The position numbers and the translations under genes were made by a program. Below the pieces are notes generated by a model that saw only the letters and a list, made by a program, of their open reading frames with translations, ran no database searches and had not been told where the DNA came from. A stretch of DNA of 64,000 nt from assembly GCF_002117105.1 (NCBI RefSeq), contig NZ_CP019343.1:3162001-3226000 (forward strand). Direction: 5' to 3'. Numbering within the stretch: the stretch's first letter is position 1; each line of letters starts with the position of its first letter. The DNA is from Oceanicoccus sagamiensis. Its GTDB lineage: Bacteria; Pseudomonadota; Gammaproteobacteria; Pseudomonadales; Dasaniaceae. Positions 1 to 64,000 of the stretch are shown here, piece by piece.

Positions 1-868
1 GATTGCGGTTGGCTTCAATAACATCAATAGCAGCGTCGGTAAAATAATCGGTTAAATAGCCTTTGGGCTCAAAAGGTGTACTGTCATTCCATTGCACTTC
101 ATAGCTGCCCATTGCCCAGACCATATTGTCGATAGCATTGTTCGGGATTTTGGCATTGACCGCCTCTGGGTGGTCAGGGGGTAGATAGAATACCCCTTTC
201 ATATAGAGGCTATCGTCAAAGCCTTGATTTTCCGGCCGCATATCACCAATAGAGCCGAGATGCCATTTACCAATATGGGCAGTGTAATAACCTTGCTGTT
301 GCAGCACTTCGCCAATGGTTATTTCTTCGCTGGGCATGCCGAGATCATCTATCGTTGGGAGGGCTGCAGCAATATCCATATTCACCAGTACGGGGGGAGT
401 ACTGGGGTTGAGTTCTTCCATCCAATTAAAAATACGCACGCCAGTTTTGAAAATAGGGGTGTATTCAAGGCCAAAGCGGGTGGAGTAGCGCCCGGTTAAT
501 AAGGAAGCGCGAGAAGTAGAGCAGACAGCATTGGCGGCATAGCCATTATTAAAGCGGATACCTTGCTGCGCCAGTTTGTCGATATTCGGTGTTTGCAAGC
601 TGCCATCAGCGGCACCACCGTTGTACAGGGAAATATCATTAAAGCCCATATCATCGGTGAGGATCAGGATAATATTGGGTGGGCGTTCCGCGGCCGTTTG
701 CGCGGCCGTCGCGGGTCCTTTTGGCCATACTACGGGTTTGTTAGGCTCTATAGTACTGGTCGCCGCCCTGATTTTTGGGCCAGCCCACAACAGCAGGTTA
801 AGCCGGTTTTGCCAGCCCGCAAGCGCTACCGTTGCCAATACAAGAATAACAGCTAACAATTTTTTCAT
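1..868 (-). CDS. Sulfatase (arylsulfatase-type), C-terminus beyond the window
   Basis: Hydrolyses a sulfate ester, probably in the periplasm or at the cell surface. Reading the minus strand from the ATG at 866-868 gives a hydrophobic N-terminal signal or anchor. It is followed by PPNIILILTDDMGFNDIS, whose Asp pair supplies metal ligands in sulfatases, and by TPNIDKLAQQGIRF. The active-site segment reads AVCSTSRASLLTGR, in which the Cys is the residue expected to mature to formylglycine; it is followed by HIGKWHLG, another conserved sulfatase block. About 289 codons are present and the frame is open at base 1, so perhaps 40% of the protein is missing. The third position of the C-x-P/A-x-R signature is Thr, which is unusual. 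The substrate cannot be told. The next gene on the same strand ends 18 bases upstream of this start. Confidence 0.9.
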   Translation of the reverse strand, partial: MKKLLAVILVLATVALAGWQNRLNLLLWAGPKIRAATSTIEPNKPVVWPKGPATAAQTAAERPPNIILILTDDMGFNDISLYNGGAADGSLQTPNIDKLAQQGIRFNNGYAANAVCSTSRASLLTGRYSTRFGLEYTPIFKTGVRIFNWMEELNPSTPPVLVNMDIAAALPTIDDLGMPSEEITIGEVLQQQGYYTAHIGKWHLGSIGDMRPENQGFDDSLYMKGVFYLPPDHPEAVNAKIPNNAIDNMVWAMGSYEVQWNDSTPFEPKGYLTDYFTDAAIDVIEANRN

Positions 869-886
869 GGGGTCTCTCTGGGAAAA

Positions 887-1483
887 TTAAACCAGTGCTA
901 TATGCAGCAGGCTGGCTAGCAAGGCTAGTATCAGTGCTACCAAAACTCTGGGGCTACCAATAAGCGTTGAAGGGGAGGCTGGAAAAGCGATAGTGCGTTC
1001 CAATGCTTGCAGTTTAAAATCGTGATGTTCACTACCGGCGGTTGCAATAACTATTTCGGCAAAGTCGCTACGGCTGCGATAACGCATTAAGCCGGCCATA
1101 TCCCATTCTTCATCGACAGGTACGCCCAAAAATTCGATTTTTCCCGAGGCGGAAGAGGCAACGACAATAGGGTGGCCTGCCCGTTTTAACAGGCTTTTGC
1201 CAAACACTTGGTAGTATTGATTCAGTAGTTTGTAAGATTGCTTGCGCGGCCGTTTAAAGGTCAGCAGGTTAACCATGATAAATTCTTTGCCATCATCATT
1301 TTCGAGTAGCTGGCGAATATGGTTGCGATGGGTATCTGATGTCCAGTGGCCGCCGTGCTGGTCAAGCGCCTGGAGGGCTCTGGCTATCAGCTCTGGGCTG
1401 GCTTTGCGGCCAAAGCCTACATACCAAACCCAGAACAGAGCATAGAGAAAGACGCTACTTGCAATAATGATCAGTGACATCAT
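887..1483 (-). CDS. Membrane-anchored DUF1330-like protein
   Basis: Function unknown. The 198-residue protein has an N-terminal membrane segment (about residues 3-24) and a hydrophobic C-terminal segment (about 178-198). Between them lies a soluble domain with MVNLLTFKRP near residue 70 and a stretch around GKIEFLG and LMRYRSRSDFAEIV. This pattern resembles the DUF1330/dimeric alpha-beta barrel fold, in which short ferredoxin-like domains bind small molecules or act as subunits. Two flanking membrane segments on such a domain are uncommon. It lies between the DUF2855 gene and the sulfatase on the same strand with short gaps (12 and 18 bases), so the three may be cotranscribed. Family assignment rests on short motifs only. 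Confidence 0.6.
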   Translation of the reverse strand: MMSLIIIASSVFLYALFWVWYVGFGRKASPELIARALQALDQHGGHWTSDTHRNHIRQLLENDDGKEFIMVNLLTFKRPRKQSYKLLNQYYQVFGKSLLKRAGHPIVVASSASGKIEFLGVPVDEEWDMAGLMRYRSRSDFAEIVIATAGSEHHDFKLQALERTIAFPASPSTLIGSPRVLVALILALLASLLHIALV

Positions 1484-1495
1484 GGTGGCTGGTAG

Positions 1496-2602
1496 TTACT
1501 CGTTAAGTAAAGAGACCATTAAACCTCGATTGGCGGACACTTTGTTATCCAGTAAGTCCAACCAGATTTGCTGCAAGTCCTCTGGATGTTTAATCCACTC
1601 AACGGTCATTAACTCTTTTAGCTCAACCGCCAGTTTTATACTGTGTTCCATCCCTTTCATCATGGTGGCGCCGGGGCCCCATTCCTTATCGCGGGTGCTG
1701 ATATGGCCGGGAGCAAAGAAAAAGGTGGGTTTGGCGCCGGGTAATTGTTCCATTTTGCCACCGGCTTCCCAGTGGCTGGCGCCGACCATGGCACTTTCTA
1801 CCATATTGTCACCCAAGTGATGGTGCAGGGTGCTGGTTAGCTGGATATTGCCTGACATATCTATATAGGCGGTTGGCAGGCTGTTATCGATTTGGTCTTC
1901 TTCGCCATAGACAATAACCTGATCACAGCAATTTAGATGGTCGACAAAGTCTTTATTGCCGGCTGAGGTTATACCCACGACTTTGATATTCAGTGCTGGG
2001 TCATCATGCAGTGATTTAGCCAAACCAAAACCGGTTTTTGAAGAAACCGAGCCGATAATGACTTGCTGGGCACCAAATAGTTGGTTGTAAACAAGGTAGT
2101 CGTATAAAACATAGGAGGTGGTAAATAGCGGTACTAATAGGCAGCGCTCATTTTCAAATTGCTGGGCAATGGCTGGTTCCGCCTGAGTGCGGCGGTAGGT
2201 GTTGTAGAGGCCAGGTAGTTGTCGGCGGTGTTCAGCGGTATCGAAAAATTGCTCTGCAATGACTTTACCGGGTTTAAGAGTGGTATGGCTGGCCATTGGG
2301 AAAAAGCCCCACAAACGCTCACCCACAGCAATCTCATCAGAGTTGGACTCGATGACATTGGCGCAGGCCCAGACCGGGACTTTACCCCAGTGGTTTTCCG
2401 CAGCTTCAGCATCGGTTGGGTAGAAGTTCCAATAGCCAATAGCATCGCCTGAGAGGGCATAGCTGACATTATTGGCGGTCAGGCCAAATTTATCGATGGC
2501 CACTAACACTTCGCCTTCACCTGCCACAGGGATGGCCTGCTTAACAATTTGGGTAGATCTAAAGTCTTTGCGATTAACGTGGAGTTCGGTAAGTTGAGTC
2601 AT
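1496..2602 (-). CDS. DUF2855 family protein, MDR-like fold
   Basis: A 368-residue protein whose overall layout matches the DUF2855 family, related to medium-chain dehydrogenases/reductases but without an assigned reaction. Visible pieces are an N-terminal segment VLVAIDKFGLTANNVSYAL, reminiscent of the quinone-oxidoreductase N-domain, and a Rossmann-like central part with IIGSVSSKTGFGLAKSL. A later strand, PTAYIDMSGN, is similar to the cofactor-domain end. It is divergent from a TetR regulator, with a perfect inverted repeat in the shared intergenic region just upstream of this start, so control by that regulator is likely. Lipid or polyester metabolism is a plausible setting because of the neighbouring beta-oxidation cluster. 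No specific substrate can be claimed. Confidence 0.8.
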   Translation of the reverse strand: MTQLTELHVNRKDFRSTQIVKQAIPVAGEGEVLVAIDKFGLTANNVSYALSGDAIGYWNFYPTDAEAAENHWGKVPVWACANVIESNSDEIAVGERLWGFFPMASHTTLKPGKVIAEQFFDTAEHRRQLPGLYNTYRRTQAEPAIAQQFENERCLLVPLFTTSYVLYDYLVYNQLFGAQQVIIGSVSSKTGFGLAKSLHDDPALNIKVVGITSAGNKDFVDHLNCCDQVIVYGEEDQIDNSLPTAYIDMSGNIQLTSTLHHHLGDNMVESAMVGASHWEAGGKMEQLPGAKPTFFFAPGHISTRDKEWGPGATMMKGMEHSIKLAVELKELMTVEWIKHPEDLQQIWLDLLDNKVSANRGLMVSLLNE

Positions 2603-2628
2603 GGGTTATGGCCTGTTGATTATTGCTT

Positions 2629-2657
2629 ATATATTGTCATCATATGTGACAATATAT
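2629..2657. promoter_or_regulatory. Palindromic operator, probable TetR site
   Basis: A perfect 11-base inverted repeat, ATATATTGTCA (2629-2639) and TGACAATATAT (2647-2657), with a 7-base centre. It lies between the divergent DUF2855 gene and the TetR gene, 27 bases from the DUF2855 start. Size, symmetry and position fit a TetR dimer site. A related, degenerate TGTCAT repeat lies at 4451-4473. Confidence 0.65.
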
Positions 2658-2802
2658 TTAAAAGCAACTATACTAGCCGGTAGAAAAGGTAAAAATTACA
2701 CCGCTACATACAAAGCCTGCCAGCTTGTGTAAGATTGGCCATCCTATTGATTTTTAAGCACAATATTAGTAAGTATCGAAACGACAAAGCAGTGAGAAAC
2801 TT

Positions 2803-3390
2803 GTGAGTGTAAGTAAAGTAGACGGACGTCAAAAGCGCAGTGAGCGCAGCCGCCAGCAAATAATCGATGCATTAATGACATTAATGCGCGGTGGCAATTA
2901 TATTCCCACGGCCCAGCAAGTGGCTGACGAGGCTAATATTTCTATCCGTACGGTTTTTCGTCATTTTTCTGAAATGGATTTGCTATACGTCGAAATTGAC
3001 CAGATGCTAAAACCCAGTTACCAGCGTTTTTTTGAAGCGCAGGATTATAACGGCACGCTGGAAGAGCGAGTCTATAAAGTCGTAGACGCCCGCATTAATT
3101 GTTATTTAGATACTTATTATCTGGAAAAGGCGACCCATGCTTTATTGTGGCGGTCTGCACCAATCCGGGAAATTTATCAGGCCAACCAGTTATTGCTGCG
3201 TAAAAACCTGATGAAAATGCTGCCCGAGCTTAAAAAGGGCAAAGCGGAAACCCGTGAATCGGTGGATGCGGTGACCTCCTTTGAATTTTATGAGCGTTTG
3301 CAAATGCATCAGGGGCTGTCTGAGAAAACGGCCAGGCAGCTGATTTACAATCTGGTACTGGATCTGGTATTGGATTTACTTAAAGATTAA
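2803..3390 (+). CDS. TetR family transcriptional regulator
   Basis: A 195-residue regulator. The N-terminal 60 residues form the TetR helix-turn-helix, with RSERSRQQIIDALMTLM, then VADEANISIRTVFRHFSEMD, the typical recognition-helix region. The C-terminal ligand-binding part is not matched to a known effector. The reading frame opens with GTG at 2803 (MSVSKVDG) and no ATG is better placed. The gene is divergent from DUF2855 and its 3' end overlaps the convergent GST-like gene by 11 bases. It probably represses DUF2855 and itself through the inverted repeat at 2629-2657, and possibly the GST/MaoC promoters through the related site at 4451-4473. The effector may be a fatty acyl or lipophilic compound, judging only by neighbours. 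Confidence 0.88.
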   Translation: MSVSKVDGRQKRSERSRQQIIDALMTLMRGGNYIPTAQQVADEANISIRTVFRHFSEMDLLYVEIDQMLKPSYQRFFEAQDYNGTLEERVYKVVDARINCYLDTYYLEKATHALLWRSAPIREIYQANQLLLRKNLMKMLPELKKGKAETRESVDAVTSFEFYERLQMHQGLSEKTARQLIYNLVLDLVLDLLKD

Positions 3391-4417
3391 ATAAAGCCTC
3401 ACAGCCAGTGCCCTCCAACAGACTTGTCACCCGCTGTTGATCCCCGGCATTAAGCGCTTGGTACTCGGCATTAATCCACTGCAAGCATTTACCCTGATAG
3501 GGGAAGCTCTGCTGTTGCCATTGCACCCCGTCAATATCCGTTTGCCACTGTTTTTCACCGGCCATTAGTGCCTTGGCATTAGCCAGCAAAGCGGGAACAT
3601 AGGTTTTCCCAATTTCTTCAAGTAGGGCTTTTAGGGTGGGGGGCAAACGTTCAATCGCAGACCAGGGGCTGTCCTCAGGCGAGAGGCCTGAATGGTCTTC
3701 CATCATCTGTACCCAAACCACCGTTCTTGGTGACAGCTCTCTGGCAATAGCCGCGGGTGTGGGGTCCATGTCGACTAACTGGGTTAATTGGCCGTAAATG
3801 GCAAAATCACCCGAGCCAGGGCGTTGGCCTAGTAAAAACGGTAGCTGTTGAAAGTGAGCTTCCAGTAACCGTAGAAAACGTCGGTAACTGGCATCAATGG
3901 CTGATGCAGTTATATCGTTAGAGCCTACATAGGGCAGTCTGCCAATTTGTCGCTCAGAGAAAAACTGTTTTAACGGTAAGCGCTTATCTTCGGGCAAGCT
4001 AACACCACCGGTTAGTGGCAGTAATGAACCGGCATTATCGGCATCCTTTTCAAAATACCAGCGGTAGTGGAACATATATTTGGTGCACCACTCATCACCG
4101 AAGTCTTCCAGCAGAAAATTAATAAACGCAAGTGCAGGGTCATCGGGTATTACTGAGCGGCCTTCGACCATACTTTCCAGCCTTCGGATAATCGGGGTGG
4201 AGTCACAGACGGCTTCAGTGTCTCCCTGCTCATTATCAAACAGAAAGGTCGGTAAAAATATCGGTTTGGGTTTGGCTATGCCCATGGCGTCCAGCGTCGT
4301 GGCGGGGTCGCCCCAGATAACCTCATAGGGGATTTGTCGATAACGCAGCAGGGCCAGCATTTTCCGGGAATAGGGCGAATAGGGGTTGGCTACTATAGGC
4401 TGTCGTTTATAAGTCAT
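3380..4417 (-). CDS. Glutathione S-transferase-like protein (long form)
   Basis: The first 80 residues form a thioredoxin-like GST N-domain: PYSPYSRKMLALLRYRQIPYEVI followed by LPTFLFD and a CDSTPIIRRLE segment that corresponds to the glutathione-binding SxAI region. An alpha-helical C-domain follows with LGQRPGSGDFAIYGQLTQL. At 345 residues it is about 120 longer than ordinary GSTs, with an extra C-terminal part (about residues 240-345) of unknown role. No catalytic assay can be inferred; many such long forms act in dehalogenation, isomerisation or simply bind lipids. It is divergent from the MaoC-led beta-oxidation genes and shares with them a 159-base intergenic region containing a TGTCAT repeat. 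Convergent overlap with the TetR gene is 11 bases. Confidence 0.8.
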   Translation of the reverse strand: MTYKRQPIVANPYSPYSRKMLALLRYRQIPYEVIWGDPATTLDAMGIAKPKPIFLPTFLFDNEQGDTEAVCDSTPIIRRLESMVEGRSVIPDDPALAFINFLLEDFGDEWCTKYMFHYRWYFEKDADNAGSLLPLTGGVSLPEDKRLPLKQFFSERQIGRLPYVGSNDITASAIDASYRRFLRLLEAHFQQLPFLLGQRPGSGDFAIYGQLTQLVDMDPTPAAIARELSPRTVVWVQMMEDHSGLSPEDSPWSAIERLPPTLKALLEEIGKTYVPALLANAKALMAGEKQWQTDIDGVQWQQQSFPYQGKCLQWINAEYQALNAGDQQRVTSLLEGTGCEALFNL

Positions 4418-4450
4418 CGTTTTATTCTTACCCGTTTGTGCTTATTTGTA

Positions 4451-4473
4451 TTGTCATAATATATGTCATAATG
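4451..4473. promoter_or_regulatory. TGTCATAAT direct repeat, possible second TetR site
   Basis: Two copies of TGTCATAAT occur in tandem with a 4-base gap, between the divergent GST-like gene and the MaoC gene. Each resembles a half of the perfect palindrome at 2629-2657 (TTGTCA and TGACAA halves). Because the second copy is in direct rather than inverted orientation, the match is imperfect. Confidence 0.35.
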
Positions 4474-4576
4474 TTACCTTTGCAAGCCTTAACCGGTCAT
4501 CTGATGTCCTTGTCCATCAGAAAACCCTCACTATACTGAGCCAACTCAGGTCAAACCTCACAATTAAGGAGCAACC

Positions 4577-5035
4577 ATGACGCAAGTAATCAAGGCTGAC
4601 GCTATCGCCGAATATCAGGGTTATACCGCTGAGCCTACCCATTGGCATACGATTACCCAGGAACAAATCAATCAGTTTGCCGATTGTACGCTGGACCATC
4701 AATTTATCCACGTTGATCCTGAAGCGGCAAAAAATGGCCCCTTTGGTACTACCATCGCCCACGGTTTTCTTAGCTTGTCGATGTTGTCTCATTTTGCTGA
4801 GACCTACGGCACAGTGATTGATGGTGCACATACTTTTATTAACTATGGTTTCGATAAGATCCGTTTTTTAACACCGGTAAAAGTCGACAGCAAAATTCGC
4901 GCTAATGCCACGATTGTTTCGATTGATGAAAAGAACCCTGGCCAGTTTGTGGTGAAAACCAGTATTGCGATTGAGATTGAAGGCGAAGACAAGCCTGCTT
5001 TGATTGCTGAATGGGTCACCATGCAAATTTGCTAA
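4577..5035 (+). CDS. MaoC-type enoyl-CoA hydratase
   Basis: A 152-residue single hot-dog domain protein. The MaoC/hydratase-2 signature is seen at QFADCTLDHQFIHVDPEAA, which supplies the Asp and His used to hydrate trans-2-enoyl-CoA to (R)-3-hydroxyacyl-CoA, followed by GPFGTTIAHGFLSLSML. The ATG has a good AGGAG ribosome site 7 bases upstream. It is the first gene of a same-strand run with an MFE2-like SDR 30 bases on and a thiolase after that, which together could carry out hydration, dehydrogenation and thiolysis. An (R)-specific route is implied because the adjacent SDR resembles the (3R)-hydroxyacyl-CoA dehydrogenase domain of peroxisomal multifunctional enzyme 2. Chain length and substrate are unknown. 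Confidence 0.9.
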   Translation: MTQVIKADAIAEYQGYTAEPTHWHTITQEQINQFADCTLDHQFIHVDPEAAKNGPFGTTIAHGFLSLSMLSHFAETYGTVIDGAHTFINYGFDKIRFLTPVKVDSKIRANATIVSIDEKNPGQFVVKTSIAIEIEGEDKPALIAEWVTMQIC

Positions 5036-5065
5036 CACATTATTTTTAAATAGGTAGGTAAGGTT

Positions 5066-5983
5066 ATGACAGTTAATTTTGATGGCCAAGTAGCAATTGT
5101 TACAGGCGCTGGTAATGGTTTAGGTCGTTCACATGCTCTGGAGCTGGCAGCTCGTGGTGCTAAAGTTGTGGTTAACGATCTTGGTGGCGCTCGCGATGGT
5201 AGCGGCGGAGGTTCTGAAGCAGCATTAGAAGTTGTTGCTGCGATTGAAGCCAATGGCGGTGAAGCGATTGCTCACGGTGCCAATGTCGCCAAGTTCGATG
5301 AAGTCGAAGATATGGTCAAACAGGCGATGGATAAGTGGGGCCGTGTTGATATCTTAATTAACAATGCCGGTATCTTGCGTGATAAATCTTTTTCAAAAAT
5401 GGATTTAGATGATTTCCGTTTAGTGATGGATGTTCACCTAATGGGTTCGGTTAACTGTACTAAAGCCGTTTGGGAAATCATGAAAGAGCAAGGTTATGGC
5501 CGTATCGTGATGACGACTTCCTCTAGCGGTATGTATGGCAATTTTGGTCAAACTAACTATGGTGCAGCCAAAATGGCAGTACTGGGTTTGATGAACACTT
5601 TAGTGTTGGAAGGTTTTAAATACGATATTCGTGTTAATGCCCTGGCCCCAACGGCGGGTACTCGTATGACTGAAGACCTAATGCCTCCTGAAGTGTTAGA
5701 GATGCTAACCCCTGAAGCGGTAACAGCAGGTGCATTAACCCTTTGTCATAAAGACGCGCCAAACCGCATGATTCTTTGCGCGGGTGCCGGTGGTTATGCC
5801 AGCACACGTTTATTTGAAACGGACGGTACGTTTATCCCGGCTGAAGACCAGACCCCTGAAAAGGTACTGGAAAACTGGGCTGAAGTGACCAATACCGCTA
5901 ATCAGTCTGAGCTGGAGTCTGGCCTTAAACAGTCAGAAAAATTCCTGGGTAAAGCTTTTGCCCACGTTCAGTCACAATCGTAA
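5066..5983 (+). CDS. SDR, (3R)-hydroxyacyl-CoA dehydrogenase-like (MFE2 type)
   Basis: A 305-residue short-chain dehydrogenase. The nucleotide site is VTGAGNGLGRSHALELA, followed by VVVNDLGG, NNAGILRD, the catalytic Ser in TSSSGMYGNFGQ and the YxxxK pair in NYGAAKMA. The segment DGSGGGSEAALEVVAAIEANGG after the second strand is typical of the dehydrogenase unit of peroxisomal multifunctional enzyme type 2 (17beta-HSD4), as is the longer C-terminus with GAGGYASTRLFETDG. It should oxidise (R)-3-hydroxyacyl-CoA to the 3-ketoacyl-CoA for the thiolase encoded next. Gap to the thiolase is 21 bases, with AATCCGGAG as ribosome site. Steroid or bile-acid side chains are possible substrates for this subfamily, but nothing here proves it. 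Confidence 0.88.
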   Translation: MTVNFDGQVAIVTGAGNGLGRSHALELAARGAKVVVNDLGGARDGSGGGSEAALEVVAAIEANGGEAIAHGANVAKFDEVEDMVKQAMDKWGRVDILINNAGILRDKSFSKMDLDDFRLVMDVHLMGSVNCTKAVWEIMKEQGYGRIVMTTSSSGMYGNFGQTNYGAAKMAVLGLMNTLVLEGFKYDIRVNALAPTAGTRMTEDLMPPEVLEMLTPEAVTAGALTLCHKDAPNRMILCAGAGGYASTRLFETDGTFIPAEDQTPEKVLENWAEVTNTANQSELESGLKQSEKFLGKAFAHVQSQS

Positions 5984-6004
5984 ATTAATCCGGAGTTATT
6001 AATC

Positions 6005-7186
6005 ATGAAAGAAGCCGTTATTGTTTCAGCCGCGCGTACCCCAATTGGTAAAGCTTACCGGGGCGCTTTTAATAATCTGGAAGCTCCGTCACTCACTTCC
6101 TACGCCATAGAAGCTGCGGTACAGCGTTCGGGTGTGGATGCTGCCGAATTGGAAGATTGTATTATGGGTGCTGCTTTGCAACAGGGCACCACAGGTTTTA
6201 ATCTGGGTCGCCAGGCAGCTATGGCTGCAGGCCTGCCAGTTTCTGTTTCCGGTATGACCATTGATCGTCAGTGTTCTTCCGGTTTAATGGCTATTGCTAC
6301 CGGCGCAAAACAAATTGTTATGGATGGTATGCAGACCTTGGTAGCTGGCGGTTGTGAATCTATCAGCCTGGTACAAAACGATAAAATGAATGCGCATAAA
6401 ATGGTTGACCCTAAAGCGATTGCCAATGCGCCAAATATCCATATGCCAATGCTGGATACTGCTGAAGTAGTAGCCAACCGTTATAACGTTTCTCGTGATG
6501 CGCAGGACGAATACGCACTGCAATCTCAACAGCGTACTGCCGCAGCGCAGGAAGCGGGTAAGTTTGCCGATGAGATTGTGCCCGTGACTGCCACCAAGTT
6601 GGTGATGAATAAAGAAACCGGTGAGGTTGGCGAAGAGCAGGTGACTTTATCGTTGGATGAGGGCAACCGTCCTTCAACGACATTGGAGTCATTAAATGGC
6701 CTTAACCCGGTTCGTGATGGTGGTTTTATCACTGCGGGTAATGCGTCGCAATTATCTGACGGTGCAGCGGCTGTTGTGATGATGGATAGCAAATTGGCTG
6801 AACAGCGTAACCTTGAACCGCTGGGTGTATATCGCGGTATGGCTATGGCCGGTTGTGAGCCTGATGAAATGGGTATTGGCCCTGTGTTTGCTATTCCAAA
6901 ACTATTAGAGCGCAATGGCCTTGGCATGGACGATATCGGTGTTTGGGAATTGAATGAAGCGTTTGCCGTGCAGGTACTTTACTGCCGCGACAAATTGGGT
7001 ATTCCCAATGAAAAACTGAATGTTAATGGTGGCGCTATTTCTATTGGCCACCCTTACGGTATGAGCGGTGCTCGTATGGTAATGCACGCCATGATGGAAG
7101 CTAAACGTCGCGGCGAAAAGTACGCTGTTATCACCATGTGTGTTGGCGGTGGTATGGGCGCTGCTGGCTTGTTTGAAGTTTTCTAA
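6005..7186 (+). CDS. Acetyl-CoA acyltransferase (3-ketoacyl-CoA thiolase)
   Basis: A 393-residue thiolase, the normal length. All three catalytic regions are present: the nucleophilic Cys in DRQCSSGLMAIATGA, the His in NGGAISIGHPYGMSGARM and the second Cys in VITMCVGGGMGAAGLFE. It cleaves 3-ketoacyl-CoA to acetyl-CoA and a chain shortened by two carbons. It is third in the run MaoC, SDR, thiolase, and a strong intrinsic terminator follows 20 bases after the stop, so these three form the core transcription unit. Whether it prefers degradation (FadA-like) or synthesis (PhaA-like) cannot be seen, but the neighbours point to degradation. Confidence 0.93.
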   Translation: MKEAVIVSAARTPIGKAYRGAFNNLEAPSLTSYAIEAAVQRSGVDAAELEDCIMGAALQQGTTGFNLGRQAAMAAGLPVSVSGMTIDRQCSSGLMAIATGAKQIVMDGMQTLVAGGCESISLVQNDKMNAHKMVDPKAIANAPNIHMPMLDTAEVVANRYNVSRDAQDEYALQSQQRTAAAQEAGKFADEIVPVTATKLVMNKETGEVGEEQVTLSLDEGNRPSTTLESLNGLNPVRDGGFITAGNASQLSDGAAAVVMMDSKLAEQRNLEPLGVYRGMAMAGCEPDEMGIGPVFAIPKLLERNGLGMDDIGVWELNEAFAVQVLYCRDKLGIPNEKLNVNGGAISIGHPYGMSGARMVMHAMMEAKRRGEKYAVITMCVGGGMGAAGLFEVF

Positions 7187-7206
7187 CTGTTATCAGTGTT
7201 TATGCC

Positions 7207-7235
7207 AAAAAGGTCTCATTATTGAGGCCTTTTTT
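7207..7235 (+). terminator. Rho-independent terminator after the thiolase
   Basis: A 12-base-pair stem (AAAAAGGTCTCA with TGAGGCCTTTTT, one T-G wobble) closes a TTAT loop and runs into a T tract. It sits 20 bases after the thiolase stop and separates the MaoC-SDR-thiolase unit from the reductase gene downstream. Confidence 0.85.
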
Positions 7236-7294
7236 CTTGCTTCTCAGGCTGGCCCCGTTAAGGTTAGCCAATCCTTTAATAAGAGAGATAAATA

Positions 7295-8452
7295 ATGACT
7301 GATTCTGAAAAGTTCGATCTTGTTGTTTACGGAGCTACCGGTTTTACAGGTCGTTTAATTTGCGAACACTTAAATACAAGCTATGGCCTTAACGGTGAAG
7401 TTAATTGGGCAATGGCTGGGCGCAGCCAGTCAAAGCTTGAGCAAGTGCGTGATGAGTTGGGTTTGGATAATTCAGTAGCCCTATTGGTGGCCGATACCTC
7501 GGACCAAACCTCCGTGAATAAGCTTGTAGCCAGTACCCGTGTATTAATCAGTGCCGTGGGGCCGTATCAGCAATATGGTTCTGATGTCGTCAAAGCCTGT
7601 GCTGAAAATGGTACTGACTATGTTGATCTGTGTGGCGAGCCCGCATGGATGCATGAAATGATTGGCAAGTATGATGAGTTGGCTAAAAGCAATGGTGCCA
7701 GAATTGTATTTTCCTGTGGTTTTGATTCTATTCCTTTTGATATGGGCGTTTACTTTTTACAACAAGCCGCTCAGGAAAAACTCGGTGGCCCTGTGCCTCG
7801 GATTAAGTGCCGCGTGCGTGATATGAATGGTATGGCCTCAGGCGGTACGGTTGCCAGTTTTATGGCGACTATGGCGGCAGCTAAAGAGTCGCCGGAGCTA
7901 GTCAGTATTTTAGCTAACCCTTTTGCTTTAACGGGTGATTTTACCGGCCCCGAACAACCTGCCGGCGATAAGCCTATTTTTGAAGATGATATTAATAGTT
8001 GGTCTGGCCCTTTTATTATGGCCACCATTAATACCAAAAATGTTCATCGCTCGAATTTCTTATTGGGTCATCAATACGGTGAGGGCCTGGTCTATGACGA
8101 AATGGTGTCAATGGGGTCAGGTAAAGAGCCGGCAAGCCTTGGCGAAGGTATGGGCTTTGATATGTCCCTAAAGCCTGGTGAGGGCCCCAGCAAAGAGCAG
8201 CGTGAAGCGGGTTATTACGATATTGTGTTTTATGGCACCGCCAGCGACGGCCAAACCATTCAGGCCTCTGTCAAAGGTGACCTGGACCCAGGTTATGGCT
8301 CTACCTCAAAAATGATTGCTGAGGCGGGTATCTGTCTATTACAAAACACCACCACTGCTGGTGGCTGCCTAACCTCAGCGCCAGCCATGGGCGCTGCTTT
8401 GATCGAGCGTTTACAAAGCAAAGCAGGACTTGTTTTCGCTCTGGAACAGTAA
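7295..8452 (+). CDS. Saccharopine-dehydrogenase-like / trans-acting enoyl reductase family
   Basis: A 385-residue oxidoreductase. The N-terminus is a Rossmann fold, FDLVVYGATGFTGRLICEHL, followed by WAMAGRSQSKLEQV and VLISAVGPYQQYGSDVVKACAENGTDYVDLCGE, the pattern of the saccharopine dehydrogenase-like family. Members with this layout include the mycobacterial trans-acting enoyl reductase that works on polyketide lipids, while most bacterial homologues have no assigned substrate. CSGFDSIPFDMG-like residues (CGFDSIPFDMG here) are shared by that group. It stands between a terminator and a palindromic repeat, so it is likely transcribed alone, but its place between beta-oxidation genes suggests an acyl or lipid substrate. 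Confidence 0.8.
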   Translation: MTDSEKFDLVVYGATGFTGRLICEHLNTSYGLNGEVNWAMAGRSQSKLEQVRDELGLDNSVALLVADTSDQTSVNKLVASTRVLISAVGPYQQYGSDVVKACAENGTDYVDLCGEPAWMHEMIGKYDELAKSNGARIVFSCGFDSIPFDMGVYFLQQAAQEKLGGPVPRIKCRVRDMNGMASGGTVASFMATMAAAKESPELVSILANPFALTGDFTGPEQPAGDKPIFEDDINSWSGPFIMATINTKNVHRSNFLLGHQYGEGLVYDEMVSMGSGKEPASLGEGMGFDMSLKPGEGPSKEQREAGYYDIVFYGTASDGQTIQASVKGDLDPGYGSTSKMIAEAGICLLQNTTTAGGCLTSAPAMGAALIERLQSKAGLVFALEQ

Positions 8453-8456
8453 CCTG

Positions 8457-8507
8457 CGTAGGGTGGATTATAATCCACCATCCATGCCGGATTATAATCC
8501 GGCCTAC
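8457..8507. repeat. Dispersed intergenic palindrome pair, locus 1
   Basis: Two palindromes in tandem bounded by GTAGG and CCTAC. The first is GGTGGATTATAATCCACC (8462-8479) and the second GCCGGATTATAATCCGGC (8486-8503). The second differs from the first by paired changes that keep the symmetry. The same core recurs at 21102-21172, 55192-55261 and 56526-56543, always between genes. Confidence 0.85.
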
Positions 8508-8601
8508 AAATTACTTACCGGACAAGGAATGTCATGGTAAGTCCCCTCCAGTCATTGAATAATCCAAACACTGAATAATTAGCCGTTGTGGAGAAAAGCT
8601 T

Positions 8602-10407
8602 ATGGTAGCCCCAGTCCTTGATCGTCGTGATCTCGAATTTATGATCTATGAATTATTCGATGCCGAAGGCTTAACAACACGTCCACGCTACGAAGATCAT
8701 AACCGCGAAAGCTTTGATGCGGCGATTGATACCGCCAAGGCGTTGGCTGAAAAATACCTGTTACCCAACCGCCTTAAAGTTGATCAAAACCAGCCTACCT
8801 TTGACGGTGTTAAGGTTGATATGCCTGCTGAAATTAAAATCGCCTGTGATGCTATCGCAGAAGCGGGGTTGATTTCTCCCAGCGCCGATTTTGAATCCGG
8901 TGGTATGCAGTTGCCAGCGATTGTAGCTTCCGCCGCCTGTGGTTATTTAACGGCTGCCGGTAGTACTGTTGCCGGTTATGCCGGTTTAAGTAATGCTAAT
9001 GCAAACCTGATTGATGCTCATGGCACCGAAGAGCAAAAGCGTAAATGGGTTGACCCAATGCGTGTTGGTCGTTTTGCAGGCACTATGGCAATGAGTGAGC
9101 CTAATGCCGGTTCTGGTCTTGCAGACTTAACCACAACGGCTGAGAAAAATGAGCAAGGTGATTATTTAGTTACCGGTAATAAAATCTGGATTTCCGGTGG
9201 TGATCACGACCTGAATGAAAATATTGTTCATCTGGTGTTAGCCAGAGTTAAAGGTGCGCCAAAAGGTGTTAAAGGTATTTCTTTATTTATCGTTCCTAAG
9301 TTTTTAGTCAATGATGATGGCTCTTTAGGTGAGCGTAATGATGTCCAGTTGGCGGGACTGTTTCATAAGATGGGTGGCCGTGGACAAACTTCAACGGCAT
9401 TAAGCTTTGGCGAAAAAGGCGGTGCTGTCGGTTATTTGGTCGGCGAAGAAAATAAAGGCCTGAGCTATATGTTCCATATGATGAACGAAGCTCGCGTTAT
9501 GGTAGGCACCAGTGCGGCACTAACTGCCTTAACTGGTTACCAGTATTCATTAGATTATGCCAAAGAGCGACCACAGGGCCGCTTGCCTTCGGCAAAAGAC
9601 CCCAATTCAGCCCCGGTTAATATTATTGAACACGCTGATGTTAAGCGTATGTTGCTTGCACAAAAAGCCTACGGTGAAGGTGCTTTGGCACTCTGCCTAA
9701 TGGGTGCCCAGTTAGCGGATGATGAGAAAACCGCCGAGACTGAAGAAGAGCGCAAGCAAGCGCATTTGTTATTGGACTTCTTAACCCCAATGATTAAAAC
9801 CTGGCCTTCCGAATATGGCCCTAAAGCCAATAGCCTTGCTATTCAGGTATTGGGTGGTTCAGGCTATGTTAATGAACATCCGGTTGAAATGTTTTATCGT
9901 GATAACCGTTTAAACCCAATTCATGAGGGTACTACCGGTATTCAATCCATCGATTTGTTGGCCCGTAAAGTACCGATGAAAAATATGGCGGGTTATCAGG
10001 CTGCATTGGCTGCGATGGCTGACACTATTGCGCAGGCCAGAGGCGATGAAGCTTTATTGTCTTATGCCGATGAGTTGGAAGCCGCTATTGCCACGCTTAA
10101 AACCACCACAGAAAAATTGTTAGGCGCGATGATGGAGCAGGATATCGATCTGGCTTTATCTAACTCGGTCAAATATCTCGAGTTGTTTGGCAATGTAGTG
10201 ATTGCCTGGATGTGGTTAAAGCAGGGCATTGTGGCCAGTGCCGCCTTGGCCAAGCAGCCTCATGAAAGCGATGAAAATTTCTACCGTGGCAAGCTACACG
10301 CTATGCGTTACTTCTTTAAATTTGAATTACCTGAAATCAATGCCTGGGCTGCGTTGCTGCAATCTATTGATAGCACCAGCCATGAGATGAATATCAACTG
10401 GTTTTAA
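8602..10407 (+). CDS. Acyl-CoA dehydrogenase (600-residue class)
   Basis: A FAD enzyme making the 2,3-double bond in acyl-CoA. At 601 residues it belongs to the longer acyl-CoA dehydrogenase class with an additional C-terminal helical domain, like the forms paired with polyketide or long-chain substrates. Visible are FAGTMAMSEPNAGSGLADL and GNKIWISGGDHDL of the middle domain, MMNEARVMVGTSAALTA, and the catalytic-base region NPIHEGTTGIQSIDLLARK with the Glu. The ATG follows GGAGAAAAGCTT. A short 24-base gap leads to the SDR downstream, so the two are probably cotranscribed. It would supply the enoyl-CoA for the MaoC hydratase encoded upstream. Confidence 0.92.
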   Translation: MVAPVLDRRDLEFMIYELFDAEGLTTRPRYEDHNRESFDAAIDTAKALAEKYLLPNRLKVDQNQPTFDGVKVDMPAEIKIACDAIAEAGLISPSADFESGGMQLPAIVASAACGYLTAAGSTVAGYAGLSNANANLIDAHGTEEQKRKWVDPMRVGRFAGTMAMSEPNAGSGLADLTTTAEKNEQGDYLVTGNKIWISGGDHDLNENIVHLVLARVKGAPKGVKGISLFIVPKFLVNDDGSLGERNDVQLAGLFHKMGGRGQTSTALSFGEKGGAVGYLVGEENKGLSYMFHMMNEARVMVGTSAALTALTGYQYSLDYAKERPQGRLPSAKDPNSAPVNIIEHADVKRMLLAQKAYGEGALALCLMGAQLADDEKTAETEEERKQAHLLLDFLTPMIKTWPSEYGPKANSLAIQVLGGSGYVNEHPVEMFYRDNRLNPIHEGTTGIQSIDLLARKVPMKNMAGYQAALAAMADTIAQARGDEALLSYADELEAAIATLKTTTEKLLGAMMEQDIDLALSNSVKYLELFGNVVIAWMWLKQGIVASAALAKQPHESDENFYRGKLHAMRYFFKFELPEINAWAALLQSIDSTSHEMNINWF

Positions 10408-10431
10408 TTGTCGGTTTAACAAGAGCATATT

Positions 10432-11205
10432 ATGAAAGATTTATTTTCAGTGGCGGGTAAAGTCGCTTTGGTTACTGGTGGTTCTCGTGGTATTGGTGCA
10501 ATGATTGCTCGGGGTCTGGTAGAGAATGGTGCCAGAGTATATATTACCGCCCGTAAAGAAGAAGAGTTAACAGCAACCGCAGAGAGTCTGTCTGCATTGG
10601 GAGAGTGTATTGCTATCCCCGGCGATATTTCTACCGTGTCCGGCCTTGAGATGTTAGTCGCTGTTATTGCAGAGCGCGAAAGCCAACTGGATATTCTGGT
10701 TAATAACGCCGGCGCCACCTGGGGCGAAACTATTGACGCTTTCCCTGAAACAGGCTGGGATAAGGTGATGGATCTGAATGTTAAATCGCCTTTCTTTTTA
10801 ATTCAGAAGTGTCTGCCTTTATTACGTGTATCGGCCAATGCCGAAGATCCGGCCCGTATTATTAATATCGCTTCTATTAACGGTATTACTTATCCAGGTA
10901 TGCCAAATTACTCTTACTCGGCGAGTAAGGCTGCCATGATACAAATGACCAGCCATTTAGCAGTTGATTTGGTTAAAGAGCATATCAATGTGAATGCCAT
11001 TGCACCGGGACTGTTCCCCAGTAAAATGACGGCTTTTGCTGTCGATGGTCAGGAAGAAGCCGTTGGCGCGACTATTCCTCGCGGCCGTATAGGCAGCCCT
11101 GAAGATGCTGCTGGTACCGTGATCTACCTCTCTTCACGAGCTTCGGCTTGGGTTGTGGGCCATACACTGGCGCTGGATGGCGGTATGATTGCAGCGGCAG
11201 GCTAG
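10432..11205 (+). CDS. SDR family oxidoreductase, RhlG/FabG-like
   Basis: A 257-residue classical short-chain dehydrogenase: VTGGSRGIGAMIARGL, DILVNNAGATWGE, IINIASINGI, and the YSASKAAM Tyr/Lys pair. The NNAGATWG and INVNAIAPGLFPSKMTAF stretches are typical of the RhlG-like group, NADPH-dependent 3-ketoacyl reductases. It probably reduces or oxidises a 3-oxo/3-hydroxyacyl thioester. A clear paralogue with the same motifs (NNAGSAWGA, APGFFPSKMTGY) lies at 53063-53878 in a different catabolic operon, so this type of step occurs twice in the window. It follows the acyl-CoA dehydrogenase by 24 bases and is followed by the esterase at 28 bases. Confidence 0.88.
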   Translation: MKDLFSVAGKVALVTGGSRGIGAMIARGLVENGARVYITARKEEELTATAESLSALGECIAIPGDISTVSGLEMLVAVIAERESQLDILVNNAGATWGETIDAFPETGWDKVMDLNVKSPFFLIQKCLPLLRVSANAEDPARIINIASINGITYPGMPNYSYSASKAAMIQMTSHLAVDLVKEHINVNAIAPGLFPSKMTAFAVDGQEEAVGATIPRGRIGSPEDAAGTVIYLSSRASAWVVGHTLALDGGMIAAAG

Positions 11206-11233
11206 GCTTCTACAATAACCGGAAATAAACATC

Positions 11234-12208
11234 ATGCGTTGGTTAAAACGGCTGCTATTTATTGTTTTTATTTTAGTCTTGGTAGCTGTCGGGCTGTTTT
11301 TCTATTTTCTCTATGTGCCAGCAGTGGAAAAGCCCAGCCTTGCTGGAAACTTTGCCACTGACAAGCTGGTGGTAGATGACAACGAGCGTAGTTTCTCCTG
11401 GTATACACCAGCTAATAAAGCTAACAAGCCCGCGTTAATCTTTTTTCTGCATGGCTCCAATAATAGTGCCGATATTATCCGTATGGCCACAGCCTATGAA
11501 TTTGACCAGTTAGCCGAGCAGCACGGCTATATTATGGTCTATCCACAAGGGTATAAAAAACACTGGAATGATTGCCGGGGCTCGGCAAGCTATGCTGCCA
11601 ATACGGACAATATCGACGATATCGCATTCTTTAAGGCGATGATTAATTACTTTGTCGACAAGGCTTCGATTGATCGTGAGCAGGTTTTTGTGGCCGGTAT
11701 TTCTAACGGTGGCCAGCTGGCCTATAAGCTGGCCTTTGAATCCCCGGAATCCGTTACGGCGATAGCCACGTTTGCCGCCAACCTCCCCGAACAGAGTAAC
11801 CTGGATTGCAGTCAGTCTGGCCAGCCAATATCCGTGGCTATTTTTAATGGCACTGAAGATGCCATCAACCCCTATAACGGTGGTCTGGTTGACCTGTTTG
11901 GCGATACCAGCCGTGGCGTTGTGTTATCAACCCGTGAAACCGTTGATTACTGGCTGCGCCTCGCGGGTATCACTTCAGCAGCGCAAGAAAAAACACTGCC
12001 TGAGCGGGATGGTTTAGCTCATACCTCGGTGATTGAACAGCGCTGGCAAAATAACGAAGGTATTCAAGTCCGCTTTTATAGCCTTCAGGGCTCAGGCCAT
12101 GTCATGCCCTCAACGATTACCCGTGCCCCCAGAATCCTCGGTGAGAAATCCGGGGATATTTCAGGCGCAGAGGAAATTATCGACTTCTTTCTCAATCAAT
12201 CGGAATAG
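11234..12208 (+). CDS. LpqC/PHB-depolymerase-type esterase, exported
   Basis: A 324-residue alpha/beta hydrolase of the polyhydroxybutyrate depolymerase/LpqC family. An N-terminal membrane helix (about residues 5-28) directs it across the inner membrane as a signal or anchor. The fold shows FFLHGSNNSADIIRM (oxyanion region), VYPQGYKKHWNDCRG, and the lipase box GISNG carrying the nucleophilic Ser, with the probable His in GSGHVMPS. Polymer esters or feruloyl-type esters are typical family substrates. It closes the same-strand beta-oxidation run and could release substrate for it. Its 3' end overlaps the convergent Lrp gene by 17 bases. Confidence 0.85.
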   Translation: MRWLKRLLFIVFILVLVAVGLFFYFLYVPAVEKPSLAGNFATDKLVVDDNERSFSWYTPANKANKPALIFFLHGSNNSADIIRMATAYEFDQLAEQHGYIMVYPQGYKKHWNDCRGSASYAANTDNIDDIAFFKAMINYFVDKASIDREQVFVAGISNGGQLAYKLAFESPESVTAIATFAANLPEQSNLDCSQSGQPISVAIFNGTEDAINPYNGGLVDLFGDTSRGVVLSTRETVDYWLRLAGITSAAQEKTLPERDGLAHTSVIEQRWQNNEGIQVRFYSLQGSGHVMPSTITRAPRILGEKSGDISGAEEIIDFFLNQSE

Positions 12209-12683
12209 CCGTTTCCGACTTTACCTCATTGATCACCACATAAGTATGGGTTTGGGCAATACCCGGTGTGGTGGCCAGTTGTTCGCCTAAAAAGCGTTGG
12301 TAATCCTGCATATCCTTAACCCGGATTTTAATTAGATAATCAAAACCCCCCGCTACCATTTGGCATTCCTGTACCTCAGGCATCGCCCGCATATATTGGT
12401 CGAACTCTTGCAGTGCTTCGGTGGTGGTGCTGTTAAGGGATATTTCGATATAAGCGCAGAGCTTCTTTTCTAATTTAATGGGGTCTAGCAGGGCAATATA
12501 GTGGCTGATAAAACCGTCCGCTTCTAAACGCTTAACACGTTCAAGGCAGGGCGTGGGGCTTAAATTAGCGTGGCGGGAGAGCTCGACGTTTGAGATGCGA
12601 CCGTGTTGTTGCAGTTTATCCAGAATACGACGATCAGTGCGATCCAGCTGGGCCAGAGTTCTGCTCATGGGGGCTCCTTTCAT
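12192..12683 (-). CDS. Lrp/AsnC family regulator, probable activator of putA
   Basis: A 163-residue Lrp/AsnC protein. The helix-turn-helix is RILDKLQQHGRISNVELSRHANLSPTPCLERVKRL, followed by the RAM effector domain with VAGGFDYLIKIRVKDMQDYQRFL. It is divergent from putA, 130 bases away, and PutA itself lacks a DNA-binding domain. By analogy with PutR in other proteobacteria, which is an Lrp protein divergent from putA and responsive to proline, it probably controls proline catabolism. Two more Lrp family genes on the same strand lie at 34072 and 37445, each beside an aromatic amino acid catabolic gene. Confidence 0.88.
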   Translation of the reverse strand: MKGAPMSRTLAQLDRTDRRILDKLQQHGRISNVELSRHANLSPTPCLERVKRLEADGFISHYIALLDPIKLEKKLCAYIEISLNSTTTEALQEFDQYMRAMPEVQECQMVAGGFDYLIKIRVKDMQDYQRFLGEQLATTPGIAQTHTYVVINEVKSETAIPID

Positions 12684-12813
12684 AAAGCATAAAATATATT
12701 TAATTAAGCTTAATCCAGGTTTTAATATCGTATTAACTCGATATTTGAAGGCTAATATTGCAGCTACCTAGGCAAAATGCAAATTTAATAAAGCTGCATT
12801 GGAGCCCCTTACT

Positions 12814-15800
12814 ATGACACTAGCTGCCTTACGCCATCAGATTCGCCAGTTAACCCATCAAGACGAGCATCAGGCGGTGGAATACTTACTGGCTATTGCC
12901 AGTACTGACGAGGTAAGCCGTGAACAGATATTATCGCAATCGCGAGACTTGGTCAGTCAGTGTCGCAGTGATAAATCGGGCAAGGGCACCATGGATGCGT
13001 TTTTACAGGAGTTTGGCCTGTCCAATAAAGAAGGTGTCGCTCTAATGTGTTTGGCCGAGGCTTTATTGCGGGTGCCTGATGGCATTACCGCCGACCGCTT
13101 AATTGCTGAAAAAATCAGCCAGGGTAATTGGTCTTGCCACCGCGGCAAGTCAGACTCTCTATTTGTGAATGCCTCCACTTGGGGCTTAATGCTAACCGGG
13201 AAAATAGTCGCTCTGGATACGGAGATTACCCAACAAACTGATAGTTGGGTGACTCAATTGGTTAGCAAGGTCAGTGAACCTGTTGTGCGCAGGGCGGTAT
13301 TGCAAGCCATGAGGATTATGGGCGGGCAATATGTATTGGGCCGCACGATTGATGAAGGTATGCAGCGCGGTGTTAAAGAAAACCCTGCAAGGACACGCTT
13401 TTCTTTTGATATGTTGGGGGAGGGCGCGCGGACTGAGGCGGATGCAGAGAACTATTATCAGGCTTACTATCAGGCGATTAGCCGCATTGGTAAAAACAAC
13501 GCTAAGACGACGGTAGTGGGTGCCAATGGTATTTCCGTAAAACTCTCAGCGCTTTATTGCCGCTATCACTATTCGCACCAGAACGGTGTTATGTCCGTAT
13601 TGCTACCGCGTATCAAAGCCTTATGTCTATGTGCAAAAGAGTATGGTTTAGGCCTAAGTATTGATGCAGAAGAGTCAGAGCGTTTAGATATGTCTCTGGA
13701 TATTTTTGCATCGCTGGCCGAGGATAAAGAACTCGCTGACTGGGAGGGTTTGGGTTTTGTATTACAGGCCTATCAAAAACGCGCGCCGGCGGTGGCTGAT
13801 TGGTTAATTGCCCTGGGGCAGGAAAGCGGGCGTCGTTTAATGGTGCGTCTGGTTAAAGGGGCTTATTGGGATGCGGAAATTAAACATGCTCAGGAACAGG
13901 GGTTTAAAGATTACCCCGTCTTTACCCGTAAGGCCAATACCGATTTATGTTATCAGGTTTGTGCTGAAAAATTATTAGCAGCCACAGAGGCTATCTATCC
14001 GCAATTTGCTACCCATAATGCCTATACCGTATGCCTGGTGTTGGCGATAGCTAAAGGCAAAGACTTTGAGTTTCAGCGCCTGCATGGGATGGGAGAATTG
14101 CTCTATAAGCATCTCGAGCTGACTGCTAAGCCTGCGCCATTACGGGTATATGCTCCGATTGGCCAGCACCAGGATTTATTGCCCTATTTAGTCCGTCGCC
14201 TATTGGAAAACGGTGCCAATAGTTCTTTTGTAAACCGTTTTTTAGATCGGCAAACCCCAGTAGAAGCATTATTAGATGATGTCTATACCCAGGTGCTGCA
14301 ATACCGACCCTACCGCCATCCCAATATTCCTTTGCCGCCAGGTATTTATCGGGCGGCCGGAGATAAGCGGGATAATGCCAAAGGGATTGACCTGGATAAC
14401 CCTATTGCGGTGGAACGCTTGCTGACCGTGATTAATACAGACAACAGCGACCGGCAAGCCAGCGCTATTGTCGGTGGTGAGCAATGTGGCGGCGTATTTG
14501 AAGAAGTGGTTTCTCCGGCAGATAGACACCGTGTCGTCGGTCATATTGCTGAAGCACAAGATAAGGATGTGCAGCGCGCTTTACTGTTAGCCCATACTGC
14601 GCAACCGGATTGGCAGGGTCTGAGCGGAGAGTTTAGAGCGGTTATTCTGGAGCGGATGGGGGATATCTTAGAGCAGCACACTGAAGAATTAATGGCCATT
14701 ATCGTTGCCGAAGCAGGGCGTACTATTGCTGATGCCTTATCAGAAGTCCGAGAGGCAGTAGATTTTTGTCGTTATTATGCACAGTCAGCCAGATATTATT
14801 TTTCTGGCCATAGCAATTCATTAACCGCATGCGGTACGTTTTTATGTATTAGCCCGTGGAATTTCCCTTTAGCGATTTTTACCGGTCAGATTGCCGCCGC
14901 TTTAGCAGCGGGTAATAGCGTGCTGGCAAAACCTGCCGAGCAAACCCCCTTGGTGGCAGCCAGAGCTGTGGCTTTATTTCACAGTGTGGGAGTGCCGGTT
15001 GATAATTTACATCTACTACCCGGCGATGGTGCCCGTATCGGCGCGACGTTATTATCCGACCCACGTCTATCCGGCGTAGCCTTTACTGGTTCAACAGAAA
15101 CCGCACAGATTATTTCTCGGCAATTAGCGTTACGTGAGGGTAACCCCGTGCCATTAATTGCTGAAACCGGTGGCCAGAATGCCATGATTGTTGACTCAAC
15201 TGCGCTACCAGAACAGGTCGTTGATGATGTGATTGCCTCAGCATTTTTAAGTGCAGGCCAGCGTTGTTCGGCACTGCGTGTGCTCTATATACAGGAGGAT
15301 ATTGCCGATAAAGTCTTATCCATGTTGGCCGGTGCTATGGATGCTTTAAGCCTGGGTGATCCGGCTAAGTTATCAACGGATATTGGCCCAGTGATTGATA
15401 AAGAGGCTTTGCAAGGTTTGCAGAGCCATATAAAACATCTGCATAAAACCGCCAGATTTATTGCTACCGTCACTGTAGAAGGGGAGCAAGCTTTGGCGGG
15501 ATATTTTTTCGCGCCCCATGTCTTTGAAATTCAATCCTTAAACGAACTGCCCCGGGAAGTCTTTGGGCCTGTACTACATGTGGTTCGTTATCGTGCCTGT
15601 GATTTAAAGCAAGTCCTGGATGAAATTAATCAAAGTGGTTATGGCTTGACGCTGGGGGTGCATAGTCGGATTGAAGCAGTAGCGGAGTATATTTACCGGC
15701 AGACAAGGGTAGGTAATACCTATATCAACCGCAATACGGTGGGGGCTGTCGTGGGTGTTAATCCATTCGGTGGTCATGGTTTGTCGGGTACTGGGCCAAA

Positions 15801-16431
15801 AGCTGGCGGGCCCTATTATTTATTGCGGTTTGCCAATACAGTGCCGGATGATAAGGGAGGTGCTGTTGATGAGGATGCAGTACAGGTATGTCAAAAGCTG
15901 ATTGCTTTATCCGAGCAGTATTTACAGCACTCCGAGCTACTGCCTGGCCCTACCGGCGAAGAGAATAGACTTACTTTATACGGCCGTGGACGTATTGTTT
16001 GTGTTGTTCGCGATGCCTATACAGACGCCAATATAGCTCAGTTGCTTGCTTTGCCTCTGCTAGCTGGCTGCTCGGTACAGGTGGCGGCTGAACCGGCTAG
16101 TCGGGCTAAAGTAACTCGCATAATCAAACATGTTAAAAATACGGTGTTAGACTTTATTAGTCTTTCAGAGCTTGAGGATTGCCTGGTCAGTGCAGAAATT
16201 GCTGGTGTCAGCCTGTTATATGATGACCCGGACTTGGCCTTGGTAAAACAGCGATTAGCTGCTCGTCAAGGGGCTCTTTTACCGCTGGTTGTGTTACCGA
16301 GCCATACTCAGTGGATAAATAATAAGTATCAATCTTTAGCCTTGTTGATGCGTTTTGTTATCGAGAAAACAAGAACGGAAAATTTAGTGGCAAGAGGCGG
16401 GAATACTCAGTTATTTAATTTAACTGAGTAG
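12814..16431 (+). CDS. putA: Bifunctional proline dehydrogenase / P5C dehydrogenase
   Basis: Oxidises proline to glutamate: FAD-dependent proline dehydrogenase passes electrons to the quinone pool and the NAD aldehyde dehydrogenase half finishes. The PRODH barrel includes LVKGAYWDAEIKHAQ and FATHNAYTV. The P5CDH half has FLCISPWNFPLAIFTGQ, ETGGQNAMIVD and the nucleophilic Cys in SAGQRCSALRVLY, then NPFGGHGLSGTGPKAGG. A C-terminal domain of about 190 residues follows. The ATG at 12814 is chosen because GGAG at 12801-12804 is correctly spaced for it; a TTG at 12799 would extend by five residues but place the ribosome site inside the gene. The protein (about 1205 residues) begins where the PRODH arm starts and lacks the ribbon-helix-helix domain of E. 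coli PutA, so it cannot self-repress. The divergent Lrp gene is the likely regulator. Confidence 0.95.
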   Translation: MTLAALRHQIRQLTHQDEHQAVEYLLAIASTDEVSREQILSQSRDLVSQCRSDKSGKGTMDAFLQEFGLSNKEGVALMCLAEALLRVPDGITADRLIAEKISQGNWSCHRGKSDSLFVNASTWGLMLTGKIVALDTEITQQTDSWVTQLVSKVSEPVVRRAVLQAMRIMGGQYVLGRTIDEGMQRGVKENPARTRFSFDMLGEGARTEADAENYYQAYYQAISRIGKNNAKTTVVGANGISVKLSALYCRYHYSHQNGVMSVLLPRIKALCLCAKEYGLGLSIDAEESERLDMSLDIFASLAEDKELADWEGLGFVLQAYQKRAPAVADWLIALGQESGRRLMVRLVKGAYWDAEIKHAQEQGFKDYPVFTRKANTDLCYQVCAEKLLAATEAIYPQFATHNAYTVCLVLAIAKGKDFEFQRLHGMGELLYKHLELTAKPAPLRVYAPIGQHQDLLPYLVRRLLENGANSSFVNRFLDRQTPVEALLDDVYTQVLQYRPYRHPNIPLPPGIYRAAGDKRDNAKGIDLDNPIAVERLLTVINTDNSDRQASAIVGGEQCGGVFEEVVSPADRHRVVGHIAEAQDKDVQRALLLAHTAQPDWQGLSGEFRAVILERMGDILEQHTEELMAIIVAEAGRTIADALSEVREAVDFCRYYAQSARYYFSGHSNSLTACGTFLCISPWNFPLAIFTGQIAAALAAGNSVLAKPAEQTPLVAARAVALFHSVGVPVDNLHLLPGDGARIGATLLSDPRLSGVAFTGSTETAQIISRQLALREGNPVPLIAETGGQNAMIVDSTALPEQVVDDVIASAFLSAGQRCSALRVLYIQEDIADKVLSMLAGAMDALSLGDPAKLSTDIGPVIDKEALQGLQSHIKHLHKTARFIATVTVEGEQALAGYFFAPHVFEIQSLNELPREVFGPVLHVVRYRACDLKQVLDEINQSGYGLTLGVHSRIEAVAEYIYRQTRVGNTYINRNTVGAVVGVNPFGGHGLSGTGPKAGGPYYLLRFANTVPDDKGGAVDEDAVQVCQKLIALSEQYLQHSELLPGPTGEENRLTLYGRGRIVCVVRDAYTDANIAQLLALPLLAGCSVQVAAEPASRAKVTRIIKHVKNTVLDFISLSELEDCLVSAEIAGVSLLYDDPDLALVKQRLAARQGALLPLVVLPSHTQWINNKYQSLALLMRFVIEKTRTENLVARGGNTQLFNLTE

Positions 16432-16455
16432 TTGTAATCGTGATGAGTAAGACTT

Positions 16456-16490
16456 AAAGATACAGGGGATTATGTACCGCTATCTTTTTT
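16456..16490 (+). terminator. Possible intrinsic terminator after putA
   Basis: AAAGATA (16456-16462) pairs with TATCTTT (16481-16487) around an 18-base loop and is followed by T residues to 16490. It lies 25 bases after the putA stop. The loop is long and the stem A/T-rich, so strength is uncertain. Confidence 0.45.
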
Positions 16491-16566
16491 GTCGCTTGGT
16501 TTTTACAGTGATGTAGGTTACCTTTGGCTGCAGAATAATAAATCGCCAACTTCTCAATGGACTGCT

Positions 16567-18081
16567 ATGAACTCTCTTACCCTAAAACCGCTATTTTTCT
16601 CTGTCTTTATTACCTTTTTATCACTTTGGCTGACGGCCTGTGATAGTAGTGATAGTGATTCTTCCTGCTCGGTTAATGGTGATACTGATGGCCACTTATT
16701 ACGCTGTGGTGAGTTAGATATTGCAGTCGATGGTGAGGGGTACTTTATTGTATCTGACAATAGTGGCGGCAGCTTCTATAGCCGCTCTGTCACACTAAAC
16801 ATTGAAGATGAGCAATTGCTAACCGCTGAGGGTTATAAGGTCAATGGGTTCTTGTCAGTCGGCAATATGCGTGTGGGTGGAACGCCAGTCGCCATTGACC
16901 TTGGTGATGTTGAAATCACAACGGTTGATATTGATGAGGCTGGTGTTATTAGTGCTCAGGTGTCAGGTACCACTACCGTCATTGCGCAGATTGCTCTGGC
17001 CAAATTTATAGCCCCCTATTTTCTGGAAGAGTCAGTAGAGGGGGTGTATAGCCAAACCGCAGCATCGGGTGAGCCAGTTGTTGGGACTGCCGGGTCTGGC
17101 GAGCTGGGTGCTTTAGCGGTAGGTGACGTCGAGGTTGAGGCTATTGATAATGCTTTCGACTTATCGGTCAGTGGCGATGGTTATTTTGTTTTGGATAATC
17201 AGGTAGAAGAAATCTATGCGCAGAATATTCGTTTGGCCAAAACCTTGTCCGGCTCGCTGGCCCTGCTTGATACTGAGCCTGAAGATGCCTACCAGCCTCA
17301 GGCCTATTTAGCCGATAGCAACGGTGATATCACCAACATTATCGATGATTTGTTATTCCCCTTGTCTGATTTAGCGCCACAGCAAACAGCTGCAGTCGCA
17401 TTAGAGGTCAATCTGGATTCACGCAGCGGCCTACCAGCTGCCACGCCATTTAATGCACTTGATAGCACCTCATTTACCCACCAGTTTTCTGTTGATATCT
17501 ACGATAGCCGGGGGCAGAGCCATACCCTGAACCTCTATTTTGTTAACACAGCGGCTGCCGGTGTTTGGCAACTCTATCTTTATATAGCCGATGATAATGG
17601 TACCCCGCAAAATGTGATTGCCATTGGTAGTGGTTATTTTGAAGTGACCTTTTCAGCAGAAGGGGCTCTGGAAACTACTGTGCCAACTGAGCTAACCGTT
17701 GATGGTTGGAACCCGGAAGGCGCTGCGCAGTCCTCTTCCAGTGGAGCCACCGCCGATGTGTCAGATTTTAGTGTGTCTCTGGATGGCAGTACTGAGGCGG
17801 GTAGCGATTTTGCCGCGCAGTCGGTTGAACAGGATGGCTTTGCTTCGGGCTCATTAGTTAGCCTGGAATTTGATAGCTGCGGTTTGTTTTATGCCAGCTA
17901 TAGCAACGGTGAGACTATGGTCTTGGGTCAATCAGCCTTGGCTGTATTTGCAGCGCCTTCGGCTTTGGCGTCTGCCGGTGATGGCCTTTTTCAGGCCACA
18001 GCCGAGTCTGGTGCTGCGGACTATGGTGTCGCCTGTGAGACTGATTTTGGCGAGATTACCGGTGATATTATCAATCCGTGA
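16567..18081 (+). CDS. Lipoprotein made of FlgG-like and FlgE-like modules
   Basis: A 504-residue protein, starting at the internal ATG 16567 because this gives a complete lipoprotein signal: hydrophobic segment then LWLTAC, with Cys25 the lipidation site. After a Ser/Asp linker come two units built like flagellar rod and hook proteins. Unit A (about 45-180): ELDIAVDGEGYFIV, YSRSVTLN, LLTAEGYKVNGF, IAQIALAKFIAPYFLE, YSQTAASGEPVVGTAGSGELG, matching the order of motifs in FlgG. Unit B (about 190-500): FDLSVSGDGYFVLD, a FlgE-like middle part FSVDIYDSRGQSHTLNLYFV, VEQDGFASGSLVSLEF, YSNGETMVLGQSALAVFAAP, ATAESGAADYG. The terminal D0 helices that polymerise rod and hook are absent at both ends. No flagellar gene is nearby. 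Its role is unknown; a surface or periplasmic scaffold is a guess. Confidence 0.75.
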   Translation: MNSLTLKPLFFSVFITFLSLWLTACDSSDSDSSCSVNGDTDGHLLRCGELDIAVDGEGYFIVSDNSGGSFYSRSVTLNIEDEQLLTAEGYKVNGFLSVGNMRVGGTPVAIDLGDVEITTVDIDEAGVISAQVSGTTTVIAQIALAKFIAPYFLEESVEGVYSQTAASGEPVVGTAGSGELGALAVGDVEVEAIDNAFDLSVSGDGYFVLDNQVEEIYAQNIRLAKTLSGSLALLDTEPEDAYQPQAYLADSNGDITNIIDDLLFPLSDLAPQQTAAVALEVNLDSRSGLPAATPFNALDSTSFTHQFSVDIYDSRGQSHTLNLYFVNTAAAGVWQLYLYIADDNGTPQNVIAIGSGYFEVTFSAEGALETTVPTELTVDGWNPEGAAQSSSSGATADVSDFSVSLDGSTEAGSDFAAQSVEQDGFASGSLVSLEFDSCGLFYASYSNGETMVLGQSALAVFAAPSALASAGDGLFQATAESGAADYGVACETDFGEITGDIINP

Positions 18082-18094
18082 TTGAATACTTTAG

Positions 18095-18685
18095 CTAGCT
18101 TGTGACAACCAGATAACAGACCAGCTCCTTACGCCCACTATTCTCAATCGTATGCTGTAAATCAGCGCGGTAGTGGGCGGAATCCCCCTCCGATAAATTA
18201 CAGTCGGTATCACCGGCGATCACTCTGGCACTGCCACTGGCAACCGTTAACAGCTCTTTAGTGCCCTCATAATGTGGGGCGCTGGCCAGGCGGGCTTTGG
18301 GGGCGATTCTTAACTCATAAAACTCTATATTTTTTTCCATATGCAGCGGAGAGAGCGTGCGGATTTGGCATTCATCATCAGAGCGAAACAGATTACTGGC
18401 ATCGTCACCATGGACCACTTCAATTGGGGATGCGGCCCAGGGCTGGTCAACCAACTCGCCAATACTGATCCCAAAAGCCTGAGCAATACGGAAGGTTACC
18501 GTCAGAGTAGGGTTGGCCTGGCCCCGTTCTATCTGGCTTAACATCGACCGGCTAACCCCGGAGGCTGTGGCTAACTGTTCTAATGTCAGCTTGTTCTTTT
18601 TGCGCAGCTCAGTAACCCGGCTACAGAGCACCTGGCTGGTCTCGTCCGGTGTTGGTGCGGGGTTGCTGTTCTTTTTATTTGGCAT
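18095..18685 (-). CDS. XRE family regulator with cupin domain
   Basis: A 196-residue regulator: an N-terminal XRE/HTH_3 domain (ELRKKNKLTLEQLATASGVSRSMLSQIERGQANPTLTV, residues 28-66) joined to a C-terminal cupin (about 115-190) ending in the metal-site-like SEGDSAHYRADLQHTIEN. This architecture (PuuR/SutR-like) usually represses a nearby catabolic operon, with the cupin binding a small ligand. It is divergent from tdh-kbl with 148 bases between them, and that gap contains an inverted repeat. Control of threonine catabolism is the natural inference. The effector is not known. Confidence 0.88.
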   Translation of the reverse strand: MPNKKNSNPAPTPDETSQVLCSRVTELRKKNKLTLEQLATASGVSRSMLSQIERGQANPTLTVTFRIAQAFGISIGELVDQPWAASPIEVVHGDDASNLFRSDDECQIRTLSPLHMEKNIEFYELRIAPKARLASAPHYEGTKELLTVASGSARVIAGDTDCNLSEGDSAHYRADLQHTIENSGRKELVCYLVVTS

Positions 18686-18714
18686 ATTATTTCTCTTATG
18701 TCGGATTAATATCT

Positions 18715-18745
18715 TGCATATAGGAATTTATAATTCTATGATGCA
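18715..18745. promoter_or_regulatory. Inverted repeat between XRE regulator and tdh
   Basis: TGCATATAGGAAT (18715-18727) and ATTCTATGATGCA (18733-18745) form an imperfect inverted repeat around TTATA. Paired parts are TGCAT/ATGCA and GAAT/ATTC. It lies 29 bases upstream of the XRE start and about 88 bases before tdh, a suitable place for an operator shared by the divergent genes. Confidence 0.5.
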
Positions 18746-18833
18746 GGAAATTTATCTCATATAGTAAACAAGGTGGAGTTTAACAGCTTGGCTGTAAAGG
18801 TCCACATCCGGTGGTTATTAAAAGGAACTTAAA

Positions 18834-19859
18834 ATGAAAGCGTTGGTAAAAAAGCAGGGGGGTGAGGGGCTCTGGCTGCAAGATGTCCCTGAACCCGAAA
18901 TCGGTATTAATGATGTGCTGATTAAAATCAAACGTACCGCGATCTGCGGTACGGACTTACATATCTATAACTGGGATGACTGGGCACAAAAGACGATCCC
19001 CGTGCCGATGACCGTAGGCCATGAGTTTGTCGGTGAAATTGTTGAGGTGGGTAGTAATGTCAATGACTACCGCGCAGGGCAAATTGTCTCCGGTGAGGGG
19101 CATGTGGTTTGCGGTCGCTGCCGAAACTGTATGGCGGGGCGGCGGCATTTATGTGCACAGACCAGTGGTATTGGTGTAGATCGACCGGGCGCGTTTGCAG
19201 AATATTTATCCCTACCCATGGCCAATGTCTGGGAACATCGAGAAGGTATTGACCTGGATATTGCCTCTTTATTCGACCCCTTAGGTAATGCAGTCCATAC
19301 CGCTTTGCAATATGACCTGCTGGGTGAAGATGTGTTAATTACCGGGGCTGGGCCTATTGGTGCCATGGCTGCCGCCGTATGCCGACATGCAGGTGCGCGC
19401 CATGTGGTGATTACCGATATTAACCCCCAGCGATTAGAGCTGGCGAAAAAACTGGGCGCTACCTATACCGTTAATCCCGTGCAGGAAGACTTGGCTGATG
19501 TCAGAAAGAAACTGGGCATGAGTGAGGGTTTTGATGTAGGTCTGGAAATGTCCGGTAACCCTTCAGCCTTTAAAGATCTGTTAGCCAATATGTGTCATGG
19601 CGGCAAGGTTTCGATTCTGGGTATCCCCAGCGAGTCTCTGGCGATCGATTGGAATACGGTGATCTTTAATATGCTGACACTAAAGGGGATTTATGGCCGT
19701 GAAATGTATGAAACCTGGTACAAAATGTCAGTTATGATTGAGTCCGGTTTGGATATTTCACAGGTGATAACACACCGCTTGCATTACACCGAGTTTCAGC
19801 AGGGTTTTGATGCCATGAATGCCGGTGAAGCCAGCAAAGTGATTTTAAATTGGGAATAA
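18834..19859 (+). CDS. tdh: L-threonine 3-dehydrogenase
   Basis: Oxidises L-threonine with NAD to 2-amino-3-oxobutanoate, which Kbl then cleaves. The 341-residue length is that of E. coli Tdh. The MDR zinc site is visible in [17 protein letters not shown] and [13 protein letters not shown]. The structural zinc lobe has four Cys in [16 protein letters not shown], and the NAD fold has [15 protein letters not shown]. The C-terminus includes [14 protein letters not shown], characteristic of threonine dehydrogenase. Fifteen bases separate it from kbl and the two form an operon. The upstream region is shared with a divergent XRE-cupin regulator. Confidence 0.97.
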
Positions 19860-19874
19860 CACAAGGAGATAATT

Positions 19875-21062
19875 GTGTACGGTGATTTTCAACAACATCT
19901 TGCCAGTGAGCTTGCTGCCATAGAAGCTGCCGGGCTTTATAAGCGCGAGCGAGAAATTACCTCGCCACAGGGTGCTCATATCGGTGTTGCCAGCGGTGAA
20001 GTACTTAACCTCTGCGCCAATAATTATTTGGGTCTTGCCCAGCATCCGGCGGTCAATGCCGCCGCCACACAGGGTTTAGAACAGTGGGGTTATGGTATGG
20101 CCTCGGTGCGTTTTATTTGCGGCACGCAAACGTTGCATACACAACTTGAAGAAAAACTCAGTCAGTTTTTGGGTATGGAGTCGACCATTTTGTACCCTTC
20201 CTGTTTTGATGCCAACGGCGGTTTATTTGAAACCCTACTGGGTGAAGAGGATGCCATTATTTCTGATGAGCTTAACCATGCCAGCATTATTGACGGGGTA
20301 CGTTTATGTAAAGCTAAGCGCTTCCGTTATAAAAATAATAATATGGCTGACCTTGAGGCACAATTACAGGCAGCGGATCAGGCGGGCGCCCGTTTTAAAT
20401 TAATTAGCACCGACGGTGTTTTTTCCATGGATGGCTATATTGCCCAACTGGATAAAATTTGTGACCTTGCGGATAAGTATCAGGCTTTGGTGCATTTTGA
20501 TGATGCCCATGCCACCGGCTTTGTTGGTGCTAATGGTCGCGGTACTCATGAGTATCGCGGCTGTATGGATAGGGTGGATATTATTACCGGTACCTTAGGC
20601 AAAGCCTTGGGTGGAGCCAGTGGTGGCTTTACCAGTTCACGTAAAGAAGTCGTGGATTTATTACGCCAGCGCTCACGCCCTTATTTGTTTTCCAATACCG
20701 TTGCGCCGCCGGTGGTGGCAGGTGCGATTAAAGCCTTGGATATCGTCAGTGAATCCAGTGAGCTTAGAGATCGGCTGCAGAAAAATACCGAATATTTCAG
20801 GGCGGGTTTAACCGAGTTGGGTTTTGACTTATTGCCAGGTGAACATGCCATCGTACCGGTGATGTTGCACGATGCAGCATTGGCAGCCCAATTTGCAGAA
20901 GCGATGTTGGTCGAAGGAATCTATGTGGTGGCGTTTTCTTTTCCTGTAGTGCCAAAAGGCAAGGCGCGTATTCGAACCCAAATGTCGGCGGCTTTAACAC
21001 AGGAGGACCTTGATATGGCTATTGTCGCTTTTGCAAACGTTAAACAACAGTTGGGCATATAA
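19875..21062 (+). CDS. kbl: 2-amino-3-ketobutyrate CoA ligase (glycine C-acetyltransferase)
   Basis: A PLP enzyme that splits 2-amino-3-oxobutanoate with CoA into glycine and acetyl-CoA, completing threonine breakdown begun by Tdh. At 395 residues it is close to E. coli Kbl. Landmarks are [46 protein letters not shown] and the PLP lysine in [15 protein letters not shown]. It starts with GTG at 19875, six bases after an AAGGAG ribosome site at 19863-19868. It is the last gene of the operon; a pair of palindromic repeats about 40 bases downstream may help end transcription. Confidence 0.96.
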
Positions 21063-21101
21063 AACAGCCAGCCACAGAATCAGTCTGAGCCACAATCATT
21101 T

Positions 21102-21172
21102 GTAGGGTGGATTATAATCCACCGCGCCCAGCGATGAGCCGCCATAACCGGTGGATAATAATCCACCCTGCG
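21102..21172. repeat. Dispersed intergenic palindrome pair, locus 2
   Basis: Two copies of the window's GTAGGGTGGATTATAATCCACC element in opposing orientation: a perfect copy (palindrome 21106-21123) and a slightly diverged one, GGTGGATAATAATCCACC (21150-21167), followed by CTGCG. The arms can also pair with each other as a larger hairpin. The rest of the 327-base gap after kbl (to 21389) shows no gene apart from the palindrome at 21377-21394. Confidence 0.85.
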
Positions 21173-21376
21173 GGCTTGAGTTTATCTACAGTATTTGTTT
21201 CCGAGCATTAATGCGCGAAGGCGGGATTCGTGCATTGCAGGCCACCGCAACTATTGTAAAACAACGACCATACCTGTAAGTTGGCTGCTAGCTTAAAAGG
21301 ATTAAGCCTCCCAAAATTTTCAGCGACAAGGATGACGCTATGAGCCTACCTTTTCTCTTTTTTAACCTCCTTCTGT

Positions 21377-21394
21377 TGCAAACTATAGTTTGCA
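21377..21394. promoter_or_regulatory. Perfect 18-base palindrome upstream of the toxin gene
   Basis: TGCAAACTATAGTTTGCA is perfectly symmetric and ends 49 bases before the toxin ATG at 21444. Type II toxin-antitoxin operons are autorepressed by the antitoxin at such sites, so this is the probable operator of the pair downstream. Confidence 0.6.
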
Positions 21395-21443
21395 GAAGTA
21401 TGGTGCCGGTGTGCTTATGATTGAGCTTGCATACCCCTGTCCC

Positions 21444-21755
21444 ATGATTATCTATTCTTGCCAGAATGGTACAGAGCCTTTTACTGAGTGGTTTAATGAA
21501 ATATCCGATACAAGGGATCGAAGAAGAATTCTGTCCCGACTACGCCGTATGGAGAAGGGTTATTGGGGAGATTATAAGTCACTTAAAAAGGGTGCTTATG
21601 AGCTAAGGTTATTTTTCGGCCCGGGTTATCGACTGTATTTTGGTGTTGATCGGGGGTAGTTAGTGGTGTTGTTACTCGGTGGTGACAAGCGCTCACAAAG
21701 CAAAGATATCGACAGAGCCGCCCGTTATTGGCAGGAGTATTTAAGCAATGAGTAA
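21444..21755 (+). pseudogene. RelE/HigB-type toxin interrupted by an in-frame TAG
   Basis: From the ATG at 21444 the frame encodes a RelE/ParE superfamily toxin of the addiction-module killer type: GTEPFTEWFNEI, RRILSRLRRMEKGYWGDYK, then AYELRLFFGPGYRLYFG. A TAG at 21657-21659 stops translation after residue 71. The same frame continues without any shift as LVVLLLGGDKRSQSKDID and then WQEYLSNE to a TAA at 21753-21755, exactly the family's C-terminal strand and helix. The full protein would be about 102 residues. A CAG or similar codon changed to TAG is the simplest explanation. Loss of the last strand and helix should inactivate the toxin. It overlaps the antitoxin start by 8 bases, the usual arrangement for this family. 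Confidence 0.8.
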
Positions 21756-22059
21756 ACGCAATTACAGAACGTTGGATAAGCTGGAAGAAAACTATTTTCG
21801 CGAACACCCGGAAGAAATTGAAATTTACCTGAAAGAAATTTTTGAGCTCTATGCCGAGGATGGTGATTCCGCCGTGCTGCTAGCTTCGCTGCGAGTCATA
21901 GCGAAAGTCAAAGGTATTAGCGCCTTGGCAAAAGAAACTGGCATGACCAGGCAGGGTTTGCAGAAAGCGCTCTCTAGCAAGGGAAACCCTCGGTTGGATA
22001 ATGTAAATGCCATTATCCGGTCTATCGGATTTCAGTTGGTTCCGCAGCGCAGGGTGTAA
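21748..22059 (+). CDS. HTH antitoxin of the HigA-like addiction module
   Basis: A 103-residue protein. The N-terminal half is helical and charged. The C-terminal half holds a helix-turn-helix, ALAKETGMTRQGLQKALSSKGNPRLDNVNAIIRSIG, in the arrangement of the antitoxin paired with addiction-module killer toxins. It should bind the toxin and, via its HTH, the palindrome at 21377-21394. The gene is intact although the toxin frame before it carries a stop codon. The frame overlaps the toxin end by 8 bases, so translation may have been coupled. Downstream, the convergent MarR gene ends five bases after this stop. Confidence 0.82.
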   Translation: MSKRNYRTLDKLEENYFREHPEEIEIYLKEIFELYAEDGDSAVLLASLRVIAKVKGISALAKETGMTRQGLQKALSSKGNPRLDNVNAIIRSIGFQLVPQRRV

Positions 22060-22064
22060 TAAGT

Positions 22065-22529
22065 TTATTCCTCCAGTTCTCCTGCATGGCTATACAAACG
22101 ATCAATCAACTGACTAAATACTTCCCGCTCCTGTTTATTAAAGCAAGTCAGTAAATCCTGTTCATACTTATAAGAAATTGGCACCATCTCATCATAAACC
22201 GACAAGCCAGTTTTTGTCAGCATCAAAATCGACCGGCGCTTATCGTCTTTATCAAAGCTGCGAGTAATCAATTTTCTCGATAACAGCTTACTAATCGCCC
22301 GGCTTAATATCGACTTTTCAATCTGGGTTCGGGCAGAGACTTCGTCCGCAGAAGCCTCAGGGTATTCACCGAGTACAGCCATAATGCGCCATTCAGTAAT
22401 CGATAGTGCAAACTTGCCCTTATAAGTCTGGGCAATGATACCGCTAACTTTATTAGAGAGGATAGATAGCCGGTAGGGCAGGTAGCGTTCCAGAGTCAGG
22501 ATTTGTTGTTTGTTGATTTTTTTAGTCAT
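22065..22529 (-). CDS. MarR family transcriptional regulator
   Basis: A 154-residue MarR protein with the winged helix visible: LSITEWRIMAVLGEYPEASADEVSARTQIEKSILSRAISKLLSRKLI, then the beta-wing RSFDKDDKRRSILMLTKTG. The flanking helices (residues 10-35 and 115-150) form the dimer interface. MarR proteins often control aromatic degradation genes. The hppD promoter 870 bases away carries two TAGTTG-N6-CAACTA-type repeats of the size MarR dimers use, making hppD a candidate target. That link is inference. The gene is not in an operon with the TumA-like gene upstream, from which it is separated by 32 bases, though readthrough is possible. Confidence 0.88.
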   Translation of the reverse strand: MTKKINKQQILTLERYLPYRLSILSNKVSGIIAQTYKGKFALSITEWRIMAVLGEYPEASADEVSARTQIEKSILSRAISKLLSRKLITRSFDKDDKRRSILMLTKTGLSVYDEMVPISYKYEQDLLTCFNKQEREVFSQLIDRLYSHAGELEE

Positions 22530-22561
22530 GGTGTTTTCACACTTTATTTTTATTGGGCAGC

Positions 22562-22918
22562 CTAAATTGCATAGCGAATATCAAACTGTGTTGTTTTGGC
22601 AATAGGCCGAACCTTTCTACTATCGTATTTTTTCAGCTCAACAATACCGTATTTTTCCATGGTCTTCAGGGTGCGGCTAAGGTTGCCGGGTTTGCGCCCA
22701 CTTAATTCCGCCAGTTCGCTTATCGTCTGAGGATGATATTCATTTATCTGCTTAAGTAAGCGCACATTATTATCGCTCAGCACTTCGCTTAATGATTTGA
22801 TAGAGCTAAACCATACCTTGGGTTCCCCCGCTTTTACGTTTAACTTACCGGCGGCAATGGCTTTCACACGCTCCTGAAACTGCTTGCGTGGCATAATGCC
22901 TATTTTTAATGTTTTCAT
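22562..22918 (-). CDS. Winged-helix antitoxin, TumA-like
   Basis: A 118-residue protein with a MarR/ArsR-like winged helix: NNVRLLKQINEYHPQTISELAELSGRKPGNLSRTLKTMEKYGIVEL. The N-terminus MPRKQFQERVKAIAAGKL is typical of the transcriptional regulators encoded after TumE/DUF6516 toxins. Its start codon overlaps the upstream toxin-like frame by 4 bases (ATGA), the usual translational coupling of a toxin-antitoxin pair. It probably binds the 15-base palindrome at 23290-23304 to repress the operon. The gene looks intact while its toxin partner is frameshifted. Confidence 0.75.
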   Translation of the reverse strand: MKTLKIGIMPRKQFQERVKAIAAGKLNVKAGEPKVWFSSIKSLSEVLSDNNVRLLKQINEYHPQTISELAELSGRKPGNLSRTLKTMEKYGIVELKKYDSRKVRPIAKTTQFDIRYAI

Positions 22919-23248
22919 TCTGATAGTTCCTCAATGATTCGGTTTACTTCAGTAAAAAAGTCTTCCAGCAATTGTTGGGCACTTGTGAAGGTGTAAAGTA
23001 CGCCTTTGTCTGTCTCTGATCGATGTTGGTGATCAAAGCTTATATGCCTGCCACCAAACCCTTGTTTGCCTCTACTTTGTTGGGGCTTAACGGCATGTGC
23101 ATTATCAAACCTCATAATGCGCTGGTTGAAGCGGTTATGCAGTGGCAGTAACCTTATAAGCCTCAATTTTGTACCAATAACCATTTTCTTCAGTATATTC
23201 AGTACCATGCAGCTCTAATAATATATCCAATCCTGAGTCGAGACTCAT
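22915..23248 (-). pseudogene. TumE/DUF6516-like toxin, frameshifted
   Basis: The C-terminal part (MRFDNAHAVKPQQ, then FGGRHISFDHQHRS, SAQQLLEDFFTEVNRIIEEL) matches the TumE/DUF6516 toxin family. An ATG at 23208 lies in that frame but gives a basic, unrelated start. Translating from the ATG at 23248 in the other frame yields LDSGLDILLELHGTEYTEEN and then GYWYKIEAYKV, the family's true N-terminus, ending at a TAA at 23135-23137. The expected segment between the two halves is shorter than in relatives, so a small deletion that was not a multiple of three is the likely cause, rather than a one-base error. The toxin should be inactive; the antitoxin gene downstream is intact. Confidence 0.7.
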
Positions 23249-23289
23249 ATAGCTATCCTTGCTAATGCTTATCTTTTTACATCATATGT

Positions 23290-23304
23290 ATCATCTGATG
23301 ATAA
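23290..23304. promoter_or_regulatory. Palindrome upstream of the TumE/TumA-like pair
   Basis: TATCATCTGATGATA has 7-base arms around a single central base and lies 42 bases before the toxin start at 23248 (minus strand). It is a plausible autoregulatory operator for the TumA-like winged-helix protein. Confidence 0.45.
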
Positions 23305-23397
23305 GTAAAGCCCAGAGTATCACTTTGCTTTCCCTTCTGAGGGTAAGGCGTTAGCGGCCTGACTTATATGCTGTTACAGCTGCTTATCAAAACAGGC

Positions 23398-23444
23398 TTG
23401 ACATTAGTTGTTATTACAACCAATAATAGTTGCTATTACAACTA
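23398..23444 (+). promoter_or_regulatory. Promoter with two tandem operator repeats upstream of hppD
   Basis: A -35 box TTGACA (23398-23403) is 18 bases from AATAAT (23422-23427), five of six matches to TATAAT. Overlaying it are two near-identical 18-base dyads: TAGTTGTTATTACAACCA (23405-23422) and TAGTTGCTATTACAACTA (23427-23444). They are 22 bases apart, two helical turns. One fills the -35/-10 spacer and the other covers the start of transcription, so bound protein would repress. The hppD ATG is 66 bases downstream. Confidence 0.65.
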
Positions 23445-23509
23445 AACAGAGCTTCAAGCTCTTTTACAATTATTGTTTATAGGATAAGTGCATAACGCGG
23501 GAGAGCAAA

Positions 23510-24601
23510 ATGACTGACTTGTTTGATAATCCAATGGGGTTGGATGGATTTGAATTTGTAGAGTTTTCAGCGCCGGATAAAGGTGTGCTTGAACCAGTAT
23601 TTGAGATGATGGGATTTACCCATGTGGCCAACCATCGCAGCAAAGATGTACTGCTCTTCAGGCAGGGCGATATCAACTTTATTATTAACTATGAACCTAA
23701 TAGCTACGCCTATTTCTTTACTCAGGAACATGGCCCTTCTGCCTGTGGTATGGCCTTTAGAGTCCATGATGCCCGCAAAGCCTATGAACGTGCCATTGAA
23801 ATGGGCGCACAGCCGGTGGATATTCCCGTAGGCCCGATGGAGCTACGACTTCCTGCCATCAAAGGTATTGGCGGTGCGCCGCTGTATTTAATTGATCGTT
23901 ATAAGCAGGGTGCTTCCATCTACGATATTGATTTTGACTATATCGAAGGGGTCGATCGCAACCCTGTAGGCTGTGGTTTTAAAGTTGTCGACCACTTAAC
24001 CCATAATGTCTATCGCGGCAGAATGGATTATTGGGCTAAATTCTACGAGAGTATTTTTAACTTCCGTGAAATTCGCTACTTCGATATCAAAGGCGAATAT
24101 ACCGGCTTGCTGTCAAGAGCTATGTCCGCCCCCGATGGAAAGATTCGTATACCCTTGAATGAAGAAGCCTCACAAGGTGGTCAGATTGAAGAGTTTCTAA
24201 TGGCCTATAATGGCGAAGGTATTCAACATATCGCCTTTGAAACCGATGATCTGCCAGGCAGCTGGGATCAACTAAAAGCCCGGGGTGTGCCTTTTATGAC
24301 TGCGCCCCCGGATACCTACTATGCCATGCTGGAAGAGCGTTTGCCGGGCCATGGTGAACCGGTTGCAGAGCTACAATGCCGGGGTATTCTACTGGATGGT
24401 TCCACCCAAAATAATGATCCCCGTTTATTACTGCAAATTTTTTCCGAGACCTTAATTGGCCCGGTATTTTTTGAATTTATTCAACGCAAACGGGATGAAG
24501 GCTTTGGCGAAGGTAATTTTAAAGCGCTATTTGAATCCATAGAACGCGATCAGGTTAACCGCGGCACCATCGATACCCGTCAGGCAGGGGAGAGCGCGTA
24601 A
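23510..24601 (+). CDS. hppD: 4-hydroxyphenylpyruvate dioxygenase
   Basis: Converts 4-hydroxyphenylpyruvate and O2 to homogentisate and CO2 with non-haem iron. The 363-residue length is normal. Two VOC halves are present; the three iron ligands are in the C-terminal half: His in [12 protein letters not shown], His in [12 protein letters not shown] and Glu in [27 protein letters not shown] is the conserved C-terminal helix. The stop overlaps the start of the next gene (TAATG), so the two are translationally coupled. It begins a five-gene tyrosine catabolic run with aminotransferase, fumarylacetoacetase and maleylacetoacetate isomerase. A strong promoter with tandem dyads precedes it. Confidence 0.97.
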
Positions 24602-25125
24602 TGAATATCCAGCGTATTCATCATGTGGCCTACCGCTGCCATAACGCTAAAGAAACCGTGGCGTTTTACCAGCAGGTAATGAATATGGACTTCCAACTGG
24701 CTATCGCTGAAAACGAAGTCCCCTCAACCAAAGCCCCTGACCCTTATATGCATGTCTTTCTCGATGCGGGCAATGGAAATGTGCTGGCATTTTTTGAGCT
24801 GCCCAACTCACCGGCCATGGATAAAGACCGCAATACACCAGATTGGGTGCAACATATTGCCTTTGAAGTGGAAAGTGTTGAGGCCTTGCTGGAAGCCAAA
24901 GCTTCCGTAGAGGCGGAAGGTATTACGGTCATCGGCCCGGTAGAACATACCATTTTTAAATCCATCTATTTTTTTGACCCCAATGGCCACCGTTTAGAGT
25001 TGGCCGCCAATACCGCCAAGCCGGGTATGCTGGAGCGCCTGCATAAACTCGCCCCCGCGATGATAGAAGAATGGGACCAAACCAAGCGCGCCCCGCAACA
25101 TGCGGCGTGGTTGCACCAGTCATAA
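24601..25125 (+). CDS. VOC (glyoxalase/extradiol dioxygenase fold) protein in tyrosine cluster
   Basis: A 174-residue VOC protein, coupled to hppD by a TAATG overlap and 12 bases before fumarylacetoacetase. Possible metal ligands of the VOC 2-His-1-Glu type are His in RIHHVAYRC near residue 8, His in WVQHIAFEVES near 81 and Glu in PNGHRLELAAN near 131. The substrate is not known. No cupin-type homogentisate dioxygenase (HmgA) is present in this cluster, although the enzymes before and after that step are. A role as a non-orthologous ring-opening dioxygenase is therefore a testable idea. Alternatives are an isomerase or an accessory binding protein, and hmgA could lie elsewhere in the genome. 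Confidence 0.82.
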   Translation: MNIQRIHHVAYRCHNAKETVAFYQQVMNMDFQLAIAENEVPSTKAPDPYMHVFLDAGNGNVLAFFELPNSPAMDKDRNTPDWVQHIAFEVESVEALLEAKASVEAEGITVIGPVEHTIFKSIYFFDPNGHRLELAANTAKPGMLERLHKLAPAMIEEWDQTKRAPQHAAWLHQS

Positions 25126-25137
25126 AAGGAAATTGTA

Positions 25138-26114
25138 ATGAAATTAGCTTCATTAAATTATGGCCGCGATGGCCGCTTGGTGGTGGTTAATAATGCCTTG
25201 GACCGCTATACCAGTGCTACCGATATTGCGCCTACCTTGCAGGCAGCCTTAGATGATTGGGCTAACTGCGAAGTCCCTTTACGTGATTTATTTCAACAGT
25301 TAGAAAACCATACCATCAAAGGTGAAGCCTTTGAGCAAAGACACTGCGCTTCACCGTTACCGCGCGCCTATCACTGGGCCGATGCTAGCGCCTATGTCAA
25401 CCATGTTGAGCTGGTGCGCAAAGCCCGCAATGCAGAAATGCCGGCAAGCTTTTGGACTGACCCTTTAATCTATCAGGGCGGTTCCGATACCTTTATTGGC
25501 CCCTATGAAGATATCGCCATGGCAGATGAAAGCTGGGGTATTGATTTTGAAGCGGAAGTGGCTGTTGTACTGGATGATGTACCCATGGGAGTTTCGGCAG
25601 ATAATGCCGCAGAGTATATCAAGCTGATTATGCTGGTTAATGATGTTAGCTTGCGCAATCTAATCCCCGGTGAGCTGGCCAAAGGTTTTGGTTTTTATCA
25701 GGCCAAGCCCTCATCCTCATTCTCCCCTGTCGCCATTACTCCCGATGCACTGGGTGATGCATGGCAGGATGGGAAAGTGCATTTGCCATTAAGTGTTACG
25801 CTTAACGACCAACTGATCGGTGCCCCTAATGCCGGTTTGGATATGACTTTTAATTTCCCCAGCTAATTGCCCATGCCGCTAAATCGCGTCCGCTAGGCGC
25901 TGGCACCATTATCGGCTCCGGTACTGTTTCCAATCTTGATCGCTCCAGCGGTTCCTGTTGTCTGGCAGAAGTCAGAATGCTTGAAACTATAGCCGATGGA
26001 AAACCCACGACCGAATTTATGCGCTTTGGTGACAGGGTGGTGATTAATATGCTGGATACAGATAACCAAAACCTTTTCGGTGATATTAACCAGCGTGTAG
26101 TGCGTTACCCTTAG
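25138..26114 (+). CDS. Fumarylacetoacetate hydrolase family (one-base frameshift)
   Basis: Hydrolyses fumarylacetoacetate to fumarate and acetoacetate, the last step of tyrosine breakdown. The first frame (25138-25866) covers the N-terminal domain and most of the catalytic core: FIGPYEDIAMADESWGIDFEAEVAVVLDD, with Glu metal ligands, and IKLIMLVNDVSLRN. It ends at a TAA just after TFNFPS. Adding one C in the CCCC run at 25857-25860 restores the expected continuation QLIAHAAKSRPLGAGTIIGS, then GSGTVSNLDRSSGS, FMRFGDRVVINML and INQRVVRYP, ending at 26112-26114. Total is about 325 residues, right for this bacterial form. The break looks like a homopolymer undercall, since three other genes in the window have the same kind of lesion. 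Confidence 0.88.
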
Positions 26115-26129
26115 GGATAGGAGCTCACC

Positions 26130-27374
26130 ATGGATAAGGCATTACTGGGTACTGGCACTTTTACAGGTCAGGACCCTATCTTTCGTTTATTACAACAATA
26201 CCGTCAGGACCAACGCCCCTATAAGCTGGATTTGGGTATTGGTGTCTACCGCGATCATCTTAATCGCTCGCCCATCTTTGCTGCGATAAAACAAGCAGAA
26301 CAATGGCGCGTCGATAATGAAGAAGATAAAGCCTATATCGGCCCCTTGGGTGATATCGCCTTTTGCCAGGCGATTAGTGAATTAGCCTTGGGCCAAACAC
26401 TGGCGCAAACCTTATCGCAGCGCATAGCCTATGCCCAAACCCCGGGTGGAGTAGGCGCACTGCGTTTAGCGTTTGAGTTATTAAAATCCACCAACCCGGA
26501 TGGCACCCTTTGGGTAAGTGATACCACCTGGCAAGTCCATCACCCCATAGCTGAGGGGGCAGGCTTGCCCGTTAATACCTATGCCTACTACCAGCGCGAA
26601 CTAGGGCGTTTGCCCTTTACTGATTTGCTGGAACAATTAATGGCAGCAAAGGCCGGTGATGCGATTTTATTACAGGCCGGTTGTCATAACCCCACCGGTC
26701 TGGATTTTTCATTAGAGCAGTGGCAGCTATTAGCAGAGCTATGCCAGCAAAAGCAATTACTGCCGGTTATCGATATGGCCTACCACGGTTTAGGGGCGGG
26801 CCTTGAAATAGAACAGCAAGGTTTACAGCTAATGGCTAAATCCCTTAGCGAATTAATTCTCTGCTATACCTGCTCAAAAAACTTTGGTTTATACCGCGAT
26901 AGAACCGGTATGGTAATGGCCTTATCCGCCACACCTGAACATAGGCCCGTACTAGAACAACAATGGATGCAATTGGCTACCCAACATTATTTTACGCCTC
27001 CTGCTCACGGTGCCAGTTTGGTAAAGCGTATCCTGCAACAACCAGCGTTACGTACCCTCTGGTGTGAAGAGTTGGAGGCCATCCGCCAGCGTTTAATTAC
27101 CATCCGTTTACAGCTAACAAAAGCCCTAAGTGCTGCGATACCTCAACGTCAGTGGGATTTTTTATTACAGGGTAGCGGTATGTTTGCCATGTTCCCCCTA
27201 AGCAGCGTAGAAATATTAGCCTTGCAAAGCCATCACGCAATTTATATTGTGGATAACGGGCGGGTTAACCTATCCGGTATCAACGAGAAAAACCTACCAG
27301 TCTTAGTAGCCGCGATTGCCGAACGGATTACGGATACTGAGCTTGAGGAATTAGAGAATGCTGCAGCTATATAG
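26130..27374 (+). CDS. Aromatic-amino-acid/aspartate aminotransferase, class I
   Basis: A 414-residue PLP aminotransferase of the AspC/TyrB group: LDLGIGVYRDHLNRSPIF, AYIGPLGDIAFCQAI, QAGCHNPTGLDFSLEQW, PVIDMAYHGLGAGLE, the PLP lysine in CYTCSKNFGLYRDRTGM and the substrate-carboxylate Arg near VDNGRVNLSGI. In this cluster it most likely makes 4-hydroxyphenylpyruvate (or phenylpyruvate) from tyrosine for HppD. It overlaps the maiA start by 17 bases in another frame, indicating tight coupling. Aspartate specificity cannot be excluded. Confidence 0.9.
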   Translation: MDKALLGTGTFTGQDPIFRLLQQYRQDQRPYKLDLGIGVYRDHLNRSPIFAAIKQAEQWRVDNEEDKAYIGPLGDIAFCQAISELALGQTLAQTLSQRIAYAQTPGGVGALRLAFELLKSTNPDGTLWVSDTTWQVHHPIAEGAGLPVNTYAYYQRELGRLPFTDLLEQLMAAKAGDAILLQAGCHNPTGLDFSLEQWQLLAELCQQKQLLPVIDMAYHGLGAGLEIEQQGLQLMAKSLSELILCYTCSKNFGLYRDRTGMVMALSATPEHRPVLEQQWMQLATQHYFTPPAHGASLVKRILQQPALRTLWCEELEAIRQRLITIRLQLTKALSAAIPQRQWDFLLQGSGMFAMFPLSSVEILALQSHHAIYIVDNGRVNLSGINEKNLPVLVAAIAERITDTELEELENAAAI

Positions 27375-27996
27375 TTACTATCGTTCATCCGCCGCTTACC
27401 GCGTCCGTATTGCCCTGGCCTTAAAAGGACTGGCCTTTGAGTCTATTCCAGTTAACCTGCTGGAGCAGGAAAATTATCGACAAAGCTATCTTGATAAAAA
27501 CCCGCAGGGTTTAGTACCAGCCTTGGATATTGGTGGGCAGATACTTAACCAGTCGCTGGCCATTATGGAATATCTGGAAGAAGTTAACCCCAAGCCCGCC
27601 TTATTACCCGCTGACCCTATCGAAAGAGCACAGATCAGATCGCTAGCCTATGAGGTCGCTATTGATATCCATCCTATTAATAATCTACGGATTATTAATT
27701 TTCTGACCAGTGAGTGGCAACATAGCGAAAGTAACAAGTTTGAATGGTTACACCACTGGATGACTACCGGTTTTGCAGCAATAGAAAACCGTTTACAGCA
27801 GGGCAGTCAGGGCCAGTTTTGTTTTGGTGATACCGTGACATTGGCTGATATCTGCCTAATCCCGCAAGTCTATAATGCCCACCGTTTTGAATGCCCTATG
27901 GATGACTTTCCGCTAATTAATGCTATTGTTAGCCACTGTAATACGTTGGATGCCTTTAAGCGTGCCGCACCAGAGGCGCAACCTGATAGCCCTTAA
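27358..27996 (+). CDS. maiA: Maleylacetoacetate isomerase (zeta-class GST)
   Basis: Isomerises maleylacetoacetate to fumarylacetoacetate with glutathione. 212 residues, the usual size. The zeta-class signature is YSYYRSSAAYRVRIALALKGL, followed by NPQGLVPALDIGG and LNQSLAIMEYLEE in the glutathione site and an all-helical C-domain with VTLADICLIPQVYNAHRF. It is the last gene of the tyrosine run, which includes hppD and fumarylacetoacetase. The start overlaps the aminotransferase gene by 17 bases. Confidence 0.95.
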   Translation: MLQLYSYYRSSAAYRVRIALALKGLAFESIPVNLLEQENYRQSYLDKNPQGLVPALDIGGQILNQSLAIMEYLEEVNPKPALLPADPIERAQIRSLAYEVAIDIHPINNLRIINFLTSEWQHSESNKFEWLHHWMTTGFAAIENRLQQGSQGQFCFGDTVTLADICLIPQVYNAHRFECPMDDFPLINAIVSHCNTLDAFKRAAPEAQPDSP

Positions 27997-28020
27997 ACCA
28001 TTGGCTAGCATGAGTAACCT

Positions 28021-28434
28021 ATGAAGCTAGAAATTACGAATGACCCTAGAGTTGAGGATGATGACTATATCATTGGTAAAACTCGGGAATATAACTCGAA
28101 GTATGTACCCAATGAGTTTGAGCTGTTATCGGTTTTTTATAAAACTAAAGATGGTGAGGTTATAGCGGGCCTCACTGGTAAGACCTTCTGGGATTGGCTT
28201 CATGTAGATTACTTATGGGTTAGTGAACCCAGAAGGGGTGATGGTCTCGGTTCAAAAGTAATGCTTGCAGCTGAAAAGGAAGCCATAGAACGAGGTTGTG
28301 TTGGCTCAACATTGGATACATTTAGCTTTCAGGCATTGGAATTTTATAAATCGCTTGATTATTCTATCGTGGGCACACTTTCCGGCTATATGGGAAAATA
28401 TGAAAGGTATTTTCTACAAAAGAGGTTGGGGTAA
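28021..28434 (+). CDS. GNAT family acetyltransferase
   Basis: A 137-residue GNAT protein. VDYLWVSEPRRGDGLGSKVMLAAEKEAIERGC is the acetyl-CoA-binding beta4-alpha3 region with an RxGDGLG version of the R/QxxGxG/A loop, followed by LDTFSFQALEFYKSLDYSIVGTLSGY. The substrate is unknown. It follows maiA by 24 bases with no terminator seen, so it may be cotranscribed by chance. The region from here to 32 kb holds short genes unrelated to each other and looks accessory. Confidence 0.82.
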   Translation: MKLEITNDPRVEDDDYIIGKTREYNSKYVPNEFELLSVFYKTKDGEVIAGLTGKTFWDWLHVDYLWVSEPRRGDGLGSKVMLAAEKEAIERGCVGSTLDTFSFQALEFYKSLDYSIVGTLSGYMGKYERYFLQKRLG

Positions 28435-28508
28435 AGTAAGTTATAAGATCACCAGAGCATTATTTGTACTAAGTGCTTTGGTTTATATTGGAAATTATAG
28501 GCGAAAAA

Positions 28509-29849
28509 ATGACTCTATGGACCCCCGATAGCTGGAGAGCCTTACCCGCTTTGCAGCAACCCCACTATAACGACCAGGCGCAACTGCTAACTATAGAAGA
28601 ACAGTTACGCCAGCAGCCGCCACTGGTCTTTGCCGATGAAGTTAGCCAATTGCGCCGGCAATTAGCGGATGCGGCCCAAGGCAAAGCCTTTTTATTACAA
28701 GGGGGCGATTGCGCAGAAACCTTTGCAGATTTTTCCTCCGCAGGTATCAGGGATTTATTTAAAGTCCTGATGCAAATGGCAGTGGTATTAACCTATGCGG
28801 GCCGCAAGCCGGTGATTAAAGTAGGGCGCTTAGCGGGGCAGTTTGCCAAACCCCGCTCAGCGGATACAGAAGTACGTGAGGGTATAGAGCTACCGTCCTT
28901 CCGTGGTGATAGCGTTAATGGTGTTGAGTTTACCGCCGCCGCAAGAGCCGCTGACCCTGAGCGTATGCTACAGGCATATCATCAATCTACAGCAACATTA
29001 AATCTGGTGCGCGCTTTTGCCCAGGGTGGCTTGGCGGATCTACATCAGGTTAATGACTGGATTTTAAGTTTTGTTCGCGGCAACCCTGGCTGTGACCAGT
29101 ATTTACAGTTGGCCCATCAAATTAAGGATGCATTGGCTTTTATGGAGGTCTGCGGTATTACCTCAGAGACCAGTTCGGCGTTAAGGAGCACCACCTTATT
29201 TACCTCCCATGAGGCATTGCTATTAAATTACGAGCAGGCCCTAACCCGACAGGATAGTACTTCAGGTCAATGGTTTGATTGTTCGGCGCATATGTTATGG
29301 GTGGGTGAGCGTACCCGTCAGTTGGATGGTGCGCATATTGAGTTTCTGCGGGGTATTGCGAACCCTGTGGGCGTAAAGATTAGTAATGCGATAGCGGCGG
29401 ATGATTTACTGCGGTTGGTAGATATTTTAAACCCCGAGAATGAAGCGGGGCGGTTAACGTTAATTTCACGGATGGGTGCAGATAAGACCGAGCAGTTTTT
29501 ACCTGCTCTGGCAAAGCGTATAGCCGATGAAGGTCGGCAGGTGGTTTGGTCCTGCGACCCTATGCATGGCAATACGGTAAAGGCGGCCAATGGTTATAAG
29601 ACCCGCTCCTTCGATCATATTATGCTGGAAATTGAGCAGTTTTTTGCTGTGCTATCAGCTTGTGGTCAGCATGCCGGTGGTTTGCATTTAGAAATGACCG
29701 GGGCTCATGTCACGGAATGTGTAGGCGGTGCTTACCATGTCTCCGAAGAAGATTTGGCCAGTTGCTATCAAACCCAGTGCGACCCCCGGTTAAATGCACA
29801 GCAGGTGTTGGAGTTATCATTTAAAGTGGCGGAACTCATAAAGTCTTAA
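28509..29849 (+). CDS. 3-deoxy-7-phosphoheptulonate synthase, class II
   Basis: Condenses phosphoenolpyruvate and erythrose 4-phosphate to DAHP, the first shikimate pathway step. The class II (plant-like) type is recognised from [53 protein letters not shown] and CDPMHGNT. The chosen start is the ATG at 28509 because the family begins [10 protein letters not shown]; an upstream in-frame ATG at 28473 adds a poor 12-residue leader. About 446 residues. Class II enzymes often serve secondary metabolism or an unregulated branch. It sits in an aromatic degradation neighbourhood, which is odd for a biosynthetic enzyme and could serve a special aromatic product. Confidence 0.92.
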
Positions 29850-30013
29850 GACCCACAGTTCGTCAGTCACATCTTTCTCTGTCAAAAGTGTTAAAAAAAT
29901 ATGTCATAAATGTCAATTACATAAGCTGAGTGATGTTATATCCTGCACCAGTCGTTTTTTAGCCATCAACCAATATCAATTATGGAGTTTACCTGCACGC
30001 ACAGGGAGTGGTT

Positions 30014-30853
30014 ATGCCAGAGCTGGAATTTAAGATGATGGGGCCTGTCTTTGATGATGGCGTTCCTTTACATCTTGTGACTGAGGGATTGACAGAACTT
30101 CAGTCCATTCTTGATAAACCCTATCTTCACCTCGAGAATAAACAGCGTATTTTCAGAAAAGATAGACAATCTTTCTATATAAAAGCGACATCCATCAGGC
30201 AGGGCTGCCTGATAGCTGACCTGGATATTATCTACCAGACAGCACAACTTGTTCTACCCGGAGTCATGGCTTATGGCCCTGATACCGTGTGGAATTACAC
30301 CAGGGAAACATGGGGCTTTTTAAAATTGATTTATGAACGCGCCAAAAAGGGTGAAACACCTAGTTATCAAACCAATGATAATGGTACGACTACGGTTGTT
30401 TATGGTGACGGCAATTATACGTTTAATGGCCCGGTAACCGTATTGGCGCAAGCCAGCATCCCCCATTACAAAAAACTCACCTCTCTGTTAAAAGTCGACG
30501 GCGTCAACTCAGTCCATTTGGGTAACGCAGATACACCTGAAGTAGTACTGGATGCCAGCAGTAAGGACCTTTTTAAACTGGATACCAAAATCGATACAGA
30601 CCCAATAGCCATTGATTGTGAGGTCTTTGATTTTAATAAACATAGTAATGGCGGAAAGTTAAAGGTGGCCATGGGGGAGGCGATTGATAAAGGCGAATAC
30701 AGTTTTACTGTCTTCGGCCGCCAGGGGCAGTCTGATTATATTTATTCCATGCTGCAACCCAGAGTGAATATCAAGTGTTTAAAAGAAGTGCAGATTGACC
30801 CTTTGGGTGAAACAAAAGTGGTTAGGCTGCATATTCTTGAGATTATTCCCTAA
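30014..30853 (+). CDS. Hypothetical protein, unrecognised
   Basis: A protein of about 279 residues that I do not recognise. The start is taken as the ATG at 30014, five bases after AGGGAG; a GTG at 30008 overlaps that ribosome site. It opens with a strand-rich part (ELEFKMMGPVFDDG), followed by a mixed region with IRQGCLIADLDIIYQTAQLVLPG and an amphipathic helix WNYTRETWGFLKLIYERAKKGE. After that comes a Gly/Asn/Thr-rich beta stretch, NGTTTVVYGDGNYTFNGPV, and a C-terminal half of strands. No signal peptide or membrane segment is certain. The first 160 bases upstream are A/T-rich. It is preceded by DAHP synthase and followed by an A/T-rich gap with a hairpin. It could belong to a mobile or accessory set; no function is proposed. 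Confidence 0.7.
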   Translation: MPELEFKMMGPVFDDGVPLHLVTEGLTELQSILDKPYLHLENKQRIFRKDRQSFYIKATSIRQGCLIADLDIIYQTAQLVLPGVMAYGPDTVWNYTRETWGFLKLIYERAKKGETPSYQTNDNGTTTVVYGDGNYTFNGPVTVLAQASIPHYKKLTSLLKVDGVNSVHLGNADTPEVVLDASSKDLFKLDTKIDTDPIAIDCEVFDFNKHSNGGKLKVAMGEAIDKGEYSFTVFGRQGQSDYIYSMLQPRVNIKCLKEVQIDPLGETKVVRLHILEIIP

Positions 30854-30908
30854 AGGGTTCAGGTCTATAGCTCAGAGGGTAGATAAAGCTGGTTATCGTA
30901 TTTTGGTT

Positions 30909-30932
30909 TTATAGATCATTTTTGATCTATAA
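30909..30932. promoter_or_regulatory. 10-base perfect hairpin in a 306-base A/T-rich gap
   Basis: TTATAGATCA (30909-30918) and TGATCTATAA (30923-30932) pair around TTTT. It is 55 bases after the hypothetical gene; there is no T tract, so an operator or weak terminator is possible. The remaining gap (30854-31159) is A/T-rich with a further partial copy, ATAGATCATAA, at about 30952. I see no other gene in it. Confidence 0.45.
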
Positions 30933-31159
30933 GTAGGTTTTTAGCCATAAATAGATCATAAATGATATTAAAATTAATAGCCTATCCCATCGTTTTAATG
31001 AATCATAGCGGTAGGGAGACTATTATGGATGGTTATCATCGCCTGGCCTATTCTATTAATGATTTTACCAAGGGAGCGTATAGCAGAAACATTAAGGTTA
31101 TAATTATTCAAAATACAGCCTAAATAATTGCTACCAATTTGCCTAAGAGTTTTGTCAAT

Positions 31160-31534
31160 ATGAGCCTTCCCGAATTAACCCAAGCCATCCCACAACTACC
31201 AACCGGTGATATCAACGAAACCGCCGATTTCTTTGAATCAAAGCTCGGTTTCACAGTGTTAAACAAATTCCCCGACCATGGCCATCTTATTGTAAGTAGA
31301 GGCAATGCAGAAATTCATTTCTGGCAAGCACCGAGTAAAGAAGAGGCCAAAGCTATCGCCAGTCAAAGTAGCTGCTATATCAGGGTAAATCATATTGAGG
31401 AGTTATTTGCTGAGTTTAAGCAAAGTGGTGCGCCCTTTGGTTATGAGTTGGCGGAGCAGCCATGGGGGATGAAAGAAATGCAGGTGAATGAGCCCTATGG
31501 CAATGCTATTCGCTTTGGTGAGTCAATAGGGTAG
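31160..31534 (+). CDS. VOC/bleomycin resistance family protein
   Basis: A short single VOC-domain protein (about 124 residues from the ATG at 31160; a TTG at 31139 is less likely). TQAIPQLPTGDINETADFFESKLGFTVL is the family opening, then EIHFWQAPS, CYIRVNHIEELFAEFK and NEPYGNAIRFGES at the end. In bleomycin resistance relatives such proteins bind the drug; many others bind metabolites. The gene is followed 6 bases later by a GNAT gene, so the two are likely cotranscribed. Resistance to a toxic compound is possible but unproven. Confidence 0.82.
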   Translation: MSLPELTQAIPQLPTGDINETADFFESKLGFTVLNKFPDHGHLIVSRGNAEIHFWQAPSKEEAKAIASQSSCYIRVNHIEELFAEFKQSGAPFGYELAEQPWGMKEMQVNEPYGNAIRFGESIG

Positions 31535-31540
31535 AAAGCA

Positions 31541-31951
31541 ATGATCGACTATAAAAATACCATCCCGCCGATTGAACAATACTGGCCACTTTTCCAAAGC
31601 ACCGGCTGGAATGATATTTATCAGGCGGATTCGCAAACCATTGAGAGGGCAATTTCTAACAGTACTTTTGCTGTTTGTGCCTATTCGGAAGGAAAGCTAG
31701 TTGGATTTGCTCGTGCCGTCTCGGATGGTGTGCTGTACGCAACGATTTATGATGTTATTGTTGTGCCAGAGTTTAAGTGCCAGGGTATTGGCAGCGCTCT
31801 GGTTTCTAATATTACCAAACAGTGCAAGGATGCCGGTGTTTTTAGCGTGCACCTGTTCGCCGCTGATGGGACTGAGCCTTTTTATAATCAGCAAGGCTTT
31901 AAAGCGCGGCCGCCTAATATGCCGGGGATGCGTTATGAGCCAATCAGTTAA
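31541..31951 (+). CDS. GNAT family N-acetyltransferase
   Basis: A 136-residue GNAT: KLVGFARAVSDGVLYATIYDVIVVPEFKCQGIGSALVSNITKQCKDAG contains the QGIG acetyl-CoA pyrophosphate loop, and VHLFAADGTEPFYNQQGFKARPPNMPGM is typical of the C-terminal end. Substrate unknown; it belongs to the common small-molecule N-acetyltransferases. It forms a two-gene unit with the VOC gene six bases upstream. A possible intrinsic terminator lies 105 bases downstream. Confidence 0.85.
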   Translation: MIDYKNTIPPIEQYWPLFQSTGWNDIYQADSQTIERAISNSTFAVCAYSEGKLVGFARAVSDGVLYATIYDVIVVPEFKCQGIGSALVSNITKQCKDAGVFSVHLFAADGTEPFYNQQGFKARPPNMPGMRYEPIS

Positions 31952-32055
31952 TCTCTTCAATACTATTGCTTGACGACAATTAGGACGCCACTTACTATTT
32001 CGCCACTACTTACCTTTCGCAGGCGCTATTCAGTTAGCCCACCTGCTTAAGGCGG

Positions 32056-32095
32056 AAAAACCGCTTGGCATTATCTTATGTTGGGCGGTTTTTTT
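32056..32095 (+). terminator. Possible terminator within the gap before phenylalanine hydroxylase
   Basis: AAAAACCGC (32056-32064) pairs with GCGGTTTTT (32085-32093) across a 20-base loop and is followed by two more T. The 386-base gap 31952-32337 otherwise shows no gene; its last 100 bases are A/T-rich and presumably hold the promoter of the hydroxylase. Confidence 0.4.
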
Positions 32096-32337
32096 ATTTC
32101 CAGGGAGTGGAAAATGATCGTTTATGTCGACTGATAGAATCTGTTTTATAGTCAACTGGAATCCCGCCCGTTCCATTGAGTTACCAATATCACCTCCAAA
32201 GAAAAAATTCCTCAAATAAGTAGCTTATACTGAATAAAATCTCCCAAATTATCTTTCCCCAAGAATTTATAGAAGAAAAAATCCCCTGTCCGTGCAGTAC
32301 GATACCTCAATAAAACCAACATACGGCGAGGTCATAG

Positions 32338-34082
32338 ATGAGCAGCCAGCAAGCCATCATCCAGAGTTTACCCCTGCATCTGCAACCCTTTGCAGCCGTG
32401 CAACACTACGAACACTATACCCCCGCGACCAAGCCGTCTGGCGATTTTTACTGCATCAACTTAGCAGCCAACTAAGCACCACCGCCCATCCGGTTTACCT
32501 TGAAGGTCTAAAGCGCACCGGCATCAACCTCGAAACTATCCCTCGAATAGAAACCATGAATGACTGCCTGCAAGCTATTGGCTGGCGGGCTGTGGTGGTT
32601 GATGGCTTTGTGCCGCCCGCCATCTTTATGGAATTTCAGGCCCATAAAGTGTTGGTAATCGCCGTTGATATGCGCTCCGTAGAGCATATGCTCTATACAC
32701 CAGCGCCAGATATTGTGCATGAGTCCGCAGGGCATGCGCCGTTTATTGTTGATGTGGATTATGCCGAGTTTTTACAGCGCTTTGGTGAGCTGGGTATGCG
32801 GGCGGTAGCGAGTCAGGGGGATATGGATGTTTACGAAGCTATTCGGCATTTATCCATTATTAAGGAAACGTCTTCAGCGACCGAGGCGGATATAGCAAAC
32901 GCTGAGCAGTCATTGCAGACGGCGATTGCTGCTAATAAAGAACCTTCTGAAGCGGCCTTATTGGCGCGCCTGCATTGGTGGACAGTTGAATATGGTTTGG
33001 TGGGAGAGTTAGATAACTACCGAATCTTTGGTGCCGGTTTACTCTCTTCATTGGGGGAAAGTGCTAACTGCCAAGACGACCAGCAGGTTAAAAAGCTGCC
33101 ATTGACGGTAGATGCCGTTGCCACCGCCTACGATATAACCACCGAACAACCCCAACTCTTTGTCACCAAAAACTGTCGCCATCTTACCCAGGTGTTAGAA
33201 GAATTTGCCCGCCAAATGTGTGTTAATCAGGGCGGCAGCCAATCACTTAATAAAGCCATTAACGCCAAAACCGTTAATACCGCAGTGACTAATAGCGGTT
33301 TGGAAATTTCAGGTCAGTTTAGTCGGGTGTTAACCGACGCCATGGGTAATCCTACCTATCTTTGTACTACAGGCCCAACCCAGTTGGCCTATAACGGTCA
33401 ACAATTAGAAGGGCATGGCACGGATCATCATGCAGAAGGTTTTGGTAGCCCGCTGGGTGGCTTGCAAGGTATGGAGCGTTGTTTGTCCAGTTATACTGTA
33501 GATGAACTAAAGCAGCATGGTATTGTGATTGGCGATCCTGTGGTATTGGAGTTTCTTTCGGGGATTGTAGTACGTGGGCGGTTACAAGCTATTGTCCGTC
33601 AGCAGCAAAAGAACCTGTTAATGAGCATTGACCAATGCACAGTCACAGCTCTTGACGGTGAAGTGCTGTTTAATCCCGACTGGGGTATTTACGATATGGC
33701 CGTGGGGGAGGATATAGTCTCGGTCTATGGCGGTTCCGCCGATCAGCAGAAATACCCTTTATATAAAGCTCCGTCTTCACAGGCGACAATTCAACAAGAC
33801 TATGATGCGGCCACTGATCGCTTATTTGATCTTTATAGTCAGGTACGTATGGCTCGCGAAACATCGGCAAATACCGATCAATTACTACAAACTATTTTAA
33901 CGACGGCCACCGACGAATGGTTATTACTCTTTGAAGCATTGGAGCTGGTTATACAGCATAAAGTTGATAGCGACTTAATAGCGCAGTTGCATGGTCTGCT
34001 TGCTGCCCAAGCCAAAGAGACCGACCCGCAGAAAGCCTGTTTAATCCATTATGGTTTAGAGCGTTTAGGCCTTACTCAATAG
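32338..34082 (+). CDS. Phenylalanine 4-monooxygenase, long form (one-base frameshift near start)
   Basis: Hydroxylates phenylalanine to tyrosine with a tetrahydropterin and non-haem iron. The iron site is DIVHESAGHAPFIVDVDYAEF with two His, plus Glu in HWWTVEYGLVGE, and DGFVPPAIFMEFQAHKVL precedes it. About 580 residues: the catalytic domain is the first 280, and a C-terminal extension of roughly 300 residues follows with no known role. The continuous downstream frame begins at a GTG at 32292 with a segment unlike the family. The ATG at 32338, preceded by GCGAGG, reads SSQQAIIQSLPLHLQPFAAV, then QHYEHYTP. One missing C in CCCCC at 32420-32424 joins it to RDQAVWRFLLHQLSSQL. So the true start is taken as 32338. 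The PTPS-like gene nearby may supply the pterin. Confidence 0.9.
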
Positions 34083-34533
34083 GCAGACAATGGCTATGTT
34101 TCATTTCCCGCAAATTAAAACTGGATTCAATGGTTTTAACACCGGGGAATTTAAGTAGCTTATTCATCGCAATATCGGAGAAATGATCCATGTTTTTAGC
34201 GACAACTTTCATTAAGTAATCGTAACTGCCCGACATAGCATGGCACTCGATAATATGGTCTTCGGCCAGCACACAGTCGGCAAAGTGCTTTTCGTCATAG
34301 CTGGTATGGTCTTTCATTGAGACCTGAACAAAGGCGGTAATATCCAGCCCCAGCAAACGCTGGTCGACAATGGCAACATAGTTTTTGATCAGGCCAACAC
34401 TTTCCAGTTGTTTGACCCGGCGAAAACAGGGGGATTCAGACAGTCCGATTATTTCTGCCAGTTTGGCATTGGCCATCCGGCCATCCGCTTGCAGTAGGGT
34501 AAGTAATTGACGTTCAGCATCATCCAATTTCAC
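34072..34533 (-). CDS. Lrp/AsnC family regulator
   Basis: A 153-residue Lrp protein: HTH in LTLLQADGRMANAKLAEIIGLSESPCFRRVKQLE and RAM domain with CHAMSGSYDYLMKVVAKNMDHF. It lies tail-to-tail with the phenylalanine hydroxylase gene (11-base overlap) and is divergent from the PTPS-like gene 79 bases away. By position it may sense an aromatic amino acid and control the pterin gene and possibly the hydroxylase. It is one of three Lrp genes on the minus strand, each next to an amino acid catabolic gene. Confidence 0.88.
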   Translation of the reverse strand: MKLDDAERQLLTLLQADGRMANAKLAEIIGLSESPCFRRVKQLESVGLIKNYVAIVDQRLLGLDITAFVQVSMKDHTSYDEKHFADCVLAEDHIIECHAMSGSYDYLMKVVAKNMDHFSDIAMNKLLKFPGVKTIESSFNLREMKHSHCLPIE

Positions 34534-34612
34534 GGCAATATCCTTTCGCGGTTAGTGAAAGGGGATTTTTTCACGAATGGTTTCAAAATCCTATGGTTAA
34601 AAGAAAATAAAT

Positions 34613-35110
34613 ATGGAAAGCAGCAATACAGTACAGATAGAGCTGGATAACCAGTCACTGCATTTTTCCTGCGCGCATTTTACGGTGTTTTCAGCTAAAA
34701 GCCGTGAGCGCTTGCACGGACATAATTTTACTGTGCGGGCCAGAGCCTGGTCGTCGGTGGGTAATAATGGTTTGGCCTTTGATTACAATGAGTTAAAGAC
34801 TGCGCTACGGACTATTTGCCAGCGCCTTGATGAATATACCTTAATCCCTTTGTATTCACCCTATCTGGATATTAAAGAGCAGGGTGAGTATTTTTCTGTC
34901 AGCCATAACCAGCAAACTATGTTGCTATTGCAGAGCGATACACTGTTATTGCCCGTTAGTAATATCACGCTGGAAGAATTAAACGGTTTTATTATTGAGC
35001 AGCTGCAAAGCCGCAGTTTATTTGAGCGGCTTAGTATTGAGCGATTTGAATTATCTGTTTCTTCTGGGCCGGGGCAGCGTGTTAAGCGGGAGCTTAGGGT
35101 TCAGCCTTAA
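34613..35110 (+). CDS. 6-pyruvoyl-tetrahydropterin synthase/QueD family, atypical motif
   Basis: A 165-residue protein of the PTPS/QueD fold: FSCAHFTVF and ERLHGHNFTVRARAW supply the three zinc His, and LAFDYNELKTALRTICQRLDEYTLI is the usual following block, with Glu near LEELNGFIIEQL. In QueD the motif is C-x3-HGH, with Cys as catalytic residue, and a folate-pathway variant has E-x3-HGH. Here the residue four places before HGH is Arg (RERLHGH), with Glu at minus three, so neither motif is met. It is next to a phenylalanine hydroxylase, so a tetrahydropterin-cofactor role is plausible; queuosine (QueD) synthesis is less likely by context. Divergent from an Lrp gene. Confidence 0.85.
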   Translation: MESSNTVQIELDNQSLHFSCAHFTVFSAKSRERLHGHNFTVRARAWSSVGNNGLAFDYNELKTALRTICQRLDEYTLIPLYSPYLDIKEQGEYFSVSHNQQTMLLLQSDTLLLPVSNITLEELNGFIIEQLQSRSLFERLSIERFELSVSSGPGQRVKRELRVQP

Positions 35111-35328
35111 AATTAATTGGTTAGAGTAGGTGGGGATTTGTCGCTTTAAAGTGTCTTACATAAGAGGGAGGGGGTTTATTGTTTTCTATATTCAGGTGGA
35201 TAAAATTTGAGTGGTTTTCGTTGTAAGTCTTTGTTTTTAGGCATGTAGAAATTGTCTTTCGACAGTTTTACCCGTCAGTACATTGTCGCATCCTAGAGCA
35301 TCAAGTCATTGAAAATCAGGAGTGTGAT

Positions 35329-36327
35329 ATGAAAATCAATATTGAAAAAATTAACCTGCCCTATAAAACTCCATTCTCAATTACCGGGTATACCTTTAAT
35401 GGGGCAAATACAATAAGGGTGACTTTGGTCGATAATTGTCTCTCTGGAGCCGGCGAAGCCTATGCAATGGGAGAAACGGCACTCGGCATTTTTTACGAAG
35501 GCGAAACCATGGATTCAATGGCATTACAATTAGAGTCTGTGCTGGAACAGCTGGGTAGTGGCGTCACTAATGATAGCCTTCAGAGCCTGCTTCCACGTGG
35601 TGGTGCTAGAAATGCCTTTGATTGTGCTCTGTGGGACCTTAAAGCAAAGTGCTCAGGAAGGTCTATTTGGGAATTACTTAATTTAAAGCCAAAACCGCTT
35701 AAGACGGTTTCAACCATAGGTATTGATACGCCTGGAAAGATGGGGGCGGCAGCGCTGTTGGCAGCGCAATTTACAAATTTGAAGGTTAAGCTAAGCAATG
35801 ATGATCCTATTGCCCGCTTAGAGGCTGTCAGGGCTGCCCGTCCTGATGCAAACATCATTGTTGATATCAATCAGGGGTGGAGCTTTTCCGAGCTAAAGGA
35901 GTATTTGCCCGCTGCTGAAAAATTGAATATTGCCATGATTGAGCAGCCATTGCCGCGAGGAGCCGATGAGGAACTTGAAGACTTCAAGTCACCTATACCT
36001 CTCGGGGCGGATGAATCCTGTCTTGATAGCAAAGAATATGAAGTGGCCAAGAATCGCTATGATGTTATTAATGTCAAGCTTGAAAAGTGTGGTGGTTTAA
36101 CGGATGCATTAAAAATTGTAGAGCTAGCTAAACGAGATGGCAAAGGGCTGATGGTAGGTAATATGGGAGGTTCTTCCCTATCAATGGCCCCAAGCTTTGT
36201 AATAGGCCAGTTTTGTGAGTATGTAGATATTGATGGCCCTTTACTACTTGTTGAGGATGTAGCGCATGGTCTTCATTATGGTGAGGGTGGTGTAGTTGAT
36301 ATTCCAAGCTCTTCTTTGTGGGGATGA
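35329..36327 (+). CDS. Dipeptide epimerase, enolase superfamily
   Basis: A 332-residue enolase-superfamily enzyme of the L-Ala-D/L-Glu epimerase group. The catalytic lysines and metal ligands are visible: LKVKLSND (Lys), IIVDINQGW (Asp), MIEQPLPRG (Glu), LGADESC (Asp/Glu), and VKLEKCGG (second Lys). The C-terminal DIDGPLLL block is common to dipeptide epimerases. It inverts the alpha carbon of a dipeptide; family members differ in specificity, and Ala-Glu or more hydrophobic dipeptides are possible. It lies 218 bases after the PTPS-like gene and is followed by a terminator-like hairpin and an AraC gene. Confidence 0.85.
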   Translation: MKINIEKINLPYKTPFSITGYTFNGANTIRVTLVDNCLSGAGEAYAMGETALGIFYEGETMDSMALQLESVLEQLGSGVTNDSLQSLLPRGGARNAFDCALWDLKAKCSGRSIWELLNLKPKPLKTVSTIGIDTPGKMGAAALLAAQFTNLKVKLSNDDPIARLEAVRAARPDANIIVDINQGWSFSELKEYLPAAEKLNIAMIEQPLPRGADEELEDFKSPIPLGADESCLDSKEYEVAKNRYDVINVKLEKCGGLTDALKIVELAKRDGKGLMVGNMGGSSLSMAPSFVIGQFCEYVDIDGPLLLVEDVAHGLHYGEGGVVDIPSSSLWG

Positions 36328-36349
36328 TCTTTAATCAGTATTTTGAATT

Positions 36350-36373
36350 GGCTTTCTTTTAAGAGAGCCTTTT
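36350..36373 (+). terminator. Intrinsic terminator after the epimerase gene
   Basis: GGCTTTCTT (36350-36358) pairs with AAGAGAGCC (36361-36369), with one T-G wobble and a small loop, then TTTT. It is 22 bases after the epimerase stop and touches a possible ATG of the next gene at 36374. Confidence 0.6.
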
Positions 36374-36406
36374 ATGGTTCTTTTCCCATTTTTTGGTGGT
36401 GAAAAA

Positions 36407-37438
36407 ATGCAGCAAGCGGTGAATAACGATTTTATGGACGCCTTTGCCTATTCCGGCTCTTCCAGACTTCGTGAGTTAGCGGATAAACATGAGTTACTTA
36501 TAGACGATGAAGAGTTTTTCCCAGGGGGGCACTTAACTCGCTATAGAATTAATAACTCTTATCAAAGAGGTGTTCAGGAAATTGTAAAACTATCATCAGG
36601 TTTCTCTGTAATTACCACAAGCTTTGAGGCGCTTGATTTGCAAACTACCAGTTATAGTGGGACAGACTGGATCGTCTTACAGTGCTGTGTTTCAGGTGAA
36701 TATGACATTATTATCAACGATGGTAAGCCGCAGAGATTATTACCTGGTGACTGTCGTCTGGATATATTGACTGGAGAATCAACTTGGACACGCCGCCAAA
36801 TTGCAGCAACACGCTATCGTTATGTGGGAATATTTTTACGCCCGGAAGATTTATTGTTGCTGCTTAGTGCTGGTGAACGTTCCCGCAATACTCTAGTTGA
36901 ATTACTATCTTCAAAGGGCCATGTAGATCAGAGAACATACACTTTTCCAGGTTCCAATAGTCTAATAGCAACAGTCAATGAAGTGGCTGAGTTTGGTGAC
37001 TTTGGTGGGCTTCGGCCTGCGTTTGTTAAGGCAAAGTCTATTGAACTCTTGGTTTTCGCTCTTAATAAGGCGCGATGGGCTGAAAGAAATTGTCAAAGTT
37101 TGCAGCAGCGGGCCACACTTTCACGCAGGGCAAAAATGGCTTATGAGATTAAAAATATTATTGATCGCGAGTTCGCCGTTGGGCATACATTGGAAATACT
37201 TGCATCTCGGGTAGGAAGTAATAGAACCTCAGTGACTCAAGCTTTTAAGGCGGAATATCATAAAACACCTATGGAGTATTTAAAGTACGTGCGCCTTAGT
37301 AACGCACATGAGATGTTGATACATCACGAGGGTGGGCTAGATGCTATAGCCGAGCATGTGGGCTATGCTGATACCGCAAGTTTTATTCGGGCATATCGTA
37401 AGTTTTTCGGGAAAACTCCAGGTAATGTCAAACCTTGA
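36407..37438 (+). CDS. AraC family transcriptional regulator
   Basis: A regulator of about 343 residues. The N-terminal sensing part has VSGEYDIIINDGKPQRLLPGDC, a cupin-like segment. The C-terminus carries the double HTH: IIDREFAVGHTLEILASRVGSNRTSVTQAFKAEYHKTPMEYLKYVRL, then AIAEHVGYADTASFIRAYRKFFGKTPG. The start is put at the ATG 36407 with GGTGGTGAAAAA ahead. The ATG at 36374 would begin inside the T tract of the hairpin at 36350-36373. Target genes are unknown; the upstream epimerase gene is the nearest candidate. Confidence 0.87.
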   Translation: MQQAVNNDFMDAFAYSGSSRLRELADKHELLIDDEEFFPGGHLTRYRINNSYQRGVQEIVKLSSGFSVITTSFEALDLQTTSYSGTDWIVLQCCVSGEYDIIINDGKPQRLLPGDCRLDILTGESTWTRRQIAATRYRYVGIFLRPEDLLLLLSAGERSRNTLVELLSSKGHVDQRTYTFPGSNSLIATVNEVAEFGDFGGLRPAFVKAKSIELLVFALNKARWAERNCQSLQQRATLSRRAKMAYEIKNIIDREFAVGHTLEILASRVGSNRTSVTQAFKAEYHKTPMEYLKYVRLSNAHEMLIHHEGGLDAIAEHVGYADTASFIRAYRKFFGKTPGNVKP

Positions 37439-37444
37439 TAAAGC

Positions 37445-37921
37445 CTATAGCTGTGTTTCCAGCGGCAATGCCGTTGTATTCTTAATTTCAGTCACCGCCA
37501 CATGGGAATGCACTTCACCAATATGATTCAAATTCACCAAATACTCCCGCACAAAGGTTTCATAATGACGAATATCCCGAGCAACAATTTTTAACATAAA
37601 ATCCCACATCCCCGTCATGGTGTAACACTCCGTGACTTCGGGCAGTAATTTCACTTCATCTTCAAAATCCTGCAGATTTTTTTTGCCCTGAGTCGCAAGG
37701 CTTACCGTGGCAAACACCACAATATCCATCCCCAGTTTCTCCCGGTCCAGTACCGCCACCTTGCGGTTAATTAAGCCCTGTTCCTCCAGCCGGCTAATCC
37801 GCCGCCAGCACGGGGATTGGGACATATTAATCCGGTCGGCAATTTCTTGGGTGGTCAGGCTGGCGTCCTGCTGTAGCAGGTCGAGAATACGGATATCCTG
37901 GGGGCTTAGTTCTGTGCTCAT
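37445..37921 (-). CDS. Lrp/AsnC family regulator, divergent from the IOR gene
   Basis: A 158-residue Lrp protein: ILDLLQQDASLTTQEIADRINMSQSPCWRRISRLE is the HTH, MTGMWDFMLKIVARDIRHYETF the RAM part. It is divergent from the indolepyruvate oxidoreductase gene with 218 A/T-rich bases between, so it is the likely regulator of that operon, responding to an aromatic or branched-chain amino acid. The 3' end meets the convergent AraC gene after 6 bases. Confidence 0.88.
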   Translation of the reverse strand: MSTELSPQDIRILDLLQQDASLTTQEIADRINMSQSPCWRRISRLEEQGLINRKVAVLDREKLGMDIVVFATVSLATQGKKNLQDFEDEVKLLPEVTECYTMTGMWDFMLKIVARDIRHYETFVREYLVNLNHIGEVHSHVAVTEIKNTTALPLETQL

Positions 37922-38139
37922 GATCGGTTCCTATTACAGTCAATGCTGTTGTTTATTATAGACTTAATAAAATTGATTGTTGGATTAAAATTCTCATTAT
38001 TATTCAATTGTCGTATAAAAATTACAATATTCGGCATATATCCGGTTTATTAGAATAAAAATTTCAAGCCCAAATCGCTATGATTTCCCCCATAAACAAG
38101 CCTTAATTTATTGGTTAGATCACGCTGTGAGGGGATGGA

Positions 38140-41100
38140 ATGCCGGACACTGTATTAACGAATATATCGCTGGACGATAAGTACACACTAAAGTCGAAAC
38201 GCGCCTATATGACAGGCATCGAGGCACTGGTGCTACTGCCTATATTGCAGCATCAGCGAGATGTAGATCGCGGCCTGAATACCGCCGCCTTTATCTCCGG
38301 CTATCGCGGTTCGCCATTGGGGACAGTTGATCAGGCGATGTGGAAAGCACAGCCCTTTCTGGATAGGCATAATATTACCTTTCAAGCCGGCATCAACGAA
38401 GATTTAGCCGCCACCGCTGTGTGGGGCAGCCAGCAAGTGAATATATTTGAAGGTGCCAAATACGATGGCGTTTTTGGTATGTGGTACGGCAAAGGCCCGG
38501 GTCTTGATCGCAGTATGGATGTGATCAAACATGCCAATGCCGCCGGTACTTCAAAATTTGGTGGTGTACTGGCCATTGCCGGTGATGACCATGCCAGTAA
38601 ATCTTCAACCCTGCCGCACCAATCCGAACATATGTTTATTGGTGCTTCCATCCCCGTACTCAATCCCGCCAATGTACAAGAAGTGTTAGACCTCGGTGTG
38701 TACGGTTGGGAGCTATCGCGTTTTTGTGGTTCCTGGGTGGGTATGAAAGCGATCACCGATAATATGGACTCTGCGATTTCTGCCGAGGTCGATCCCAACC
38801 GCGTCAATATTGTTATCCCTGAAAATTTTAAAATGCCTGAAGATGGCGTTCATGCCCGCTGGCCTGATAAACCTCTGGCACAAGAACAGCGGCTAAATAA
38901 ATATAAAATTTACGCCGCCCGGGAATTTGCCAGAGTTAATGGCCTTAACAAAGTTGTGATTGATAGTGATAAACCCCGCCTTGGTATTATGACTACAGGT
39001 AAAGCCTATCTGGATGTAATGCAAGCGCTGGAAGATTTAGGGATTAACGAAGAAAAAGCCCGCGCGATTGGTTTACGTATTTTTAAAGTGGGGATGAGTT
39101 GGCCGCTTGAGCCTGTAGGTACGCATAATTTTGCCGAGGGGTTGGAAGAAATCCTGGTGGTTGAAGAGAAGCGCTCAATTCTTGAAGACCAATTAACCAG
39201 CCAGCTCTATAACTGGCCCGTTGAGCGTCGGCCACAGGTGATCGGTGAGTTTGACGAAGAGGGCGATGACCTACTGCCGAATCAAAGTGAATTAACCCCG
39301 GCGATGGTTGCTCGTGTTATTGCAGCCCGTTTAGCCCGTTTTTATCAGGACGATATTATTGATAAGCGTTTGGCTTTTTATCTGCAAAAAGAGCAGGCTC
39401 TGGCGCAACCTCGCAAGCTATTAGAGCGCACCCCCCATTACTGTTCCGGCTGCCCCCATAGTACTTCCACCCGGTTACCCGAAGGTAGTCGTGCTTTGGG
39501 GGGCATTGGTTGTCACTATATGGGCACATGGGAAAAGGGCGATCGTCGAGCAGATACCTTTACTCAAATGGGGGGCGAAGGCGTTAGCTGGGTAGGGCAG
39601 GCTCCGTTTACCAGTACTAAGCATGTCTTTCAAAATCTGGGCGACGGTACTTATTTTCATTCTGGCCTCTTGGCTATCCGTCAAGCCATAGCCGCTAAAG
39701 TTAATGTCACCTATAAAATTCTCTATAACGATGCTGTAGCGATGACAGGTGGTCAATCCGTGGATGGCCCGCTGTCTATTGATCGTTTGTTATTGCAGTT
39801 ACGAGGTGAAGGCGTACAGCGTATTGCCCTGGTATCCGATTACCCGGAAGACCATAAGGGAAAACTTGAACATTTTAATGGCTTTTCTATTGACCATCGT
39901 GATGATCTGATCAGTATTGAAAAAGAGCTACGTGATATTAAAGGCACCACCGTGTTAATTTACCAGCAAACCTGCGCCGCAGAAAAACGCCGCCGACGTA
40001 AAAAGGGGTTAATGGTAGATCCCCCCAAACGGATCATGATTAACCCTGAAGTCTGTGAAGGCTGTGGTGATTGCAGTATCCAATCCAATTGTCTATCGGT
40101 GACACCGCTGGAAACCGAGCTGGGCCGCAAGCGTGAAATTGACCAAAGTGCCTGCAATAAAGACTATTCCTGCGTTAAAGGCTTTTGCCCCAGCTTTGTT
40201 TCTGTTGTCGGTGGTAGCCTGAGAAAAAGCACCCTGGCTGAAAGGCCGAATAACTTTAAAGACTTACCTGTACCGGTTGTTGCCCCTATTGATAGCCAGC
40301 CCTGGAATATTATTGTGACGGGTATTGGCGGTACGGGTGTATTAACTATCGCTGCATTAGTGGCGATGGCTGCTCATATTGAAGGCAAGGGTTGCGCCAC
40401 GATGAACCAGACCGGTTTGGCGCAAAAATTTGGTGCTGTAGTAAGCCATGTTCGCGTCGGTAAAAACCAGCAAGCCATTAACTCAGTCCGTGTTCCCGCC
40501 GGTGATGCGGATTTGTTACTGGGCTGCGATTTGGTCGTGAGTGCCGGTGATGAAGCACTGGCCAAAGTGAATATTGAACGTTCCTACGCCATTATCAATG
40601 AACATCAATCCATGACCGCCGATTTTATTACTGACCCTGATTTACGTTTTACCTCTGAGGATATGAAGCAGTCTATTATCGAAGAAGTGGGACAAGATGA
40701 AGTGGGTCGGGATAAGGTGGGTTTTATTAATGCTACAGCCATCGCTACACAGCTCTTTGGTGATTCTATTGCCAGTAATTTATTTCTGTTGGGTTATGCC
40801 TGCCAGCAGGGTTATATCCCCGTTACCGTTGATGCGCTGCAACAGGCCATTACATTAAATGGTGTGGCGGTAGAGTTTAATAAAAAGGCCTTTTTATGGG
40901 GGCGTCGTGCCGCTGTTGATTTGGAGCAGGTATTAGACTGCGCTGAGATTAAACCGGCCTTTAAGCCTCTGGAGAAAATTAATGACATTATTGCAGACCG
41001 CTACCAGCGTTTAACAGATTATCAAAATAGTGATTATGCTGACCGCTATCAGCTGCTGGTTAATAAGGTACAGGAAGCTGAGCGTCAAATTATCGATAAT

Positions 41101-41640
41101 AATGACGGCCGCTTAGCTAAAGCCGTTGCTAAATACCTTTATAAGCTGATGGCCTATAAAGATGAATACGAAGTGGCCAGGCTTTATAGCAATGGAGATT
41201 TTCAAAACCGCATCAAGCAACAGTTTGAAGGTGATTACCATGTACAATTTCACTTAGCCCCTCCCGGTCTGGCGAAAAAAGATGCGGATACCGGCTTGCC
41301 CTTAAAGCGTCAATTTCCCCAGTTATTAATGGCCGGTTTTAAAGTGCTGGCAAAATTTAAGTTCCTTCGTGGTACCGCCTTTGATGTGTTTGCTTATTCA
41401 GAAGATCGCCAGTTGGAAAGAGAGCTGTTGGCGGACTATGAAGCGCTGGTTGCCGAGATTATTGCAAAGCTAAGTCCAGCCAACTATGACGTTGCTATAG
41501 CTTTGGCCTTAACGCCTGAATATATTCGCGGCTATGGCCATATTAAAGCCCGTCATGTAAAGACCTTGGCAGTAAGAAAACACACCCTGTTAAAACAGCT
41601 GCGCGGTGAAATTATTGATGTTCTCGCTGTTGCCGCCTAA
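38140..41640 (+). CDS. Indolepyruvate ferredoxin oxidoreductase, fused subunits
   Basis: A 1166-residue enzyme that decarboxylates 2-oxo acids from aromatic (indolepyruvate, phenylpyruvate) or branched-chain amino acids to acyl-CoA, passing electrons to ferredoxin. Order: IorA-like N-domain ([15 protein letters not shown]), TPP-binding part ([30 protein letters not shown]), Cys-rich iron-sulfur segment ([17 protein letters not shown], then C-x5-C-x4-C further on), and the IorB/gamma-like domain ([21 protein letters not shown]), then a C-terminal domain. It is 29 bases before an amino-acid dehydrogenase, which can make the 2-oxo acid. The fused form is common in aerobic proteobacteria. Confidence 0.94.
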
Positions 41641-41669
41641 CCCTAAACACTGATTACCGAGATAAAGCT

Positions 41670-42727
41670 ATGAATGTATTTGATCACCCGGACTTTGATC
41701 ACCATGAATTGGTTGCCTTTAAAGAAGATCAGGCCTCAGGACTAAAGGCCATTATTGCCGTCCATAATTCTACCCTTGGCCCTGCGTTGGGGGGTGCCGT
41801 ATGTTTTCTTATGTTTCCAATACTGAAGCCCTAAGCGATGTGCTGCGTTTATCGCGGGGTATGACCTACAAGTCTGCCTTAGCGGGTATTGCCTTGGGTG
41901 GCGGTAAGTCAGTGATTATTGGTAACCCTCACCAGGATAAATCCCGCCAATTGCTATTGGCGATGGGGGAATTTATTAATAGCCTTAGCGGTACTTATAT
42001 TACCGCTGAAGATTCCGGTACCGGCGTGGCCGATATGGCGATTATGGGGGAGAAAACCCCTTATGTAACGGGCGTGGTGACCGGCGAAGAACATGGCGGA
42101 GATCCATCACCGATCACGGCCTATGGTGTTTATCAGGGTATAGTGGCGTCGGTGGCGCACCAGTTTAAAAGTAACTTGCAGGGTGTGCGTATTGCTATGC
42201 AAGGTATTGGTAATGTTGGTTATCACCTTGCCCGTCAATTAATTTCAGCGGGCGCTACCGTTTATGCTGCGGATATTAATCCTGCCAATATTCAACGGGC
42301 GGTTAACCAGTTAGGTGTGATTGAAGTACCGCTGGACGATATTATGTCGATTGATGTGGATGTATTGGCCCCCTGTGCATTGGGTGGGGCGATTAATGCC
42401 GACAGTATCGATATGATTAAAGCCAAAGTCGTTGCGGGCGCAGCGAATAATCAGTTGGCCACGGTTGATATGGGGTTGGCACTAAAAGAGCGGGGCATAT
42501 TATATGCTCCGGATTATGTGATTAACTCCGGCGGCATTATCGATGTTTATTACCAGACTAAAGGTATACGGGACCGTAAAAAAGTGGATGCCCATGTGGA
42601 GCGCATTGGTGACACTCTGAAAACCATTTTTACCCGGTCTGATCAAACGGGTCATGCTACCAGTGGTATTGCCGATCAGTTGGCTGAAGAAATTCTGGCC
42701 GGTGATGTTCAAGAGATGAGTGCCTAA
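41670..42727 (+). CDS. Leu/Phe/Val/Glu dehydrogenase family (one-base frameshift)
   Basis: Oxidatively deaminates an amino acid to the 2-oxo acid. It begins at ATG 41670: [39 protein letters not shown] run of six G (41789-41794) where seven are expected breaks the frame. The downstream frame supplies [40 protein letters not shown] (the catalytic Lys), [24 protein letters not shown] (NAD) and [15 protein letters not shown]. Joined length about 352 residues, right for leucine or phenylalanine dehydrogenase. It pairs with the upstream oxidoreductase to give amino acid to acyl-CoA conversion. Exact specificity cannot be read. The break is probably a homopolymer undercall. Confidence 0.9.
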
Positions 42728-42734
42728 AGGCTGC

Positions 42735-43391
42735 TTATTTCATCTTGCCAAAGAGCATATCTACCAGCATATCCGCGTGTTTTTCCACGCGGATCTCTGT
42801 TCTTGAATCCACCCCAAATAATAATTCACACTCAGGGGCAAAAGAGAAGATCGTCGAGCTGGCGCTGACCATAATATAGTACCAATGGATAAATTGGTCT
42901 CGGTCCAGCCCTTGGGTTTCTTTGACCAATTTTTCCATTAGCTGAGCAGCAGGGCGGATATGGTTATCGGTCAGGTAATCGATGCGCCAGCTATGTTGCC
43001 GGGCTTCCTGACTCATTAACCGGCTTAGCTCAGGGTGTTTGGCATGAAAGCGCACATAAAAGCGCACTACAAAAGCCAGCCTGTCCCTTTCCGTTAGCTC
43101 CTTCATAATTTCCTGGCGATGGGTAAATTCATCCCGCATCAGGCCAAAGGTAGCGTCGACAACGGTTTTCCAGAGATTATCTTTATCGTCAAAATGGTAA
43201 GCGACCAAGCCGCGCTGGACACCGGCAGCATTTTCAATATCACGGATAGAAACCCCTTCAAAGCCTTGTTCTGAAAATATACGCGTGGCGGCTTCCAGTA
43301 CTTTGGCACGGGTAATCTCGGTCCGTTCCTGGGTGCGGCGGGTTCTTTTCTTGGGGGCTTTGGCGGCTGTGGCGCTGTCGTTATTGCTCAT
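42735..43391 (-). CDS. TetR family transcriptional regulator
   Basis: A 218-residue TetR protein with a basic N-terminal leader (KKRTRRTQERTEITRAKVLEAATRIFSEQGFEGVSIRDIENAAGVQRGLVAYHFDDKDNLW covers leader and HTH). The C-terminal domain resembles the YcdC-like TetR ligand domain. It lies head-to-head with the TonB receptor gene, 460 bases away. A 19-base palindrome at 43714-43732 precedes the receptor promoter. It is therefore the likely repressor of the TonB-to-MFS catabolic operon. The effector is unknown. Confidence 0.88.
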   Translation of the reverse strand: MSNNDSATAAKAPKKRTRRTQERTEITRAKVLEAATRIFSEQGFEGVSIRDIENAAGVQRGLVAYHFDDKDNLWKTVVDATFGLMRDEFTHRQEIMKELTERDRLAFVVRFYVRFHAKHPELSRLMSQEARQHSWRIDYLTDNHIRPAAQLMEKLVKETQGLDRDQFIHWYYIMVSASSTIFSFAPECELLFGVDSRTEIRVEKHADMLVDMLFGKMK

Positions 43392-43713
43392 AATGGCTCA
43401 GTTTATAGTCCTTGGGGCTAAACTTTCTAGCGGCCCGAATTATAACGAATGAAGTGGTTATCAGCTAATTAATAATTTTTCGCTCTAATGCGAATTTAAT
43501 GCTTACTATTTTGGTTATAAGGAATCGGGCGAAATTCTCAGTGATTACTGCGTTAAGCTGAATAAAAATCCATCACAAAGCTTTCTCTTTTAGCCAGTAA
43601 TATTGGTTATAAATATATATAAAACAATTGCTTACAATATTTTATGGCTTTTCATTCTCTACCCGGTCCTGCCCCTGATTTGTAGGCTATTTAAGCTGTT
43701 ATCTTCTCAGTAG

Positions 43714-43732
43714 AGTGATTAATATAATCACT
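43714..43732. promoter_or_regulatory. Palindromic operator upstream of the TonB receptor operon
   Basis: AGTGATTA (43714-43721) and TAATCACT (43725-43732) are perfect arms around ATA. This is the clearest symmetric site in the 460-base gap (43392-43851) between the TetR gene and the receptor gene; the rest of the gap is A/T-rich with no gene visible. It sits 7 bases upstream of a -35 match, as an operator would. Confidence 0.5.
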
Positions 43733-43739
43733 AAATTTG

Positions 43740-43766
43740 TTGACATGCAAATATAATAATTATAAA
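43740..43766 (+). promoter_or_regulatory. Possible sigma-70 promoter for the TonB receptor operon
   Basis: TTGACA (43740-43745) and TATAAA (43761-43766) with a 15-base spacer, or with 17 if TAAATT is used. It is 86 bases before the receptor start and next to the palindrome. Box quality is good for -35 and moderate for -10. Confidence 0.4.
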
Positions 43767-43851
43767 TTTTGTACGTCTACGAAATAAAGCTATAGTTCTA
43801 AGACCACTTTTTGTAGTTCAGAGCTATCATCATAAGTAAGCCAACGGGGGA

Positions 43852-46320
43852 ATGACCTTGAATAACTGTAGAAGCAAACGATCACCTTTATACCTGGCCA
43901 CATTATTGGCGGCGGGTATTATGCCAACCACTGCCACCGCTCAGGTGGTGTTAGAAGAAATTATTGTTGTGAGCACCAGGGATGAATCCTCCCTGATGGA
44001 AACCTCAGCATCAGTAAGTGCTTTTGATTCCGATACGCGTGACCTATTGGGTATCGATAACGCTCAAGACCTGGTGGTTCATTCACCGTCTCTGGTTATC
44101 GCCCCTAGCCGGATCAGCATCCGTGGTGTAGGTCGCCCGAATATTGCGCTGGGTTCTGATCCCGGTGTTGGTATTTATTGGGACGGTATCTACTCAACTG
44201 AAAATGATATTTTTGGTTTTGCTAACTTTTTAGATATAGAGCGTGTGGAAGTTTTGCGTGGTCCACAGGGCACGTTATTTGGCCGTAATTCTATTGGTGG
44301 TGCAATTAACTTTATTAGTAAGCAGCCTACCGTTGAGTGGAGTGGTGAAGTCACTGCTGAACTGGGCAACCATGATTACACCGTAGGGCAGGGGCTGGTG
44401 AGTGGTCCGCTGACGGATAAATTGACCATGTTAGGTGCTATATCTGAAATCAAGCGTAGTGGTTTCCAGGACAATATCGCCAACGGTAAAGATCATGATC
44501 AGGCAGAAAGCCAGTACGCCACCTTACACTTTTTCCATGAAACCACAGAGAGCTGGAGCAACAGTATAAAGCTGGTTAACCGCGAATCGAACATTCGCCC
44601 TGAAACCGCTTATGCGCCGGATCCTTTTGTTACAGATTATATCGATGCGACCTTGGACGCAGGTAACCTGCCAGGTATGTACCCTGACAATAACTTTGCT
44701 AACCCAAACCAGGGCCAGACTACAGACAACCCAGCGGTTAGAGATATCGATAAAGTCTCGGTTGATCGCGACCCTTATCAAGATAACCAGCGCAAGCAGA
44801 TTATTGTTATCAGTGAATATGATGCTGATGATTACCTGATCAAATATACCGGTGGCTATACCGAGTTTGATTTTGAACTGGACTACGATGCGGATTTGTT
44901 AACTCAGGCAGACTCTGGTTTGGATTGGAGCCAGATGCAGTTTGAGCTTTTCCCTGGTGTATCTGTGCCGGCTTCAAGGATTACAGGCTTGTCTTTAACG
45001 CCCGCTGATATTACCCGCCCCTTTTCTCAAGAAGCTGATTTCACCTCCCATGAAATCCAGTTTATTACCAACTATGACAGTAGCCTGAACTTCACTACCG
45101 GTTTGTATTACTACAACAGTGATGAAGCACAGGAACTGGCCTTTATTGAAAATAACCCTGATGTGGTTGCCGCTTATACTGCTTTAGCAGCCGTGGTACC
45201 GGGTGGCTTGCCGGTTAACCCTGATGGTGATTTGTTTAGAGGTACTTCACAGCTGGATACAACCTCTTATGCGGTATATGGCCAGATGGATTGGGACTGG
45301 ACTGACCAGACTACAATTACTTTTGGTCTGCGTTATTCCTATGATGAAAAAGAAGGCCAGGACACTACCTTTGTACAATATGTGTATGAAGATGCGACTG
45401 ACCCAGGTCTTATCGGCGACCCAACTGACAATGTTGTAGAGCGCAAGATTGATGAAGATTGGGATAAAATCACCTGGCGTTTAGGGGTTGATCATATCCT
45501 TGATGAAAATCACTTCTTATATGCCTTTGCGGCAACGGGCTATCGCTCTGGTGGTTTTAACCTGATGAACCCAACCGACAACTCAGATGTAGGTACGGTT
45601 GACCCTGAAGACCTATTGTCTTTTGAGGCTGGCTATAAAGGCTCCTTAATGGATGGTCGTTTAAATGTCGGTACTGCGGTTTACTACTACGACTATACCG
45701 ATCTGCAAGTGCTGAAAAGCGATGTGGTTAACGGTGTACCGCTAACCAGTTATGAAAATGCCGCCGAAGCGGAAGCTTACGGTCTTGAAGCAGAATTTAG
45801 TGCATTGGTTAATGAGTATGTAAGCCTGACCGGTAACTACTCATACAACAATACCGAGTACAAAGATTTTGACTCGATTGATACGACAGCTTGTCAGTTG
45901 GCTAGCGGCGCGTTAAATGACGGCAGCCCGGTTGACCCGGCTATCTGTGATGTTCAAGACCTGAGTGGTAATAACTTTATCTATGCTCCAGAGCATAAGG
46001 CATCGCTTAATACCGTGGTTATGTGGACGATGATCGATCTGGATTGGACGGCTGTACTGACCTATCAATACACCGATGAGCAATATTCCAATGCTTTCAA
46101 TAACGACGATTATGATTTGATTGATTCCCGTGATCGTATTGACGCCCGTATTAGTGCGGCCAGTCAGGACGAAACCTGGGAAGTGACAGCCTACATTAAA
46201 AACATCGAAGACAACCGTGAAGTGACATTGCGTGACCGTCCAAGCACAGTCTCTGGTGTTAATACGGTAGCGCTTACCGATCCACAAATGTACGGCGTTA
46301 AATTCAAGTACAAGTTTTAA
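43852..46320 (+). CDS. TonB-dependent receptor
   Basis: An outer-membrane active transporter of 822 residues, powered by TonB-ExbBD. An N-terminal signal peptide ends near ATAQ (about residue 30). A TonB-box-like LEEIIVVSTR follows, then the plug: SPSLVIAPSRISIRGVGRP, and DIERVEVLRGPQGTLFGRNSIGGAINFISKQPT, the classic plug end. The rest is a beta barrel ending in YGVKFKYKF, with aromatic terminal Phe. This type, without siderophore-specific motifs, often takes up organic substrates. It begins an operon that ends with an MFS transporter. An intrinsic terminator with a TTCG loop comes directly after, so later genes need partial readthrough or their own promoter. Confidence 0.93.
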   Translation: MTLNNCRSKRSPLYLATLLAAGIMPTTATAQVVLEEIIVVSTRDESSLMETSASVSAFDSDTRDLLGIDNAQDLVVHSPSLVIAPSRISIRGVGRPNIALGSDPGVGIYWDGIYSTENDIFGFANFLDIERVEVLRGPQGTLFGRNSIGGAINFISKQPTVEWSGEVTAELGNHDYTVGQGLVSGPLTDKLTMLGAISEIKRSGFQDNIANGKDHDQAESQYATLHFFHETTESWSNSIKLVNRESNIRPETAYAPDPFVTDYIDATLDAGNLPGMYPDNNFANPNQGQTTDNPAVRDIDKVSVDRDPYQDNQRKQIIVISEYDADDYLIKYTGGYTEFDFELDYDADLLTQADSGLDWSQMQFELFPGVSVPASRITGLSLTPADITRPFSQEADFTSHEIQFITNYDSSLNFTTGLYYYNSDEAQELAFIENNPDVVAAYTALAAVVPGGLPVNPDGDLFRGTSQLDTTSYAVYGQMDWDWTDQTTITFGLRYSYDEKEGQDTTFVQYVYEDATDPGLIGDPTDNVVERKIDEDWDKITWRLGVDHILDENHFLYAFAATGYRSGGFNLMNPTDNSDVGTVDPEDLLSFEAGYKGSLMDGRLNVGTAVYYYDYTDLQVLKSDVVNGVPLTSYENAAEAEAYGLEAEFSALVNEYVSLTGNYSYNNTEYKDFDSIDTTACQLASGALNDGSPVDPAICDVQDLSGNNFIYAPEHKASLNTVVMWTMIDLDWTAVLTYQYTDEQYSNAFNNDDYDLIDSRDRIDARISAASQDETWEVTAYIKNIEDNREVTLRDRPSTVSGVNTVALTDPQMYGVKFKYKF

Positions 46321-46342
46321 GCCTATCTAGCTAGTCTCCCTT

Positions 46343-46369
46343 GCTGGCACTTCGGTGCCAGCCTTTTTT
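46343..46369 (+). terminator. Intrinsic terminator with TTCG loop after the TonB receptor
   Basis: GCTGGCAC (46343-46350), TTCG loop, GTGCCAGC (46355-46362), then CTTTTTT to 46369. The perfect 8-base stem with a stable tetraloop makes a strong intrinsic terminator, 22 bases after the receptor stop. Confidence 0.9.
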
Positions 46370-46415
46370 ATCTGGCTATTTTTAGCCGTTTGTCTGTAAT
46401 TATTTAAGGTCTTTT

Positions 46416-49222
46416 ATGCTTGTCAGCGCTTTACTAAAACCCCTGGTTAAATTAACCGCGCGATTAGTTTTGCTGATGGTCTTCTTTACTGTGCCCGCTT
46501 TGTCACAAACCGGTGCGCAAATAGAGTCCCGCTTAGATAAGGTAGATCATAAAGAAATTACTCTCTGGAGTGAGGGTGTTCGCCTGCAAGGGGATATCTA
46601 CAAACCAAAGAATTTACAACCCGGTGATAAATTGCCGGGTATTTTATTAGTGCATGGCTGGGGTGGGGTAAAACAACATCTGCAGCGTGCTTATGGACCA
46701 CAATTTGCCGAACTGGGTTTTATTGTATTGGCCTTCGATTATAAAGGCTGGGGTGAAAGTGATGGGCCTTTATTGGTGCCTGAAGCCTTGCAGCCTATAG
46801 AAGTCTCTGCCGATATTGATCTTAAAGCCAAACATATCCGCAAAATTGTAAACCCTTTATCGATGGTTGCTGATGCCAGAGCTGCACTACACTACCTGGC
46901 GGGCGAACCCCAGGTAATGTCTAACAATATTGGTGTGTGGGGCACTAGCTTGGGCGGTGGTGTAGCCTTGGTTACCAGCGCCAATGATAACCGTGTTAAA
47001 GCCTATGTTGATCAAATTGGAGCGGTTAACTTTAAAGCCAACCTCGATATGATTACCGATGGTATGGTAAGGCGTTGGGAAACCCAGCGCGCCCGGGGGA
47101 AATCACCCAATACCCTGGCGCTGAAGCGGCGATTATTCCCGGTTTAAAAGGCTTTCCCGATTGGATCGGGATGAAGAATTTTGATTCATTGGCCTATGCC
47201 GAACAATTAACCATGCCCACCCTGATTATTGATGCCGAGGAAGAAGAACTTTTTGCCCGGGATAAAAATGGTTTGGTACTGCACGAAGCGATTAAAGACC
47301 GTGTTGAAACCAAATATGTCACTTACCCCGGTAAACACTACGATATGTACCGTGGTGAGAATTACCGCAATGCCTTACGCGATGCCCAGGACTGGTTTGT
47401 CACCCATTTAAAAGGCAATGCCGAGGGTGCCAGCCTCTACAAAGAAAAATGTGCGCTATGCCATTCTAATCCACAAATACGCGCCCCTGCTTTTAGTATC
47501 TTAAAGTCCATGAGTGAAGAAAAAGTATTGCTTGCAATGACGGAAGGTAAAATGAAGCAGCAGGCGGCCAGTTTAAGTGATAAGCAGCGCAGCCAATTAG
47601 CCAAATACTTAAGCACTGGTGTACAAGACCCTCGGGCCTGGGAAACTACCGTGGCCTGCGATGCGGGCACAGCGTCAAAAGAGATTAATGCTGCTGTTAC
47701 TGGCTGGGGTTATGGCCTTAATAATCACCGCTATCAACCGGAGGCCTTGGCGGGTTTAACGGCCAATGATTTACCTGAACTTGAGCTAGCTTGGGCGCAG
47801 GGCTTTCCCGGCACTACCGAGATGCGGTCTCAGCCAGTAATTACTGAAGATACGCTCTATCTGGGTGTGCAATCCAGTAGTGCTATCTATGCCTTTGATT
47901 TAGCCAGTGGCTGTTTAAAGTGGGTCCATCGTGGTGGACCGGTTCGTTCAGCCTTAAGTTTTGCGCGCATGCCAGAGAGCAATACTCCCATCCTGTTTTA
48001 CGGTGATGCCAATGGGGTAGTGCATGTAGTCGATGCTACTGATGGCAGCGAAGTCTGGGCTAAAAAAATCGCACTGGATGATATTGTGATTACCGGTACT
48101 CCGGTATTGCACCAGCAAAAACTCTTTGTCCCCTTGTCGACCAGTGAAATCGCTAAAACCTTTAATTCAAAATATGAATGTTGCAAAGCCCATGGCGGAG
48201 TAGTGGCCCTGGATATTCGTACGGGTAAAACACTGTGGACTTACGAAACCACAGCGGCTGCCAAACCCTTGGGTAAAAATGCAGTAGACACCACTATATG
48301 GGGGCCATCCGGTGCACCGATATGGACAACACCGGCTATCGATGCCAAACGTAACCGCTTATATATAGGCACCGGTGAAAACTATTCTCACCCTGCCACC
48401 TCTACCAGCGATGCCATTATTGCTTTAGATCTGGATACCGGTAAGCAGCAGTGGATTTATCAAGCCCGTAAAGATGATGTTTACAATATGGCCTGTGTTA
48501 GCTATCTGGGTTTTCCCGATGGGCCAAATTGCCCTGAAAATTACGGCCCCGATTTTGACTTTGGTGCCTCGGTTGTTATCACTCAGGATAAAAACGGCAA
48601 AGACCTATTATTAGCGGCGCAGAAATCTGGCGATGTTTATGCGCTGGACCCGGATAAAAACGGTGCCGTTGTATGGCAGCAAAAACTCTCTGACGGTACT
48701 CCTGTCGGCGGTGTGCACTGGGGTATGGCCGTAGCGGGGCAACAAGTTTTTGTTCCAGTCGCTGACCCAGACTGGGATATTCAAGGCTGGACCTATAAAC
48801 CACAGCCTGGTATTGCCGCTTTAGATATTACTACCGGTGCAATTAATTGGCGCTATCAGGCAGAGCGCGGTTGCAAGATTGATGCTTCAACCTATAACAC
48901 CACGGCACAAAGACATTCCGAAAAGTGGCCAGCCTGTCATTTTCTCTATGGATTTTCTGGCGCAGCAACCGCCATTGATGGCGCGGTATTAGCGGGGTCC
49001 TTAAACGGCACCTTATATGCCTTTGCTGCCAACGACGGTAAGCCGCTATGGCAATTTCCCACCAATAGAAGCTTCGATACTTTAAATGGTGTACAGGCTC
49101 ATGGTGGGGCTTTAGACAACGCCGGTCCTGCGGTGGGGCATGGTTATCTGGTCCTGCAAAGCGGCTATAGCTATATCAAACAAATGCCCGGCAATGTATT
49201 GCTGGTATTTAAGAAAAAATAG
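46416..49222 (+). CDS. Alpha/beta hydrolase-cytochrome c-PQQ dehydrogenase fusion (one-base frameshift)
   Basis: A secreted three-part enzyme of about 935 residues. A signal peptide (to about residue 28) is followed by a dienelactone-hydrolase-like domain: GILLVHGWGG, VWGTSLGGGVAL with Ser178, IIDAEEEELFARD (acid) and GKHYDMYRGE (His). The hydrolase is split by a missing G in GGGGG (47095-47099): RARG in one frame continues as EITQYPGAEAAIIPG in the next. A cytochrome c motif CALCH (near 346-350) with a possible Met in GKMKQQA follows. The rest is a PQQ beta-propeller with repeated AFDL..G.LKW strands and CCKAHGGVVALD. The last two parts resemble polyvinyl-alcohol dehydrogenase and other quinohaemoproteins. 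It should oxidise an alcohol and may also hydrolyse an ester or diketone; the substrate is unknown. Confidence 0.85.
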
Positions 49223-49233
49223 AGAACAACACT

Positions 49234-50046
49234 ATGTTTAAGCTTGATCCCATGCAGAGTTATATGATGCCCGCGCATTTTGGGCCCCGTTATATTGGCG
49301 AAAAAACCAGTGGTTGGTATCGCGATGTAACGGCCATGACATTATCTTATCGTACCGATAGAGAAAAATTAGCAGCCTATTTACCGAATAATGTCACCGT
49401 GGCTGAGGACGCTATTGTTTCCGTTTTTTATGCCTGTAATAAACAGGTCGACTGGTTGGCTGGTCGTGGCTATAACATGATCGGTGTGACCGCGGCGGTG
49501 GTTTATCAGGGTGAAGAAGGGCCGATAGAGGGCAGTTATAGTTTAGTGATTTGGGAAAATCTGACCGACCCTATTTTATCGGGCAGAGAGTTACAGGGTA
49601 TCCCAAAAGTGTATGCCGATATTCCAGAACATAGCATTGACCAGGGTAAATGGTCCTGCACGGCCAGTCATTTTGATAGCACCATTGTCGACTTATCTGT
49701 CAGTAATCTGGTTGCGGTGGATGCAGAACAGGTCACCGCCAGTCAAAAAGACAATGTCGATAAAGATAACCCAATGGGTTGGCGTTACTTACCGGCTCTG
49801 GGTGGCTTTGGCCCGGAAGTGGTTAATGAGATTACCACCTACCCTTCAGAAAATATTTTTACTGAAGTGTCGGTAGGGGAAGGGCAGATAGATTGGCATC
49901 AGTTGACCTGGGAGCAAAACCCGACCCAGTTCCATATTGTTAATGCACTGGCAGATTTGCCGATGCTGGAGAATTTACCGGCTATTGTGACTAAAGGCAG
50001 TACCAACTTAATGGTGCCTGAACGCTGGACGCGCACACTGCGCTAG
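49234..50046 (+). CDS. Acetoacetate decarboxylase family protein
   Basis: A 270-residue protein of the acetoacetate decarboxylase fold: WYRDVTAMTLSYRTDREKLAAYLPNNVTV at the start and LSGRELQGIPKVYADIPE, which carries the Lys that forms a Schiff base in true decarboxylases. The family also includes hydratases and aldolases, so decarboxylation is not certain. It follows the fusion gene by 11 bases and precedes a 3-hydroxyacyl-CoA dehydrogenase by 18 bases. In this operon it may cleave or decarboxylate a 3-oxo acid intermediate. Confidence 0.85.
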   Translation: MFKLDPMQSYMMPAHFGPRYIGEKTSGWYRDVTAMTLSYRTDREKLAAYLPNNVTVAEDAIVSVFYACNKQVDWLAGRGYNMIGVTAAVVYQGEEGPIEGSYSLVIWENLTDPILSGRELQGIPKVYADIPEHSIDQGKWSCTASHFDSTIVDLSVSNLVAVDAEQVTASQKDNVDKDNPMGWRYLPALGGFGPEVVNEITTYPSENIFTEVSVGEGQIDWHQLTWEQNPTQFHIVNALADLPMLENLPAIVTKGSTNLMVPERWTRTLR

Positions 50047-50064
50047 TATTGATAAAGGATCATT

Positions 50065-51318
50065 ATGAAGGTGAATGATATTAATCGTGTTTGTTTTATC
50101 GGCTCTGGCACGATGGGGTGTTTTAATTCCCTGTTAGCGGCTCTGGTGGGCTATGACTGCGTGCTGTTCGATATCGACGAAGAGAGCTTTAAGCAGGTTC
50201 CTCAGGCGCAACAAGATATCGGTGCATTTTTGGTGGGCTCAGGCTTTTGCACTGAGCAAGCGATTGCCGAAGCCCAGTCTCGTATTCGTTTTGAAACGGA
50301 TTTATCACAGGCGGTAGCAGGGGCTGATCTGATTAGTGAGTCCGTTCCTGAGCGTCTTTCTCTAAAACAGGAATTACATCAACAGTTGGAATCTATTTGC
50401 CCTGAGCATTGTATTCTGACCACTAACACCTCGAACTTAATGGTATCGGAAATTCAAGCCCCGTTGGCCAGCGGCAAACGCTTTGCTGCCCTGCATTCCC
50501 ATTTAGGTGCCTTGCTGATTGATATTGTTGCCGGGCCTCGTACTGATGCTAGCACGGTTGATACTTTAAAGCGCTATGTGCTCAGCCTTAATGCCGTTCC
50601 TTTAGTATTGAAAAAGGAAAACCCCGGCTATGTATTAAATGCGATACTCGGGCCATTACTAACCATGTCGATGATGTTAGTGATAGAAAAAGCTGCCACG
50701 ATCGAAGACTTGGATGCTGCTTGGCTGAGTCACCGCAAGGGACCTATGGGGCCGTTTGCGATGATGGATTTATTTGGTTTGGATGTGATCGCCGATAGCT
50801 GGCAGCAACCCAGACCGGACCCGGCGATGCAAGCCCTGCGTACTAAAATACTCGGCTTTATTACCCCGTATATTGAACGGGGTGATTTGGGTATGAAGTC
50901 TAAAAAAGGTTTTTATCAATACCCGGACCCTGCCTATCAGCAAGCTGGCTTTGTTGACCCCGCTAAAGATTTATCTGGCCTCGATAGTATTCTGGTCGCC
51001 ACCATTATTGAAAACGCCATTATTATCGCCAATAAAGCTGTGGCCGAACCTAAAGATATTGATCGGGCCTGGATGACAGCCACCTATTTGGATATTGGTC
51101 CTTTTGGGTTGCTGGATGCCATCGGCCTGAATGACTTTCTAACAAATTATCATCAACTGGTGGCAGCCGGTTTATTTACTCCTGCCGCTGCAGCCATTGT
51201 TGATACTTATCTACAGCCAAAACTGGACCTTGAGCACTTGGGTGAAAAAACCAAACAGGGTTTTTATAGCTACCCTAATCCGCTGTTCCAAGAAGCCAAC
51301 TTTTTACTGGATACTTAA
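50065..51318 (+). CDS. 3-hydroxyacyl-CoA dehydrogenase
   Basis: A 417-residue NAD enzyme. The N-terminal Rossmann fold has VCFIGSGTMGCFNSLLAALVGYDCVLFDID and SESVPERLSLKQELHQQLE with ILTTNTSNLMVSEI. After that come two C-terminal helical units (about 185-300 and 310-417), each with a KKGFYQYPDP or KQGFYSYPNP ending, a duplication seen in some family members. It oxidises (S)-3-hydroxyacyl-CoA in a beta-oxidation cycle. It is four bases upstream of the acyl-CoA ligase start. Confidence 0.92.
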   Translation: MKVNDINRVCFIGSGTMGCFNSLLAALVGYDCVLFDIDEESFKQVPQAQQDIGAFLVGSGFCTEQAIAEAQSRIRFETDLSQAVAGADLISESVPERLSLKQELHQQLESICPEHCILTTNTSNLMVSEIQAPLASGKRFAALHSHLGALLIDIVAGPRTDASTVDTLKRYVLSLNAVPLVLKKENPGYVLNAILGPLLTMSMMLVIEKAATIEDLDAAWLSHRKGPMGPFAMMDLFGLDVIADSWQQPRPDPAMQALRTKILGFITPYIERGDLGMKSKKGFYQYPDPAYQQAGFVDPAKDLSGLDSILVATIIENAIIIANKAVAEPKDIDRAWMTATYLDIGPFGLLDAIGLNDFLTNYHQLVAAGLFTPAAAAIVDTYLQPKLDLEHLGEKTKQGFYSYPNPLFQEANFLLDT

Positions 51319-51322
51319 TGCT

Positions 51323-53044
51323 ATGACACTTAAAAATACGCTAGACAATATTCAGCAGGCCATTGCCGGTTTAACCGCGCCGGGTGGTGATTTTGAAATT
51401 ATTCAAGCGGATGTGCTGGGTCAAAGCTTGCCCGTCTATAAGCCGGCACCTGGCAGTTTGCGTGATATTTATATGGCTTGCCTGCAGCATAACCAAAAAA
51501 CGTTTTTGGTCTATCACCAGCAGCGCTTGAGCTTTATGGATACCTATCAGCAGACGGCAAAGTTTGCCTATATCCTGACGCAACAATTTGATGTTAAAAA
51601 AGGCGACCGTGTAGCAATTGCAATGCGTAATAATCCCGAATGGATTGTGGCCTTTATGGCCGCTACTTCACTGGGTGCTGTTGCTGTACCGATGAATGGT
51701 TGGTGGACGACAGAAGAATTGGAGTACGGCCTGCAAGACTGTGGTGCCAAAGTGGTTGTGGTGGATAACCAGCGTATGCAACGCATTGAGCCGTTTTATC
51801 AAGCAATGGATATACGCGCAGTTGTGATTAGCAGCGCGGCCAATAGCCAGCCCAGTACCGATACTCAATTTAACTATTCAGAGCTGATGAGTGCTTGTGC
51901 TGATCAGCAGATGCCAACCGTTGAAATTTCCACCGATGATGATGCCACCATACTGTATACCTCAGGTTCCAGTGGTAAACCCAAAGGTGTAGTGGCGACC
52001 CATCGCAGTATTATCAATACTTTAGTGAGTTGGTTATTACTGGCTGTAGGGTCTGAAGTAGCCGGTGCCAAACCTGACAATATGCCTGAGGCGGATGATT
52101 TAGTGGCCTTATTAACAGTGCCCTTATTTCATGTGACCGGTTGCCATAGTTTGTTTTTACTCTCGCTGATTATCGGCCGTAAAGTGGTCATGATGCATAA
52201 GTGGGACCCGCAAGAGGCGCTGAAATTAATCGAGCAGGAAAAAGTCACCTATGTGAATGGTGTGCCCACCATGTCACAGGAACTACTGGATGCGGCAGAA
52301 AATACCGACCGCGATATTTCCAGCTTGGTTGAATTAGCCTCAGGCGGGGCCGCCAGACCACCTGAGCATGTGCGCCGTATTAGTGAGACTTTTAAAATGA
52401 ACCCGGTCAACGGTTATGGTTTAACAGAAACCAATGCCATGGGCGCTGTGAACGCGGGTATTACCTATATAGAGTGTCCCGATAGTGTGGGTATGCCATC
52501 ACCTGCTGTTACCGAAATCCGCATTGTGGATGAGCAGGGCAATAGTCTGCCTGCTGGTGAACGTGGTGAAATCTGTATTAAAAGCCCAGCCAATGCCCGC
52601 GGTTATTGGAATAACCCAACGGCGACAGCCGATGCCTTTAAAGATGGTTGGTTTCATACCGGTGATGTGGGTTATCTCGATGACTTGAATATGCTTTTTA
52701 TCGTCGACCGGATTAAAGATATTATTATACGCGGCGGTGAAAATATTAGCTGTAATGAAGTAGAAGCTGCTATTTATGCTTATGAAGGAGTAGCGGAAGT
52801 GGCCGTGTTTGCAGTGCCTGATGAACGTCTGGGTGAAGTGGTAGGCGCCAAGTTATTTATGAAGGCCAATGCTTCGATCACAGAGCAGCAGTTAGTTGAA
52901 TTTCTTCAAGATCATATTGCGGCGTATAAGATTCCTTCACATCTTATTATTAGTGAAGAACCGTTACCGCGTACAGCTACCGATAAAATCTTTAAACGTG
53001 AAATTAAAGAGCAGTATCTTGCTGCTATGCAAGCGTCTGTTTAA
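51323..53044 (+). CDS. Acyl-CoA synthetase (AMP-dependent)
   Basis: A ligase of 573 residues that activates a carboxylic acid with ATP and CoA. The start ATG at 51323 (MTLKNTLDNIQ) follows the previous stop by four bases; the longer open frame upstream overlaps the dehydrogenase and is not credible. Motifs: DATILYTSGSSGKPKGVVATH (P-loop), VNGYGLTETNAMGAVN, GWFHTGDVGYLDDLN (ATP binding), DIIIRGGENISCNEVE and the C-terminal Lys in PRTATDKIFKREIKEQY. It would activate the acid produced by the hydrolase/oxidase for beta-oxidation. A medium or branched acid is plausible but not determinable. Confidence 0.92.
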   Translation: MTLKNTLDNIQQAIAGLTAPGGDFEIIQADVLGQSLPVYKPAPGSLRDIYMACLQHNQKTFLVYHQQRLSFMDTYQQTAKFAYILTQQFDVKKGDRVAIAMRNNPEWIVAFMAATSLGAVAVPMNGWWTTEELEYGLQDCGAKVVVVDNQRMQRIEPFYQAMDIRAVVISSAANSQPSTDTQFNYSELMSACADQQMPTVEISTDDDATILYTSGSSGKPKGVVATHRSIINTLVSWLLLAVGSEVAGAKPDNMPEADDLVALLTVPLFHVTGCHSLFLLSLIIGRKVVMMHKWDPQEALKLIEQEKVTYVNGVPTMSQELLDAAENTDRDISSLVELASGGAARPPEHVRRISETFKMNPVNGYGLTETNAMGAVNAGITYIECPDSVGMPSPAVTEIRIVDEQGNSLPAGERGEICIKSPANARGYWNNPTATADAFKDGWFHTGDVGYLDDLNMLFIVDRIKDIIIRGGENISCNEVEAAIYAYEGVAEVAVFAVPDERLGEVVGAKLFMKANASITEQQLVEFLQDHIAAYKIPSHLIISEEPLPRTATDKIFKREIKEQYLAAMQASV

Positions 53045-53062
53045 GGTTTGGGTGAGAGTTTT

Positions 53063-53878
53063 ATGTCAGCCTCAGATTTAAGTCTTCAAAATCTTTTTTC
53101 TCTAACGGGAAAAGTTGCGCTGGTAACCGGCGGCTCCAAGGGTATTGGCCGGATGATTGCTCAGGGCTTATTACAGGCCGGTGCCAAGGTTTATATTAGC
53201 GCCCGCAAAGCCGACGAATGCCAACAGGTAGCGGAAGAACTATCAGCCTTTGGTGACTGTGTTGCTATCGCCAGTGACGTGACACTGCCAGAAAGTCGCC
53301 AACAACTGATTGAGCAACTATCGGCCCGGGAATCGCAGCTGAATATTTTGGTGAACAATGCGGGCAGTGCCTGGGGTGCCAGTTATGAAGAGTATCCGGA
53401 AGCCGCTTTTGATAAATTAATGGCCATCAATGTAAAGTCAGTCTTTGCTCTTAGTCGTGATTTAACACCACTGATGGAGCAGGGAGCCAGTAAAGACGAC
53501 CCCGCCAGAATTGTAAATATAGGCTCGGTGGATGGTCTGCATATAGCCACGGCTCATAATACCGGGATGTATGCCTACAGTGCATCCAAGGCGGCAGTGC
53601 ATCATTTAACCCGCCATTTAGCTGTAGAGTTAGGTAAGCGTCAGATTACCGTTAATGCGGTAGCCCCCGGTTTTTTTCCCAGTAAAATGACCGGCTATTT
53701 ATTTGACACCATGCAAGAAAAACTGGAAGCCAATAGCTTATTGGGCCGAGTAGGGCGTGATGAAGAAATGGCGGGGATTGCCATTTATCTTTGTTCCAAA
53801 GCCGGTGCCTATACTCATGGTACAGTCATTCCTGTGGATGGCGGCACTTCCATTAACCATCAACACCTTATTGATTAA
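53063..53878 (+). CDS. SDR family oxidoreductase, RhlG-like
   Basis: A short-chain dehydrogenase of 271 residues from the ATG at 53063 (an ATG at 53048 adds five poor residues). VTGGSKGIGRMIAQGL, NILVNNAGSAWGA, IVNIGSVDGL, YSASKAAVHHLTRHLA and APGFFPSKMTGY are present. Close paralogue of the SDR at 10432. It likely oxidises or reduces a 3-hydroxy or alcohol intermediate in this operon. It is 18 bases after the ligase and 15 before the transporter. Confidence 0.88.
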   Translation: MSASDLSLQNLFSLTGKVALVTGGSKGIGRMIAQGLLQAGAKVYISARKADECQQVAEELSAFGDCVAIASDVTLPESRQQLIEQLSARESQLNILVNNAGSAWGASYEEYPEAAFDKLMAINVKSVFALSRDLTPLMEQGASKDDPARIVNIGSVDGLHIATAHNTGMYAYSASKAAVHHLTRHLAVELGKRQITVNAVAPGFFPSKMTGYLFDTMQEKLEANSLLGRVGRDEEMAGIAIYLCSKAGAYTHGTVIPVDGGTSINHQHLID

Positions 53879-53893
53879 TAACAGGCAAAGACT

Positions 53894-55189
53894 ATGAGTG
53901 ATCCAACCAGCGTCGGTTACAAACCCAGCAAATCCCATACTATTTTGGGTTTTTTGATGGTGCTTAATGTGCTTAATATGGTAGATAGAAACCTGTTAAG
54001 TAGTTTTGGCCCGCAAGTGGTTGAAGACCTACAGCTGACCGATAGTGAATTTGGTTTGCTGACCGGTTTAATTTTTGTCTTTTTCTATGCAGTGATGGGG
54101 CTGTTTATGGGGGTCTTAACAGACCGTGTACATCGCCCCCGTTTGATTGCTGCTGGCTTGTTGTTATGGAGTGTACTGACTGCCTATTCCGGCATCGCTA
54201 AAAACTTTTTTCAAATTGCCATGGCCCGTTTATTTATTGGTGCGGGTGAGTCCAGTTTAACCCCCGGTTCAGTCTCAATGCTTTCTGATCTCTATCCCCA
54301 GAATAAACGGGGTATGGCATTGGGTATCTATTATTTAGGTATTCCTTTGGGAGCCGGTGGTAGCTTTATTGTGGCGGGTATCCTCGGCCCAATACTCGGT
54401 TGGCGCAACTGCTTCCTACTGCTAGGTGCTCTTGGTGTGCTACTGGCTATCCCGCTGTTTTTTATGCGTGACCCCAAACGAGGCGGCTTGGATCAGCCAG
54501 CTGATACAGCACCAGCCGATAATCAGGCAGCACTAAAGAAAAACAGTTTCTCTGATGTGATGAGAAGTTTACGGGCTAACCCGGCATTAATGTTGACCAT
54601 TGCCGGCGCTGTATTTTTACATATACCGGTTGGGGCAGGGCAGTTTGCCATGCTTTGGCTGGTACGTGAACGTGGCTTTGATGCGGCTGAAATTGCTACC
54701 GTTTACGGCGGTTTATTTATTATCTTCGGCACCATAGGGACGTTATTTGGTGGTATTGCCAGTGACTGGTTCCAAGCCCGATTTAACGGCGGCCGTATCC
54801 GTTTTCTCGCCTATTTGATGCTGGTGATTACGCCCTTTACGATCGGCTATCGTTTTGCGGAGAGTGACTCGATTATTTTCTATATGGGTATGAGTGCGGG
54901 CTTCTTATTTATGTCGTCGTTCTATGGCCCTGCTTTTTCCACGGCCCAGGATTTATCCCCAGTGGCTATGCGCGGCACTGTAGCGGGCCTATTACTGGTG
55001 GCCTGTAATTTAGTGGGTATTGGTTGCGGTGCAGTACTAACCGGTTTTGTGAGTGAATTTATGCAGGCATCGGGCAGTGAACAGCCATTAACCTGGGCCT
55101 TAATTACCGCTGATATTTGTTCGGTATTGACGATTCCGTGTTTTGTTTGGGCTTCGATGTATATTTCCAAAAAGGGCGTTACTGCTTAA
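53894..55189 (+). CDS. MFS transporter, spinster-like
   Basis: A 431-residue major facilitator with 12 predicted membrane helices. NMVDRNLLSSFGPQVVEDLQLTDSEFGLLTGLIFVFFY and GVLTDRVHRPRLIAAGLLLWS in the first half correspond to the MFS motif-A loop; IGAGESSLTPGSVSMLSDLYPQNKRGMALG is typical of spinster-like and aromatic acid transporters. It imports or exports a small organic molecule, perhaps the substrate or a product of the enzymes upstream. It is the last gene of the operon and is followed immediately by a large palindromic repeat. Confidence 0.9.
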   Translation: MSDPTSVGYKPSKSHTILGFLMVLNVLNMVDRNLLSSFGPQVVEDLQLTDSEFGLLTGLIFVFFYAVMGLFMGVLTDRVHRPRLIAAGLLLWSVLTAYSGIAKNFFQIAMARLFIGAGESSLTPGSVSMLSDLYPQNKRGMALGIYYLGIPLGAGGSFIVAGILGPILGWRNCFLLLGALGVLLAIPLFFMRDPKRGGLDQPADTAPADNQAALKKNSFSDVMRSLRANPALMLTIAGAVFLHIPVGAGQFAMLWLVRERGFDAAEIATVYGGLFIIFGTIGTLFGGIASDWFQARFNGGRIRFLAYLMLVITPFTIGYRFAESDSIIFYMGMSAGFLFMSSFYGPAFSTAQDLSPVAMRGTVAGLLLVACNLVGIGCGAVLTGFVSEFMQASGSEQPLTWALITADICSVLTIPCFVWASMYISKKGVTA

Positions 55190-55191
55190 AT

Positions 55192-55261
55192 CGTAGGGTG
55201 GATTATAATCCACCAGAAAGAGCTCTGAGCATAAAAGTGGTGGATTATAATCCACCCTACG
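55192..55261. repeat. Dispersed intergenic palindrome pair, locus 3 (inverted copies)
   Basis: Two identical copies of the palindrome core (55197-55214 and 55239-55256) in opposite orientation, flanked by CGTAG and CTACG. The whole can fold as one 23-base-pair stem, or as two small hairpins. It lies between the convergent MFS and DUF2721 genes, a natural place for a two-way terminator. Confidence 0.88.
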
Positions 55262-55274
55262 CCAAGCGAAGGCA

Positions 55275-55748
55275 TTACTCTTTCAGAATGTCATCCACCG
55301 CGATTTCCATGCCCATCTGCATACTCTGTGTTGCCCGGGTGACTTCTCTGAGAAAGTAAATTAGCGCCATTATCAAAGCCAGCATGGCGGAGATAAATAA
55401 GAAGGCAATCACCAGTGAAAGACTGGCATGTAATAAGCCCCCAAGGAAGAGCGTAACCACCACTAAACAAATCAATAGAGCGCTGATGGTACAGAGGCGG
55501 ATGGCTTTATTGATCATACCAATCCGTCGCCATAGCGATGCCAGTTCATTTTGCAGAAATTCGTTTTGTTCGCCGGTGGTCGTAGCAAGTCTTCGCTCTA
55601 AAATTCTGGCTCGATCAGTAATACGGCCTAAGCGGTTGGACAGCACACCTAGAAAGGCGGCAATACCGGTTAGCAAAAAAACCGGCGCTACTGCCAGTTG
55701 CACGGTTTGCCCTATATTGCCCAAAATATCGATGGTGATTGTTTCCAA
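55275..55748 (-). CDS. DUF2721 family membrane protein
   Basis: A 157-residue membrane protein with three hydrophobic segments (about residues 12-34, 84-108 and 112-132). The LAVAPVFLLTGIAAFLGVLSNRLGRITDRARILE segment and the following amphipathic helix are characteristic of DUF2721, a family of small inner-membrane proteins without known function. It is convergent with the MFS gene and divergent from the HAD phosphatase gene 73 bases away. Confidence 0.85.
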   Translation of the reverse strand: METITIDILGNIGQTVQLAVAPVFLLTGIAAFLGVLSNRLGRITDRARILERRLATTTGEQNEFLQNELASLWRRIGMINKAIRLCTISALLICLVVVTLFLGGLLHASLSLVIAFLFISAMLALIMALIYFLREVTRATQSMQMGMEIAVDDILKE

Positions 55749-55821
55749 TGGTCTGCCTTTAGTATGCTGTTAGACTTAAATCCTATCACTGATAACGATA
55801 AATCACACCTGAGACACTTTC

Positions 55822-56418
55822 ATGACACAAGTAAGTATCAATACCTCGACCATTACGGGGGTTGTCTTTGATATGGATGGGACGCTGGTCGACTCTAAAC
55901 TGGATTTTGATGCTATGCGGGAAGAGTTGGGTTTCCCCGAAGGCCAGCCTATTCTGGAGCATCTAGACACACTGTCAGATCCGCTTCTTATCGATAATGC
56001 CCACCGTATTATTCGACAGCATGAAATGGCGGGGGCTAAAGCCGCGAGCTGGATGCCCGGTGCTGAAGCCTTTGTTCATCATCTGAAGGCCCTCAATATC
56101 CCCATGGCAATCTTGACCCGCAATATGCGGGAGGCGACAGCCCTGACGCTGGCGTCTCTGGCCATTCCCATTGAGGCCGTATTAACCCGCGAAGACTGCT
56201 TACCCAAACCCCATCCACAGGGCTTATTGATGCTTGCCGAGCGGTGGCAAATGCCCTGTGGCAATATGGTCTATATCGGTGATTACCTCTTTGATATTGA
56301 AGTTGCTGCTAACGCGAATATGCGCTCCTGTTTATATCTTAATGAACATAATCGCCATTATGCTGATACTGCTGACTGGGTGATTGAGCATTTTGACCAA
56401 CTAACAGCAGCTTTTTAA
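55822..56418 (+). CDS. HAD-family hydrolase, phosphoglycolate-phosphatase-like
   Basis: A 198-residue haloacid dehalogenase-type phosphatase: GVVFDMDGTLVDSKLDF (motif I with the nucleophilic Asp), ILTRNMREAT (motif II), LPKPHPQGLLM (motif III Lys) and VYIGDYLFDIEVAANA (motif IV). The helical cap is inserted after motif I. The phosphorylated substrate is not determinable; phosphoglycolate or beta-phosphoglucomutase-like roles are typical. No operon partner is close. Confidence 0.88.
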   Translation: MTQVSINTSTITGVVFDMDGTLVDSKLDFDAMREELGFPEGQPILEHLDTLSDPLLIDNAHRIIRQHEMAGAKAASWMPGAEAFVHHLKALNIPMAILTRNMREATALTLASLAIPIEAVLTREDCLPKPHPQGLLMLAERWQMPCGNMVYIGDYLFDIEVAANANMRSCLYLNEHNRHYADTADWVIEHFDQLTAAF

Positions 56419-56525
56419 ACCTCTGCCATACTCGCGAATCTATCCTGCAGTCCACGCCTGTGTGCATTGCTGTCTGGTTCAATAGCCTAGAATAAGGCCA
56501 GCTTTAAGCCAATAAGACAGAGTAG

Positions 56526-56543
56526 GGTGGATTAAAATCCACC
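56526..56543. repeat. Dispersed intergenic palindrome, locus 4 (single copy)
   Basis: A single copy, GTAGGGTGGATTAAAATCCACC (core GGTGGATTAAAATCCACC), within the 288-base gap after the HAD gene. The central TATA is AAA-changed but the arms are intact. Following CTTGCGGG is like the end of locus 2. The rest of the gap holds the trhO promoter region and no gene. Confidence 0.75.
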
Positions 56544-56706
56544 TTGCGGGCTATGTGCCCTGGACAGCGATGGGACTGTCTGGGAATGATGGTGATCTGG
56601 GTCAAAAGTGCCATCAATTAAGCAGGACATCGGCCTATATATTTCCTATAATCCTTGCCGAAATTAACGCACCGGATTTACGTTCCGGCTAGCTGAGGAA
56701 AAGACC

Positions 56707-57705
56707 ATGTCTACTGACACCTATATTGTGTGTGCTATGTATAAGTTCGTCCGTCTGGACAACTATGAAGCACTGCGCGATCCCCTGTTAAATACCATGA
56801 AGCAGCTTAATATCTGCGGCACCTTGCTACTGGCCAGTGAGGGCATTAATGGCACTGTTGCTGGTTCTCGCGAGGGAATCGACCAGTTATTACTATGGTT
56901 GCGCCGGCAGCCAGAGCTGAGTGATATTGATTGCAAAGAATCCACGACGACTCAGCGCCCATTTTTGCGCACCAAAGTTAAATTAAAGAAAGAAATAGTG
57001 ACAATGGGCGTCGAGGGGATTAACCCCAAAGAAGTCGTTGGCACCTATGTAGAACCCAAAGAGTGGAATCAGTTGATCAGCGACCCGGATGTTTTACTGG
57101 TCGATACCCGCAATGATTACGAAGTGCAGGTGGGTACCTTTAAAAACGCGATTAACCCCAATACCGAAACGTTTCGCGAATTCCCCCAATATGTCAAAGA
57201 TAACCTTGATCCGGCGAAGCATAAAAAAGTCGCGATGTTTTGTACTGGTGGTATCCGCTGCGAAAAATCGACCGCTTATTTAAAAGAGCAGGGCTTTGAT
57301 GAGGTTTATCACCTTAAAGGTGGCGTTTTAAAATATCTGGAAGAAGTCCCAGAGGAACATACCCTGTGGGATGGCGAGTGTTTTGTCTTTGATGATCGCG
57401 TCACCGTAAATCATCAATTAGAGAAGGGTAATTATGACCAGTGCCATGCCTGCCGTTTACCCATTACAGACAATGATAAACTTAGCGAAAAATACCAACA
57501 GGGTGTTAGCTGTCCTTCCTGCTATGACAAGTTGAGTGAACAGCAGCGCCAGCGTTTTAGCGAACGTGAAAAGCAAATGCGCTTAGCCAGCCAGCGTGGC
57601 GAAAGCCATATGGGCTCTGAGGTTGTCGATCAACTGCATAAAAAGCGCGAAGTGAAAGCTGAGCAGCTTGAGAAGCAGCGGAAAAATAGTCAGCCCTCAA
57701 AATAA
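56707..57705 (+). CDS. trhO: tRNA uridine(34) hydroxylase
   Basis: Forms 5-hydroxyuridine at wobble position 34 of tRNA with O2. 332 residues with an N-terminal acylphosphatase-like part ([27 protein letters not shown]) and a rhodanese domain with the active-site loop [18 protein letters not shown]-terminal Cys pair region, CHACRLPI and CPSCYDK, resembles a zinc site. It has the YceA/TrhO arrangement. The preceding gap contains a palindrome repeat; the 3' end is followed by a hairpin that spans the next gene's start. Confidence 0.93.
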
Positions 57706-57721
57706 TCTTGATTGATTAATT

Positions 57722-57782
57722 CACCCAGACCGATTAGATTGTCCGCTTTGTTATAGAATAAAACGATAAGGCGGTCTGGGTG
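57722..57782 (+). promoter_or_regulatory. Inverted repeat enclosing the mipA ribosome site and start codon
   Basis: CACCCAGACCG (57722-57732) and CGGTCTGGGTG (57772-57782) are perfect 11-base arms, 39 bases apart. The right arm contains the GTG start (57780-57782) and part of AAGGCGG at 57767-57773. In mRNA this stem would hide the start codon, so it could lower translation until the structure opens. It may instead be a coincidence or an operator. Confidence 0.45.
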
Positions 57783-58580
57783 CGAATAATAATAACGTTG
57801 TGGTTGTTGCTTCTGTCTGTTGCGGTAGTGGCTGAAGAGCAACCCAAGTGGGAGGCTGGCATTGGTGCTGCGGGTCTCTACCATCCCCATTATCTGGGTG
57901 CTGACCAGGAAAAAGGCTATCTATTGCCGCTGCCGTATTTTACTTACCGTGGTGAAATGATCCGCGCCGATCGTGGCGGCCTCCGGGGTTTTATCTACGA
58001 CAGTGAAAAGTTGGACCTTAATCTTAGTGTTAGTGGCTCACTACCAGTCAATAGTGAAGATAACGATGCCCGTGAAGGGATGGATGACCTCGATATCATG
58101 CTGGAGGTTGGCCCAACGCTGCAGTACCTAATCCATAAAGATGACAACCACCGTTTGCGGGCGGATTTTCCTGTGCGCGGTGGTTTTACCTTTGGTGATG
58201 ATATCGCCAGACATCAGGGCTGGACCTCCAATCCACGTATGCACTATGAGCGCTTTTATGGCCCTTGGACGATAACCTCAACATTGGGCCCAGTCTTTAG
58301 TGATCGCCGCTACCATGGCTATGTCTATAATGTTGAACAGGCGTTTGTTACCGAAGACCGCGCCTTTTATAAAGCTAAATCCGGTTATACCGCAGGGCGA
58401 TTTTCCCTGTCACTCAAGCGCCGTATTGGAGATTACTTTATTGGCGGAAAAGTCAGTTACTATAATCTTGATGGTGCCGCTAATGAAGATAGCCCCCTGG
58501 TTAAAAAGAATGAGTATTTTGGCTTTAGCCTGATCTTTGCCTGGGTATTTAGTGAATCTAATGAAATGGTGGCTGACTAG
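57780..58580 (+). CDS. MipA/OmpV family outer-membrane protein
   Basis: A 266-residue beta-barrel protein. A signal peptide (IIITLWLLLLSVAVVA) is followed by WEAGIGAAGLYHPHYLGADQEKGYLLPLPYFTYRGEMIRADRGGLRG, the MipA/OmpV N-terminal block. Further strands end in FGFSLIFAWVFS. MipA is a scaffold between a murein synthase and transglycosylase in E. coli; OmpV is a related porin-like protein. Here neither function is supported beyond the family. The GTG start (57780) is the only start that gives a complete signal peptide and lies inside a hairpin. Confidence 0.85.
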   Translation: MRIIITLWLLLLSVAVVAEEQPKWEAGIGAAGLYHPHYLGADQEKGYLLPLPYFTYRGEMIRADRGGLRGFIYDSEKLDLNLSVSGSLPVNSEDNDAREGMDDLDIMLEVGPTLQYLIHKDDNHRLRADFPVRGGFTFGDDIARHQGWTSNPRMHYERFYGPWTITSTLGPVFSDRRYHGYVYNVEQAFVTEDRAFYKAKSGYTAGRFSLSLKRRIGDYFIGGKVSYYNLDGAANEDSPLVKKNEYFGFSLIFAWVFSESNEMVAD

Positions 58581-58918
58581 GGCGATCTCTCGCCTGATTA
58601 CTCAGTCGCTCTATTGGCTAACTTTAGCCCCCTTCGTAACGCCAACTTTTACCGACAAGCATTGCTTGGTTTGATTCTTTGAACTTGTTTTTTTTAACGT
58701 TGTTCAAATAAATTGAGCGGTGTAACATCTGGCTGATTGACTGCTTTTTTCAGGTTTATCATGTCAGCGGTAAGGGATTGACGGAAAACTATTCGTGGTA
58801 AATAAGTGATAATGGATGGTGTAAATTCAGTCCATATTTTCTGTAGTGCTTTATTCCCTTTTTTAATGATTATCCTGATAGGTATTTGCTGGTTTTTTTA
58901 CCAAAACGAGAGGTGATT
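58581..58918. other. 338-base gap before the P450 gene
   Basis: No gene or RNA is evident. It contains a small inverted repeat, TTTGAAC (58678-58684) with GTTCAAA (58702-58708), around a T-rich loop. The last 100 bases are A/T-rich and probably hold the P450 promoter. Confidence 0.5.
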
Positions 58919-60142
58919 GTGAAAGATAGAGTAGACACAGGTGGCGCCGAATATAAAATTAATCTGTTAGCACCGTTTATGCATGTCGATCCCTATCCAA
59001 CCTACAAAAAATTACGGCAATACCACTCGATTTGCCCCTTGGAGCAGGAGGGAATGTTAGCAATTAGTCGTTACGATGATATTGTTTCTATCCTTAAGCA
59101 ACCGGATATTTTTTCTTCAACTGATTTGGCTGCTGCCTTTGAAACTGAGTGGATGCCCGAGGCTGCCAATCCGGAAGAATATATTCTGGCTTTAGAAGAT
59201 AAGCCGGAACACACCTACCATAGAAGGCTGGTTAGCAAGGACTTTGCTTATACTGCAGTTGCCGCTGAAAGGGCTGCAATGTACCGAGTGGCCGAAAAAG
59301 CCGTGGCGGCCTTAAAGAGTCATCACTCGCTGGATTTTTTTGATGGGGTCGCCTGTCCCTATGCAGAGCAAATCATTAATCATTTCTTTGGTGTCGATCC
59401 TGAAGACCAGTTTGCCAACTTAAGGGACTGGCGGCAGCTGGTAGAGATGCCGCCCAGCGAGCCTGACCCGGCCTGTCTGAAAAAAATTGAACAGTATAGC
59501 GAGGAAGGTACTGCCTATTTTAAGCAGCTTATTTTATCGCGTCATAATAAGCCTGTCGGCGATTTTGTTAGCCGTTTGTTGGGTGCAGACCCCGGCGACA
59601 AAGTATTAACGACTGCCCAGAAAGCGGCGTTGATTGAGCTGATTTTTAGTGCAGGCCTGATGCCTGTGGCCCAGTTATTAAGTCATGCTATATTGCGTCT
59701 ATCGCAGGAGCCATTATTGGTTGATCAACTCAAAAAAAGCCCGGAAAATATAACCTTGTTTACTGATGAATTGCTTCGCTATGATTCGCCCACTCATATC
59801 TTGCCTCGGCGAAATTTATTACCTGTGACAGTTTCTGGTGTACATATTCCAGAGAGTACCACGATTTATTTACTATTAGGCTCTGCAAATCGTGACCATG
59901 GGCATTTTGATTGTGCAGATACCTTTGATATATTCCGCCCAAATAATAATACGCATCTATCTCTGGGTTATGGTATGCACCGCTGTTTGGGCGAACGCTT
60001 ATTAAAGTCACAGGTAGCTATTTTTCTGGAGGTTTTACTGCATCGGTTTTCAGGCATTAGTTGTCCGCCGAGAGACCAGTTGAAGTGGTTTTATCAAATG
60101 ACCAGCTATTCATTCAGAAAGCTTCCAGTGATTTTTCACTAG
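58919..60142 (+). CDS. Cytochrome P450, atypical I-helix
   Basis: A haem monooxygenase fold of about 407 residues. The start is GTG 58919 with GAGAGG upstream; the longer frame from a TTG at 58886 adds an unlikely leader. The haem loop is LGYGMHRCLGERL with Cys356, where Leu replaces the usual Phe. The ExxR motif is ELLRYDSP. The I-helix reads FSAGLMPVAQLLSHA (residues 243-257) in place of the normal A/G-G-x-D/E-T, so both the acid and the Thr that deliver protons for O-O cleavage are missing. Overall it resembles bacterial class I P450s. It may be peroxide-driven or non-oxidative, or may use another residue. No ferredoxin or reductase gene is adjacent. Confidence 0.88.
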   Translation: MKDRVDTGGAEYKINLLAPFMHVDPYPTYKKLRQYHSICPLEQEGMLAISRYDDIVSILKQPDIFSSTDLAAAFETEWMPEAANPEEYILALEDKPEHTYHRRLVSKDFAYTAVAAERAAMYRVAEKAVAALKSHHSLDFFDGVACPYAEQIINHFFGVDPEDQFANLRDWRQLVEMPPSEPDPACLKKIEQYSEEGTAYFKQLILSRHNKPVGDFVSRLLGADPGDKVLTTAQKAALIELIFSAGLMPVAQLLSHAILRLSQEPLLVDQLKKSPENITLFTDELLRYDSPTHILPRRNLLPVTVSGVHIPESTTIYLLLGSANRDHGHFDCADTFDIFRPNNNTHLSLGYGMHRCLGERLLKSQVAIFLEVLLHRFSGISCPPRDQLKWFYQMTSYSFRKLPVIFH

Positions 60143-60189
60143 CGCGGGTTTTATTGGCTATTAGCAGCTTGGTCATCTCTTTGTATGGT

Positions 60190-60822
60190 TCACAATACAG
60201 GTTGGGCCCAGGCCAAATAGATGGCAAAGCCAGCAATGGTTGAGGCCGCTATTCGCTGCAAGTAACGACGGAATTTTTCCGATTGCAATAGTATTGCTCC
60301 CGCTCTATCGGCACAAAAGCAATACAGGGTATAAACACATAGAAAGGACAGCACCAGTACACCACCCAGTTGCAATGATTGGGACGTAATGCTCCCTTTG
60401 TCTATTTCAATAAAGGTGGGAATCAGGAATAAAAGAAATAGCGGGGTCATTGGTGTTGAGAAGTTAAGTGTTACGCCTTTGCGGAAAAGCGCGACTTTGC
60501 TGGTGAGTCCAGGCCCCTCCTGACTTGCCAGTGTGGTAGGTTGCATCAATATTTGCCAGGCTAAAAACAGCAAGTAGGTAACGCCAATAATTTTTAGTAG
60601 ATGAAAGACTGTCACCGATGCTTGAATGATCGCTGAGACGCCAAATGCCATTAATAGCACTTGAATCAGCAGAGCAGTGCCGGTTCCAGCCACAAAAGCC
60701 ATGCCTGACTTCCAGCCCTGAGTGCTTGAGTGAGTGATAACAATAACCATTTCAGCGCAAGGCATAAGGCAAAGGCTGCTATTAAGCATAAAAAAATGGA
60801 GTGCTGTTTCGACGCTGATCAT
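60190..60822 (-). CDS. LysE/RhtB family transporter
   Basis: A 210-residue inner-membrane exporter with about six hydrophobic helices. The family's first signature normally reads PGP near residue 20; here it is SLCLMPCAEMVIVITHSSTQGWKSG, a divergence at the core turn. AFVAGTGTALLIQVLLMAFGVSAII and FHLLKIIGVTYLLFLAWQIL are typical of RhtB/LysE. It probably exports an amino acid or derivative. It is convergent with the P450 gene and 280 bases from csrA, divergent from it. Confidence 0.82.
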   Translation of the reverse strand: MISVETALHFFMLNSSLCLMPCAEMVIVITHSSTQGWKSGMAFVAGTGTALLIQVLLMAFGVSAIIQASVTVFHLLKIIGVTYLLFLAWQILMQPTTLASQEGPGLTSKVALFRKGVTLNFSTPMTPLFLLFLIPTFIEIDKGSITSQSLQLGGVLVLSFLCVYTLYCFCADRAGAILLQSEKFRRYLQRIAASTIAGFAIYLAWAQPVL

Positions 60823-60992
60823 AAAGAACAGTCCCTGTCACTATAGTTGTGTCTATGTATTGGTATCCATGAGCCATAAAGTCTATTTTATCCGTGATTT
60901 TGTTCTATGTCCTGTCTTTATAAATCCCATTAATAGGGTTCCTGATCACATAGGGTTTATTCTCTTGTGGGTCTTTGCTGGTTAAAATGTTG

Positions 60993-61014
60993 ATACCTTA
61001 AATAGTAAAGGTAT
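60993..61014. promoter_or_regulatory. Small hairpin in the csrA leader region
   Basis: ATACCTT (60993-60999) and AAGGTAT (61008-61014) can pair around eight bases, 88 bases before the csrA start. Function unknown; the 280-base gap 60823-61102 has no gene otherwise. Confidence 0.35.
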
Positions 61015-61096
61015 TTACGGAGGGGGTCTTGAATGGTTCGAGTCTCCCTGATATTCACACTTCCTGCATCATTGTAGGTGTTTTATTAAGAGGGGA

Positions 61097-61105
61097 ACAG
61101 GGATG
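61097..61105 (+). promoter_or_regulatory. CsrA-binding motif over the csrA start codon
   Basis: ACAGGGATG agrees with the core ACARGGAUG of the CsrA/RsmA consensus and covers the ribosome-site GGG and the ATG at 61103. CsrA binding there would block ribosomes, giving autoregulation. Confidence 0.55.
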
Positions 61106-61303
61106 CTAATACTGACGAGAAGAATTGGTGAAACGGTTGTTATCAATGATAATGTAAGGCTTACTATTTTACAGGTTCAAGGTAATCAGGTACGGATGGG
61201 GATTGCTGCTCCCAGAGAGATAGAAATCCATCGTGAAGAGATCTATCAGCGAATTGTTCAGCAAAAGAAAAAGCGACATTCAGATAATCGGGGTAACCAA
61301 TAG
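61103..61303 (+). CDS. csrA: Carbon storage regulator
   Basis: A 66-residue RNA-binding protein that controls translation and stability of many mRNAs. [23 protein letters not shown] and [24 protein letters not shown] are the classic CsrA sequence, including Leu4, Arg44 region and the C-terminal helix. It acts as a dimer on GGA-loop RNAs and is usually opposed by small RNAs. It is convergent with the TapT gene (8 bases). The start region itself holds a CsrA-site match. Confidence 0.97.
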
Positions 61304-61311
61304 CCAGGGGC

Positions 61312-61899
61312 TTAGCTGCCCGAATAGTTTTTTTGGTAGGTTTTATCACCCATCTGCATGATTTGTTGTGCAATCATCCAATCCATGGTGGTTAGTAGGG
61401 GTTGATACTTTTGAGTATCGCGTTCGAGTGCAGCTAATACACCGGCAATCGCTTCAACAGTGGATACTGCCGTGGGGTGTGGCTCTTTGCGTATTTTATA
61501 ACGCGATGCAGGTAGTACCATGCTAATTCGTGGCAATGCAGCCAGCCATGGTGACTCGTGTAACATGCGTCGGGTTTTTCGCCAGCTGCCATCTAAAAAT
61601 AATAATGGCTGGATTGTGCCTGGATCAATATCATTAACGGCCGTGCTGTTATCGCCGGGATAAACCAGTAGTGGTTGTATATTGGTCATCAATAATTCTA
61701 CGTCGCCCGGTTTTTTAGCAATAAGCGTTTGGCACTGCTTTAAGCTAAGTTGGGCAATACGGGCTGTCCCAATGGCATGCTTGGCTTCTTTTGGATGTTG
61801 AAGGATATACACCGGCCACTGATTATCGATCACTTCCAGAGTGTGGCAGTAGCACACGCTGGGTGGGCGTAAGCAGCGTTGGCAGGCAAGACGTGACAT
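61312..61899 (-). CDS. tapT: tRNA-uridine aminocarboxypropyltransferase (DTW domain)
   Basis: Adds the 3-amino-3-carboxypropyl group from SAM to U47 of tRNA. A 195-residue DTW-domain protein: an N-terminal zinc-like Cys set, CQRCLRPPSVCYC, then ILQHPKEAKHAIGTARIAQLSL, LFLDGSWRKTRRMLHESPWLAALPR (the DTW-family motif as DGSW) and RKEPHPTAVSTVEAIAGVL. It shares its ATG with the stop of the upstream cyclotransferase (TGATG overlap), so the two are coupled. Confidence 0.9.
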   Translation of the reverse strand: MSRLACQRCLRPPSVCYCHTLEVIDNQWPVYILQHPKEAKHAIGTARIAQLSLKQCQTLIAKKPGDVELLMTNIQPLLVYPGDNSTAVNDIDPGTIQPLLFLDGSWRKTRRMLHESPWLAALPRISMVLPASRYKIRKEPHPTAVSTVEAIAGVLAALERDTQKYQPLLTTMDWMIAQQIMQMGDKTYQKNYSGS

Positions 61900-62681
61900 C
61901 AGTCTTTTGTTATGGGGGTTAGGGAAATATGGAACAATGTTGGCCAGTATTTGCCAGTGACTAGCAGTCGCTGCTTGGCTCTATCGTAAGCGATGCCATT
62001 GAGTACATCTGTTTTAGGGTTGCGTTGATGTTTGGGGAGAATATCTTTCAGAAAAACTTTACCGACCACTTGTCCATTGTCTGGGTCAATCATAATGATC
62101 CATTGGCTCTGCCATATATTGGCATAAATCAAGCCGTTTACCCATTCCAGTTCATTGAGTTTTTCGACCGGGTTGTTTTCAAATGTGACGGTAAGCGTAC
62201 GCAATGTTTTAAAACTTACAGGATCAATAAACTGAAGTTGTGAAGAACCATTGCTCATAATAAGTGCTTCACCATTATTGGTTAGGCCCCAGCCTTCACC
62301 TGTAATCGTAAATTGTGCCGTTTGTTCCAAGGTACTGGGGTTATAAATAAAACCTTGTTGGGCCTGCCAGGTTAATTGGTAAAGCTGTTGCTTTAGTAGT
62401 GTTATCCCTTCGGCAAAATAACGCTTATCCAGCGAGTGTTGTTGCAGGGGGGTAGGGTTGTCCAAGGTTCTGCTTAGCAGCTGTGATGCGCCTCGCTGAC
62501 CGGCACTTTCATAAAGAATGCCGTCATGAAATTCCAGGCCTTGAGTAAATAGTTGCGGGTCATGCTGAAATTGTTCAACAATCTGGTACTGGTATTCTAT
62601 AACAGGCTGGGCGGCGAAACTTGTGGCGCAGGTAAATAGGTAAACAAGTAAGCTAAAGCCTCTATATTTAGCCTTCATCAT
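61899..62681 (-). CDS. Glutaminyl-peptide cyclotransferase
   Basis: Forms N-terminal pyroglutamate on peptides or proteins. About 260 residues from the ATG at 62681 (or 62678), giving a signal peptide KYRGFSLLVYLFTCATSFAA; the frame could be extended to 62717 but that overlaps the ComFB gene by 50 bases and lacks a signal start. Bacterial QC motifs: FTQGLEFHDGILYESAGQRGASQL, YFAEGITLL, GEGWGLTNNGEALIMSNGSS, LNELEWVNGLIYANIW and DVLNGIAYD, typical of the five-bladed propeller. It overlaps the ComFB stop by about 14 bases and tapT by one base, so ComFB, QC and TapT form one operon. Confidence 0.9.
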   Translation of the reverse strand: MMKAKYRGFSLLVYLFTCATSFAAQPVIEYQYQIVEQFQHDPQLFTQGLEFHDGILYESAGQRGASQLLSRTLDNPTPLQQHSLDKRYFAEGITLLKQQLYQLTWQAQQGFIYNPSTLEQTAQFTITGEGWGLTNNGEALIMSNGSSQLQFIDPVSFKTLRTLTVTFENNPVEKLNELEWVNGLIYANIWQSQWIIMIDPDNGQVVGKVFLKDILPKHQRNPKTDVLNGIAYDRAKQRLLVTGKYWPTLFHISLTPITKD

Positions 62682-62979
62682 ACTCTTTGTCACTGTTATC
62701 GACGAAGCTAATCGCATCGGTCACCGCTTTATCCACTTTATCCACCATCTCCTGGCGTTCATTTGGCGACAGGTAAAACGCCATATCTACATCGTGGCGA
62801 ATATATCGTGGCGGTAAATTATTCAGCGCTACACAGGCGATATCTGCCGTATAGTCATTGCTGCCAAAGCGGCTGGGCATTTTTTTCTGTAAGGCCTCGA
62901 ATACCATGCCTTCGTAATAATTATGGATACTATCTAACTCAGTAGGTATGGCCAAAGGGCTTTCATGTGACAGTAGCAT
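62668..62979 (-). CDS. ComFB-like late competence protein
   Basis: A protein of about 103 residues. The start is taken as the ATG at 62979 preceded by TTGGAG; a further ATG lies 15 bases upstream. IHNYYEGMVFEALQKKM and VALNNLPPRYIRHDVDMAFYLSPNERQEM are the ComFB domain, named from Bacillus competence. Cyanobacterial members have been reported to bind cyclic dinucleotides, so a c-di-GMP or c-di-AMP role is possible. The link to competence here is unproven. It is the first gene of an apparent operon with QC and TapT. Confidence 0.85.
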   Translation of the reverse strand: MLLSHESPLAIPTELDSIHNYYEGMVFEALQKKMPSRFGSNDYTADIACVALNNLPPRYIRHDVDMAFYLSPNERQEMVDKVDKAVTDAISFVDNSDKEYDEG

Positions 62980-63029
62980 AGTGATCTCCAACACGTGGTT
63001 GATGGTATTTCAGTTATTGTAGAGCATTT

Positions 63030-64000
63030 TTATACTTTGTTGCGAATCAGGTCGCGGATAACAAAACGAGCCGGATTGAGTGCACTGACCAAATGCCGCG
63101 GCAATGGCAATGGCTCTGAGCAGATCATGGCAGCGATTAGCTCACTACACAATGGGGTTGAGGTTAATCCGCGGGAGCCATGGCCAATATTGAGATACAG
63201 GTTGGGGTAATAATGGCCGGGGCTGGTAATCCCGGCGTGGGCATTCTTGCGCAGAGGGGCGTAGTCTGCCAGAAATTGCTGTTGATCATGGACCGGGCCC
63301 ACCATGGGCAAATAATCCGGGCTGGTACAGCGTAAACCGGCTCGGCCTGTCAGCGATGAGGTATCTATAGCGCAAGGCTTGGGTAGTAGTGAGGGGATCA
63401 TCCGATGCAGGCTGTCCAGATTGCGCTGGTGATCTTGCTGGCGAGTACTGGTGTCCGTATCGCCATTGTCAAAGGTCGCCCCTAAGTTGTGAGTGTTATT
63501 AATGGCGGGAGTGATATAGCCTTCATGGCAAATAACGGTTTTTAATGCTGCGGTTTCTGGTGAGGTTTGCAGCAAAGTGATTTGTCCACGAATGGTCTTG
63601 GTCGGCAGGGTTTGGCTTTGTTCAAAATGCAGTGCATCATGGCTGTTGGCAATAATAGCCGCATCGGCGCTTACCAGAGGCCCGGTGTCGGTGGATAGTT
63701 GCCATTGCTGTTGCTGGTGTTCCAGTGTGATGGCTTGCTGTTGAAAAATAATATCGATATTAGGATGGCTACTGAGTGACTGGCATAAATACACCGGCGA
63801 GACCCAACCCGCCGCAGGAAAAAACCAGCCTGGAAACTGCATATCCACTCCGGCTAATTCTGATGCCTGCTGTTGATCAACGCATTGAATCAGTTCAGGG
63901 TAATTAGCAAAGGCCTGCTGTAATAGAGGCACCATTCGCTGTTCTTTAGCGTTGCTGGCCAACTGTAAAACACCGCAAAAATCGATATGCTCCGATGAAA
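63030..64000 (-). CDS. mnmC: MnmC oxidase (FAD) domain, partial
   Basis: The C-terminal part of the tRNA 5-methylaminomethyl-2-thiouridine biosynthesis protein. It removes the carboxymethyl group from cmnm5(s2)U34 with FAD. The reading frame continues past base 64000; the first residues seen are SSEHIDFCGVLQLASNAKEQ, which match this enzyme. Later parts are AGVDMQFPGWFFPAAGWVSPVYL, AAIIANSHDALHF, CTSPDYLPMVGPVHD and NIGHGSRGLTSTPLCSELIAAMI. A short intergenic gap separates it from the ComFB gene. The methyltransferase half, if fused, lies outside the window. Confidence 0.9.
   Translation of the reverse strand, partial: SSEHIDFCGVLQLASNAKEQRMVPLLQQAFANYPELIQCVDQQQASELAGVDMQFPGWFFPAAGWVSPVYLCQSLSSHPNIDIIFQQQAITLEHQQQQWQLSTDTGPLVSADAAIIANSHDALHFEQSQTLPTKTIRGQITLLQTSPETAALKTVICHEGYITPAINNTHNLGATFDNGDTDTSTRQQDHQRNLDSLHRMIPSLLPKPCAIDTSSLTGRAGLRCTSPDYLPMVGPVHDQQQFLADYAPLRKNAHAGITSPGHYYPNLYLNIGHGSRGLTSTPLCSELIAAMICSEPLPLPRHLVSALNPARFVIRDLIRNKV

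Follow-up and report, generated by a model that had tools for sequence, protein, structure and literature searches.

A putative lipoprotein with tandem flagellar hook-type modules and no D0 in Oceanicoccus sagamiensis

The window analysed here, a 64,000-nucleotide stretch of the Oceanicoccus sagamiensis contig NZ_CP019343.1, carries an intact gene (16567–18081, plus strand) for a putative lipoprotein of 504 amino acids. As judged from sequence profiles and a structure model, its body almost certainly comprises two tandem hook-type beta modules, D1 followed by D1–D2–D1, without D0 and behind a lipoprotein signal. We propose, at a probability of about 0.42, that the outer beta domains of the flagellar hook have here been reused as a binding module of the cell envelope, outside the flagellum. 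Rod and hook proteins are familiar as flagellar components that leave the cell through the organelle's type III pathway and are organised around D0 helices. In the present case hook outer domains stand alone behind a lipoprotein signal, full-length in three genomes, of which at least two appear to have drawn on their own lineage's hook gene. The case would illustrate a way in which components of the flagellum are put to use away from it, and it offers a natural D0-less hook protein with which the binding of isolated D1 and D2 could be studied. A survey of the open-access literature, with subscription papers largely outside its scope, found no description of a lipoprotein built from hook modules, in agreement with the preliminary description, which knew of none.

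The reading frame runs uninterrupted from an ATG at 16567 to a stop codon ending at 18081. Residues 1–25 (16567–16641) form a putative signal peptide that ends in the lipobox LTAC with Cys25, noted earlier and recovered here both by direct reading and by pattern, and the cysteine is followed by D-S-S-D-S; lipidation is predicted from this lipobox. A Ser/Asp-rich linker (residues 26–42, 16642–16692) leads into unit 1, a D1-only module of the FlgG/FlgE type (residues about 43–192, 16693–17142), and then into unit 2, a D1–D2–D1 module of the FlgE type (residues about 193–500, 17143–18066). The protein ends in the tail FGEITGDIINP (18046–18078), at the point where FlgE continues into D0. The named motifs DGEGYFIV, YSQTAASGEP (previously given as a YTASGEP-like ending) and YSNGETMVLGQSALA are all found. 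Pfam places the FlgE/F/G D1 domain at residues 53–130 (E 1.9e-10) and FlgE_D2 at 282–425 (E 4.4e-24), so that both the D1 and D2 domains of FlgE are present. NCBIfam places FlgF at 49–166, FlgG at 47–192 and FlgE (PRK05682 equivalog) at 190–500 (E 2.7e-73); the FlgE score of 247.6 bits lies below the curated cut-off of 400 bits, and that for the FlgEFG subfamily (TIGR03506), 176.2 bits, lies above its cut-off of 70.25. The top sequence match in the PDB is Salmonella FlgE (E 7.1e-29). On these profile and database scores the likeness to hook proteins is far beyond chance, and the AlphaFold model (mean pLDDT 82, pTM 0.60, with pLDDT under 50 for residues 1–41) agrees with it, which substantiates the resemblance to FlgG and FlgE that had been read from motifs.

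The preliminary description had two units modelled on FlgG and then FlgE. Two hook-type modules are indeed present and the second is of the FlgE type; the assignment of the first to FlgG is less certain. The fold of unit 1 matches FlgG, which is not distinctive since FlgE minus D2 would look alike. In trees of unit 1, thinned by removing further FlgE, FlgF and FlgG rows, it was placed with FlgE and, in the smaller set, adjoined unit 2 of the same protein (support 85/72); a grouping with FlgG was not rejected (p 0.27). As to its source, rod FlgG or hook FlgE, the trees thus lean to FlgE.

Profile models of the N- and C-terminal parts of D0, built from 43 and 42 canonical FlgE, recovered the organism's own FlgE, itself a training row, at E 1.1e-38 and 3.7e-32. 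They also recovered FlgG, which lies outside the training set, at E 1e-12 or better, and matched FlgF only weakly (E 2e-7 to 0.002). Against the lipoproteins and their flanking DNA they gave nothing better than E 0.36, and the AlphaFold model of the window protein contains no helix of four or more residues, bearing out the earlier statement that both terminal D0 helices are absent. Without D0, the lipoprotein should not polymerise. The export region is absent as well: according to PMC8983047, the N-terminal region of FlgE holds signals for flagellar type III export, and the window protein lacks this region and has a lipoprotein signal in its place.

This combination sets the protein apart from its nearest known relatives. 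FlgH, which forms the L-ring, and other flagellar lipoproteins are likewise lipoproteins of flagellated bacteria; the FlgH gene, read at about 532.5 kb, belongs to the flagellar cluster, and FlgH has no hook modules, unlike the window protein. Whereas the FlgE hook protein (Salmonella FlgE31, PDB 1wlg; 3a69) has D0 and the N-terminal export region, the window protein has neither and adds a front D1 unit, the lipoprotein signal and cysteines in unit 2, and its gene lies outside the flagellar cluster. The distal rod protein FlgG (PDB 6jf2) differs in having D0, and unit 1 is nearer to FlgE than to FlgG in the sequence trees, with the reservation on FlgG stated above.

Full-length counterparts are encoded in two further genomes of the order, G020 and G148, both draft assemblies (81% and 84% complete, 4% contamination). 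Both have LSAC lipoboxes and both modules and lack D0; the pattern of a signal peptide closed by a lipobox, with cysteine at +1, was thus found in all three full-length members, whose mature lengths are 480 residues (window) and 461 and 480 residues (the other two). The edge of contig C178 in G148 carries a fragment (L111:5064–5615, minus strand, 183 aa) in which the last part of a D1 module is followed by another D1 module that stops without D0; by its sequence the fragment represents a second protein of the lipoprotein kind in that genome. The C-terminal motif [IVL]x[GP]D[TI], picked after these sequences had been seen, is present in all four lipoprotein-type sequences by reading and in none of 44 canonical FlgE by pattern. 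Unit 2 holds two cysteines in the window protein and two in the G148 protein, and none in the G020 counterpart or in 44 canonical FlgE regions; those of the first two proteins would fit a periplasmic disulphide.

The lipoprotein is rare and patchy, occurring in 3 of 390 genomes of the order by full-length profile search (E limit 1e-25) and in none of the six congeners searched, one of which is only 64% complete. A profile of the module junction (92 positions, built from four sequences) was run on the same 390 genomes. Its full-length matches are its four source sequences, which score high by construction: the window gene, the G020 gene, and the complete gene and contig-edge fragment of G148. 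All other matches at E 1e-7 or better end within the first 60 of the 92 positions. Among 369 genomes of the class, only the window's own match begins before profile position 175 (E limit 1e-30), and among 398 genomes of the phylum the junction profile matched one, the window's own (E limit 1e-9); the order, class and phylum draws overlap. An alignment scan of named genomes returned a single record, JANQMK010000132.1 from a Pseudomonadales metagenome bin, which may coincide with the G020 counterpart; an earlier scan of named genomes with a single-protein query gave no match.

Turning to the origin of the modules, unit 2 contains a block (residues about 265–450, 17359–17916, plus strand) that includes D2 and follows the FlgE of the organism's own genus. 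In the D2 tree (9 of 47 rows left out as near-copies, as in the unit 2 trees) the window protein groups with own-genus FlgE (98/95), and it is 46% identical to its own FlgE over 141 aa. A WNPEGxxQSSS motif is shared, among 47 rows, only with its own FlgE and that of one congener. When identity was followed in sliding segments, the correspondence was clearest at residues 340–454, where in four segments none of 40 other FlgE reached the mean identity with own-genus FlgE. That mean was reached by three of the 40 at 265–304 and by one at 315–354, by 21 at 290–329, where the own genus is not favoured, and by 30 and 35 at 190–254. Between two aligned pieces, in the D2 region, the own FlgE has some 140 additional aa that the lipoprotein lacks. 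FlgE of this genus is long, with open frames of 565–600 aa in four rows (L036:15045–16742, minus strand, and the FlgE of G001, G003 and G006).

The G148 lipoprotein likewise groups with the FlgE of its own genome in D2 (94/94) and in unit 1 (100/98), where identity is 52.9% to that FlgE and 38.8% to the next, an assignment that presumes that the G148 contigs belong together. From these groupings of D2 and of G148 unit 1 with the resident FlgE we infer that the resident hook gene either gave rise to the lipoproteins or overwrote parts of them; its material appears to have entered them in two or more lineages, whether through parallel origin or because an older family was overwritten. The topology tests were chosen after the trees had been seen and involve long branches. 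For D2, a pair of the window and G020 proteins was rejected (p 0.019) and a clade of the three lipoproteins was not (p 0.138); for unit 1, the clade of three was rejected (p 0.022) and the pair was not (p 0.43). The tree of the whole of unit 2 joined the window and G020 proteins (95/96), with long branches, and three lipoproteins as one clade were not rejected (AU p 0.30). In the best tree of this set the window protein stood apart from the FlgE of its family; joining them was not rejected (p 0.35), and neither was placing the G148 lipoprotein with its own FlgE (p 0.42). An older family is favoured by the shared ends and the whole unit 2 tree, and own-hook material by the D2 and unit 1 trees. 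A further reading is a family of hook-mimicking lipoproteins whose D2 is kept matched to the host's hook through repeated overwriting by the resident flgE, as a dedicated hook-binding partner or decoy; we consider this rather unlikely.

A mosaic in which foreign flanks surround the own-genus block was also considered. Grouping the D1 of unit 2 with own-genus FlgE was rejected in one set (p 0.0185) and not in a smaller one (p 0.107). In a control restricted to canonical FlgE, the row closest in D2 often had a poor rank in D1, 10 of 44 doing worse than the rank of 15 found for the window protein. Nearest rows taken segment by segment are thus noisy, and a mosaic is suggestive only.

The end branch of the window protein in the D2 tree, 1.09 against 0.11–0.31 for own-genus FlgE, bears on two further explanations, both of which we regard as improbable. 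One is that hook surfaces are displayed on the cell as a decoy that absorbs hook-binding phages, antibodies or predators. We are not aware of any phage that binds the hook of this host, and exposure at the surface is presumed. The long branch, the own-genus type of D2 and the lipid anchor signal are in keeping with a decoy, as is the position of D2 outside D0 and D1 in the hook, according to PMC5097172. The other is that flgE was duplicated and the gene is a decaying remnant of this event, under no selection for function; its rare and patchy occurrence and long branches could be cited in favour. However, the 504-codon frame has stayed intact although roughly one amino-acid change per site has accumulated since it separated from own-genus FlgE, and three different genomes retain the lipobox, both modules and a common C-terminal motif.

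The genomic setting separates the gene from the flagellar genes. Among 11 FlgE/F/G-family match pieces in the window's genome, three are the lipoprotein gene itself and eight lie at 530–538 kb (the window starts at 3,162 kb), within a flagellar run at about 520–541 kb named by reading gene starts and partly by profile. The canonical rod genes thus lie 2.6 Mb away along the contig. Reading of the ORF lists of the window revealed no other flagellar gene, so the earlier remark that none is near holds. It extends to the homologues: on the DNA available for the three genomes, no counterpart adjoins flagellar genes by ORF reading, and in G020 and G148 these genes are on contigs other than that of the lipoprotein. 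A search just upstream of the lipoprotein gene with two consensus patterns found no sigma-28-like or sigma-54-like site, and Rfam gave no match in 14000–22000 of the window.

All three genomes nonetheless encode canonical rod genes; FlgE was found in the window's genome (G000) and in G148, and the G020 contig with FlgF and FlgG begins just before FlgF. This raises the possibility of a flagellar accessory lipoprotein whose D1 and D2 faces dock on the cell's own rod and hook where these pass through the periplasm and outer membrane, either forming a collar or retaining loose subunits. That D2 follows the own-genus hook gene is as expected if it fits the own hook. In the C. jejuni hook, segments of D1 contact the L-stretch of neighbouring subunits, according to PMC5097172; the lipoprotein keeps D1, without the L-stretch, and by analogy may keep the same D1 faces, so that in principle D1 lacking D0 might bind genuine axial subunits, a lead only. 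Against such a role, none of the six congeners carries the gene though G001, G003 and G006 have close FlgE in the D2 tree, the gene lies outside the flagellar operon with no flagellar promoter match just upstream, and the extra stretch of the own FlgE is missing. We hold the accessory role to be doubtful, and place it second to reuse outside the flagellum, on account of the patchy, unlinked distribution and of a second exported-looking protein with FlgE D2 in G148.

By reading, that protein (L090:1111–2457, minus strand, contig C450, 448 aa) has a stretch resembling a signal peptide close to its start, and it matches FlgE D2 at E 1.8e-23. It is 52% identical to the G148 FlgE over 258 aa, only its D2 region matched flagellar models, and it would represent another case in which hook material is employed away from the flagellum. 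Reuse outside the flagellum has its own difficulties: the canonical rod genes in all three genomes also fit a flagellar role, the rarity would equally suit a gene that is being lost, and the G020 counterpart has no cysteines in unit 2. If the hook domains are indeed reused as an envelope module, the resident flgE gene would have supplied the parts, and Sec would export the protein, which may be lipidated at Cys25 and sit in the envelope on its short flexible linker. Without D0 it would not join the hook or rod core and might instead provide a membrane-tethered display of hook surfaces, making contacts through the D1 and D2 faces that touch neighbouring subunits in the hook.

Neither a conserved neighbourhood nor a mobile origin was borne out. 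Congener G005 has the downstream regulator and its two metabolic genes, which read as kbl- and tdh-like, with the lipoprotein absent there, in congener G001 putA is directly followed by a regulator, and the neighbours of the G020 and G148 counterparts differ. The protein query matched none of 50,697 phage records, and the alignment query found no match in viral contigs. Among plasmids there were 44 matching records, none covering 80% of the query; among the eight of these 44 that were listed, five matches fell on annotated flgE and three on no listed feature. Adjoining the G148 hook lipoprotein is a gene (L069:7017–7967, minus strand) whose product, by reading, has a lipobox and RCC1-like repeats. 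Elsewhere in the window, positions 22001–28000 show GC skews of -0.019, 0.006 and -0.025 in 2-kb steps, with positive values elsewhere (lowest 0.012 at 32–34 kb), and are possibly an inserted segment; GC is 0.425 at 22–24 kb and again at 30–32 kb. Positions 46416–49222 encode, by reading, an alpha/beta hydrolase and, in an overlapping frame after it, a protein that has a haem-type motif, CALCH, and whose body resembles a PQQ dehydrogenase.
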